Source: Xestospongia bergquistia (Eukaryota; Porifera; Demospongiae; Haplosclerida; Petrosiidae). Taken from it: a DNA stretch of 64,000 bases. The notes beneath the pieces are model-generated. The model worked only from the letters and a program-made list of their open reading frames with translations. It was not told the DNA's origin and did not search any database. The position numbers and the translations under genes were made by a program. This document shows, in pieces, positions 1 to 64,000 of this stretch. Location of the stretch: NCBI GenBank assembly GCA_963965975.1, contig OZ014412.1:12414849-12478848 (forward strand), in the 5' to 3' direction. How positions within the stretch are numbered: position 1 is the stretch's first letter; each line of letters starts with the position of its first letter.

Positions 1-1715
1 GGACGAAGTAAATAAACTGCTATGAACAGTTTAGTAAGTTGGTTTGCATTAATGCTCTAAACTCTTTAAATTAAAGAGTTTAGAAGGTTTAGCCTATTGA
101 GTGAAGTTTATAAAGTAAACAGCTCAGTCTAAAGGACTCTATGGGACTAAGCAAATAAACTGCTATTAACAATGTTTAGCAAGTTGGTTTGCATTAACCC
201 TTTAAAGTCTTTAAATTAAAGACTTTAGAAGGTTTAGACTATTAAGTGAAGATTATAAAGTAAACAGCTCGCTTTAAAGGACTCTATGGGACTAACTAAA
301 GAAAATGTTATTAAAACTTTAGTAAGTTAGTTTCCATTAACACTTTACAGTCTTTAATTTTAAGACTTTATTAGGTTTAGACTATCGAGTAAATTTTTAT
401 AGAGTAAACTGCTCAGTCTAAAGGACTCCATGGGATTAACTAAATAAACTTCTATAGTTTAGTAAGTTGGTTTCATTAACACTCTAACGTTTTTAAATTA
501 GAGACTTTAGAAGGTTTAGACTATTGAGTGAAGTTAATAAAGTAAACAGCTCAGTCTATAGGACTCTATGGGACTAACTAAAAAAACTGTTATTGACAGT
601 TTAGTAAGTTGGTTTGCATTAAGACTCTAAAGTCTTTAAATTAAAGACTTTAGAAGGTTTAGACTATTGAGTGAAGTTAATAAAGTAAACAGCTCAGTCT
701 AAAGGACTCTATGGGACTAACTAAATAAACTGTTATTAACAGTTTAGTAACTTGGTTTGCATTAACACTCTAAAGTCTTTAAATTAAAGACTTTAGAAGG
801 TTTAGACTATTGAGTGAAGTTAATAAAGTAAACAGCTCAGTCTAAAGGACTCTATGGGACTAACTAAATAAACTGTTAGTGACAGTTTAGTAAGTTGGTT
901 TGCATTAACACTCTAAAGTCTTTAAATTAAAGACTTTCGAAGGTTTAGACTTGTGATTGAAGTTAACAAAGTAAACAGCTCAATCTAATGGACTCTATCG
1001 GACTAACTAAATGAACTGTTATTAACAGTTTAGTAAGTTGGTTTACATTAACACTCTAAAGTCTTTAAATTAAAGACTTTAGAAGGTTTAGACTATTGAG
1101 TGAAGTTAAAAAAGTAAACAGCTCAGTCGAAAGGATTCTATGGGACTAACTAAATAAACTGTTATTAACAGTTTAGTAAGTTGGTTTGCCTTAACACTCT
1201 AAAGTCTTTAAATTAAAGACTTTAGAAGGTTTAGACTATTGATTGAAGTTAAGAAAGTAAACAGCTCAGTAAAATGGTCTCTATGGGACTAACTAAATAA
1301 AATGTTATTAAGAGTTTAGTAAGTTGGTTTGCATTAACACTCTAAAGTCTTTAAATTAAAGACTTTAGAAGGTTTAGACTATTGAGTGAAGTTCATAAAG
1401 ACAACAGCTCAGTCTAAACGACTCTATTCGACTAACCAAATAAACTGCTATTAACAATATTTAGTAAGTTGGTTTGCATTAACACTCTAAAGTCTTTAAA
1501 TTAAAGAGTTTAGAAAGTTTAGACTATTAAGTGAAGATTATAAAGTAAACAGCTCTGTTTAAAGGACTCTATGGGACTAACTAAAGAAATTGTTATTAAC
1601 AGTTTAGTAAGTTGGTTTCCATTAACACTTTACAGTCTTTAATTTTAAGCCTTTATAAGGTTTAGACTATTCAGTAAATTTTATTGAGTAAACTGCTCAC
1701 TCTAAAGGACTTATA

Positions 1716-4328
1716 GGACGAAGTAAATAAACTGCTATGAACAGTTTAGTAAGTTGGCTCGCCTTAACATTCTAAAGTCTTTAAATTAAAGACTTTAGAA
1801 GGTTTAGACTATTGATGGAAGTTAACAAAGTAAACAGCTCAGTCTAATGGACTCTAAGGCACTGACTAAATGAATTGTTATTAACAGTTTAGTAAGTTGG
1901 TTTGCATTACACTCTAAAGTCTTTAAATTAAAGACTTTAGAAGGTTTAGCCTATTGAGTGAAGTTTATAAACTAAACAGCTCAGTCTAAATGACTCTATG
2001 GGACTAAGCAAATAAACTGCTATTAACAATGTTTAGTAAGTTGGTTTGCATTAACAATCTAAAGTCTTTAAATTAAAGACTTTAGAAGGTTTAGACTATT
2101 AAGTGAAGATTATAAAGTAAACAGCTCAGTTTGAAGGACTCTATGGGACTAACTAAAGAAATTGTTATTAACACTTTAGTAAGTTGGTTTCCATTAACAC
2201 TTTACAGTCTTTAATTTTAAGTCTTTAGGAGGTATAGACTATTGAGTAAATTTTATTGAGTAAACTGCTCAGTCTAAAGGACTTTATGGGACTAACTAAA
2301 TCAACTGCTATTAAGAGTTTAGTATGTTGGTTTCATTAACACTCTAAAGTCTTTAAATTAGAGACTTTAGAAGGTTTAGACTATTGAGTGAAGTTCATAA
2401 AGACAACAGCTCAGTCTAAACAACTCTATTCGACTAAGCAAATAAACTGCTATTAACAATATTTAGTAAGTTTGTTTGCATTAACACTCTAAAGTCTTTA
2501 AATTAAAGAGTTTAGAAAGTTTAGACTATTAAGTGAAGATTATAAAGTAAACAGCTCTGTTTAAAGGACTCTATGGGACTAACTAAAGAAATTGTTATTA
2601 ACAGTTTAGTAAGTTGGTTTCCATTAACACTTTACACTCTTTAATTTTAAGCCTTTATAAGGTTTAGACTATTCAGTAAATTTTATAGAGTAAACTGCTC
2701 ACTCTAAAGGACTTATGGGACGAAGTAAATAAACTGCTATGAACAGTTTAGTAAGTTGGCTTGCTTAACACTCTAAAGTCTTTAAATTAAAGACTTTAGA
2801 AGGTTTAGACTATTGATGGAAGTTAACAAAGTAAACAGCTCAGTCTAATGGACTGTAAGGCACCAACTAAATGAATTGTTATTAACAGTTTAGTAAGTTG
2901 GTTTGCATTACACTCTAAAGTCTTTAAATTAAAGACTTTAGAAGGTTTAGCCTATTGAGTGAAGTTTATAAACTAAACAGCTCAGTCTAAATGACTCTAT
3001 GGGACTAAGCAAATAAACTGCTATTAACAATGTTTAGTAAGTTGGTTTGCATTAACAATTTAAGTCTTTAAATTAAAGACTTTAGAAGATTTAGACAATT
3101 AAGTGAAGATTATAAAGTAAACAGCTCAGTTTGAAGGACTCTATGGGACTAACTAAAGAAATTGTTATTAACACTTTAGTAAGTTGGTTTCGATTAACAC
3201 TTTACAGTCTTTAATTTTAAGTCTTTAGGAGGTTTAGATTATTGAGTAAATTTTATTGAGTAAACTGCTCAGTCTAAAGGACTCTATGGGACTAACTAAA
3301 TCTACTGCTATTAAGAGTTTAGTATGTTGGTTTCATTAACACTCTAAAGTCTTTAAATTAGAGACTTTAGAAGGTTTAGACTATTGAGTGAAGTTAATAA
3401 AGTAAACAGCTCAGTCTAAAGGACTCTATGGGACTAACTAAATAAACTGCTATTAAGAGTTTAGTATGTTGGTTTCATTAACACTCTAAAGTCTTTAAAT
3501 TAGAGACTTTAGAAGGTTTAGACTATTGAGTGAAGTTCATAAAGACAACAGCTCAGTCTAAACGACTCTATTCGACTAACCAAATAAACTGCTATTAACA
3601 ATATTTAGTAACTTGGTTTGCGTTAACACTCTAAAGTCTTTAAATTAAAGAGTTTAGAAAGTTTAGACTATTAAGTGAAGATTATAAAGTAAACAGCTCT
3701 GTTTAAAGGACTCTATGGGACTAACTAAAGAAATTGTTATTAACAGTTTAGTAAGTTGGTTTCCATTAACACTTTACAGTCTTTAATTTTAAGCCTTTAT
3801 AAGGTTTAGACTATTCAGTAAATTTTATAGAGTAAACTGCTCACTCTAAAGGACTTTTGGGACGTAGTAAATAAACTGCTATGAACAGTTTAGTAAGTTG
3901 GCTTGCTTAACACTCTAAAGTCTTTAAATTAAAGACTTTAGAAGGTTTAGACTATTGATGGAAGTTAACAAAGTAAACAGCTCAGTCTAATGGACTCTAA
4001 GGCACTAACTAAATGAATTGTTATTAACAGTTTAGTAAGATGGTTTGCATTACACTCTCAAGTCTTTAAATTAAAGACTTTAGAAGGTTTAGCCTATTGA
4101 GTGAAGTTTATAAACTAAACAGCTCAGTCTAAATGACTCTATGGGACTAAGCAAATAAACTGCTATTAACAATGTTTAGTAAGTTGGTTTGCATTAACAA
4201 TTTAAGTCTTTAAATTAAAGACTTTAGAAGGTTTAGACTATTAAGTGAAGATTATAAAGTAAACAGCTCAGTTTGAAGGACTCTATGGGACTAACTAAAG
4301 AAATTGTTATTAACACTTTAGTAAGTTG
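1716..4328 (+). repeat. 7- to 8-monomer HOR, about 1.0-1.14 kb, 2.5 copies
   Basis: The landmark GGACGAAGTAAATAAACTGC (GGACGTAG in the last copy) occurs at 1716, 2718 and 3860, and is followed each time by the same order of variants: GATGGAAGTTAAC, CAT-TACACTC, GCCTATTGAG with AAACTAAACAG, AAGCAAATAAACTGC and the damaged-palindrome monomer. Spacings are 1,002 and 1,142 bp; the second unit carries one extra monomer. The third copy is partial. The landmark is also at position 1 and at 11714. Confidence 0.85.
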
Positions 4329-5390
4329 GTTTACATTAACACTTTAAAGTCTTTAAATTAGAGACTTTAGAAGGTTTAGACTATTGAGTGAAGTTAATAA
4401 AGTAAACAGCTCAGTCTAAAGGACTCTATGGGACTAACTAAATAAACTGTTATTAACAGTTTAGTAAGTTGGTTTGCATTAACACTTTAAAGTCTTTAAA
4501 TTAAAGACTTTAGAAGGTTTAGACTATTGAGTGAAGTTAATAAAGTAAACAGCTCAGTCTAAAGGACTCTATGGGACTAACTAAATAAACTGTTATAAAC
4601 AGTTTAGTAAGTTGGCTTGCCTTAACACTTTAAAGTCTTTAAATTAAAGACTTTAGAAGGTTTAGACTATTGATTGAAGTTAACAAAGTAAACAGCTAAG
4701 TCTAATGGACTCTAAGGCACTAACTAAATGAATTGTTATTAACAGTTTAGTAAGTTGGTTTGCATTACACTCTAAAGTCTTTAAATTAAAGACTTTAGAA
4801 GGTTTAGACTATTGAGTGAAGTTAATAAAGTAAAGAGCTCAGTCTAAACCACTCTATGGGACTAATTAAATAAACTGTTATTAACAGTTTAGTAAGTTTG
4901 CTTGCCCTAACACCATAAAGTCTTTAAATTAAAGACTTTAGAAGGTTTAGACTATTGATTGAAGTTAACAAAGTAAACAGCTCAGTCTAATGGACTCTAA
5001 GGCACTAACTAAATGAATTGTTATTAACAGTTTAGTAAGTTGGTTTGCATTACACTCTAAAGTCTTTAAATTAAAGACTTTAGAAGGTTTAGACTGTTGA
5101 GTGAAGTTAATAAAGTAAACAGCTCAGTCTAAACGACTCTATGGGACTAACTAAATAAAATGTTATTAACAGTTTAGTAAATTGGTTTGCATTAACACTC
5201 TAAAGTCTTTAAATTAAAGACTTTAGAAGATTTAGACTATTGAGTGAAGTTAATAAAGTTAACAGCTCAGTCTAAAGGACTCTATGGGACTAACTAAATA
5301 AACTGTTATTAACAGTTTAGTAAGTTCGTTTGCCTTAATACTCTAAAGTCATTAAATTAAAGACTTTACAAGGTTTAGACTATTGATTGA

Positions 5391-8300
5391 AGTTAACAAA
5401 GTAAACAGCTCAGTCTAATGGACTCTAAGAGATTAACTAAATGAACTGTTATTAACAGTTTAGTAGGTTGGCTTGCATTAAAACTCTAAAGTCTTTAAAT
5501 TAAAGACTTTAGAAGGTTTAGACTATTGATTGAAGTTAACAAAGTAAACAGCTCAGTCTAATGGACTCTATGGGACTGACTAAATGAACTGTTATTAACA
5601 GTCTAGTAAGTTGGTTTGCATTAACACATTACAGTCTTTAAATTAAAGACTTTAGAAGGTTTAGACTATTGAGTGAAGTTAATAAAGTAAACAGCTCAGT
5701 CTAATGGACTCTATTGGACGAACTAAATGAACTGTTATTAACAGTTTAGTAAGTTGGTTTGCATTAACAATCTAAAGTCTTTAAATTAAAGACTTTAGAA
5801 GGTTTAGACTATTGAGTGAAGTTAATAAAGTAAACAGCTCAGTCTAAAGGACTCTATGGGACTAACTAAATAAACTGTTATTAACAGTTTAGTAAGTTGG
5901 TTTGTATTAACACTCTAAAGTCTTTAAATTAAAGACTTTAGAAGGTTTAGACTATTGAGTGAAGTTAAAAAAGTAAACAGCTCAGTCTGAAGGACTCTAT
6001 GGGACTAACAAAATAAAATGTTATTAACAGTTTAGTAAATTGGTTTGCATTAACACTCTAAAGTCTTTAAATTAAAGACTTTATAAGGTTTAAACTATTG
6101 AGCGAACTTAATAAAGTAAACAGCTCAGTCTAAAGGACTCTATGGGACTAACAAAATAAACCGTTATTAACAGTTTAGTAAATTGCTTTGCCATAACGCT
6201 CTCAAGTCTTTAAATTAAAGACTTTAGAAGTTTTACACTATTGATTGAAGTGAGCAAAGTAAACAGCTCAGTCTAATGGACTCTAACGCACTAACTAAAT
6301 GAATTGTTATTAACAGTTTAGTAAGTTGGTTTGCATTACACTCTAAAGTCTTTATATTAAAGACTTTAGAAGGTTTAGACTATTGAGTGAAGTTAATAAA
6401 GTAAACAGCTAAGTCTAAACGACTCTATGGGACAAACTAAATAAACTGTTATTAACAGTTTAGTAAGTTGGTTTACATTAACACTCTACAGTCTTCAAAT
6501 TAAAGACTTTAGAAGGTTTAGACTATTGAGTGAAGTTAATAAAGTAAACAGCTCAGTCTAAACGACTCTATGGGACTAACTAAATAAACTGTTATTAACA
6601 GTTTAGTAAGTTTCTTTGCATTAACACTCTAAAGTCTTTCAATTAAAGACTTTAGAAGGTTTAGACTATTGATTGAAGTTAATAAAGTAAACAGCTCAGT
6701 CTAATGGACTCTAAGGCACTAACTAAATGAATTGTTATTAATAGTTTAGTAAGTTGGTTTGCATTACACTGTAAAGTCTTTAAATTAAAGACTTTAGAAG
6801 GTTTAGACTATTGATTGAAGTTAACAAAGTAAACAGCTCAGTCTAAAGGACTCTATGGGACTAACTAGATAAACTGTTATTAACAGTTTAGTAAGTTGGT
6901 TTGTATTAACACTCTAAAGTCTTTAAATTAAAGACTTTAGAAGGTTTAGACTATTTATTGAAGTTAAAAATGTAAACAGCCAGTCTAATGGACTCTATGG
7001 GACTAACTAAATGAACTGTTATTAACAGTTTAGTAAGTTGGTTTGCATTAACACTCTACAGTCTTTAAATTAAAGACTTTAGAAGGTTTAGACTATTGAG
7101 TGAAGTTAATAAAGTAAACAGCTCAGTCTAAAGGACTCTATGGGACTAACTAAATAAACTGTTATTAACAGTTTAGTAATTTGGTTTACATTAACACTCT
7201 AAAGTCTTTAAATTAAAGACTTTAGAAGGTTTAGACTATTGAGTGAAGTTAATAAAGTAAACAGCTCAGTATAAAGGAATCTATGGGACTAACTAAATAA
7301 ACTGTTATTAACAGTTTAGTAAGTTGGTTAGCATTAAGCCACTAAAGTCTTTAAATTAAAGACTTTAGAAGGTTTAGACTATTGAGTGAAGTTGTTAAAG
7401 TAAACAGCTCAGTCTAAAGGACTCTATGGGACTAACTAAATAAACTGCTATTAACAGTTTAGTAAGTTGGTTTGCGTTAACACTCTAAAGTCTTTAAATT
7501 AAAGACTTTAGATGATTTAGACTATTGAGTGAAGTTAATAAAGTAAACAGCTCAGTCTAAAGGACTCTATGGGACTAACTAAAGAAACTGTTATTAACAG
7601 TTTAGTAATTTTCTTTACATTAACACTCTAAAGTCTTTAAATTAAAGACTTTAGAAGGTTTAGACTATTGATTGAAGTTAATAAAGTAAACAGCTCAGTA
7701 TAAAGGAGTCTATGGGACTAACTAAATAAACTGTTATTAACAGTTAAGTAAGTTGGTTAGCATTAAGCCACTAAAGTCTTTAAATTAAAGACTTTAGAAG
7801 GTTTAGACTATTGAGTGAAGTTAACAAAGTAAACAGCTCAGTCTAATGGACTCTAAGAGATTAACTAAATGAACTGTTATTAACAGTTTAGTAGGTTGGC
7901 TTGCATTAAAACTCTAAAGTCTTTAAATTAAAGACTTTAGAAGGTTTAGACTATTGATTGAAGTTAACAAAGTAAACAGCTCAGTCTAATGGACTCTATG
8001 GGACTGACTAAATGAACTGTTATTAACAGTCTAGTAAGTTGGTTTGCATTAACACATTACAGTCTTTAAATTAAAGACTTTAGAAGGTTTAGACTATTGA
8101 GTGAAGTTAATAAAGTAAACAGCTCAGTCTAATGGACTCTATTGGACGAACTAAATGAACTGTTATTAACAGTTTAGTAAGTTGGTTTGCATTAACAATC
8201 TAAAGTCTTTAAATTAAAGACTTTAGAAGGTTTAGACTATTGAGTGAAGTTAATAAAGTAAACAGCTCAGTCTAAAGGACTCTATGGGACTAACTAAATA

Positions 8301-10246
8301 AACTGTTATTAACAGTTTAGTAAGTTGGTTTGTATTAACACTCTAAAGTCTTTAAATTAAAGACTTTAGAAGGTTTAGACTATTGAGTGAAGTTAAAAAA
8401 GTAAACAGCTCAGTCTGAAGGACTCTATGGGACTAACAAAATAAAATGTTATTAACAGTTTAGTAAATTGGTTTGCATTAACACTCTAAAGTCTTTAAAT
8501 TAAAGACTTTATAAGGTTTAAACTATTGAGCGAACTTAATAAAGTAAACAGCTCAGTCTAAAGGACTCTATGGGACTAACAAAATAAACCGTTATTAACA
8601 GTTTAGTAAATTGCTTTGCCATAACGCTCTCAAGTCTTTAAATTAAAGACTTTAGAAGTTTTACACTATTGATTGAAGTGAGCAAAGTAAACAGCTCAGT
8701 CTAATGGACTCTAACGCACTAACTAAATGAATTGTTATTAACAGTTTAGTAAGTTGGTTTGCATTACACTCTAAAGTCTTTATATTAAAGACTTTAGAAG
8801 GTTTAGACTATTGAGTGAAGTTAATAAAGTAAACAGCTAAGTCTGAACGACTCTATGGGACAAACTAAATAAACTGTTATTAACAGTTTAGTAAGTTGGT
8901 TTACATTAACACTCTACAGTCTTCAAATTAAAGACTTTAGAAGGTTTAGACTATTGAGTGAAGTTAATAAAGTAAACAGCTCAGTCTAAACGACTCTATG
9001 GGACTAACTAAATAAACTGTTATTAACAGTTTAGTAAGTTTCTTTGCATTAACACTCTAAAGTCTTTCAATTAAAGACTTTAGAAGGTTTAGACTATTGA
9101 TTGAAGTTAATAAAGTAAACAGCTCAGTCTAATGGACTCTAAGGCACTAACTAAATGAATTGTTATTAATAGTTTAGTAAGTTGGTTTGCATTACACTGT
9201 AAAGTCTTTAAATTAAAGACTTTAGAAGGTTTAGACTATTGATTGAAGTTAACAAAGTAAACAGCTCAGTCTAAAGGACTCTATGGGACTAACTAGATAA
9301 ACTGTTATTAACAGTTTAGTAAGTTGGTTTGTATTAACACTCTAAAGTCTTTAAATTAAAGACTTTAGAAGGTTTAGACTATTTATTGAAGTTAACAATG
9401 TAAACAGCCAGTCTAATGGACTCTATGGGACTAACTAAATGAACTGTTATTAACAGTTTAGTAAGTTGGTTTGCATTAACACTCTACAGTCTTTAAATTA
9501 AAGACTTTAGAAGGTTTAGACTATTGAGTGAAGTTAATAAAGTAAACAGCTCAGTCTAAAGGACTCTATGGGACTAACTAAATAAACTGTTATTAACAGT
9601 TTAGTAATTTGGTTTACATTAACACTCTAAAGTCTTTAAATTAAAGACTTTAGAAGGTTTAGACTATTGAGTGAAGTTAATAAAGTAAACAGCTCAGTAT
9701 AAAGGAATCTATGGGACTAACTAAATAAACTGTTATTAACAGTTTAGTAAGTTGGTTAGCATTAAGCCACTAAAGTCTTTAAATTAAAGACTTTAGAAGG
9801 TTTAGACTATTGAGTGAAGTTGTTAAAGTAAACAGCTCAGTCTAAAGGACTCTATGGGACTAACTAAATAAACTGCTATTAACAGTTTAGTAAGTTGGTT
9901 TGCGTTAACACTCTAAAGTCTTTAAATTAAAGACTTTAGATGATTTAGACTATTGAGTGAAGTTAATAAAGTAAACAGCTCAGTCTAAAGGACTCTATGG
10001 GACTAACTAAAGAAACTGTTATTAACAGTTTAGTAATTTTCTTTACATTAACACTCTAAAGTCTTTAAATTAAAGACTTTAGAAGGTTTAGACTATTGAT
10101 TGAAGTTAATAAAGTAAACAGCTCAGTATAAAGGAGTCTATGGGACTAACTAAATAAACTGTTATTAACAGTTAAGTAAGTTGGTTAGCATTAAGCCACT
10201 AAAGTCTTTAAATTAAAGACTTTAGAAGGTTTAGACTATTGAGTGA
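5391..10246 (+). repeat. 17-monomer HOR, 2,428 bp, tandem duplicate
   Basis: The block 5391-7818 is repeated at 7819-10246. Landmarks such as GAGATTAACTAAATGAACTG (5429 and 7857), TAGTAGGTTGGCTTGC and GTTAGCATTAAGCCAC keep a constant 2,428-bp offset. By eye I noticed only two substitutions, near 6411/8839 and 6967/9395, so this is among the youngest duplications here, or a recently homogenised one. Confidence 0.9.
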
Positions 10247-11589
10247 AGTTATTAAAGTAAACAGCTCAGTCTAAAGGACTCTATAGGACTAACAAAATAA
10301 ACTGTTATTAACAGTTTTGTAAGTTGCTTTGCCTTAACACAATAAAGTCTTTAAAATAAAGACTTTAGAAGGTTTAGACTATTGATTGAAGTTAACAAAG
10401 TAAACAGCTCAGTCTAATGGACTCTAAGGCACTAACTAAATGAATTGTTATTAACAGTTTAGTAAGTTGGTTTCCATTACACTCTAAAGTCTTTAAATTA
10501 AAGACTTTAGAAGGTTTAGACTATTGAGTGAAGTTAATAAAGTAAACAGCTCAGTCTAAAGGACTCTATGGGACTAACTAAATAAACTGTTATTAACAGT
10601 TTAGTAAGTTGGTTTGCCTTAACACTCTAAAGTCTTTAAATTAAAGACTTTAGAAGGTTTAGACTATTTATTGAAGTTAACAAAGTAAACAGCTCAGTCT
10701 AATGGACTCTATGGGACTAACTAAATGAACCGTTATTAACAGTTTAGTAAGTTGGTTTGCATTAACACTCTAAAGTCTTTAAGTTATAGACTTTAGAAGG
10801 TTTAGACTATTGAGTGAATTTAATAAAGTAAACAGCTCAGTCTAAAGGACTCTATGGGACTAACTAAATAAACTGTTATTAACAGTTTAACAAGTTGGCT
10901 TGCCTTAACACTCTAAAGTCTTTAAATTAAAGACTTTAGAAGTTTTAGACTATTGATTCAAGTTAACAAAGTAAAAAGCTCAGTCTAATGGACTCTATGG
11001 GACTAACTAAATGAACTGTTATTAACAGTTTATTAATTTGGTTTGCATTAACACTCTAAAGTCTTTAAATTAAAGACTTCAGAAGTTTTAGACTATTGAG
11101 TGAAGTTAATAAAGTAAACAGCTCAGTCTAAAGGACTCTATGGGACTAACTAAATAAACTGTTATTAACAGTTTAGTAAGTTGGTTTCTATTAACACTCT
11201 AAAGTCTTTAAATTAAAGACTTTAGAAGGTTTAGACTATTGAGTGAAGTTAAGAAAGTAATCAGCTCAGTCGAAAGGATTCTATGGGACTAACTAAATAA
11301 ACTGTTATTAACAGTTTAGTAAGTTGGTTGGCATTAACACTATAAAGTCTTTAAATTAAAGACTTTAGAAGGTTTAGACTATTGTTTGACGTTAACAAAG
11401 TCAACAGCTTACTCTAATGGGCTCTAAGGCACTAACTAAATGAATTGTTATTAACAGTTTAGTAAGGTTGTTTGCATTAACACTCTAAAGTCTTTAAATT
11501 AAAGACTTTAGAAGGTTTAGACTATTGATTGAAGTTAATAAAGTAAACAGCTCAGTCTAAAGGACTCTATGGGACTAACTAAATAAACT

Positions 11590-14400
11590 GTTATTAACAG
11601 TTTAGTAAGTTTGTTTCCATTAACACTTTACACTCTTTAATTTTAAGCCTTTATAAGGTTTAGACTATTCAGTAAATTTTATAGAGTAAACTGCTCACTC
11701 TAAAGGACTTATGGGACGAAGTAAATAAACTGCTATGAACAGTTTAGTAAGTTGGCTTGCTTAACACTCTAAAGTCTTTAAATTAAAGAGTTTAGAAGGT
11801 TTAGACTATTGATGGAAGTTAATAAAGTAAACAGCTCAGTCTAATGGACTCTAAGGCACTAACTAAATGAATTGTTATTAACAGTTTAGTAAGTTGGTTT
11901 GCATTACACTCTAAAGTCTTTAAATTAAAGACTTTAGAAGGTTTAGCCTATTGAGTGAAGTTTATAAACTAAACAGCTCAGTCTAAATGACTCTATGGGA
12001 CTAAGCAAATAAACTGCTATTAACAATGTTTAGTAAGTTTGTTTGCATTAACAATTTAAGTCTTTAAATTAAAGACTTTAGAAGGTTTAGACTATTAAGT
12101 GAAGATTATAAAGTAAACAGCTCAGTTTGAAGGACTCTATGGGACTAACTAAAGAAATTGTTATTAACACTTTAGTAAGTTGGTTTCCATTAACACTTTA
12201 CAGTCTTTAATTTTAAGTCTTTAGGAGGTTTAGACTATTGAGTAAATTTTATTGAGTAAACTGCTCAGTCTAAAGGACTCTATGGGACTAACTAAATCAA
12301 CTGCTATTAAGAGTTTAGTATGTTGGTTTCATTAACACTCTAAAGTCTTTAAATTAAAGACTTTAGAAGGTTTAGACTGTTGAGTTAAGTTAATAAAGTA
12401 AACAGCTCAGTCTAAAGGACTCTATGGGACTAACTAAATAAACTGTTATTAACAGTTTAGTAAGTTGGTTTGCATTAACACTCTAAAGTCTTTAAATTAA
12501 AGACTTTAGAAGGTTTAGACTATTGAGTGAAGTTAATAAAGTAAACAGCTCAGTCTAAAGGACTCTATGGGACTAACTAAATAAACTGTTATAAACAGTT
12601 TAGTAAGTTGGCTTGCCTTAACACCCTAAAGTCTTTAAATTAAAGACTTTAGAAGGGTTAGACTATTGATTGAAGTTAACAAAGTAAACAGCTCAGTCTA
12701 ATGGACTCTAAGGCACTAACTAAATGAATTGTTATTAACAATTTAGTAAGTTGGATTGCATTACACTCTAAAGTCTTTAAATTAAAGACTTTAGAAGGTT
12801 TAGACTATTGAGTGAAGTTAATAAAGTAAAGAGCTCAGTCTAAACGACTCTATGGGACTAACTAAATAAACTGTTATTAACAGTTTAGTAAGTTTGCTTC
12901 CCTTAACACTCTAAAGTCTTTAAATTAAAGACTTTAGAAGGTTTAGACTATTGATTGAAGTTAACGAAGTAAACAGCTCAGTCTAATGAACTCTAAGGCT
13001 CTAACTAAATGAATTGTTATTAACAGTTTAGTAAGTTGGTTTGCATTACACTCTAAAGTCTTTAAATTAAAGACTTTAGAAGGTTTAGACTGTTGAGTGA
13101 ATTTAATAAAGTAAACAGCTCAGTCTAAACGACTCTAAGGGACAAACTAAATAAACTGTTATTAACGGTTTAGTAAGTTGGTTTGCATTAACACTCTAAA
13201 GTCTTTAAATTAAAGACTTTAGAAGGTTTAGACTATTGAGTGAAGTTAATAAAGTTAACAGCTCAGTCTAAAGGACTCTATGGGACTAACTAAATAAACT
13301 GTTATTGACAGTTTAGTAAGTTGGTTTGCCTTAACACTCTAAAGTCTTTAAATTAAAGACTTTAGAAGGTTTAGACTATTGATTGAAGTTAACAAAGTAA
13401 ACAGCTCAGTCTAATGGACTCTAAGAGAATAACTAAATGAACTGTTATTAACAGTTTAGTAGGTTGGTTTGCATTAATACTCTAAAGTCTTTAAATTAAA
13501 GACTTTAGAAGGTTTAGACTATTGATTGAAGTTAACAAAGTAAACAGCTCAGTCTAATGGACTCTATGGGACTGACTAAATGAACTGTTATTAACAGTCT
13601 AGTAAGTTGGTTTGCATTAACACACTACAGTCTTTAAATTAAAGACTTTAGATGATTTAGACTATTGAGTGAAGTTAATAAAGTAAACAGCTTAGTCTAA
13701 TGGACTCTATTGGACTAACTATATGAACTGTTATTAACAGATTAGTAAGTTGGTTTTCATTAACACTCTAAAGTCTTTAAATTAAAGACTTTAGAAGGTT
13801 TAGACTGTTGACTGAAGTTAATAAAGTAAACAGCTCAGTCTAAAGGACTCCATGGGACTAACTAAATAAACTGTTATCAACAGTTCAGTAAGTTGGTTTG
13901 TATTAACACTCTAAAGTCTTTAAATTAAAGACTTTAGAAGGTTTAGACTATTGAGTCAAGTTAATAAAGTAAACAGCTCAGTCTAAAGGACTCTATGGGA
14001 CTAACTAAATAAACTGTTATTAACAGTTTAGTAAGTTGGTTTACATTAACTCTCTAAAGTCTTTAAATTAAAGACTTTAGAAGGTTTAGACTATTGAGTG
14101 AAGTTCATAAATTAAACAGCTCAGTCTAAAGGACTCTATGGGACTAACAAAATAAACTGTTATTAACAGTTTAGTAAGTTGGTTTGCATTAAGACACTAA
14201 AGACTTTAAATTAAAGACTTTAGAAGGTTTAGACTATGGAGTGAAGTTAATAAAGTAAACAGCTCAGTCTAAAGGACTCTATGGGACTAACAAAATAAAA
14301 TGTTATTAACAGTTTAGTAGGTTGGTTTGCATTAACACTCTAAAGTCTTTAAATTAAAGACTTTATAAGGTTTAGACTATTGAGCGAACTTAATAAAGTA
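11590..14400 (+). repeat. Dispersed copy of satellite blocks from 2.6-3.3 kb and 4.35-6.1 kb
   Basis: The stretch near 11.6-12.3 kb matches 2.6-3.3 kb (TTTACACTCTTTAATTTTAAG at 2631 and 11627, offset 8,996). The stretch from about 12.4 kb matches from about 4.4 kb (AAGTAAAGAGCTCAG at 4828 and 12824; TGTTATAAACAG at 4591 and 12587; offset 7,996), and later shifts to 8,282 after two extra monomers. It is an older, longer-range duplication than the 2,428-bp one. Confidence 0.75.
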
Positions 14401-16006
14401 AACAGCTCAGTCTAAAGGACTCTATGGGACTAACAAAATAAACCGTTATTAACAGTTTAGTAAATTGCTTTGCCTTAACGCTCTGAAGTCTTTAAATTAA
14501 AGACTTTAGAAGGTTTAGACTATTCATTGAAGTTAACAAAGTAAACAGCTCAGTCTAATGGACTCTAAGGCACTAACTAAATGAATTGTTATTAACAGTT
14601 TAGTAAGTTTGTTTCCATTACACTCTAATGTCTTTAAATTAAGGACTTTAGAAGGTTGAGACTATTGAGTGAAGTTAATAAAGTAAACAGCTCAGTCTAA
14701 AGGACTCTATGGGAATAACTAAATAAACTGTTATTAACAGTTTAGTAAGTTAGTTTGCATTAACACTCTAAAGTCTTTAAATTAAAGACTTTAGAAGGTT
14801 TAGACTATTGAGTGAAGTTAATAAAGTAAACAGCTCAGTCTAAAGGACTCTATGGGACTAACTAAATAAACTGTTATTAACAGTTTAGTAAGTTGGTTTG
14901 CCTTAACACTCTAAAGTCTTTAAATTAAAGACTTTAGAAGGTTTAGACTATTGATTGAAGTTAACAAAGTAAACAGCTCAGTCTAATGGACTCTATGGGA
15001 CTAACTAAATAAACTGTTATTAACAGTTTAGTAAGTTGGTTTGCATTAACACTCTAAAGTCTTTAAATTAAAGACTTTAGAAGGTTTAGACTATTGAGTG
15101 AAGTTAATAAAGTAAACAGCTCAGTCTAAAGGACTCTATGGGACTAACTAAATAAACTGTTATTAACAGTTTAGTAAGGTGGTTTGCCTTAACACTCTAA
15201 AGTCTTTAAATTAAAGACTTTAGAAGGTTTAGACTATTGATTGAAGTTAACAAAGTCAACAGCTTAGTCTAATGGACTCTAAGGCACTAACTAAATGAAT
15301 TGTTATTAACAGTTTAGTAAGGTTGTTTGCATTAACACTCTAAAGTCTTTAAATTAAAGACTTTAGAAGGTTTAGACTATTGATTGAAGTTAATAAAGTA
15401 AACAGCTCAGTCTAAAGGACTCTATGGGACTAACTAAATAAACTCTTATTAACAGTTTAGTAAGTTGGTTTGTATTAACACTCTAAAGTCTTTAAATTAA
15501 AGACTTTAGAAGGTTTAGACTATTGAGTGAAGTTAATAAAGTAATCAGCTCAGTCTAAAGGACTCTATGGGACTAACTAAATAAACTGTTATTAACAGTT
15601 TAGTAAGTTGGTTTGCCTTAACACTCTAAAGTCTTTAAATTAAAGACTTTAGAAGTTTTAGACTATTGATTGAAGTTAACAAAGTAAACAGCTCAGTCTA
15701 ATGGTCTCTATTGGACTAACTAAATAAACTGTTATTAACAGTTTAGTAATTTGGTTTGCATTAACACTCTAAAGTCTTTAAATTAAAGACTTTAGAAGGT
15801 TTAGACTATTGAGTGAAGTTAACAAAGTAAACAGCTCAGTCTAAAGGACTCTATGGGACTAACTAAATAAACTGTTATCAACAGGTTAGTAAGTTGGTTT
15901 GTATTAACACTCTACAGTCTTTAACTTAAAGACTTTAGATGATTTAGACTATTGAGTGAAGTTAATAAAGTAAACGGCTCAGTGTAATGGACTCTATTGG
16001 ACTAAC

Positions 16007-16169
16007 TAAAGACTTTAGAGTGTTAATGCAAACAAACTTACTAAACTGTTAATAACAGTTTATTTAGTTAGTCCCATAGAGTCGTTTAGACTGAGCTGAT
16101 TACTTTATTAACTTCATTCAATAGTCTAAACCTTCTAAAGTCTTTAATTTAAAGACTTTAGAGTGTTAA
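16007..16169 (-). repeat. Single inverted satellite monomer, copy 1
   Basis: One monomer plus a fifth runs in the R orientation inside the F array. The left junction joins F ...GGACTAAC to R GACTTTAGAGTG through a shared TAAA (16007-16010). The right junction joins R ...GAGTG to F ATTAAAGACTTT through a shared TTAA (16166-16169). Both joins therefore show four bases of microhomology. The same structure recurs 1,818 bp downstream. Confidence 0.93.
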
Positions 16170-17824
16170 ATTAAAGACTTTAGAAGGTTTAGACTATTGA
16201 TTGAAGTTAATAAAGTAAACAGCTCAGTCTAATGGACACTATTGGACTAACTAAATGAACTGTTATTAACAGTTTAGTAAGTTGGTTTGCATTAACACTC
16301 TAAAGTCTTTAAATTAAAGACTTCAGAAGTTTTAGACTATTGAGTGAAGTAAATAAAGTAAACAGCTCAGTCTAAAGGACTCTATGGGACTAACTAAAGA
16401 AACTGTTCTTAACACTTTAGTAAGATGGTTTGTATTAACACTCTAAAGTCTTTAAATTAAAGACTTTAGAAGGTTTAGACTATTGAGTGAATTTAATAAA
16501 GTAATCAGCTCAGTCAAAAGGACTCTATGGGACAAACTAAATAAACTGTTATTAACAGTTTAGTAAGTTGGTTTGCCTTAACACTCTAAAGTCTTTAAAT
16601 TAAAGACTTTAGAAGGTTTAGACTATTGATTGAAGTTAACAATGTCAACAGCTTAGTCTAATGGACTCTAAGGCACTAACTAAAGGAATTGTTATTAACA
16701 GTTTAGTAAGGTTTTTTGCATTAACACTCTAAAGTCTTTAAATTAAAGACTTTAGAAGGTTTAGACTATTGATTGAAGTTAATAAAGTAAACAGCTCAGT
16801 CTAAAGGACTCTATGGGACTAACTAAAAAAACTGTTATTAACAGTTTAGGAAGTTGGTTTGCATTAACACTATAAAGTCTTTAATTTAAAGACTTTAGAA
16901 GGTTTAGACTATTGAGATAAGTTCATAAATTAAACGGCTCAGTCTAAAGGACTCTATGGGACTAACTAAATAAACTGTTATTAACAGTTTAGTAAGTTGG
17001 TTTACATTAACACTCTAAAGTCTTTAAATTAAAGACTTTAGAAGTTTTAGACTATTGAGTGCAGTTAATAAAGTAAACGGCTCAGTCTAAAGGACTCTAT
17101 GGGACTAACTAAATAAACTGTTATTAACAGTTTAGTAAGTTGGTTTGTATTAACACTCTAAAGTCTTTAAATTAAAGACTTTAGAAGGTTTAGACTATTG
17201 AGTGAATTTAATAAAGTAATCAGCTCAGTCTAAAGGACTCTATGGGACTAACTAAATAAACTGTTATTAACAGTTTAGTAAGTTTGTTTGCATTAACACT
17301 CTAAAGTCTTTAAATTAAAGACTTTAGAAGGTTTAGACTATTGAGTGAAGTTAATAAAGTAAACAGCTCAGTCTAAAGGACTCTATGGGACTAACTAAAT
17401 AAACTGTTATTAACAGTTTAGTAAGGTGGTTTGCCTTAACACTCTAAAGTCTTTAAATTAAAGACTTTAGAAGGTTTAGACTATTGATTGAAGTTAACAA
17501 AGTAAACAGCTCAGTCTAATGGTCTCTATTGGACCAACTAAATGAAATGTTATTAACAGTTTAGTAAGTTGGTTTGCATTAACACTCTAAAGTCTTTAAA
17601 TTAAAGACTTTAGAAGGTTAAGACTATTGAGTGAAGTTAACAAAGTAAACAGCTCAGTCTAAAGGACTCTATGGGACTAACTAAATAAACTGTTATCAAC
17701 AGTTTAGTAAGTTTGTTTGTATTAACACTCTACAGTCTTTAAATTAAAGGCTTTAGATGATTTAGACTATTGAGTGAAGTTAATAAAGTAAACGGCTCAG
17801 TGTAATGGACTCTATTGGACTAAC
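16170..17824 (+). repeat. 143-bp satellite array, F orientation, between the two inverted monomers
   Basis: About 11.6 F monomers fill this stretch and end with the variant GTGTAATGGACTCTATTGG that precedes both inverted monomers. One monomer near 16880 has a T rather than an A at the centre of the large palindrome, which is the R-type base. No gene is seen. Confidence 0.95.
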
Positions 17825-17987
17825 TAAAGACTTTAGAGTGTTAATGCAAACCAACTTAATAAACTGTTAATAACAGTTTCTTTAGTTAGTCCCATAGAGT
17901 CCTTTAGACTGAGCTGATTACTTTATTAACTTCATTCAATAGTCTAAACCTTCTAAAGTCTTTAATTTAAAGACTTTAGAGTGTTAA
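17825..17987 (-). repeat. Single inverted satellite monomer, copy 2
   Basis: This repeats the inverted segment at 16007-16169 with both junctions exactly 1,818 bp further on (TAAA at 17825-17828, TTAA at 17984-17987). Identical junctions mean the inversion happened once and was then duplicated with its flank as part of a larger unit. Small differences from copy 1 (for example TTTCTTTAG against TTTATTTAG) show some divergence since. Confidence 0.93.
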
Positions 17988-18268
17988 ATTAAAGACTTTA
18001 GAAGGTTTAGACTATTGATTGAAGTTAACAAAGTAAACAGCTCAGTCTAATGGACTCTATTGGACTAACTAAATGAACTGTTATTAACAGTTTAGTAAGT
18101 TGGTTTGTATTAACACTCTAAAGTTTTTAAATTAAAGACTTTAGAAGGTTTAGACTATTGAGTGAATTTAATAAAGTAATCAGCTCAGTCTAAAGGACTC
18201 TATGGGACTAACTAAATAAACTGTTATTAACAGTTTAGTAAGTTGGTTTTCATTAACACTCTAAAGTC
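17988..18268 (+). repeat. Last two F-orientation monomers before the flip
   Basis: Two F monomers with the diagnostic AATCAGCTCAG variant follow inverted copy 2 and end at the head-to-head junction at 18269. The segment is about 280 bp. Confidence 0.93.
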
Positions 18269-18272
18269 TTTA
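18269..18272. other. Array orientation switch, F to R
   Basis: The F sequence CACTCTAAAGTC runs into the R sequence GTTAGTCCAATAGAG through a shared TTTA. This is the exact reverse complement of the F-to-R junctions at 16007 and 17825. The match continues on both sides with diagnostic variants: reverse complements of GTGTAATGG, GATGATTTAG, CTACAGTC and TTATCAACAG on the right, and AATCAGCTCAG on the left. Downstream of this point every monomer seen is R. Confidence 0.93.
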
Positions 18273-20207
18273 GTTAGTCCAATAGAGTCCATTACACTGA
18301 GCTGTTTACTTTATTAACTTCACTCAACAGTCTAAATCATCTAAAGTCTTTAATTTAAAGACTGTAGAGTGTTAATACAAACCAACTTACTAAACTGTTG
18401 ATAACAGTTTATTTAGTTAGACTAATAGAGTCCTTTAGACTGAGCTGTTTACTTTATTAAATTCACTCAACTGTCTAAACCTTCTAAAGTCTTTAATTTA
18501 AAGACTTTAGAGTGTTAATGGAAAACAACTTACTAAACTGTTAATAACAGTTCATTTAGTTAGTCCAATAGAGTCCATTAGACTGAGCTGTTTACTTTGT
18601 TAACTTCAATCAATAGTCTAAACCTACTAAAGTCTTTAATTTAAAGACTTTAGAGTGTTAATGCAAACCAACTTACTAAACTGTTAATAACATTTTATTT
18701 AGTTAGTCTCATAGAGTCCATTAGACTGAGCTGTTTACTTTATTAACTTCACTCAATAGTCTAAAACTTCTAAAGTCTTTAATTTAAAGACTTTAGAGTG
18801 TTAATACAAACCAACTTACTAAACTGTTAATAACATTTTATTTAGTTAGTCCCATAGAGTCCTTTAGACTGAGCTGTTTACTTTATTATCTTCACTCAAT
18901 AGTCTAAAACTTCTAAAGTCTTTAATTTAAAGTCTTTAGAGAGTTAATGCAAAGCAACTTACTAAACTGTTAATAACAGTTCATTTAGTTAGTCCCATAG
19001 AGTCCATTAGACTGAGCTTTTTACTTTGTTAACTTCAATCAATAGTCTAAACCTTCTAAAGTCTTTAATTTAAAGACTTTAGTGGCTTAATGCTAACCAA
19101 CTTACTAAACTGTTAATAACAATTTATTTAGTTAGTCCCATAGAGTCCTTTAGACTGAGCTGTTTACTTTATTAACTACACTCAATAGTCTAAACCTTCT
19201 AAAGTCTTTAATTTAAAGACTTTAGAGTGTTCAAACAAACCAACTTACTAAACTGTTAATAACAGTTTATTTAGTTAGTCCCATAGAGTCCTTTAGACTG
19301 AGCTGTTTAATTTATGAACTTCTCTCAATAGTCTAAACCTTCTAAAGTCTTTAATTTAAAGACTTTAGAGTGTTAATGCCAAACAACTTCCTAAACTGTT
19401 AATAACAGTTTATTTAGTTAGTCCCATAGAGTCCTTTAGACAGAGTTGTTTACTTTAGTAACATCTCTCTTTAGTCTAAACCTTCTAAAGTCTTTAATTT
19501 AAAGACTTTAGAGTGTTAATGCAAACAAACTTACTAAACTGTTAATAAAAATTTATTTAGATAGTGCCTTAGAGTCCATTAGACTAAGCTGTTGACTTTG
19601 TAAACTTCAATCAATAGTCTAAACCTTCTAAAGTCTTTAATTTAAAGACTTTAGAGTGTTAAGGCAAACCAACTTACTAAACTGTTAATAACAGTTTATT
19701 TAGTTAGTCCCATAGAGTCCTTTAGGCTGAGCTGTTTACTTTATTAACTTCACTCAATAGTCAAAACCTTGTAAAGTCTTTAATTTAAAGACTTTAGAGT
19801 GTTAATGCAAACCAACTTACTAAACTGTTAATAACAGTTTATTTAGTTAGTCCCATAGAGTCCTTTAGACTGAGCTGATTACTTTATTAACTTCACTCAA
19901 TAGTCTAAACCTTCTAAAGTCTTTAATTTAAAGACTTTAGAGTGTTAATACAAACCAACTTACTAAAGTGTTAATAACATTTTATTTAGTTAGTCCCATA
20001 GAGTCCTATAGACTGAGCTGTTTACTTTATTAAGTTCACTCAATAGTCTAAAACTTCTGAAGTCTTTATTTTAAAGACTTTTGAGTGTTAATGCAAACCT
20101 ACTTACTAAACTGTTAATAACAGTTCATTTATTTAGTGCCATAGAGTCCATTAGACTGTGCTTTTTACTTTGTTAACTTCAATCAATAGTCTAAACCTTC
20201 TAAAGTC

Positions 20208-20990
20208 TTTAATTTAAAGACTTTAGAGTGTTAAGGCAAACCAACTTACTAAACTGTTAATAACAGTTTATTTAGTTAGTCCCATAGAGTCCTTTAGACT
20301 GAGCTGTTTACTTTATTAACTTCACTCAATAGTCTAAACCTTCTAAAGTCTTTAACTTAAAGACTTTAGAGTGTTAATGCAAACCAACTTACTAAACTGT
20401 TAATGACAGTTCATTTAGTTAGTCCCAGAGAGTCCATTAGACTGAGCTGTTTACTTTGTTAACTTCAATCAATAGTCTAAACCTTCTAAAGTCTTTAATT
20501 TAAAGACTTTAGAGTGTTAAGGCAAACCAACTTACTAAACTGTTAATAACAGTTTATTTAGTTAGTCCCATAGAGTCCTTTAGACTGAGCTGTTTACTTT
20601 ATTAACTTCACTCAATAGTCTAAACCTTCTAAAGTCTTTAACTTAAAGACTTTAGAGTGTTAATGCAAACCAACTTACTAAACTGTTAATGACAGTTCAT
20701 TTAGTTAGTCCCAGAGAGTCCATTAGACTGAGCTGTTTACTTTGTTAACTTCAATCAATAGTCTAAACCTTCTAAAGTCTTTAATTTAAAGACTTTAGAG
20801 TGTTAAGGCAAACCAACTTACTAAACTGTTAATAACAGTTTATTTAGTTAGTCCCATAGAGTCCTTTAGACTGAGCTGTTTACTTTATTAACTTCACTCA
20901 ATAGTCTAAACCTTCTAAAGTCTTTAACTTAAAGACTTTAGAGTGTTAATGCAAACCAACTTACTAAACTGTTGATAACAGTTTATTTAG
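20208..20990 (-). repeat. Dimer HOR, 286 bp, about 2.5 copies
   Basis: A two-monomer unit is repeated, marked by TTTAACTTAAAG at 20351, 20637 and 20923 and by TTAATGACAGTTC with CCCAGAGAGTCC in the first two units. The spacing is exactly 286 bp. Confidence 0.85.
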
Positions 20991-23900
20991 TTAGTCCCAT
21001 AGAGTCCTTTAGACTGAGCTGTTTACTTTATTCACTTCACTCAATAGTCTAAACCTTCTAAAGTCTTTAGTTTAAAGACTTTAGAGTGTTAAGGCAAAGC
21101 AACTTACAAAACTGTTAATAACAGTTTATTTTGTTAGTCCTATACAGTCCTTTATACTGAGCTGTTTACTTTATTAACTTCACTCAATAGTCTAAACCTT
21201 ATAAAGTCTGTAATTTAAAGACTTTAGAGTGTTAATGTAAACCAACTTATTAAACTGTTAATAACAGTTTATTTAGTTAGTCCAATAGTGTCCTTTAGAC
21301 TGAGCTGTTTACCTTATGAACTTCACTCAATAGTTTAAACCTTGTAAAGTCTTTAATTTAAAGACTTTAGAGTGTTAATGCAAACCAACTTACTAAACTG
21401 TTAATAACAGTTTATTTAGTTAGTCCCATAGAGTCGTTTAGACTGAGCTGTTTACTTTATTAACTTCTCTCAATAGTCTAAACCTTCTAAAGTCTTTAAT
21501 TTAAAGACTTTAGAGTGTAATGCAAACATACTTACTAAACTGTTAATAACAATTCATTTAGTTAGTGCCTTAGAGTCCATTAGACTGAGCTGTTTACTTT
21601 GTTAACTTCAATCAATAGTCTAAACCTTCTAAAGTCTTTAATTTAAAGACTTTAGAGTGTTAAGGCAAGCCAACTTACTAAACTGTTAATAACAGTTTAT
21701 TTAGTTAGTCCCATAGAGTCCTTTAGACTGAGCTGTTTACTTTATTAACTTCACTCAATAGTCTAAACCTTCTAAAGTCTTTAATTTAAAGACTTTAGAG
21801 TGTTAAGGCAAACCAACTTACTCAACTGTTAATAACAGTTTATTTAGTTAGTCCCATAGAGTCGTTAGACTGAGCTGTTTACTTTATTAACTTCACTCAA
21901 TAGTCTAAACTTTCTAAAGTCTTTAATTTAAAGACTTTAGTGGCTTAATGCTAACCAACTTACTAAACTGTTAATAACAGTTTATTTAGTTAGTTCCATA
22001 GAGTCCTTTAGACTGAGCTGTTTACTTTATTAACTTCACTCAATAGTCTAAACCTTCTAAAGTCTTTAATTTAAAGACTTTAGAGTGTTAATGTAAACAA
22101 ACTTACTAAACTGTTAATAACAGTTTATTTAGTTAGTCCCATAGTGTTTTTTAGACTGAGCTGTTTACTTTATTAACTTCACTCAATAGTCTTAACCTTC
22201 TAAAGTCTTTAATTTAAAGACTTTAGAGTGTTAATGCAAACCAACTTACTAAACTGTTAATAACAGTTTATTTAGTTAGTCCCATAGAGTCCTTTAGACT
22301 GAGCTGTTTACTTTATTAACTTCTCTCCATAGTCTAAACATTCTAAAGTCTTTAATTTAGAGACTTTAGAGTGTAATGCAAACCAACTTACTAAACTGTT
22401 AATAACAATTCATTTAGTTAGTGCCTTAGAGTCCATTAGACTGAGCTTTTTACTTTGTTAACTTCAATCAATAGTCTAAACCTTCTAAAGTCTTTAATTT
22501 AAAGACTTTAGAGCGTTAAGGCAAGCCAACTTACTAAACTGTTAATAACAGTTTATTTAGTTAGTCCCATAGATTCCTTTAGACTGAGCTGTTTACTTTC
22601 TTAACTTCACTCAATAGTCTAAACCTTCTAAAGTCTGTAATTTAAAGACTTTAGAGTGTTAATGCAAACCAACTTACTAAACTGTTAATAACAGTTTATT
22701 TAGTTAGTCCCATAGAGTCGTTTAGACTTAGCTGTTTACTTTATTAACTTCACTCAATAGTCTAAACCTTCTAAAGTCTTTAATTTAAAGACTTTACAGT
22801 GTAATGCAAACCAACTTACTAAACTGTTAATAACAATTCATTTAGTTTGTGCCTTAGAGTCCATTAGACTGAGCTGTTTACTTTGTTCACTTCAATCAAT
22901 AGTCTAAACCTTCTAAAGTCTTTAATTTAAAGACTTTAGAGCGTTAAGTTAAGCAAATTACTAAACTGTTAATAACAGTTTATTTTGTTAGTCCCATAGA
23001 GTCCTTTAGACTGAGCTGTTAACTTTATTAACTTCACTCAATAGTCTAAACCTTCTAAAGTCTTTAATTTAAAGACTTTAGAGTGTTAATGCAAACCAAC
23101 TTACTAAACTTTTAATAACAGTTCATTTAGTTAGTCCAATAGAGTCCATTACACTGAGCTGTTTACTTTGTTCACTTCAATCAATAGTCTAAACCTTCTA
23201 AAGTCTTTAATTTAAAGACTTTAGAGTGATAAGACAAACCAACTTACTAAACTGTTAATGACGGTTTATTTTGTTAGTCCCATAGAGTCCTTTAAACTGA
23301 GCTGTTTACTTTATTAACTTCACTCAATAGTCTAAACCTTATAAAGTCTTTAATTTAAAGACTTTAGAGTGTTAATGCCAACCAACTTACTAAACTGTTA
23401 ATAACAGTTTATTTTGTTAGTCCCATAGAGTCCTTTAGACTGAGCTGTTTACTTTATTAAATTCACTCAATAGTCTAAACCTTCTAAAGTCTTTAATTTA
23501 AAGACTTTAGAGTCTTAATGCAAACCAACTTACTAAACTGTTAATAACAGTTTATTTAATTAGTCCCATAGAGTCCTTTAGACTGAGCTGTTTACTTTAT
23601 TAACTTCACTCAATAGTCTAAACCTTCTAAAGTCTTTAATTTAAAGACTTTAGACTCTTAATGCAAACCACCCTACTAAACTGTTAAAAACAGTTTATTT
23701 TGTTAGTCCCATAGAGTCCTTTAGACTGAGCTGTTTACTTTATTAACTTCACTCAATAGTCTAAACCTTCTAAAGTCTTTAATTTAAAGACTTTAGAGTG
23801 TTAATGCAAACCAACTTACTAAACATTGTTAATAGCAGTTTATTTGGTTAGTCCCATAGAGTCATTTAGACTGAGCTCTTTAGTTTATAAACTTCACTCA

Positions 23901-26900
23901 ATAGGCTAAACCTTCTAAAGTCTTTAATTTAAGGACTTTAGAGTGTAATGCAAACCAACTTACTAAACTGTTAATAACAATTCATTTAGTTAGTGCCTTA
24001 GAGTCCATTAGACTGAGCTGTTTACTTTGTTAACTTCAATCAATAGTCTAAACCTTCTAAAGTCTTTAATTTAAAGACTTTAGAGTGTTAAGGCAAAGCA
24101 ACTTACTAAACCGTTAATAACAGTTTATTTAGTTAGTCCCATAGAGTCCTTTAGACTGAGCTGTTTACTTTACTAACTTCACTCAATAGTCTAAACCTTC
24201 TAAAGTCTTTAATTTAAAAGACTTTAGAGTGTTGATACAAACCAACTTACTAAACTGTTAATAAGAGTTTATTTAGTTAGTCCCATAGAGTCCTTTAGAC
24301 TGTGCTGTTTAATTTATTAACTTCACTCAATAGTCTAAACCTTCTAAAGTCTTTAATTTAAAGACTTTGGAGTGTTAATGCAAACCAACTTACTAAATTG
24401 TTAATAACAGTTTATTTAGTTAGTCCCATAGAGTCCTTTAGACTGAGCTGTTTACTTTATTAACTTCACTCAATAGTCTAAACCTTCTAAAGTCTTTAAT
24501 TTAAAGACTTTAGAGTGTTAAGGCAAACCAACTTACTAAACTGTTAATAACAGTTTATTTACTTAGTCCCATAGAGTCCTTTAGACTGAGCTGTTTACTT
24601 TATTCACTTCACTCAATAGTCTAAACCTTCTAAAGTCTTTAGTTTAAAGACTTTAGAGTGTTAAGGCAAAGCAACTTACAAAACTGTTAATAACAGTTTA
24701 TTTTGTTAGTCCTATAGAGTCCTTTATACTGAGCTGTTTACTTTATTAACTTCACTCAATAGTCTAAACCTTATAAAGTCTTTTATTTAATGACTTTAGT
24801 GGCTTAATGCTAACCAACTTACTAAACTGTTAATAACAGTTTCTTTAGTTAGTCCCATAGAGTCATTTAGACTGAGCTGTTTACTTTATTAACTTCACTC
24901 AATAGTCTAAACCTTCTAAAGTCTGTAATTTAAAGACTTTAGAGTGTTAATGTAAACCAACTTACTAAACTGTTAATAACAGTTTATTTAGTTAGTCCAA
25001 TAGTGTCCTTTAGACTGAGCTGTTTACCTTATTAACTTCACTCAATAGTTTAAACCTTGTAAAGTCTTTAATTTAAAGACTTTAGAGTGTTAATGCAAAC
25101 AAACTTACTAAACTGTTAATAACAGTTTATTTAGTTAGTCCCATAGAGTCGTTTAGACTGAGCTGTTTACTTTATTAACTTCTCTCAATAGTCTAAACCT
25201 TCTAAAGTCTTTAATTTAAAGACTTTAGAGTGTAATGCAAACATACTTACTAAACTGTTAATAACAATTCATTTAGTTAGTGCCTTAGAGTCCATTAGAC
25301 TGAGCAGTTTACTTTGTTAACTTCAATCAATAGTCTAAACCTTTTAAAGTCTTTAATTTAAAGACTTTAGAGTGTTAAGGCAAGCCAACTTACTAAACTT
25401 TTAATAACAGTTTATTTAGTTAGTCCCATAGAGTCCTTTAGACTGAGCTGTTTACTTTATTAACTTCACTCAATAGTCTAAACCTTCTAAAGTCTTTAAT
25501 TTAAAGACTTTAGAGTGTTAAGGCAAACCAACTTACTCAACTGTTAATAACAGTTTATTTAGTTAGTCCCATAGAGTCGTTAGACTGAGCTGTTTACTTT
25601 ATTAACTTCACTCAATAGTCTGAACTTTCTAAAGTCTTTAATTTAAAGACTTCATTGGCTTAATGCTAACCAACTTACTAAACTGTTAATAACAGTTTAT
25701 TTAGTTAGTTCCATTGAGTCGTTTAGACTGAGCTGTTTACTTTATTAACTTCACTCAATAGTCTAAACCTTCTAAAGTCTTTAATTTAAAAACTTTAGAG
25801 TGTTAATGTAAACAAACTTACTAAACTGTTAATAACAGTTTATTTAGTTAGTCCCATAGTGTTTTTTAGACTGAGCTGTTTACTTTATTAACTTCACTCA
25901 ATAGTCTTAACCTTCTAAAGTCTTTAATTTAAAGACTTTAGAGTGTTAATGCAAACCAACTTACTAAACTGTTAATAACAGTTTATTTAGTTAGTCCCAT
26001 AGAGTCGTTTAGACTGAGCTGTTTACTTTATTAACTTCTCTCAATAGTCTAAACATTCTAAAGTCTTTAATTTAAAGACTTTAGAGTGTAATGCAAACCA
26101 ACTTACTAAACTGTTAATAACAATTCATTTAGTTAGAGCCTTAGAGTCCATTAGACTGAGCTTTTTACTTTGTTAACTTCAATCAATAGTCTAAACCTTC
26201 TAAAGTCTTTAATTTAAAGACTTTAGAGTGTTAAGGCAAGCCAACTTACTAAACTGTTAATAACAGTTTATTTAGTTAGTCCCATAGATTCCTTTAGACT
26301 GAGCTGTTTACTTTATTAACTTCACTCAATAGTCTAAACCTTCTAAAGTCTTTAATTTAAAGACTTTAGAGTGTTAATGCAAACCAACTTACTAAACTGC
26401 TAATAACAGTTTATTCAGTTAGTCCCATAGAGTCGTTTAGACTTAGCTGCTTACTTTATTAACTTTACTCAATAGTCTAAACCTTCTAAAGTCTTTAATT
26501 TAAAGACTTTACAGTGTAATGCAAACCAACTTACTAAACTGTTAAGAACAGTTCATTTAGTTAGTCCCATAGAGTCCATTAGACTGAGCTGTTTACTTTG
26601 TTAACTTCAATCAATAGTCTAAACCTTCTAAAGTCTTTAATTTAAAGACTTTAGAGTGTTAATGCAAACCAACCTACTAAACTGTTAATAACAGTTCATT
26701 TAGTTAGTCCCACGGAGTCCATTAGGCTGAGCTGTTTACTTTGTTAACTTCAATCAATAGTCTAAACCTTCTAAAGTCTTTAATTTAAAGACTTTAGAGT
26801 ATTAATACAAACCAACTTACTAAACTGTTAATAACAGTTTATTTAGTTAGTCCCGTAGAGTCCTTTAGACTGAGCTGTTTAATTTATGAACTTCACTCAA

Positions 26901-28340
26901 TAGTCTAAATTTTTCTAAAGTCTTTAATTTAAAATCTTTAGAGTGTTAATGTAAACCAACTTACTAAACTGTTAATAAAGGTTTATTTAGTTAGTCCCAT
27001 AGAGTCCTTTACACTGAGCTGTTTACTTTATTAAATTCACTCAATAGTCTAAACCTTCTAAAGTCTTTAATTTAAAGACTTTAGAGTGATAAGACAAACC
27101 AACTTACTAAACTGTTAATGACGGTTTATTTTGTTAGTCCCATAGAGTCCTTTAAACTGAGCTGTTTACTTTATTAACTTCACTCAATAGTCTAAACCTT
27201 ATAAAGTCTTTAATTTAAAGACTTTAGAGTGTTAATGCAAACCAACTTACTAAACTGTTAATAACAGTTTAATTTGTTAGTACCATAGAGTCCTTTAGAC
27301 TGAGCTGTTTACTTTATTAAATTCACTCAATAGTCTAAACCTTCTAAAGTCTTTAATTTAAAGACTTTAGAGTCTTAATGCAAACCAACTTACTAAACTG
27401 TTAATAACAGTTTATTTAATTAGTCCCATAGAGTCCTTTAGACTGAGCTGTTTACTTTATTAACTTCACTCAATAGTCTAAACCTTCTAAAGTCTTTAAT
27501 TTAAAGACTTTAGACTCTTAATGCAAACCACCTTACTAAACTGTTAAAAACAGTTTATTTTGTTAGTCCCATAGAGTCCTTTAGACTGAGCTGTTTACTT
27601 TATTAACTTCACTCAATAGTCTAAACCTTCTAAAGTCTTTAATTTAAAGACTTTAGAGTGTTAATGCAAACCAACTTACTAAACATTGTTAATAGCAGTT
27701 TATTTGGTTAGTCCCATAGAGTCATTTAGACTGAGCTGTTTAGTTTATAAACTTCACTCAATAGGCTAAACCTTCTAAAGTCTTTAATTTAAGGACTTTA
27801 GAGTGTAATGCAAACCAACTTACTAAACTGTTAATAACAATTCATTTAGTTAGTGCCTTAGAGTCCATTAGACTGAGCTGTTTACTTTGTTAACTTCAAT
27901 CAATAGTCTAAACCTTCTAAAGTCTTTAATTTAAAGACTTTAGAGTGTTAAGGCAAAGCAACTTACTAAACCGTTAATAACAGTTTATTTAGTTAGTCCC
28001 ATAGAGTCCTTTAGACTGAGCTGTTTACTTTACTAACTTCACTCAATAGTCTAAACCTTCTAAAGTCTTTAATTTAAAAGACTTTAGAGTGTTAATACAA
28101 ACCAACTTACTAAACTGTTAATAAGAGTTTATTTAGTTAGTCCCATAGAGTCCTTTAGACTGTGCTGTTTAATTTATTAACTTCACTCAATAGTCTAAAC
28201 CTTCTAAAGTCTTTAATTTAAAGACTTTAGAGTGTTAATGCAAACCAACTTACTAAATTGTTAATAACAGTTTATTTAGTTATTCCCATAGAGTCCTTTA
28301 GACTGAGCTGTTTACTTTATTAACTTCACTCAATAGTCTA
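20990..28340 (-). repeat. 25- to 27-monomer HOR, about 3.6-3.9 kb, tandem duplicate
   Basis: Block 1 (about 20.99-24.5 kb) matches block 2 (about 24.56-28.34 kb). The offset starts at 3,572 (AACTTACAAAACTG at 21101 and 24673), becomes 3,715 (TGCAAACATAC at 21521 and 25236) and then 3,860 (AAACATTGTTAATAGC at 23821 and 27681). The second copy therefore gained two single monomers, one of them near 24790-24930 carrying TAGTGGCTTAATGC. Confidence 0.85.
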
Positions 28341-28344
28341 AACT

Positions 28345-31300
28345 TCTTAAGTCTTTAACTTAAAGACTTTAGAGTGTTAATGCAAACCAACTTACTAAAC
28401 TGTTAATAGTAGTTTACTTAGTTATTCCCACAGAGTACTTTAGAATGAGCAGTTTACTTTATAAAATTTACTTAATAGTCTAAACATTCTAAAGTCATTA
28501 AATTAAAGACTTTAGAGTGTTAATGCAAACCAACTTACTAAACTGTTATTAACAATTTATTTAGTTAGTCCCAAAGAATCATTTAGACTGTGCTGTTAAC
28601 TTTGTTAACTTCACTCAATAGTCTAAACCTTCTAAAGTCTTTAATTTAAAGACTTTAGAGTGTTAATGCAAACCAAGTTACTAAACTATTAATAAAAATT
28701 TCTTTAGTTAGTCCCATAGAGTCCTTTAGACTGAGCTGTTTACTTTATTAACTTCACTCAATAGTCTAAACCTTCTAAAGTCTTTAATTTAAAGACTTTA
28801 GCGGCATAATGCTAACCAACTTACTAAACTGTTAATAACAGTTTAGTTAGTTAGCCCCATAGAGTCCTTTAGACTGAGCTGTTTACTTTATTAACTTCAC
28901 TCAATAGTCTAAACCTTCTAAAGTCTTTAATTAAAAGACTTTAGAGTCTTAATGCAAACCAACTTACTAAATATTGTTAATAGCAGTTTATTTCGTTAGT
29001 CCAATAGAGTCGTTTAGACTGAGCTGTTGTCTTTATTAACTTCACTCAATAGTCTAAACCTTCTAAAGTCTTTAATTTAAAGACTTTAGAGTGTTAATGC
29101 AAACCAACTTACTAAACTCTTAATAACATTTTATTTAGTTAGTCCCATAGAGACCATTTTACTGAGCTGTTTACTTTCTTAACTTCAAACAATAGTCTAA
29201 ACCTTCTACAGTCTTTAATTTAAAGACTTAAGAGTGTTAAGGCAAACCAACTTACTAAACTCTTAATAACAGTTTCTTTAGTTAGTCCCATAGAATCCTT
29301 TAGACTGAGCTGTTTACTTTTTTAACTTCACTCAATAGTCTAAACCTTCTAAAGTCTTTAATATAAAGACTTTAGAGTGTTAATGCAAACCAACTTACTA
29401 AACTGTTAGTAACAGTTCATTTATTTAGTCCCATAGAGTCCATTAGATTGAGCTGTTTACTTTGTTAACTTCAATCAATAGTCTAAACCTTCTAAAGTCT
29501 TTAATTTAAAGACTTTAGAGTGTTAATGCAAACAAAGTTACTAAACTGTTAATAACAGTTTATTTAGTTAGTCCCATAGAGTCCTTTAGACTAAGCTGTT
29601 TACTTTATTAACTACACTCAATAGTCTAAACCTTCTAAAGTCTTTAATTTAAAGACTTTAGAGTGTTAAAGCAAACAAACTTACTAAACTGTTAATAACA
29701 GTTCATTTAGTTAGTCCCATAGAGTCCATTAGATATAGCTTTTTACTTTGTTAACTTCAATCAATAGTCTAAACCTTCTAAAGTCTTTAATTTAAAGACT
29801 TTAGAGTGTTAATGCAAACCAACTTACTAAACTCTTAATAAGAGATCATTTCGTTTGTCCCTTAGAGTCTATTAGTCTGAGCTGTTTACTTTGTTAACTT
29901 CAATCAATAGTCTAAACCTTCTTAAGTCTTTAACTTAAAGACTTTAGAGTGTTAATGCAAACCAACTTACTAAACTGTTAATAGCAGTTTACTTAGTTAT
30001 TCCCACAGAGTACTTTAGAATGAGCAGTTTACTTTATAAAATTTACTTAATAGTCTAAACATTCTAAAGTCTTTAAATTAAAGACTTTAGAGTGTTAATG
30101 CAAACCAACTTACTAAACTGTTATTAACAATTTATTTAGTTAGTCCCAAAGAATCATTTAGACTGTGCTGTTCACTTTGTTAACTTCACTCAATAGTCTA
30201 AACCTTCTAAAGTCTTTAATTTAAAGACTTTAGAGTGTTAATGCAAACCAAGTTACTAAACTATTAATAAAAATTTCTTTAGTTAGTCCCATAGAGTCCT
30301 TTAGACTGAGCTGTTTACTTTATTAACTTCACTCAATAGTCTAAACCTTCTAAAGTCTTTAATTTAAAGACTTTAGCGGCATAATGCTAACCAACTTACT
30401 AAACTGTTAATAACAGTTTAGTTAGTTAGCCCCATAGAGTCCTTTAGACTGAGCTGTTTACTTTATTAACTTCACTCAATAGTCTAAACCTTCTAAAGTC
30501 TTTAATTAAAAGACTTTAGAGTCTTAATGCAAACCAACTTACTAAATATTGTTAATATAGCAGTTTATTTCGTTAGTCCAATAGAGTCGTTTAGACTGAG
30601 CTGTTGTCTTTATTAACTTCACTCAATAGTCTAAACCTTCTAAAGTCTTTAATTTAAAGACTTTAGAGTGTTAATGCAAACCAACTTACTAAACTCTTAA
30701 TAACATTTTATTTAGTTAGTCCCATAGAGACCATTTTACTGAGCTGTTTACTTTCTTAACTCAAACAATAGTCTAAACCTTCTACAGTCTTTAATTTAAA
30801 GACTTAAGAGTGTTAAGGCAAACCAACTTACTAAACTCTTAATAACAGTTTCTTTAGTTAGTCCCATAGAATCCTTTAGACTGAGCTGTTTACTTTTTTA
30901 ACTTCACTCAATAGTCTAAACCTTCTAAAGTCTTTAATATAAAGACTTTAGAGTGTTAATGCAAACCAACTTACTAAACTGTTAATAACAGTTCATTTAT
31001 TTAGTCCCATAGAGTCCATTAGATTGAGCTGTTTACTTTGTTAACTTCAATCAATAGTCTAAACCTTCTAAAGTCTTTAATTTAAAGACTTTAGAGTGTT
31101 AATGCAAACCAACTTACTAAACTGTTAACAGTTTATTTAGTTAGTCCCATAGAGTCCTTTAGACTAAGCTGTTTACTTTATTAACTACACTCAATAGTCT
31201 AAACCTTCTAAAGTCTTTAATTTAAAGACTTTAGAGTGTTAAAGCAAACAAACTTACTAAACTGTTAATAACAGTTCATTTAGTTAGTCCCATAGAGTCC

Positions 31301-31490
31301 ATTAGATATAGCTTTTTACTTTGTTAACTTCAATCAATAGTCTAAACCTTCTAAAGTCTTTAATTTAAAGACTTTAGAGTGTTAACGCAAACCAACTTAC
31401 TAAACTCTTAATAAGAGATCATTTAGTTTGTCCCTTAGAGTCTATTAGTCTGAGCTGTTTACTTTGTTAACTTCAATCAATAGTCTAAAC
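28345..31490 (-). repeat. 11-monomer HOR, 1,575 bp, tandem duplicate
   Basis: The rare variant GTTATTCCCACAGAGTAC occurs at 28421 and 29996, and the same order of variants follows in both copies (GCGGCATAATGC, AAATATTGTTAATA, GAGACCATTTTACTG, GATCATTTAGTTTGTCC). A 3-base insertion in TAATATAGCAG near 30555 distinguishes copy 2. Confidence 0.87.
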
Positions 31491-32080
31491 CTTCTAAAGT
31501 CTTTAATTTAAAGACTTTAGAGTGTTAATTCAAACCAATTTACTAAACTGTTAATAACAGTTCATTTATTTAGTCCCATAGAGTCCATTAGATTGAGCTG
31601 TTTACTTTGTTAACTTCAATCAATAGTCTAAACCTTCTAAAGTCTTTAATTTAAAGACTTTAGAGTGTTAATGCAAACCAACTTACTAAACTGTTAACAG
31701 TTTATTTAGTTAGTCCCATAGAGTCCTTTAGACTAAGCTGTTTACTTTATTAACTACACTCAATAGTCTAAACCTTCTAAAGTCTTTAATTTAAAGACTT
31801 TAGAGTGTTAAAGCAAACAAACTTACTAAACTGTTAATAACAGTTCATTTAGTTAGTCCCATAGAGTCCATTAGATAAAGCTTTTTACTTTGTTAACTTC
31901 AATCAATAGTCTAAACCTTCTAAAGTCTTTAATTTAAAGACGTTAGAGTGTTAATGCAAACCAACTTATTAAACTCTTAATAAGAGATCATTTAGTTTGT
32001 CCCTTAGAGTCTATTAGTCTGAGCTGTTTACTTTGCTAACTTCAATCAATAGTCTAAACCTTCTAAAGTCTTTAATTTAA
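30960..32080 (-). repeat. 4-monomer HOR, about 569 bp, tandem duplicate
   Basis: A monomer with a shortened second palindrome (ACTGTTAACAG, six bases lost) lies at 31121 and 31690, 569 bp apart, in the same variant context on each side. The shared deletion makes it a firm marker of a four-monomer duplication. Confidence 0.82.
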
Positions 32081-32599
32081 AGACTTTAGAGTGTTAAGGC
32101 AAAGCAACTTACTAAACCGTTAATAACAGTTTATTTAGTTAGTCCCATAGAGTCCTGTAGACTGAGCTGTTTACTTTATTAACTTCACTCAGTAGTCTAA
32201 ACCTTCTAAAGTCTTTAATTTAAAGACTTTAGAGTGTTAATACAAACCAACTTACTAAACTGTTGATAAGAGTTTATTTAGTTAGTCCCATAGAGTCCTT
32301 TAGACTGTGCTGTTTACTTTATTAACTTCACTCAATAGTCTAAATCTTCTAAAGTCTTTAATTTAAAGACTTTAGGGTGTTAATGCAAACCAACTTACTA
32401 AACTGTTAATAACAGTTCATTTAGTTAGTCCAATAGAGTCCATTACACTGAGCTGATTACTTTATTAACTTCACTCGATAGTCTAAATCATCCAAAGTCT
32501 TTAATTTAAAGACTGTAGAGTGTTAATGCAAACCAACTTACTAAACTGTTAATAACAGTTCATTTAGTTAGTCCCATAGAGTCCATTAGACTGAGCTGT

Positions 32600-35500
32600 T
32601 TACTTTGTTAACTTCTATCAATAGTCTAAACCTTCTAAAGTCTTTAATTTAAAGACTTTGGAGTGTTAATGCAAACCAACTTACTAAACTGTTAATAACA
32701 GTTTATTTAGTTAGTCCCATAGTGTCCTTTAGACTGAGCTGTTTACTTTGTTAACTTCAATCAATAGTCTCAACCTTCTAAAGTCTTTAATTTAAGACTT
32801 TAGAGTGTTAATGCAAACCAACTTACTAAACTGTTAATAACAGTTTATTTAGTTAGTCCCATAGAGTCCTTTAGACTGAGCTGTTTACTTTGTTAACTTC
32901 AATCAATAGTCTAAACCTTCTAAAGTCTTTAATTTAAAGACTTTAGAGTGTTAATGCAAACCAATTTACTAAACTGTTAATAACAGTTTTTTTAGTTAGT
33001 CCCATAGAGTCCTTTAGACTGAGCTGTTTAATTTATTAACTTCACTCAATAGTCTAAACCTTCTAAAGTCTTTAATTTAAAGACTTTAGAGTGTAATGCA
33101 AACCAACTTACTAAACTGTTAATAACAATTCATTTAGTTAGTGCCCTTGAGTCATTAGACGGAGGTGTTTACTTTGTTCACTTCAATCAATAGTCTAAAC
33201 CTTCTAAAGTCTTTAATTTAAAGACTTTAGAGCGTTAAGGCAAAGCAACTTACTAAACTGTTACTAACGGTTTATTTTGTTAGTCCCATAGAGTCCTTTA
33301 GACTGAGCTGTCTACTTTATTAACTTCACTCAATAGTCTAAACCTTATAAAGTCTTTAACTTAAAAACTTTAGAGTGTTAATGCAAACCAACTTACTAAG
33401 CTGTTAATAACAGTTTATTTTGTTAGTCACATAGAGTCCTTTAGACTGAGCTGTTTACTTTATTAACATCACTCAATCGTTTAAACCTTCTAAAGTCTTT
33501 AATTTAAAGACTTTAGAGTGTTAATGTAAACCAACTTACTAAACTGTTAATAACAGTTTATTTAGTTAGTCCCATAGAGTCCTTTAGACTGAGCTGTTTA
33601 CTTTATTAACTTCACTCAATAGTCTAAACCTTCTAAAGTCTTTAATTTAAAGACTTTAGAGTGTTAATACAAACAAACTTACTAAACTGTTGATAATAGT
33701 TTATTAAGTTAGTCCCATAGAGTCCTTTAGACTGAGCTGTTTACTTTATTAACTTCACTCAATAGTCTAAACCTTCTAAAGTCTTTAATTTAAAGACTTT
33801 AGCGTGTTAATACAAACCAACTTACTAAACTGTTAATAACAGTTTATTTAGTTAGTCCCATAGAGTCCTTTAGACTGAGCTGTTTCCTTTATTAACTTCA
33901 CTCAATAGTCTAATACTTCTGAAGTCTTTAATTTAAAAACTTTATAGTGTTAATGCAAACCAACTTACTAAACTGTTAATAACAGTTCATTTAGTTAGTC
34001 CCATAGAATCCATTTGACTGAGCTTTTTACTTTGTTAACTTCAATCAATAGTCTAAACCTTCGAAAGTCTTTTATTTAAAGACTTGAGATTGTTAAGGCA
34101 AACCAACTTACTAAACTGTTAATAACAGTTTATTTAGTTAGTCCCATAGAGTCCTTTAGACTGAGCTTTTTACTTTATTCACTTCACTCAATAGTCTAAA
34201 CCTTCAAAAGTCTTTAATTTAAAGACTTTAGAGTGTTAATGCAAACCAACTTACTAAACTGTTAATAACATTTCATTTAGTTAGTCCCATAGAGTCCATT
34301 AGACTGAGCTGTTTACTTTGTTAACTTCAATCAATAGTCTAAACCTTCTAAAATCTTTAATTTAAAGACTTTAGAGTGTTAAGGCAAACCAACTTACTAA
34401 ACTGTTAATAACAGTTTATTTAGTTAGTCCCATAGAGTCCTTTAGACTGAGCTGTTTACTTTATTAACTTCACTCAATAGTCTAAACCTTCTAAAGTCTT
34501 TAATTTAAAGACTTTAGAGTGTAATGGAAACCAACTTACTAAACTGTTAATAACAATTCATTTAGTTAGTGCCGTAGAGACCATTAGACTGAGCTTTGTA
34601 CTTTGTTAACTTCCGTCAATAGTGTAAACCATCTAAAGTCTTTAGTTTAAAGACTTTAGAGTGTCAAGGCAAAGCAACTTACTAAACTGTTAATAAAAGT
34701 TTATTTTGTTAGTCCCATAGAGTCCTTTAGACTGAGCTGTTTACTTTATTAACTTCACTCAATAGTCTAAACCTTCTAAAATCTTTAATTTAAAGTCTTG
34801 AGTGGCTTAATGCTAACCAACATAATAAACTGTTAATAACAGTTTATTTAGTTAGTCCCATAGAGTCCTTTAGACTGAGCTGTTTACTTTATTAACTTCA
34901 CTCAATAGTCTAAACCTTCTAAAGTCTTTAATTTGAAGACTTTAGAGTGTTAATACAAACGAACTTACTAAACTGTTGATAACAGTTTATTCAGTTAGTC
35001 CCATAGACTCCTTTAGACTGAGCTGTTTACTTTATTAACTTCACTCAATAGTCTAAACCTTCTAAAGTCTTTAATTTAAAGACTTTAGAGTGTTAATGCA
35101 AACCAACTTACTAAAGTGTTAATAACAGTTCATTTAGTTAGTCCAATAGAGTCCATTACACTGAGCTGTTTACTTTATTAACTTCACTCGATAGTCTTAA
35201 TCATCCAAAGTCTTTAATTTAAAGACTGTAGAGTGTTAATGCAAACCAACTTACTAAACTGTTAATAACAGTTCATTTAGTTAGTCCCATAGAGTCCTTT
35301 AGACTGAGCTGTTTACTTTATTAACTTCACTCAATAGTCTAAGCCTTCTAAAGTCTTTAATTTAAAGACTTTAGAGTGTTAATGCAAACCAACTTACTAA
35401 AGTGTTAATAACAGTTCATTTAGTTAGTCCAATAGAGTCCATTACACTGAGCTGTTTACTTTATTAACTTCACTCGATAGTCTTAATCATCCAAAGTCTT

Positions 35501-36850
35501 TAATTTAAAGACTGTAGAGTGTTAATATAAACCTACTTACTAAACTGTTAATAACAGTTCATTTAGTTAGTCTCATAGAGTCCATTAGACTGAGCTGTTT
35601 ACTTTGTTAAATTCTATCAATAGTCTAAACCTTCTAAAGTCTTTAATTTAAAGACTTTGGAGTGTTAATGCAAAACAACTTACTAAACTGTTAATAACAG
35701 TTTATTTAGTTAGTCCCATAGAGTCCTTTAGACTGAGCTGTTTACTTTGTTAACTTCAATCAATAGTCTAAACCTTCTAAAGTCTTTAATTTAAAGACTT
35801 TAGAGTGTTAATGCAAACCAACTTACTAAACTGTTAATAACAGTTTATTTAGTTTGTCCCATAGAGATCTTTAGACTGAGCTGTTTACTTTGTTAACTTC
35901 AATCAATAGTCTAAACCTTATAAAGTCTTTAATTTAAAGACTTTAGAGTGTTAATGCAAACCAATTTACTAAACTGTTAATAAAAGTTTATGTAGTTAGT
36001 CCCATAGAGTCCTTTAGACTGAGCTGTTTAATTTATTAACTTCACTCAATAGTCTAAACCTTCTAAAGTCTTTAATTTAAAGACTTTAGAGTGTAATGCA
36101 AACAAACTTACTAAACTGTTAATAACAATTCATTTAGTTAGTGCCCTTGAGACCATTAGACGGAGGTGTTTACTTTGTTCACTTCAATCAATATTCTAAA
36201 CCTTCTAAAGTCTTTAATTTAAAGACTTTAGAGCGTTAAGGCAAAGCAACTTACTAAACTGTTAATAACACTTTATTTTGTTAGTCACATAGAGTCCTTT
36301 AGACTGAGCTGTTTACTTTATTAACTTCACTCAATAGTTTAAACCTTCTAAAGTCTTTAATTTAAAGACTTTAGAGTGTTAACGTAAACCAACTTACTAA
36401 ACTGTTAATAACAGTTTATTTAGTTAGTCCCATAGAGTCCTTTAGATTGAGCTGTTTACTTTATTAACTTCACTCAATAGTCTAAACCTTATAAAGTCTT
36501 TAATTTAAAGACTTTATAGTGTTAATACAAACAAACTTACTAAACTGTTGATAACAGTTTATTTAGTTTGTCCCATAGAGTCCGTTAGACTGAGCTGTTT
36601 ACTTTATTAACTTCACTCAATAGTCTAAACCTTCTAAAGTCTTTAATTTAAAGACTTTAGAGTGTTAATGCAAACCAACTTACTAAACTGTAAATAACAG
36701 TTCATTTAGTTAGTCCAATAGAGTCCTTTAGACTGAGCTGTTTACTTTATTAACTTCACTCAATAGTCTAAACCTTCTATAGTCTTTAATTTAAAGACTT
36801 TAGAGTGTTAATGCAAACCAACTTACTAAACTGTTAATAACAGTTCATTA
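32600..36850 (-). repeat. 21-monomer HOR, about 3,001 bp, two diverged copies
   Basis: The unusual GGAGGTGTTTAC variant occurs at 33161 and 36162, with similar neighbours on both sides (GTGCCCTTGAG before, TTCACTTCAATCAAT after). A 286-bp dimer duplication is nested inside at about 35105-35670, marked by CTAAAGTGTT at 35111 and 35397 with CGATAGTCTTAATCATCC. Confidence 0.75.
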
Positions 36851-37729
36851 AGTTAGTCCCATAGAGTCCTTTAGACTGAGCTGTTTACTTTAGTAACTTC
36901 AATCAATAGTCTAAACCTTCTAAAGTCTTTAATTTAAAGACTTTAGAGTGTTAAGGGAAACCAACTTACTAAACTGTTAATAACAGTTCATTTAGTTAGT
37001 CCAATAGAGTCCATTACACTGAGCTGTTTACTTTATTAACTTCACTCAATAGTCTAAATCATCTAAAGTCTTTAATTTAAAGACTGTAGAGTGTTAACGC
37101 AAACAAACTAACTAAACTGTTAATAACAGGTCATTTAGTTAGTCCCATAGAGTCCATTAGACTGAGCTGTTTACTTTATTAACTTCAATCAATAGTCTAA
37201 ACCTTCTAAAGTCTTTAATTTAAAGACTTTAGAGTATTAATGCGAACCAAACTACTAAACTGTTAATAACTGTTCATTTAGTTAGTCGCTTAGAGTCCAT
37301 TAGACTGAGCTGTTTACTTTGTTAACTTCAATCAATAGTCTAAACCTTCTAAAGTCTTTAATTTAAAGACTTAAGAGTATTAATACAAACCAACTTACTA
37401 AACTGTTAATAACAGTTTATTTAGTTAGTCCCATAGAGTCCTTTAGACTGAGCTGTTTAATTTATGAACTTCACTCAATAGTCTAAACCTTCTAAAGTCT
37501 TTAATTTAAAGACTTTAGAGTGTTAATGTAAACCAACTTATTAAACTTTTAATAACAGTTAATTTAGTTAGTCCCATAGAGTCCTTTAGACTGAGCTGTT
37601 TACTTTATTAACTTCACTCAATAGTCTAAACCTTCTAAAGTCTTTAATTTAAAGACTTTAGAGTGTTAATACAAACCAACTTACTAAACTGTTGATAAAA
37701 GTTTATTTAGTTAGTCCCATAGAGTCCTT

Positions 37730-40700
37730 TAGACTGAGCTGTTTACTTTATTAACTTCACTCAATAGTCTATACCTTCTAAAGTCTTTAATTTAAAGACT
37801 TTAGAGTGTTAATGCAAACCAACTTACTAAACTGTTAATAACAGTTCATTTAGTTTGTCCAATAGAGTCCATTACACTGAGCTGTTTACTTTATTAACTT
37901 CACTCAATAGTCTAAATCATCTAAAGTCTTTAATTTAGACTTTAGAGCGTTAAGGCAAAGCAACTTACTAAATTGTTAATAACGGTTTATTTTGTTAGTC
38001 CCATAGAGTCCTTTAGACTGACCTGTTTACTTTATTAACTTCACTCAATAGTCTAAACCTTATAAAGTCTTTAATTTAAAGACTTTAGAGTGTTAAGGCA
38101 AAACAACTTACTAAACAGTTAAGAATAGTTTATTTAGTTAGTCCCATAGAGTTTTTTAGACTGAGCTGTTTACTTTATTAACTTCACTCAATAGTCTAAA
38201 CCTTCTAAAGTCTTTAATTTAAAGACTTTAGAGTGTTAAGGCAAACCAACTTACTAAACTGTTAATCGCAGTTTATTTAGTTAGTCCCATACATTCCTTT
38301 AGACTGAGCTCTTTACTTTATTAACTTCACTCAATAGTCTAAACCTTCTAAAGTCTTTACTTTAAAGACTTTAGAGTGTTAATGCAAACCAATTTACTAA
38401 ACTGTTAAAAACAGTTCATTTAGTTAGTCCCAGGGAGTCCATTAGACTGAGCTGTTTACTTTGTTAACTTCAATCAATAGTCTAAACCTTCTAAAGTCTT
38501 TAATTTAAAGACTTTAGAGTGTTAATACAAACCAACTTACTAAACTGTTGATAACAGTTTATTTAGTTAGTCCCATAGAGTCCTTTAGACTGAGCTGTTT
38601 ACTTTATGAACTTCACTCAATAGTCTAAACCTTCTAAAGTCATTAATTTAAGGACTTTAGAGTGTTAATACAAACCAACATACTAAACTGTTGATAACGG
38701 TTTATTTAGTTAGTCCCATAGAGTCCTTTAGACTGAGCTGTTTACTTTATTAACTTCACTCAATAGTCTAAACCTTCTAAAGTCTTTAATTTAAAGACTT
38801 TAGCGTGTTAATACAAACCAACTTACTAAACTGTTAATAACAATTTATTTAGTTAGTCCCATAGAGTGCTTTAGACTGAGCAGTTTACTTTATTAACTTC
38901 ACTCAATAGTCTAATACTTTTGAAGTCTTTAATTTAAAGACTTTAGAGTGTTAATGCAAACCAACTTACTAAACTGTTAATAACAGTTCATTTAGTTAGT
39001 CCCATAGAGTCCATTTGACTGAGAGGTTTACTTTGTTAACTTCAATCAATAGTCTAAACCTTCTAAAGTCTTTAATTTAAAGATTTTAGAGTGTTAATGC
39101 AAACCAACTTACTAAACTGTTAATAACAGTTTATTTAGTTAGTCCCATAGAGTCCTTTAGACTGAGCTGTTCACTTTATTAACTTCACTCAATAGTCTAA
39201 ACCTTCTAAAGTCTTTGATTTAAAGACTTTACAGTGTTAATGCAAACCAACTTACTAAACTGTTAATAACAGTTTATTTAGTTAGTCCCATAGAGTCCTT
39301 TAGACTGAGCTGTTTACTTTATTAACTTCACTCAATAGTCTAAACCTTCTAAAATCTTTAATTTAAAGACTTTAGAGTGTAATGGAAACACACTTACTAA
39401 ACTGTTAATAAAAATTCATTTAGTTAGTGCCTTAGAGGCCATTAGACTGAGCTTTTTACTTTGTTAACTTCAATCAATAGTGCAAGCCTTCTAAAGTATT
39501 TAGTTTAAAGACTTTAGAGTGTTAAAGCAAAGACACTTACTAAACTGTTAATAACAGTTTATTTTGTTAGTCCCATAGAGTCCTCTAGACTGAGCTGTTT
39601 ACTTTATTAACTTCACTCAATAGTCTAAACCTTCTAAAGTCTTTAATTTAAAGACTTTAGTGGCTTAATGCTAACCAACTTACTAAACTGTTAATAACAG
39701 TTTATTTAGTTAGTCCAATAGAGTCCTTTAGACTGATCTGTTTACTTTATTAACTACACTCAATAGTCTAAACCTTCTAAAGTCTTTAATTTAAAGGCTT
39801 TAGAGTGTTAATACAAACCAACTTACTAAAATGTTAATAACAGTTTATTTCTTAGTCCCATAGAGTCCTTTAGACTAAGCCGTTTAATTTATGACCTTCA
39901 CTCAATAGTCTAAACCTTCTAAAGACTTTAATTTAAAGACTTTAGAGTGTTAATGGAAACCAACTTACTAAACTGTTAATAACAGTTTATTTAGTTAGTC
40001 CCATAGAGTCCTTTAGACTGAGCTGTTTACTTTATTAACTTCACTCAATAATCTAAACCTTCTAAAGACTTTAATTTAAAGACTTTAGAGTGTTAATACA
40101 AACCAACTTGCTAAACTGTTGATAACAGTTTATTTAGTTAGTCCCATAGAGTCCTTTAGACTGAGCTGTTTACTTTGTAAACTTCAATCAATAGTCTAAA
40201 CCTTCTAAAGTCTTTAATTTAAAGACTTTAGTGGCTTAATGCTAACCAACTTACTAAACTGTTAATAACAGTTTATTTAGTTAGTCCCATAGAGTCCTTT
40301 AGACTGAGCTGTTTACTTTATTAACTTCACTCAATAGTCTAAACCTTCTAAAGTCTTTAATTTAAAGACTTTAGCGTGTTAATACAAACCAACTTACTAA
40401 ACTGTTAATAACAATTTATTTAGTTAGTCCCATAGAGTCCTTTAGACTGAGCTGTTTACTTTATTAACTTCACTCAATAGTCTATACCTTCTAAAGTCTT
40501 TAATTTAAAGACTTTAGAGTGTTAATGCAAACCAACTTACTAAACTGTTAATAACAGTTCATTTAGTTTGTCCAATAGAGTCCATTACACTGAGCTGTTT
40601 ACTTTATTAACTTCACTCAATAGTCTAAATCATCTAAAGTCTTTAATTTAGACTTTAGAGCGTTAAGGCAAAGCAACTTACTAAATTGTTAATAACGGTT

Positions 40701-42893
40701 TATTTTGTTAGTCCCATAGAGTCCTTTAGACTGACCTGTTTACTTTATTAACTTCACTCAATAGTCTAAACCTTATAAAGTCTTTAATTTAAAGACTTTA
40801 GAGTGTTAAGGCAAAACAACTTACTAAACAGTTAAGAATAGTTTATTTAGTTAGTCCCATAGAGTTTTTTAGACTGAGCTGTTTACTTTATTAACTTCAC
40901 TCAATAGTCTAAACCTTCTAAAGTCTTTAATTTAAAGACTTTAGAGTGTTAAGGCAAACCAACTTACTAAACTGTTAATCGCAGTTTATTTAGTTAGTCC
41001 CATACATTCCTTTAGACTGAGCTCTTTACTTTATTAACTTCACTCAATAGTCTAAACCTTCTAAAGTCTTTACTTTAAAGACTTTAGAGTGTTAATGCAA
41101 ACCAATTTACTAAACTGTTAAAAACAGTTCATTTAGTTAGTCCCAGGGAGTCCATTAGACTGAGCTGTTTACTTTGTTAACTTCAATCAATAGTCTAAAC
41201 CTTCTAAAGTCTTTAATTTAAAGACTTTAGAGTGTTAATACAAACCAACTTACTAAACTGTTGATAACAGTTTATTTAGTTAGTCCCATAGAGTCCTTTA
41301 GACTGAGCTGTTTACTTTATGAACTTCACTCAATAGTCTAAACCTTCTAAAGTCATTAATTTAAGGACTTTAGAGTGTTAATACAAACCAACATACTAAA
41401 CTGTTGATAACGGTTTATTTAGTTAGTCCCATAGAGTCCTTTAGACTGAGCTGTTTACTTTATTAACTTCACTCAATAGTCTAAACCTTCTAAAGTCTTT
41501 AATTTAAAGACTTTAGCGTGTTAATACAAACCAACTTACTAAACTGTTAATAACAATTTATTTAGTTAGTCCCATAGAGTGCTTTAGACTGAGCAGTTTA
41601 CTTTATTAACTTCACTCAATAGTCTAATACTTTTGAAGTCTTTAATTTAAAGACTTTAGAGTGTTAATGCAAACCAACTTACTAAACTGTTAATAACAGT
41701 TCATTTAGTTAGTCCCATAGAGTCCATTTGACTGAGAGGTTTACTTTGTTAACTTCAATCAATAGTCTAAACCTTCTAAAGTCTTTAATTTAAAGATTTT
41801 AGAGTGTTAATGCAAACCAACTTACTAAACTGTTAATAACAGTTTATTTAGTTAGTCCCATAGAGTCCTTTAGACTGAGCTGTTCACTTTATTAACTTCA
41901 CTCAATAGTCTAAACCTTCTAAAGTCTTTAATTTAAAGACTTTACAGTGTTAATGCAAACCAACTTACTAAACTGTTAATAACAGTTTATTTAGTTAGTC
42001 CCATAGAGTCCTTTACACTGAGCTGTTTACTTTGTTAACTTCACTCAATAGTCTAAACCTTCTAAAATCTTTAATTTAAAGACTTTAGAGTGTAATGGAA
42101 ACACACTTACTAAACTGTTAATAAAAATTCATTTAGTTAGTGCCTTAGAGGCCATTAGACTGAGCTTTTTACTTTGTTAACTTCAATCAATAGTGCAAGC
42201 CTTCTAAAGTATTTAGTTTAAAGACTTTAGAGTGTTAAAGCAAAGACACTTACTAAACTGTTAATAACAGTTTATTTTGTTAGTCCCATAGAGTCCTCTA
42301 GACTGAGCTGTTTACTTTATTAACTTCACTCAATAGTCTAAACCTTCTAAAGTCTTTAATTTAAAGACTTTAGTGGCTTAATGCTAACCAACTTACTAAA
42401 CTGTTAATAACAGTTTATTTAGTTAGTCCAATAGAGTCCTTTAGACTGATCTGTTTACTTTATTAACTACACTCAATAGTCTAAACCTTCTAAAGTCTTT
42501 AATTTAAAGGCTTTAGAGTGTTAATACAAACCAACTTACTAAAATGTTAATAACAGTTTATTTCTTAGTCCCATAGAGTCCTTTAGACTAAGCCGTTTAA
42601 TTTATGACCTTCACTCAATAGTCTAAACCTTCTAAAGACTTTAATTTAAAGACTTTAGAGTGTTAATGTAAACCAACTTACTAAACTGTTAATAACAGTT
42701 TATTTAGTTAGTCCCATAGAGTCCTTTAGACTGAGCTGTTTACTTTATTAACTTCACTCAATAATCTAAACCTTCTAAAGACTTTAATTTAAAGACTTTA
42801 GAGTGTTAATACAAACCAACTTGCTAAACTGTTGATAACAGTTTATTTAGTTAGTCCCATAGAGTCCTTTAGACTGAGCTGTTTACTTTATTA
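37730..42893 (-). repeat. 19-monomer HOR, period 2,713 bp
   Basis: Segment 37.73-40.18 kb is repeated at 40.44-42.89 kb with a constant 2,713-bp offset. Markers are CTATACCTTCTAAAG (37769 and 40482), a four-base loss in the palindrome at 37928 and 40641, and CAGTTTATTTCTTAGTCC (39841 and 42554). The linker 40.18-40.44 kb is not part of the match. Confidence 0.87.
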
Positions 42894-42899
42894 ACTTCA

Positions 42900-44090
42900 C
42901 TCAATAGTCTAAACCTTCTAAACTCTTTAATTTAAAGACTTTAGAGTGTTAAGGGAAACCAACTTACTAAACTGTTAATAACAGTTCATTTAGTTAGTCC
43001 AATAGAGTCCATTACACTGAGCTGTTTACTTTATTAACTTCACTCAATAGTCTAAATCATCTAAAGTCTTTAATTTAAAGACTGTAGAGTGTTAATGCAA
43101 ACAAACTTACTAAACTGTTAATAACAGTTCATTTACTTAGTCCCATAGAGTCCATTAGACTGAGCTGTTTACTTTATTAACTTCAATCAATAGTCTAAAC
43201 CTTCTAAAGTCTTTAATTTAAAGACTTTAGAGTATTAATGCGAACCCACCTACTAAACTGTTAATAACTGTTCATTTAGTTAGTCGCTTAGAGTCCATTA
43301 GACTGAGCTGTTTACTTTGTTAACTTCAATCAATAGTCTAAACCTTCTAAAGTCTTTAATTTAAAGACTTAACAGTATTAATACAAACCAACTTACTAAA
43401 CTGTTAATAACAGTTTATTTAGTTAGTCCCATAGAGTCCTTTAGACTGAGCTGTTTACTTTATTAACTTCACTCAATAATCTAAACCTTCTAAAGTCTTT
43501 AATTTAAAGACTTTAGAGTGTTAATACAAACCAACTGGCTAAACTGTTGATAACAGTTTATTTAGTTAGTCCCATAGAGTCCTTTAGACTGAGGTGTTTA
43601 CTTTATTAACTTCACTCAATAGTCTAAACCTTCTAAACTCTTTAATTTAAAGACTTTAGAGTGTTAAGGGAAACCAACTTACTAAACTGTTAATAACAGT
43701 TCATTTAGTTAGTCCAATAGAGTCCATTACACTGAGCTGTTTACTTTATTAACTTCACTCAATAGTCTAAATCATCTAAAGTCTTTAATTTAAAGACTGT
43801 AGTGTGTTAATGCAAACCAACTTACTAAACTGTTAATAACAGTTCATTTAGTTAGTCCCATAGAGTCCATTAGACTGAGCTGTTCACTTTGTTAACTTCA
43901 ATCCATAGTCTAAACCTTCTAAAGTCTTTAATTTAAAGACTTTAGAGTATTAATGCGAAGCAACCTACTAAACTGTTAATAACTGTTCATTTAGTTAGTC
44001 GCTTAGAGTCCATTAGACTGAGCTGTTTACTTTGTTCACTTCAATCAATAGTCTAAACCTTCTAAAGTCTTTAATTTAAAGACTTAAGAG
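42900..44090 (-). repeat. 5-monomer HOR, 715 bp, tandem duplicate
   Basis: TAGTCGCTTAGAG occurs at 43281 and 43996, exactly five monomers apart. GTTAAGGGAAACC precedes it in each copy. A related block lies at 36.94-37.6 kb. Confidence 0.82.
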
Positions 44091-45099
44091 TATTAATACA
44101 AACCAACTTACTAAACTGTTAATAACAGTTTATTTAGTTACTCCCATAGAGTCCTTTAGACTGAGCTGCTTAATTTATGAACTTCACTCAATAGTCTAAA
44201 CCTTCTAAAGTCTTTAATTTAAAGACTTTAGAGTGTTAATGTAAACCAACTTATTAAACTTTTAATAACAGTTAATTTAGTTAGTCCCATAGAGTCCGTT
44301 AGACTGAGCTGTTTACTTTATTAACTTCACTCAATAGTCTAAACCTTCTAAAGTCTTTAATTTAAAGACTTTAGAGTGTTAATACAAACCAACTTACTAA
44401 ACTGTTGATAAAAGTTTATTTAGTTAGTCCCATAGAGACCTTTAGACTGAGCTGTTTACTTTATTAACATCACTCAATAGTCTATACCTTCTAAAGTCTT
44501 TAATTTAAAGACTTTAGACTGTTAATGCAAACCAACTTACTAAACTGTTAATAACAGTTCATTTAGTTTGTCCAATAGAGTCCATTACACTGAGCTGTTT
44601 ACTTTATTAACTTCACTCAATAGTCTAAATCGTCTAAAGTCTTTAATTTAAAGACTTTTGAGCGTTAAGGCAAAGCAACTTACTAAATTGTTAATAACGG
44701 TTTATTTTGTTAGTCCCATAGAGTCCTTTAGACTGACCTGTTTACTTTATTAACTTCACTCAATAGTCTAAACCTTATAAAGTCTTTAATTTAAAGACTT
44801 TAGAGTGTTAATGCAAACCAACTTACTAAACTGTTAATAACAGTTTATTTTGTTAGTCCCATAGAGTCCTTTAGACTGAGCTGTTTACTTTATTAACTTC
44901 ACTCAATAGTCTAAACCTTCTAAAGTCTTTTATTTAAAGACTTTAGAGTGTTAATGTAAACCAACTTACTAAACTGTTAATAACAGTTTAGTTAGTTAGT
45001 CCCATAGAGTCCTTTAGACTTATCTGTTTACTTTATTAACTTCACTCAATAGTCTAAACCTTATAAAGTCTTTAATTTAAAGACTTTAGAGTGTTAATG

Positions 45100-47700
45100 C
45101 AAACCAACTTACTAAACTGTTAATAACAATTCATTTAGTTAGTGCGTTAGAGTCCTTTAGACTGAGCTGTTTACTTTATTAACTTCACTCAATAGTCTAC
45201 GCCTTCTAAAGTCTTTAATTTAAAGACTTTAGAGCGTTAAAGCAAAGCAACTTATTAAATTCTTAATAACGGTTTATTTTGTTAGTCCCATAGAGTCCTT
45301 TAGACTGACCTGTTTACTTTATTAACTTCACTCAATAGTCTAAACCTTATAAAGTCTTTAATTTAAAGACTTTGTAGTGTTAATGCAAACCAACTTACTA
45401 AACTGTTAATAACAGTTTATTTTGTTAGTCCCATATAGTCCTTTAGACTGAGCTGTTTACTTTATTAACTTCACTCAATAGTCTATACCTTCTAAAGTCT
45501 TTAATTTAAAGACTGTAGAGTCTTAATGCAAACCAACTTACTAAACTGTTAATAACAGTTTATTTTGTTAGTCCCATAGAGTCCTTTAGACTGAGCTTTT
45601 TACTTTATTAACTTCACTCAATAGTCTAAACCTTCTAAAGTCTTTTATTTAAAGACTTTAGAGCGTTAATGTAAACCAACTTACCAAACTGTTAATAACA
45701 GTTTAGTTAGTTAGTCCCATAGAGTCCTTTAGACTGAGCTGTTTACTTTATTAACTTCACTCAATAGTCTAAAACTTCTAAAGTCTTTAATTTAAAGACT
45801 TTAGAGTGTTAATACAAACCAACTTACTAAACTGTTGATAACAGTTTATTTAGTTAGTCCGATAGAGTCCTTTAGACTGAGCTCTTTAATTATTAACTTC
45901 ACTCAACAGTCTAAACCTTCTAAAGTCTTTAATTTAAAGACTTTAGAGTGATAATGCAAACCAACTTACTAAACCGTTAATAACAGTTCATTTAGTTAGT
46001 CCAATAGAGTCCATTACACTGAGCTGTTTACTTTATTAACTTCACTCAATAGTCTAAACCTTCCAACGTCTTTAATTTAAAGACTTTAGAGTGTAATGCA
46101 AACCAACTTACTAAACTGTTAATAACAATTCATTTAGTTAGTGCCTTAGAGTCCATTAGAATGAGCAGTTTACTTTGTTCACTTCAATCAATAGTCTAAA
46201 CCTTCTAAAGTCTTTAATTTAAAGACTTTAGAGCGTTAAGGCAAAGCAACTTACTAAACTGTTAATAAAAGTTTATTTTGTTAGTCCCATAGAGTCCTTT
46301 AGACTGAGCTGTTTACTTTATTAACTTCACTCAATAGTCTGAACCTTATAAAGTCTTTAATTTAAAGACTTTAGAGTGTTAATGCAAACCAACTTACTAA
46401 ACTGTTCATAACAATTCATTTAGTTAGTGCCTTAGAGTCCTTTAGACCGAGCTGTTTACTTTATTAACTTCACTCAATAGTCTACGCCTTCTAAAGTCTT
46501 TAATTTTAAGACTTTAGAGCGTTAAGGCAAAGCAACTTACTAAATTCTTAATAACGGTTTATTTTGTTAGTCCCATAGAGTCCTTAAACTGACCTCTTTA
46601 CTTTATTAACTTCACTCAATAGTCTAAACCTTATAAAGTCTTTAATTTAAAGACTTTGGAGTGTTAATGCAAACCAACTTACTAAACTGTTAATAACAGT
46701 TTATTTTGTTAGTCCCATATAGTCCTTTAGACTGAGCTGTTTACTTTATTAACTTCACTCAATAGTCTATACCTTCTAAAGTCTTTAATTTAAAGACTGT
46801 AGAGTCTTAATGCAAACCAACTTACTAAACTGTTAATAACAGTTTATTTTGTTAGTCCCATAGAGTCCTTTAGACTGAGCTTTTTACTTTATTAACTTCA
46901 CTCAATAGTCTAAACCTTATAAAGGCTTTTATTTAAAGAGTTTAGAGTGTTAATGTAAACCAACCTACCAAACTGTTAATAACAGTTTAGTTAGTTAGTC
47001 CCATAGAGTCCTTTAGACTGAGCTGTTTACTTTATTAACTTCACTCAATAGTCTAAAACTTCTAAAGTCTTTAATTTAAAGACTTTAGAGTGTTAATACA
47101 AACCAACTTACTAAACTGTTGATAACAGTTTATTTAGTTAGTCCCATAGAGTCCTTTAGACTGAGCTCTTTAATTATTAACTTCACTCAACAGTCTAAAC
47201 CTTCTAAAGTCTTTAATTTAACGACTTTAGAGTGATAATGCAAACCAACTTACTAAACTGTTAATAACAGTTCATTTAGTTAGTCCAATAGAGTCCATTA
47301 CACTGAGCTGTTTACTTTATTAACTTCACTCAATAGTCTAAACCTTCCAACGTCTTTAATTTAAAGACTTTAGAGTGTAATGCAAACCAACTTACTAAAC
47401 TGTTAATAACAATTCATTTAGTTAGTGCCTTAGAGTCCATTAGAATGAGCAGTTTACTTTGTTCACTTCAATCAATAGTCTAAACCTTCTAAAGTCTTTA
47501 ATTTAAAGACTTTAGAGCGTTAAGGCAAAGCAACTTACTAAACTGTTAATAACAGTTTATTTTGTTAGTCCCATAGAGTCCTTTAGACTGAGCTGTTTAC
47601 TTTATTAACTTCACTCAATACTCTGAACCTTATAAAGTCTTTAATTTAAAGACTTTAGAGTGTTAATGCAAACCAACTTACTAAACTGTTCATAACAGTT
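45100..47700 (-). repeat. 9-monomer HOR, about 1,285 bp, tandem duplicate
   Basis: TCTTAATAACGG (45261 and 46546) and GCTCTTTAATTATTAAC (45881 and 47165) keep an offset of 1,284-1,285 bp, and the intervening variants follow in the same order. Confidence 0.85.
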
Positions 47701-50700
47701 TATTTTGTTAGTCCCATAGAGTCCTTTAGACTGAGCTGTTTATTTTATTAACTTCACTCAATAATCTAAACCTTCTAAAGTCTTTAATTTGAAGACTGTA
47801 AAGTCTTATTGCAAACCAACTTACTAAACTGTTAATAATAGTTTATTTTGTTAGTCCCATAGAGTCCTTTAGACTGAGCTATTTACTTTATTAACTTCAC
47901 TCAATATTCTAAACCTTCTAAAGTCTTTAATTTAAAGACTTTAGAGTGTTAATGTAAACCAACTTACTAAACTGTTAATAACAGTTTATTTAGTTAGTCC
48001 CATAGAGTCCTTTAGACTGAGCTGTTTACTTGATTAACTTCACTCAATAGTCTAAACCTTCTAAAGTCTTTAAGTTAAAGACTTTAGAGTGTTAATACAA
48101 ACCAACTTACTAAACTGTTGATAACAGTTTATTTAGTTAGTCCCATAGAGTCCTTTAGACTGAGCTGTTTACTTTATTAACTTCACTCAATAGTCTAAAC
48201 CTTCTAAAGTCTTTAATTTAAAGACTTTAGAGTGTTAATGCAAACCAACTTACTAAACTGTTAATAACAGTTCATTTAGTTAGTCCAATGAAGACAATTA
48301 GACTGAGCTGTTTACTTTATTAACTTCACTCAATAGTCTAAATCATCTAAAGACTTTAATTTAAAGACTGTAGTGTGTTAATGCAAACCAACTTACTAAA
48401 CTGTTAATAACAGTTCATTTAGTTAGTCCCATAGAGTCCATTAGACTGAACTGTTCACTTTGTTAACTTCAATCCATAGTCTAAACCTTCTAAAGTCTTT
48501 AATTTAATGACTTTAGAGTCTTAATGCAAACCAACCTACTAAACTGTTAATAACAGTTCATTTAGTTAGTCCCTTAGAGTCCATTAGACTGAGCTGTTTA
48601 CTTTGTTAACTTCAATCAATAGTCTAAACCTTCTAAAGTCTTTAATTTAAAGACTTTAGAGTGTTAATGCAAAACCAACTTACTAAACTGTTAATAACAG
48701 TTTATTTAGTTAGTCCCATAGAGTCCTTTAGACTGAGCTGTTTACTTTGTTGACTTCAATCAATAGTCTAAACCTTCTAAAGTCTTTAATTTAAAGACTT
48801 TAGAGTGTTAATGCAAACCAACTTACTAAATTGTTAATAACAGTTTATTTAGTTAGTCCCATAGAGTCCTTTAGACTGAGCTGTTAACTTTATTAACTTC
48901 ACTCAATAGTCTAAACCTTCTAAAGTCTTTAATTTAAGGACTTTAGAGTGTTAATACAAACCAACTTACTAAACTGTTAATAACAGTTTATTTAGTGAGT
49001 CCCATAGAGTCCATTAGACTGAGCTGTTTACTTTATTAACTTCACTCAATAGTCTAAATCTTCTAAGGTCTTTAATTGAAAGACTTTAGAGTGTAATGCA
49101 AACCAACTTACTAAACTGTTAATAACAATTCATTTAGTTAGTGCCTTAGAGTCCATTAGACTGAGCTGTTTACTTTGTTAACTTCAATCAATAGTCTAAA
49201 CCTTCTAAAGTCTTTAATTTAAAGACTTTAGAGCGTTAAGGCACAGCAACTTACTAAACTGTTAATAACGGTTTATGTTGTTAGTCCCATAGAGTCCTTT
49301 AGACTGAGCTGTTTACTTTATTAACTTCAGTCAATAGTCTAAACCTTATAAAGTCTTTAATTTAAAGACTTTAGAGTCTTAATGCAAACCAACTTACTAA
49401 ACTGTTAATAACAGTTTATTTTGTTAGTCCCATAGAGTCCTTTAGACTGAGCTCTTTACTTTATTAACTTCAATCAATAGTCTAAACCTTCTAAAGTCTT
49501 TAATTTAAAGACTTTAGAGTGTTAATGCAAACCAATTTAATAAACTGTTAAAAACAGTTCATTTAGTTAGTCCCAGAGAGTCCATTAGACTGAGCTGTTT
49601 ACTTTATTAACTTCCCTCAATAGTCTAAAACTTCTGAAGTCATTAATTTAAAGACTTTAGAGTGTTAATACAACCAACATACTAAACTGTTAATAACAGT
49701 TCATTTAGTTAGACCCATAGAGTCCTTTAGACTGAACTGTTTACTTTATTAACTTCAATCAATAGTCTAAACCTTCTAAAGTCTTTAATTTAAAGACTTT
49801 AGAATGTTAATACAAACCAACTTACTAAACTGTTAATAACAGTTTATATAGTTAGACCCATAGAGTCCTTTAGACTGAGCTGTTTACTTTATTAACTTCA
49901 ATCAATAGTCTAAACCTTCTAAAGTCTTTAATTTAAAGACTTTAAAGTGTTAATGCAAACCAAATTACTAAACTGTTAATAACAGTTTATATAGTTAGTC
50001 CCATAGAGTCCTTTAGACTGAGCTGTTTAATTTATTAACTTCACTCAATAGTCTAAACCTTCTAAAGTCTTTAATTTAAAGACTTTATAGAGTTAATGCA
50101 AACAAACTTACTAAACTGTTAATAACATTTTTTTTAGTTAGTCCCATAGAGTCCTTTAGACTGAGCTGTTTACTTTATTAATTTCACTCAATAGTCTAAT
50201 CCTTCTAAAGTCTTTAATTTAAAGACTTTAGAGTGTTAATGCAAACCAACTTACTAAACTGTTAATAACAGTTCATTTATTTAGTCCCTTAGAGTCCATT
50301 AGACTGAGCTGTTTACTTTGTTCACTTCAACCAATAGTCTAAACCTTCTAAAGTCTTTAATTTAAAGACTTTAGAGCGTTAATGCAAAGCAACTTACTAA
50401 ACTGTTAATAACAATTTATTTTGTTAGTCCCATAGAGTCCTTTAGGCTGAGCTGTTTACTTTGTTAACTTCACTCAATAGTCTAAACCTTCTAAAGTCTT
50501 TAATTTAAAGACTTTAGAGTCTTAATGCAAACAAACTTACTAAACTGTTAATAACAGTTTATTTTGTTAGTCCCATAGAGTCCTTTAGACTGACCTTTTC
50601 ATTTTATTAACTTCACTCAATAGTCTAAACCTTCTAAAGTCTTTAATTTAAAGACTTTAGAGTGTTAATGCAAACCAACTTACAAAACTGTTAATAACAG

Positions 50701-52933
50701 TTTATTTAGTTAGTCCCATAGAGTCCTTTAGACTGAGCTGTTTACTTTATTAACTTCACTAAATAGTCTAAACCTTCTAAAGTCTTTAATTTAAAGACTT
50801 TAGAGTGTTAATACAAACCAACTTACCAAACTGTTGATAACAGTTTATTTAGTTAGTCCCATAGAGTCTTTTAGACTGAGCTGTTTACTTTATTAACTTC
50901 AGTCAATAGTCTAAACCTTCTAAAGTCTTTAATTTAAAGACTTTAGAGTGTTAATGCAAACCAACTTACTAAACTGTTAATAACAGTTCATTTAGTTAGT
51001 CCAATGAAGACCATTAGACTGAGCTGTTTACTTTATTAACTTCACTCAATAGTCTAAATCATCTAAAGACTTTAATTTAAAGACTGTAGTGTGTTAATGC
51101 AAACCAACTTACTAAACTGTTAATAACAGTTCATTTAGTTACTCCCATAGAGTCCATTAGACTGAGCTGTTTACTTTGTTAACTTCACTCAATAGTCTAA
51201 ACCTTCTAAAGTCTTTAATTTAAAGACTTTAGAGTATTAAGGCAAACCAACTTACTAAACTGTTAATAACTATTTATTTAGTTAGTCCCATAGAGTCCTT
51301 TAGACTGAGCTGTTTAATTTGTTAACTTCAATCAATAGTGTAAACCTTCTAAAGTCTTTAATTTAAAGACTTTAGAGTGTTAATGCAAACCAACTTACTA
51401 AACTGTTAATAACAGTTTATTTAGTTAGTCCCATAGAGTCCTTTAGACTGAGCTGTTTACTTTATTAACTTCAATCAATAGTCTAAACCTTCTAAAGTCT
51501 TTAATTTAAAGACTTTAGAGTGTTAATGCAAACCAACTTACTAAACTGTTAATAACAGTTTATTTAGTTAGTCCCATAGAGTCGCTTAGACTGAGCTGTT
51601 TATTTTATTAACTTCACTTAACAGTCTAAACCTTCTAAAGTCTTTAATTTAAAGACTTTAGAGTGTTAACGCAAGCCAACTTACGAAACTGTTAATAACA
51701 GTTTATTTAGTTAGTCCCATAGAGTCGTTTAGACTGAGCTGTTTACTTTATTAACTTCACTCAACAGTCTAAACCTTCTAAAGTCTTTAATTTAAAGACT
51801 TTAGAGTGTAATGCAAACCAACTTACTAAACTGTTAATAACAATTCATTTAGTTAGTGCCTTAGAGTCGTTTAGACTGAGCTGTTTACTTTGTTCACTTC
51901 AATCAATAGTCTAAACCTTCTAAAGTCTTTAATTTAAAGACTTTAGAGTGTTAAGGCAAAGGAACTTACTAAACTGTTAATAATAGTTTATTTAGTTAGT
52001 CCCATAGAGTCCTTTAGACTGAGCTGTTTACTTTATTAACTTCAGTCAATAGTCTAAACCTTCTAAAGTCTTTAATTTAAAGACTTTAGAGTGTTAAGGC
52101 AAACCAACTTACTAAACTGTTAATCACAGTTTATTTAGTTAGTCCCATACATTCCTTTAGACTGAGCTGTTTACTTTATTAACTTCACCCAATAGTCTAA
52201 ACCTTCAAAAGTCTTTAATTTAAAGACTTTAGAGTGTTAATGCAAACCAATTTACTAAACTGTTAAACACAGTTCATTTAGTTAATCCCAGAGAGTCCAT
52301 TAGACTGAGCTGTTTACTTTGTTAACTTCAATCAATAGTCTAAACCTTCTAAAGTCCTTAATTTAAAGACTTTAGAGTGTTAATACAAACCAAGTTACTA
52401 AACTGTTAATAACAGTTTATTTAGTTAGTCGCATAGAGTCCTTTAGACTGAGCTGTTTACTTTATTAACTTCACTCAATAGTCTAAACTTCTGAAGTCTT
52501 TAATTTAAAGACTTTAGAGTGTTAATGCAAACTAACTTACTAAACTGTTAATAACAGTTCATTTAGTTAGTCCCATAGAGTCCATTAGACTGAGCTGTTT
52601 ACTTTGTTAACTTCAATCAATAGTCTAAACCTTCTAAAGTCTTTAATTTAAAGACTTTAGAATGTTAATACAAACCAACTTACTAAACTGTTAATAACAG
52701 TTTATATAGTTAGACCCATAGAGTCCTTTAGACTGAGCTGTTTACTTTATTAACTTCAATCAATAGTCTAAACCTTCTAAAGTCTTTAATTTAAAGACTT
52801 CAGAGTGTTAATGCAAACCAACTTACTAAACTGTTAATAACAGTTTATATAGTTAGTCCCATAGAGTCCTTTAGACTGAGCTGTTTAATTTATTAACTTC
52901 ACTCAATAGTCTAAACCTTCTAAAGTCTTTAAT

Positions 52934-52937
52934 TTAA
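52934..52937. repeat. TTAA target-site duplication, left
   Basis: TTAA directly abuts the left terminal inverted repeat. It is the second TTAA inside the large satellite palindrome. Its partner is at 55442-55445. Confidence 0.95.
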
Positions 52938-52950
52938 CCCTTTGAGCGCG
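52938..52950. repeat. Left terminal inverted repeat of piggyBac element
   Basis: CCCTTTGAGCGCG is the exact reverse complement of 55429-55441. It is the terminal transposase-recognition sequence. A second CGCG follows at 52970-52973. Confidence 0.95.
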
Positions 52951-53136
52951 AAGGGCATATATTTATACACGCGGAATACGTTGTAAAAAAGCGGAAGTCA
53001 TATTTTTATAACCAGCTGAAAATTATTCATTATTGATTAAAACAGGAGTGTCTGTGGCTTTTAGAGTTTTGATTACTGGTGCTTTGATCTTCTTTTGGAC
53101 TCTGCTTTGATCTTCTTTGTCAAGTTTTTCTGTACA
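52951..53136 (+). promoter_or_regulatory. Leader and probable promoter region of the transposase
   Basis: This is 186 bp between the terminal repeat and the start codon. It holds an AT-rich TATA-like stretch, TATATTTATA, at 52958-52967, and another at about 53001-53010. A 15-bp direct repeat, GCTTTGATCTTCTTT, lies at 53081-53095 and 53104-53118 just before the gene. The subterminal part probably also binds transposase, as in other piggyBac elements. The transcription start cannot be placed from sequence alone. Confidence 0.45.
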
Positions 53137-55070
53137 ATGGCAAGAATATTATCTAGGAAGGAAGTATTGGACCTTGTTCTTGATGATGACTGCTTTGATG
53201 AACATGATAGTGAAGATGACTTTGATGGCTACATTGATGATGGTGAAATTGAAAGAATTACAAGACATAATGAATATGAGTATGATGAAGGTAATGAAGG
53301 TGGAAATGAAAAAGAAAAGGAATGTGAAAATTATGAAGATGAAAATGAAACAAACGAAGGTGATAATGAGTATGAAGCTGTTGAGTTGGATGAGGAGGAG
53401 GACAATGATAACTCAAATATTGAAAGCAATGAAAGTGATGATTTAATTCTTCCTAATTATTCTGCTTATCCTGGTGGGAGAGTTGACATGACAAACAAAA
53501 AACCTGTTGATTTTTTTGACTTACTCATAACTGATGATATAATTGAAAAGATTGTCGATGAAACAAATCTCTATGCCAACCAGTTTCTAGAAAATAATGG
53601 TGAGCTCCCAAGATACTCTCGTGTCCATGTTTGGAAGAAGAAGGCCTTTTGTGCAGGTGAATTACTGAAGTTTTTGGGCATTATTCTGTGTATGGGTTTG
53701 ATACGATATCCTAAGCTGGAGGATTATTGGTCTACTACGTGGCCTTTCCACATTCGTACATTTTCTGACGTAATATCTCGAGATCGTTTCTCTGTCATTC
53801 TAAAATTCTTTCATCTCAATGACAATTCAAACTTCATTCCCAAGGGTTCACCTGGCTATGATCCTTTGTATAAATTACGACCACTATTAGAACCTCTTTT
53901 AAGAAATTTCAGGTGTAACTTCATTCTAGGAAAGGAGTTATCAGTAGATGAGCAAATGGTCAGCTATAAGGGGAGACTGTCCTTTCTGCAGTATATACCT
54001 AAAAAGCCAACTCGATGGGGCATGAAAGCTTTTGTCTTGGCAGACTCACACTATGGATATATATATAACTGGAAGCTATATACAGGTTAGAATTAGTCAT
54101 TTATGCAACATGCATATATATTATAAATTATATAGGAAAAGACGAATCTCTGGATATTACTACCTATACAAAAGTTACCCATGCAGTAGTTATGAAAGTA
54201 ATTAAAGGCCTCGAATTAAAAGGACATCATGTATACATGGATAACTACTACTCGAGCCCAAATCTCTTCCATGATTTGCATGAAAAGGGTTTCGGAGCAT
54301 GTGGAACTGTTTCAGTTAATAGAATGGGGATGCCTAAAGAATGGCAGAAAAAGAAAACATGTAAAAGGACAAAAGAGGATAATATAATAAAGGAGTTACC
54401 ACCACTAAAAAAAGGAGAAGTAAGAATCAAAAATTTAAAAGGCAATTTGAAGGCTTTACAGTGGAAAGACAAGAGGGTTGTTACGATGATCAGTACTATC
54501 CACGATGATACAATGATTCATAAGACTAGGAGAAGAAAGTTAGCTAATGGAGGACGGGAAGAGGTGATGAAACCTGTTATGGTTGAAGAGTACAATAGAC
54601 ACATGGGGGGTGTTGATAAAGCTGACCAAATGCTGTCGTATTACAGCTTTTCTCACAGGACCATCAAATGGTGGAAAAGGGCAGCATTTCATCTCATTGA
54701 GGTAGCTGTAGTTAATAGCTACATATTATATAAACTGTCTGATCAAAGTGGCCGTTATCTAACTCAAAAAGAATATATAACAGAACTCGCAAGAGAGTTA
54801 GTTGAGAGAGGAGGACACTTACAGTCAACTTCTCAAAGTCAACTCTGTGTTGAATCTCCAATTCGTCTTACTGATCGACATTTTCCGTCCAAGATTGAAG
54901 ATCGAACAACTGGGAAACCACATCAGAAAGACTGTTGTGTATGCAGCAAAAGACAAACCTTTGGACGGAAGACAACAACATACAAATGTAAGCAGTGTGA
55001 TGTACCATTGTGCGTCGTACCTTGCTTCGAACTTTATCATACATACAAAGACCCAAAACGACACTTATAA
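53137..55070 (+). CDS. piggyBac-family transposase, two exons (53137-54085 and 54136-55070)
   Basis: The protein cuts and pastes the element at TTAA sites in the nucleus by a DDE/D reaction using hairpin intermediates (family knowledge). Splicing gives 627 codons, slightly longer than the 594 of the moth piggyBac protein. The start is the first ATG in frame, in a strong context (ACAATGG); the frame is open further upstream, but without an ATG. Residues 16-102 are a very acidic N-terminal region. The DDE_Tnp_1_7-type domain runs from about 123 (PVDFFDLL) to about 512 (VNSYILYK). Catalytic aspartates are D271 (SVDEQM), D352 (MDNYYSSP), D477 and D480 (GGVDKADQM), matching D268, D346, D447 and D450 of the moth enzyme; WW at 495-496 matches its conserved tryptophan region. 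The C-terminal zinc-binding domain has C583/C584, C586, C601, C604, C609, C613 and H618. No inactivating change is seen in the spliced frame. Without splicing, translation stops at 54088 after 317 residues. Confidence 0.93.
54086..54135 (+). other. Predicted 50-bp intron in the transposase gene
   Basis: It begins GTTAGA after ...TACAG and ends ATATAG before GAAAAGACG. It is 20% GC against a richer coding sequence. Exon 1 ends after the first base of a codon (54085) and exon 2 supplies the other two, giving the family-typical YTGKD across the join. Reading through instead meets TAG at 54088 and a frame change. GT-AG ends, phase and the motif restored at the join make an intron much more likely than decay. 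There is no clear pyrimidine tract. Confidence 0.85.
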
Positions 55071-55428
55071 CTTTGATATTATTACATTGTCTTACCTACA
55101 AACATAATATAATACCTTATAACTATCAACAAATCACTATATATATTTTACCACTGTTGTACCACACCACAATCAATTCAAACAGTAGCTTACTTATTTC
55201 ATGAGTTATTCACAGAAAACGGCAACTCGCCTGACGTTTAGAGTTAGTACAATCAACACTTACTTGAGAACTAGAGTTACTAAAATGTTTAAGCAATGCT
55301 GTTTGACAGCAACAACAAGTAAAAACGCTAGAAAACTCAAAAAGAAAGACTAGTAGCAACTGCCTCTGACTCAAAGGTTACCCTTAAATCAACACTCGCG
55401 TGGGGGTGTCAAAAACGTGCCCCGCCCA
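55071..55428 (+). other. 3' region of the piggyBac element
   Basis: This non-coding 358 bp follows the stop codon. The first 130 bases are AT-rich and contain AATATA at 55106-55111, a possible weak polyadenylation signal; no AATAAA was seen near it. A partial copy of the terminal repeat (CTCAAAGG) lies at 55370-55377. The last 50 bases are GC-rich, unlike the rest of the element and the satellite. Small ORFs here are in other frames and have no support. Confidence 0.6.
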
Positions 55429-55432
55429 CGCG
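55397..55432. other. Hairpin-forming inverted repeat at the right transposon end
   Basis: CGCGTGGG (55397-55404) and CCCACGCG (55425-55432) can pair around a 20-base loop. The right arm overlaps the terminal inverted repeat. The left end has a second CGCG at 52970 but no matching GC-rich stem, so the two ends are asymmetric. A role as a subterminal transposase-binding site is inference. Confidence 0.65.
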
Positions 55433-55441
55433 CTCAAAGGG
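55429..55441. repeat. Right terminal inverted repeat of piggyBac element
   Basis: CGCGCTCAAAGGG is the exact reverse complement of the left end. Confidence 0.95.
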
Positions 55442-55445
55442 TTAA
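55442..55445. repeat. TTAA target-site duplication, right
   Basis: TTAA abuts the right terminal repeat and continues as AGACTTTATAGAG, the normal satellite sequence seen at 50080. Confidence 0.95.
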
Positions 55446-58400
55446 AGACTTTATAGAGTTAATGCAAACAAACTTACTAAACTGTTAATAACATTTTATT
55501 TAGTTAGTCCCATAGAGTCCTTTAGACTGAGCTGTTTACTTTATTAACTTCACTCAATAGTCTAATCCTTCTAAAGTCTTTAATTTAAAGACTTTAGAGT
55601 GTTAATGCAAACCAACTTACTAAACTGTTAATAACAGTTCATTTATTTAGTCCCTTAGAGTCCATTAGACTGAGCTGTTTACTTTGTTCACTTCAACCAA
55701 TAGTCTAAACCTTCTAAAGTCTTTAATTTAAAGACTTTAGAGCGTTAATGCAAAGCAACTTACTAAACTGTTAATAACAATTTATTATGTTAGTCCCATA
55801 GAGTCCTTTAGGCTGAGCTGTTTACTTTGTTAACTTCACTCAATAGTCTAAACCTTCTAAAGTCTTTAATTTAAAGACTTTAGAGTCTTAATGCAAACAA
55901 ACTTACTAAACTGTTAATAACAGTTTATTTTGTTAGTCCCATAGAGTCCTTTAGACTGACCTTTTCATTTTATTAACTTCACTCAATAGTCTAAACCTTC
56001 TAAAGTCTTTAATTTAAAGACTTTAGAGTGTTAATGCAAACCAACTTACTAAACTGTTAATAACAGTTTATTTAGTTAGTCCCATAGAGTCCTTTAGACT
56101 GAGCTGTTTACTTTATTAACTTCACTAAATAGTCTAAACCTTCTAAAGTCTTTAATTTAAAGACTTTAGAGTGTTAATACAAACCAACTTACCAAACTGT
56201 TGATAACAGTTTATTTAGTTAGTCCCATAGAGTCTTTTAGACTGAGCTGTTTACTTTATTAACTTCACTCAATAGTCTAAACCTTCTAAAGTCTTTAATT
56301 TAAAGACTTTAGAGTGTTAATGCAAACCAACTTACTAAACTGTTAATAACAGTTCATTTAGTTAGTCCAATGAAGACCATTAGACTAAGCTGTTTACTTT
56401 ATTAACTTCACTCAATAGTCTAAATCATCTAAAGACTTTAATTTAAAGACTGTAGTGTGTTAATGCAAACCAACTTACTAAACTGTTAATAACAGTTCAT
56501 TTAGTTACTCCCGTAGAGTCCATTAGACTGAGCTGTTTACTTTGTTAAGTTCAATCCATAGTCTAAACCTTCTAAAGTCTTTAATTTAAAGACTTTAGAG
56601 TGTTAATGCAAACCAACCTACTAAACTGTTAATAACAGTTCATTTAGTTAGTCCCTTAGAGTCCATTAGACTGAGCTGTTTACTTTGTTAACTTCACTCA
56701 ATAGTCTAAACCTTCTAAAGTCTTTATTTAAAGACTTTAGAGTATTAAGGCAAACCAACTTACTAAACTGTTAATAACTATTTATTTAGTTAGTCCCATA
56801 GAGTCCTTTAGACTGAGCTGTTTAATTTGTTAACTTCAAACAATAGTGTAAACCTTCTAAAGTCTTTAATTTAAAGACTTTAGAGTGTTAATGCAAACGA
56901 ACTTACAAAACTGTTAATAACAGTTTATTTAGTTAGTCCCATAGAGTCCTTTAGACTGAGCTGTTTACTTTATTAACTTCAATCAATAGTCTAAACCTTC
57001 TAAAGTCTTTAATTTAAAGACTTTAGAGTGTTAATGCAAACCAACTTACTAAACTGTTAATAACAGTTTATTTAGTTAGTCCCATACAGTCGCTTAGACT
57101 GAGCTGTTTATTTTATTAACTTCACTCAACAGTCTAAACCTTCTAAAGTCTTTAATTTAAAGACTTTAGAGTGTTAACGCAAGCCAACTTTCGAAACTGT
57201 TAATAACAGTTTATTTAGTTAGTCCCATAGAGTCGTTTAGACTGAGCTGTTTACTTTATTAACTTCACTCAACAGTCTAAACCTTCTAAAGTCTTTAATT
57301 TAAAGACTTTAGAGTGTAATGCAAACCAACTTACTAAACTGTTAATAACAATTCATTTAGTTAGTGCCTTAGAGTCGTTTAGACTGAGCTGTTTACTTTG
57401 TTCACTTCAATCAATAGTCTAAACCTTCTAAAGTCTTTAATTTAAAGACTTTAGAGTGTTAAGGCAAAGGAACTTACTAAACTGTTAATAACGGTTTATT
57501 TTGTTAGTCCCATAGAGTCCTTTAGACTGAGCTGTTTACTTTATTAACTTCAGTCAATAGTCTAAACCTTATAAAGTCTTTAATTTAAAGACTTTAGAGT
57601 CTTAATGCAAACCAACTTACTAAACTGTTAATAACAGTTTATTTTGTTAGTCCCATAGAGTCCTTTAGACTGAGCTCTTTACTTTATTAACTTCAATCAA
57701 TAGTCTAAACCTTCTAAAGTCTTTAATTTAAAGACTTTAGAGTGTTAATGCAAACCAATTTTCTAAACTGTTAAAAACAGTTCATTTAGTTAGTCCCAAA
57801 GAGTCCATTAGACTGAGCTGTTTACTTTATTAACTTCACTCAATAGTCTGAAACTTCTGAAGTCATTAATTTAAAGACTTTAGAGTGTTAATGCAAACCA
57901 ACTGACTAAACTGTTAATAACAGTTCATTTAGTTAGTCCCATAGAGTCCTTTAGACTGAGCTGTTTACTTTATTAACTTCAATCAATAGTCTAAAACTTC
58001 TAAAGTTTTTAATTTAAAGACTTTAGAGTTTTAATACAAACCAACTTACTAAACTGTTAATAACAGTTTATATAGTTAGTCCCATAGAGTCATTTAGACT
58101 GAGCTGTTTACTTTATTAACTTCACTCAATAGTCTAAACCTTCTAAAGTCTTTAATTTAAAGACTTTAGAGAGTTAATGCAAACGAACTTACTAAACTGT
58201 TAATAACAGTTTATTTAGTTAGTCCCATAGAGTCCTTTACACTGAGCTGTTTACTTTATTAACTTCACTCAATAGTCTAAACCTTCTAAAGTCTTTAATT
58301 TAAAGACTTTAGAGTGTTAATGCAAACCAACTTACTAAACTGTTAATAACAGTTCATTTATTTAGTCCCTTAGAGTCCATTAGACTGAGCTGTTTACTTT

Positions 58401-58740
58401 GTTCACTTCAATCAATAGTCTAAACCTTCTAAAGTCTTTAATTTAAAGACTTTAGAGCGTTAAGGCAAAGTAACTTAGTAAACTGTTAATAACGGTTTAT
58501 TTTGTTAGTCCCATAGAGTCCTTTAGACTGAGCTGTTTACTTTATTAACTTCACTCAATAGTCTAAACCTTCTAAAGTCTTTAATTTAAAGACTTTAGAG
58601 AGTTAATGCAAACCAACTTACAAATCTGTTAATAACATTTCATTTAGTTAGTCCCATAGAGTCGTTTAGACTGAGCTGTTTACTTTATTAACATCACTCA
58701 ATAGTCTAAACCTTCTAAAGTCTTTAATTTAAAGACTTTA

Positions 58741-59026
58741 GAGTCTTAATGCAAACCAACATACTAAACTGTTAATAACAGTTCATTTAGTTAGTCCCAT
58801 AGAGTCCTTCAGACTGAGCTGTTTACTTTATTAACTTCAGTCAGTAGTCTAAACGTTCTAAAGTCTTTAATTTAAAGACTTTAGAGTCTTAATGCAAACC
58901 AACATACTAAACTGTTAATAACAGTTCATTTAGTTAGTCCCATAGAGTCCTTCAGACTGAGCTGTTTACTTTATTAACTTCAATCAGTAGTCTAAACGTT
59001 CTAAAGTCTTTAATTTAAAGACTTTA
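58741..59026 (-). repeat. Adjacent near-identical monomer pair
   Basis: Two neighbouring monomers share the rare variants GAGTCTTAATGC, CCAACATAC, GTCCTTCAGACTG and TCTAAACGTTC, exactly 143 bp apart (58741 and 58884). They differ visibly at one base (TTCAGTCAG against TTCAATCAG). This is a recent single-monomer duplication. Confidence 0.82.
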
Positions 59027-59319
59027 GAGTGTTAAAACAAACCAACTTACTAAACTGTTAATAACAGTTTATATAGTTAGTCTCATAGAGTCCTTTAGAC
59101 TGAGCTGTTTACTTTATTAAATTCACTCAATAGTCTAAACCTTCTAAAGTCTTTAATTTAAAGACTTTAGAGAGTTAATGCAAACCAACTTACTAATCTG
59201 TTAATAACATTTTATTTAGTTAGTCCCATAGAGTCGTTTAGAGTGAGCTGTTTACTTTATCAACTTCACTCAATAGTCTAATCCTTCTAAAGTCTTTAAT
59301 TTAAAGACTTTAAAGTGTT

Positions 59320-61170
59320 AAGGCAAAACAACTTACTAAACAGTTAATAATAGTTTATTTAGTTAGTCCCATACATTCCTTTAGACTGAGCTGTTTACTT
59401 TATTAACTTCACTCAATAGTCTAAACCTTCTAAAGTCTTTAATTTAAAGACTTTAGAGTGTTAATGCTAACCAATTTACTAAACTGTTAAAAACAGTTCA
59501 TTTAGTTAGTCCCAGAGAGTCCATTAGACTGAGCTCTTTACTTTGTTAACTTCAATCAATAGTCTAAACCTTCTAAAGTCTTTAATTTAAAGACTTTAGG
59601 GTGCTAATACAAACCAACTTACTAAACTGTTAATAAAAGTTTATTTAGTTAGTCACATAGAGTCCTTTAGACTGAGTTGTTTACTTTATCAACTTCACTC
59701 AATAGTCTAAAATTTCTGAAGTCTTTAATTTAAAGACTTTAGAGTGTTAATGCCAACCACCTTACTAAACTGTTAATAACAGTTCATTTAGTTAGTCCCA
59801 TAGAGTCCATCAGACTGAGCTGTTTACTTCGTTAAATACAATCAATAGTCTAAACCTTCTAAAGTCTTTAATTTAAAGACTTTAGAGAGTTAAGGCAAAC
59901 CAACTTACTAAACTGTTAATAACAGTTTATTTAGTTAGTCCCATAGAGTCCTTTAGACTGAGCTGTTTACTTTATTAACTTCACTCAATAGTCTAAACCT
60001 TCTAAAGTCTTTAATTTAAAGACTTTAGAGTGTTATGCAAACCAACTTACTAAACTGTTAATAACAGTTCATTTAGTTAGTCCCATAGAGTCCATTAGAC
60101 TGAGCTGTTTACTTTGTTAACTTCAATCAATAGTCTAAACCTTCTAAAGTCTTTAATTTAAAGACTTTAGAGTGTTAATACAAAACAACTTACTAAACAG
60201 TTAATAATAGTTTATTTAGTTAGTCCCATAGAGTCCTTTAGACTGAGCTGTTTACTTTATTATCTTCACTCAATATTCTAAACGTTCTAAAGTCTTTAAT
60301 TTAAAGACTTTAGAGTGTTAAGGCAAACCAACTTACTAAACTGTTAATAAGAGTTTATTTAGTTAGTCCCATACATTTCTTTAGACTGAGCTGTTTACTT
60401 TATTAACTTCACTCAATAGTCTAAGCCTTCTAAAGTCTTTAATTTAAAGACTTTAGAGTGTTAATGCAAACAAGTTTACTAAACTGTTAAAAACTGTTCC
60501 TTTAGTTAGTCCCAGAGAGTCCATTAGACTGAGCTGTTTACTTTGTTAACTTCAATCAATAGTCTAAACCTTCTAAAGTCTTTAATTTAAAGACTTTAGA
60601 GCGTTAATACAAACGAACTTACTAAACTGTTAATAACAGTTTATTTAGTTAGTCACATAGAGTCCTTTAGACTGAGCTGTTTACTTTATTAACTTCACTC
60701 AATAGTCTAAAACTTCTGAAGTCCTTAATTTAAAGATTTTAGAGTGTTAATGCAAAACAACTTACTAAACTGTTAATAACAGTTCATTTAGTTAGTCCCA
60801 TAGAGTCCATTAGACTGAGCTGTTTACTTTATTAACTTCAATCAATAGTCTAAACCTTCTAAAGTCTTTAATTTAAAGACTTTAGAGTGTTATGCAAACC
60901 AACTTACTAAACTTTTAATAACAGTTCATTTAGTTAGTCCCATAGAGTCCATTAGACTGAGTTGTTTACTTTGTTAACTTTAATCAATAGTCTAAACCTT
61001 CTAAAGTCTTTAATTTAAAGACTTTAGAGTGTTAATGCAAACCAACTTACTAAACTGTTAAAAACAGTTTATTTAGTTAGTCCAATAGAGTCCTTTAGAC
61101 TGAGCTGTTTACTTTATTAACTTCAATCAATAGTCTAAACCTTGTAAAGTCTTTAATTTAAAGACTTTAG
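59320..61170 (-). repeat. 7-monomer HOR, about 1,000 bp, tandem duplicate
   Basis: The variant CCCATACATTCCTTTAG at 59369 and its TTTC form at 60369, preceded by CAGTTAATAATAG and followed by AACTGTTAAAAAC with CCCAGAGAG, mark two copies 1,000 bp apart. Confidence 0.78.
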
Positions 61171-62029
61171 AGTGTGAAGGAAAAGCAACTTACTAAACTG
61201 TTAATAACAGTTTATTTAGTTAGTCCCATAGAGTCCTTTAGACTGAGCTGTTTACTTTATGAACTTCAATCAATAGTCTAAACCTTCTAAAGTCTTTAAT
61301 TGAAAGACTTTAGAGTGTTAATGCAAACCAACTTACTAAACTCTTAATAACAGTTTATTTAGTTAGTCCCATAGAGTCGTTTAGACTGAGCTGTTTACTT
61401 TATTAACTTCACTCAATAGTCTAAACCTTATAAAGTCTTTAATTTAAAGACTTTAGAGTGCAATGCAAACAAACTTACTAAACTGTTAATAACAATTCAT
61501 TTAGTTAGTGCCTTAGAGTCCATTAGACTAAGCTGTTTACTTTGTTGACTTCACTCAATAGTCTAAAACTTCTAAAGTCTTTAATTTAAAGACTGTAGAG
61601 TGTTAATGCAAACCAACTTACTAAACTGTTAATAACAGTTCATTTAGTTAGTCCAATAGAGTCCATTAGACTGAGCTGTTTATTTATTAACTTCACTCAA
61701 TAGTCTAAACCATCTAAAGTCTTTAATTTAAAGACTGTAGAGTGTTAATGCAAACCCACTTACTAAACTGTTAATAACAGTTTATTTAGTTAGCCCCATA
61801 GAGTCCATTAGACTGAGCTGTTTACTTTGTTAACTTCAATCAATAGTCTAAACCTTCTAAAGTCTTTAATTTAAAGACTTTAGAGTGTTAATGCAAACCA
61901 ACCTACTAAACTGTTAATAACAGTTCATTTAGTTAGTCGCTTAGAGTCCATTAGACTAAGCTGTTTACTTTGTTAACTTCAATCAATAGTCTAAACCTTC
62001 TGAAGTCTTTAATTTAAAGACTTTAGAGT

Positions 62030-62460
62030 GTTAAGGCAAACCAACTTACTAAACTGTTAATAACAGTTTATTTAGTTAGTACCACAGAGTCCTTTAGACT
62101 GAGCTGATTACTTTAATAACTTCACTCAATAGTCTAAACCTTATAAAGTCTTTAATTTAAAGACTTTAGAGTGTTAATGCAAACCAACTTACAAAACTGT
62201 TAATAACTGTTTATTTAGTTAGTCCCATAGAGTCCTTTAGACTGAGCTGTTTACCTTATTAACTTCACTCAATAGTCTAAACCTTCTAAAGTCTTTAATT
62301 TAAAGACTTTAGAGTGTTAAGGCAAACCAACTTACTAAACTGTTAATAACAGTTTATTTAGTTAGTACCACAGAGTCCTTTAGACTGAGCTGATTACTTT
62401 ATTAACTTAACTCAATAGTCTAAACCTTATAAAGTCTTTAATTTAAAGACTTTAGAGTGT
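62030..62460 (-). repeat. Dimer HOR, 286 bp
   Basis: TTAGTACCACAGAGTCC with GAGCTGATTACTTTA recurs at 62081 and 62367, two monomers apart. Confidence 0.75.
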
Positions 62461-64000
62461 TAATGCAAACCAACTTACTGAACTGTTAATGACAGTTTAT
62501 TTAGTTAGTGCCTTAGAGCCCATTAGACTGAGCTGTTTACTTTGTTCACTTCAATCAATAGTCTAAACCTTCTAAAGTCTTTAATTTAAAGACTTTAGAG
62601 TGTTAATGCAAACCAACTTACTAAACTGTTAATGACAATTTATTTAGTTAGTGCCTTAGAGCCCATTAGACTGAGCTGTTTACTTTGTTCACTTCACTCA
62701 ATAGTCTAAACCTTGTAAAGTCTTTAATTTAAAGACTTTATAGTATTAAGGCAAACCAACTTACTAAACTGTTAATAACAGTTTATTTATTTAGTCCCAT
62801 AGAGTCCTTTAGACTGAGCTGTTTACTTTATGAACTTCACTCAATAGTCTAAACCTTCTAAAGTCTTTAATTTAAAGACTTTAGAGTGTTAATGCAAACC
62901 AACTTACTAAACTGTTAATAGCAGTTTATTTAGTTAGTCCCATAGAGTCGTTTAGACTGAGCTGTTTACTTTCTTAACTTCAATCAATAGTGTAAACCTT
63001 CTAAAGTCTTTAGTTTAAAGACTTTAGAGTGTTAAGGCAAAGCAACTTACAAAACTGTTAATAACAGTTTATTTTGTTAGTCCCATAGAGTCCTTTAGAC
63101 TGAGCTGTTTACTTTATTAACTTCACTCAATAGTCTAAACCTTGTAAAGTCTTTAATTTAAAGACTTTAGAGTGTTAATGCAAACCAACTTACTAAACTG
63201 TTAATAACAGTTCATTTAGTTAGTCCCATAGAGTCCTTTAGACTGAGCTATTTACTTTATTAACTTCAATCAATAGTCTAAACCTTCTAAAGTCTTTAAT
63301 TTAAAGACTTTAGAGTGTTAATACAAACCAACTTACTAAACTGTTAATAACAGTTTATATAGTTAGTCCCATAGAGTCCTTTAGACTGAGTTGTTTACTT
63401 TATTAACTTCACTCAATAGTCTAAACCTTCTAAAGTCTTTAATTTAAAGACTTTAGAGAGTTAATGCAAACAAACTTACTAAACTGTTAATAACATTTTA
63501 TTTAGTTAGTCCCATAGAGTCGTTTAGACTGAGCTGTTTACTTTATCAACTTCACTCAATAGTCTAAACCTTCTAAAGTCTTTAATTTAAAGACTTTAGA
63601 GTGTTAATGCAAACCAACTTACTAAACTGTTAATAACAGTTCATTTAGTTAGTTCCTTGGAGTCCATTAGACTGAGCTGTTTACTTTGTTAACTTCAATC
63701 AATAGTCTAAACGTTCTAAAGTCTTTAATTTAAAAACTTTAGAGTGTTAATGCAAAACAACTAACTAAACAGTTAATAATAGTTTATTTAGTTAGTCCCA
63801 TAGAGTCCTTTAGACTGAGCTGTTTACTTTATTAACTTCACTCAATAGTCTAAACATTCTAAAGTCTTTAATTTAAAGACTTTAGAGTGTTAAGGCAAAC
63901 CAACTTACTAAACTGTTAATCACAGTTTATTTAGTTAGTCCCATACATTCCTTTAGACTGAGCTGTTTACTTTATTAACTTCACTCAATAGTCTAAACCT

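Follow-up and report, generated by a model that had tools for sequence, protein, structure and literature searches.

How a satellite array comes to change its polarity, and how such a change relates to short inverted stretches beside it, is the question raised by this locus; to our knowledge, the origin of inverted domains in satellite arrays is unsettled. The window, by which we mean the whole 64,000-nucleotide stretch analyzed (G000:C2:12414849-12478848), consists almost entirely of a 143-bp satellite that runs in one orientation (F) to 18268 and in the other (R) from 18269. It departs from this plain F-then-R arrangement in two short inverted stretches and one transposon. Polarity was decoded by comparing the array with the consensus monomer base by base, on both strands and in circular fashion, and junctions were searched for in the whole assembly (146.46 Mb, 21 contigs); all junction orders and identities are those of the assembled sequence alone. 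Frequency counts were made without partial monomers (1523 of 1580 kept; 1658 of 1723 full in a wider set). One 71-mer of the satellite has 337 exact forward and 106 exact reverse matches in the assembly, spread over at least contigs C1 and C2. The consensus monomer contains two perfect dyads, of 29 bp (14-bp arms) and 21 bp (10-bp arms), and is predicted to fold well as single-stranded DNA (-24.3 kcal/mol, z -4.9).

Decoding places a jump from F position 7 of the consensus to R position 67, here termed J1, at 16007 and at 17825, and a return from R 52 to F 65, termed J2, at 16166 and at 17984, with the two copies of each spaced 1818 bp apart. At 18269, a switch from F 63 to R 11, termed K, amounts to J1 on the complementary strand. 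The features referred to below are as follows, in window coordinates unless marked C2.

1..16006, plus strand: 143-bp satellite array of F polarity (TRF period 143, 112 copies; circular decoding)
15856..15998, plus strand: F monomer left of J1 copy 1, carrying all eight diagnostic variants
16007..16165, minus strand: inverted monomer copy 1, 159 bp, entered via J1 (consensus position 7 to 67)
16166..17824, plus strand: F stretch of the 1818-bp tandem unit, beginning at J2, where R 52 meets F 65 with a shared TTAA
17674..17816, plus strand: F monomer left of J1 copy 2, carrying all eight diagnostic variants
17825..17983, minus strand: inverted monomer copy 2, between J1 and J2
17984..18268, plus strand: F stretch from J2 (proposed fold-back point) to K, from the mirror alignment
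17984-18113: unpaired 130-bp spacer of the mirror alignment, whose left arm starts at 17983 and is matched to a right arm starting at 18114
18257..18279, minus strand: K, where F passes to R (consensus position 63 to 11) in the exact reverse complement of J1
18281..18423, minus strand: R monomer right of K, carrying all eight diagnostic variants
18269..20217, minus strand: proposed mirror arm in the R array, aligned with the F unit that precedes J1 copy 2
18269..64000, continuing beyond the window to C2:12501476, minus strand: R-polarity array, interrupted by the transposon at 52938-55441

The identity of J1 and K is directly observed. The 23-bp J1 core lies at 16000 and 17818 on the plus strand and at 18257 on the minus strand, and a search of the whole assembly allowing at most one mismatch returned three places only (two forward, one reverse; control, 0). 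When the three junctions were aligned over 305 bp, 291 bases were invariant and 14 variable, four of the latter being private to copy 1, four to copy 2, and six separating K from both. K matches each J1 copy at 295 of 305 positions and shares with both an identical 52-bp core (-34 to +17), which bears out the earlier note's description of K as the exact reverse complement of J1. By comparison, random dimer pairs from the array (286 bp) have a mean identity of 91.1%, and 0.23% of 59,559 such pairs reach 96.7%. A set of eight variants (23C, 46T, 59C, 84T, 86A, 128G, 132T, and 142T) is present in full in 3 of 1580 monomers, precisely those adjoining the two J1 copies and K, and the next-best monomers comprise one with seven of the variants and ten with six.

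The five motifs named in the earlier note were all found by eye on the expected sides. The note had also held that variants match outward for more than 100 bp on both sides, which is true of the side formed by the F monomer at J1 and the R monomer at K. There the strong evidence extends over about 170 bp, and the second monomer outward, at 92% identity, already falls inside the span given by shifted controls. The inverted-monomer side offers less, with 153 of 160 bases identical and one clear variant in common, 118T, that is uncommon elsewhere (41 of the 1510 full-length monomers away from the junction zone). Together, the core match, the near-identity, and the exclusive eight-variant monomer make the common origin of J1 and K secure, and their descent from one junction is well supported at the level of sequence.

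The variable sites also bear on the order of descent. When polarized by the consensus, two sites are derived in both J1 copies relative to K and four are derived in K alone, and none unites K with one J1 copy in the derived state. K probably split off before the two J1 copies separated, on the strength of few sites and of variants that can recur; with that order, the tandem unit need not pre-date K.

Our preferred reading, to which we give slightly better than even weight, is that K and the J1 copies are one F-to-R boundary, inversely duplicated by fold-back at J2 in a unit that was then tandemly duplicated. The ancestral state would have been a single F-to-R polarity boundary. During repair or replication, a strand would have turned at J2 (17984) and, on the opposite strand, copied that boundary along with some 2 kb of the adjoining array, yielding the product F-J1-R(159 bp)-J2-F(285 bp)-K-R; later unequal exchange would have tandemly duplicated the 1818-bp unit and so given rise to the copy at 16007. 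The inverted monomer would accordingly be a by-product of boundary duplication and not the seed of the polarity change. The fold-back step, J2 as its location, and the priority of the boundary are what we infer; if a strand did fold back at J2, K must be the reverse complement of J1, J2 must lie between the two, where it does sit, and a partner junction at the far end of the R domain is unneeded.

Such a partner is what the earlier note had predicted, an R-to-F junction with the sequence GAGTG-TTAA-ATTAAAG where the R domain stops. What closes the R domain, at C2:12501477 (window +86629), is a junction of an unrelated type that passes from R 33 to F 23 (33|23, here junction C). The partner sequence, which is that of J2, was found with up to two mismatches in 30 at two places only in the whole assembly, both on the inverted monomers of the window, and at none in reverse. 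The missing partner and the ending of the R domain in another junction type both count in favor of fold-back.

Around J2, a gapped alignment of the sequence running leftward from 17983 with that running rightward from 18114 matches at 1727 of 1818 positions (95.0%), with two whole-monomer gaps and the 130-bp spacer; this identity is modestly above background, and TTAA is the sole short sequence shared at the turn. In monomer order, the unit left of J1 copy 2 scores 28.6 against the R array from K. Of 422 placements begun more than 20 monomers into the R domain, none attains this score, and of 1000 order shuffles, 12 do; when the junction monomer was left out, the corresponding figures were 0 of 423 and 30 of 1000. 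The error model underlying these scores was loosened after its strict form had returned one unrelated monomer pair only (mismatch weight from 0.05 to 0.3, gap from -4 to -3), and the loosened form was used in the later order, inverted-block, and mirror tests. The 1000 shuffles replaced a first loosened run (60 shuffles, maximum 23.3 vs 30.1) and give a weaker, fairer figure. We take the monomer-order match at K as moderate support for a mirror. By raw nucleotide score, the unit reaches 1351 at the K position, against 1345 at the highest-scoring of 64 other R-domain segments, and the K/J1 mirror rises only modestly over background once the first monomer is passed. To the left of J1 copy 1, the sequence aligns at 1840 of 1966 positions (93.6%) and gave no monomer-order signal (120 of 1000 shuffles, 115 of 422 placements). 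Of 319 gapless inverted blocks, 45 were listed; two of these join the F array of the window to the R domain, with four monomers each, and in this listing no long mirror of the F array to the left was visible in the R domain past ~2 kb.

The direction of copying may be read, with less certainty, from the relatives of the unit. The closest relatives of its monomers lie in the R domain in nine cases and in the F array to the left in three, with five ties, the control stretch giving 12, 13, and 10, respectively, so that an R-type ancestry of these monomers is only a lean in the sequence comparison. Combined with the position of the spacer on the K side and of K as the outgroup, this lean weakly suggests that K is the older boundary and J1 the copy, the direction being uncertain.

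The earlier note had regarded the switch as an array-wide flip. This describes the window only; in all, 14 polarity switches, those of the window included, lie within the 246 kb of array examined, so that K is one switch among several and no array-wide event. Across this region, subarrays on the kilobase scale run in opposite orientations, and conserved inversion-site sequences recur in the assembly, the J1/K sequence at three places, a junction termed B at five, and junction C at seven. In whole-assembly searches, all three types occur in both orientations, as two forward and one reverse for J1/K, two forward and three reverse for B (one with two mismatches), and five forward and two reverse for C (two with one mismatch). 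J2, with two forward copies and no reverse copy in the assembly, is the exception among the junctions.

The clearest parallel to the arrangement in the window surrounds a turn at 12556635, B', which is flanked by a reverse-complement copy of junction C at 12554410 and a direct copy at 12560754, in the order R-C'-F-B'-R-C-F. The inner arms of B' match at 2162 of 2222 positions (97.3%), with gaps of 429 and 143 bp that correspond to whole monomers, and the outer flanks at 1318 of 1408 (93.6%); the block B-R-C at 12515451 matches the inverse of C'-F-B' at 93.6%. The order F-J1-R-J2-F-K-R has the same form, namely a boundary, a turn, and the boundary in reverse complement, which supports the fold-back reading. 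The switch at 12307594 stands at the center of the 29-bp dyad, and its R arm matches F sequence at 2117 of 2149 positions (98.5%) with one 53-bp gap; the F match ends 1144 bp upstream, a spacer of exactly eight monomers. At the switch at 12320739, the arms match at 1618 of 1653 positions (97.9%). The inverted arms at these two switches and at the C pair likewise count for fold-back.

In a mirror-arm test, 9 of the 14 switches beat all but at most 15 of 400 random runs. The J2 arms were exceeded by 3 of 400 at copy 1 and by 21 of 400 at copy 2 (17984). The test gave no mirror for the J1 arms (122 of 400 at 16007, 67 of 400 at 17825) or at the switches 12515451 (94 of 400) and 12518452 (124 of 400). 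When the comparison is limited to runs no more than 40 kb away, which include true paralogues, the result is weak also at 12307594 (47 of 244), 12501477 (33 of 278), and 12517673 (18 of 274).

Several of these results count against fold-back: J2 occurs in one orientation, the turn B' (112|5) lies off any dyad, and the J1 arms are unmirrored. To these are added the modest K/J1 mirror past the first monomer, the narrow raw score at K, the lack of an order signal at copy 1, the lack of a long mirror past ~2 kb among the listed blocks, the two unmirrored switches, the weak results against nearby runs at three more, and the slightness of the lean of the unit monomers toward R-type relatives. A broader proposition, which we advance tentatively and at rather less than even weight, is that polarity boundaries multiply as units, every new turn being a fold-back that inversely copies an older boundary. 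If true, the F/R mosaic would be a nested record of fold-back events that could be ordered by the occurrence of each junction and its reverse complement.

Among the alternatives, ordinary homologous recombination between arms of opposite polarity (sister or ectopic exchange, or flip-flop isomerization), with no fold-back synthesis, ranks highest, though we consider it unlikely. Exchange of this kind can flip any junction with F and R arms to its reverse complement, which fits the presence of three junction types in both orientations, and inverted homology is plentiful in an array of mixed polarity. A simple flip, however, leaves one junction and not J1 and K in tandem, so that an extra duplication would be required, and the exact-register spacer and dyad-centered turn at 12307594, albeit at one switch only, suit fold-back better.

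Lower in our estimation, and improbable, is the path of the earlier note, in which the inverted monomer came first, its unit was tandemly repeated, and an F monomer then crossed over with the inverted monomer in the following unit, flipping about 1.5 kb that was later amplified into the R domain. The shared history of J1 and K on which this path relied stands, and the path yields K as the reverse complement of J1, accounts for the position of K after the second unit copy, and has J1 and J2 paired in both unit copies. The crossover itself fares worse. Beyond the two unit copies, the predicted J2 partner turned up nowhere in the assembly, and the R domain closes with junction C; later loss of the partner could explain its absence, but the path then requires this loss in addition to growth from about 1.5 kb to 68 kb. 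The two derived sites common to the J1 copies are, moreover, missing from K, and the like architecture found elsewhere in the array favors inverted duplication of an existing boundary over the growth of a one-monomer inversion.

An assembly or library artifact, arising from chimeric fold-back reads or mis-joined haplotypes, appears very unlikely to us. Inverted arrays are hard to assemble, and the order of the junctions is known from the assembly alone, but fold-back chimeras would be near-identical palindromes, whereas the junction copies differ at 8-10 of 305 positions and the arms by 1.5-7%, and junctions B and C recur at distant places. Separate formation of J1 and K by independent breakage at a hot spot is strongly disfavored, for although the two perfect dyads of the monomer could cluster breakpoints, the same full eight-variant monomer stands at all three junctions and nowhere else among 1580, and the other junction types use other phases.

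What is new here, with fold-back copying of a boundary as our preferred reading, is that boundaries are traced as copies in both orientations with fold-back geometry and with turn points between them; we know of no report of satellite junctions in both orientations, our literature search having been confined to open-licence papers. Inverted satellite subarrays with conserved inversion sites are already known from Tribolium. In Tribolium madens, TmSat1 and TmSat2 form macro-dyads, kilobase-scale inverted subarrays that result from changes of monomer orientation, at inversion sites (INV_1a, INV_1b, and INV_2) that recur and are conserved (PMC13081366). The authors stated that macro-dyads had until then been documented exclusively in Tribolium, and the portion of their text examined weighs the structural significance of inversion sites and the mechanisms of their distribution and exchange and contains no fold-back model of origin (PMC13081366). 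The term macro-dyad is used again in later work on Edessa true bugs (PMC13427858). Arrays of this kind are further characterized by a location at the (peri)centromeres of all chromosomes and by a general symmetry in length between opposed subarrays; the satellite 71-mer of the present array lies on at least two contigs. The present array resembles that of T. madens, as far as the text examined describes it, in its inverted kilobase-scale subarrays and recurrent conserved junctions; it differs in its 143-bp satellite, in the small number of junction copies (3, 5, and 7), and in having junctions traceable in either orientation, some of them separated by turn points.

Fold-back geometry is itself familiar from other settings, here compared on the basis of the parts of each paper examined. 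In human fold-back inverted duplications, the inverted copy lies next to a single-copy spacer whose boundary carries short inverted sequences (PMC3907307). A single-copy spacer is found here too, of 1144 bp at 12307594 and 130 bp at the J2 alignment, whereas the human events are large and gene-bearing and pass through dicentric intermediates, and those proposed here lie in a satellite array at a scale of 0.1-4 kb (PMC3907307). In ODIRA, switching between leading- and lagging-strand templates at forks yields inverted copies, and the likeness to the present array lies in these copies, the ODIRA intermediates being described as hairpin-capped and extrachromosomal (PMC10766183). Primate alpha-satellite arrays share with this one changes of polarity within the array that are resolved by monomer-level decoding, and include large inversion polymorphisms, one of 3.2 Mb; the text examined describes no chain of shared junctions (PMC11062924). 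Breakpoints in both orientations with a turn point between them constitute a datable trace of mechanism, by which fold-back copying versus crossover inversion becomes testable in any long-read satellite assembly.

Other regularities were noted in the array. Within C2:12501477-12621644, B in reverse and C in forward orientation form paired cassettes, 3.7-4.1 kb apart, at 12556624, 12595445, and 12617648, the latter two located by pattern only; it seems that copying has carried a block of inverted polarity along the array. By eye, the C-type R-to-F junctions (12554410, 12560754, 12501477, and 12517673) resemble a fold at the 21-bp dyad minus about 11 hairpin bases. Several F and R stretches within C2:12302355-12327945 have like internal jumps, 31/83 and 30/113, and the presence of these jumps on both strands points to one shared rearranged monomer variant.

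Two inserts interrupt the satellite. Within the R array, window positions 52938-55441 are occupied by a 2.5-kb DNA transposon at a TTAA site, with ends CCCTTTGAGCGCG / CGCGCTCAAAGGG as read off the sequence. Its Pfam domains are DDE_Tnp_1_7 (E 5e-45 and 3e-37) and zf-Tnp_2, and by domain and TTAA site we take it to be piggyBac-like; the transposase comprises two open stretches separated by a gap that looks, by eye, like a short intron. A 1.4-kb non-satellite insert lies within the F array at C2:12354435-12355834 (window -60413 to -59014) and carries the terminal inverted repeats GGTAACTGAAATGCG / CGCATTTCAGTTACC.
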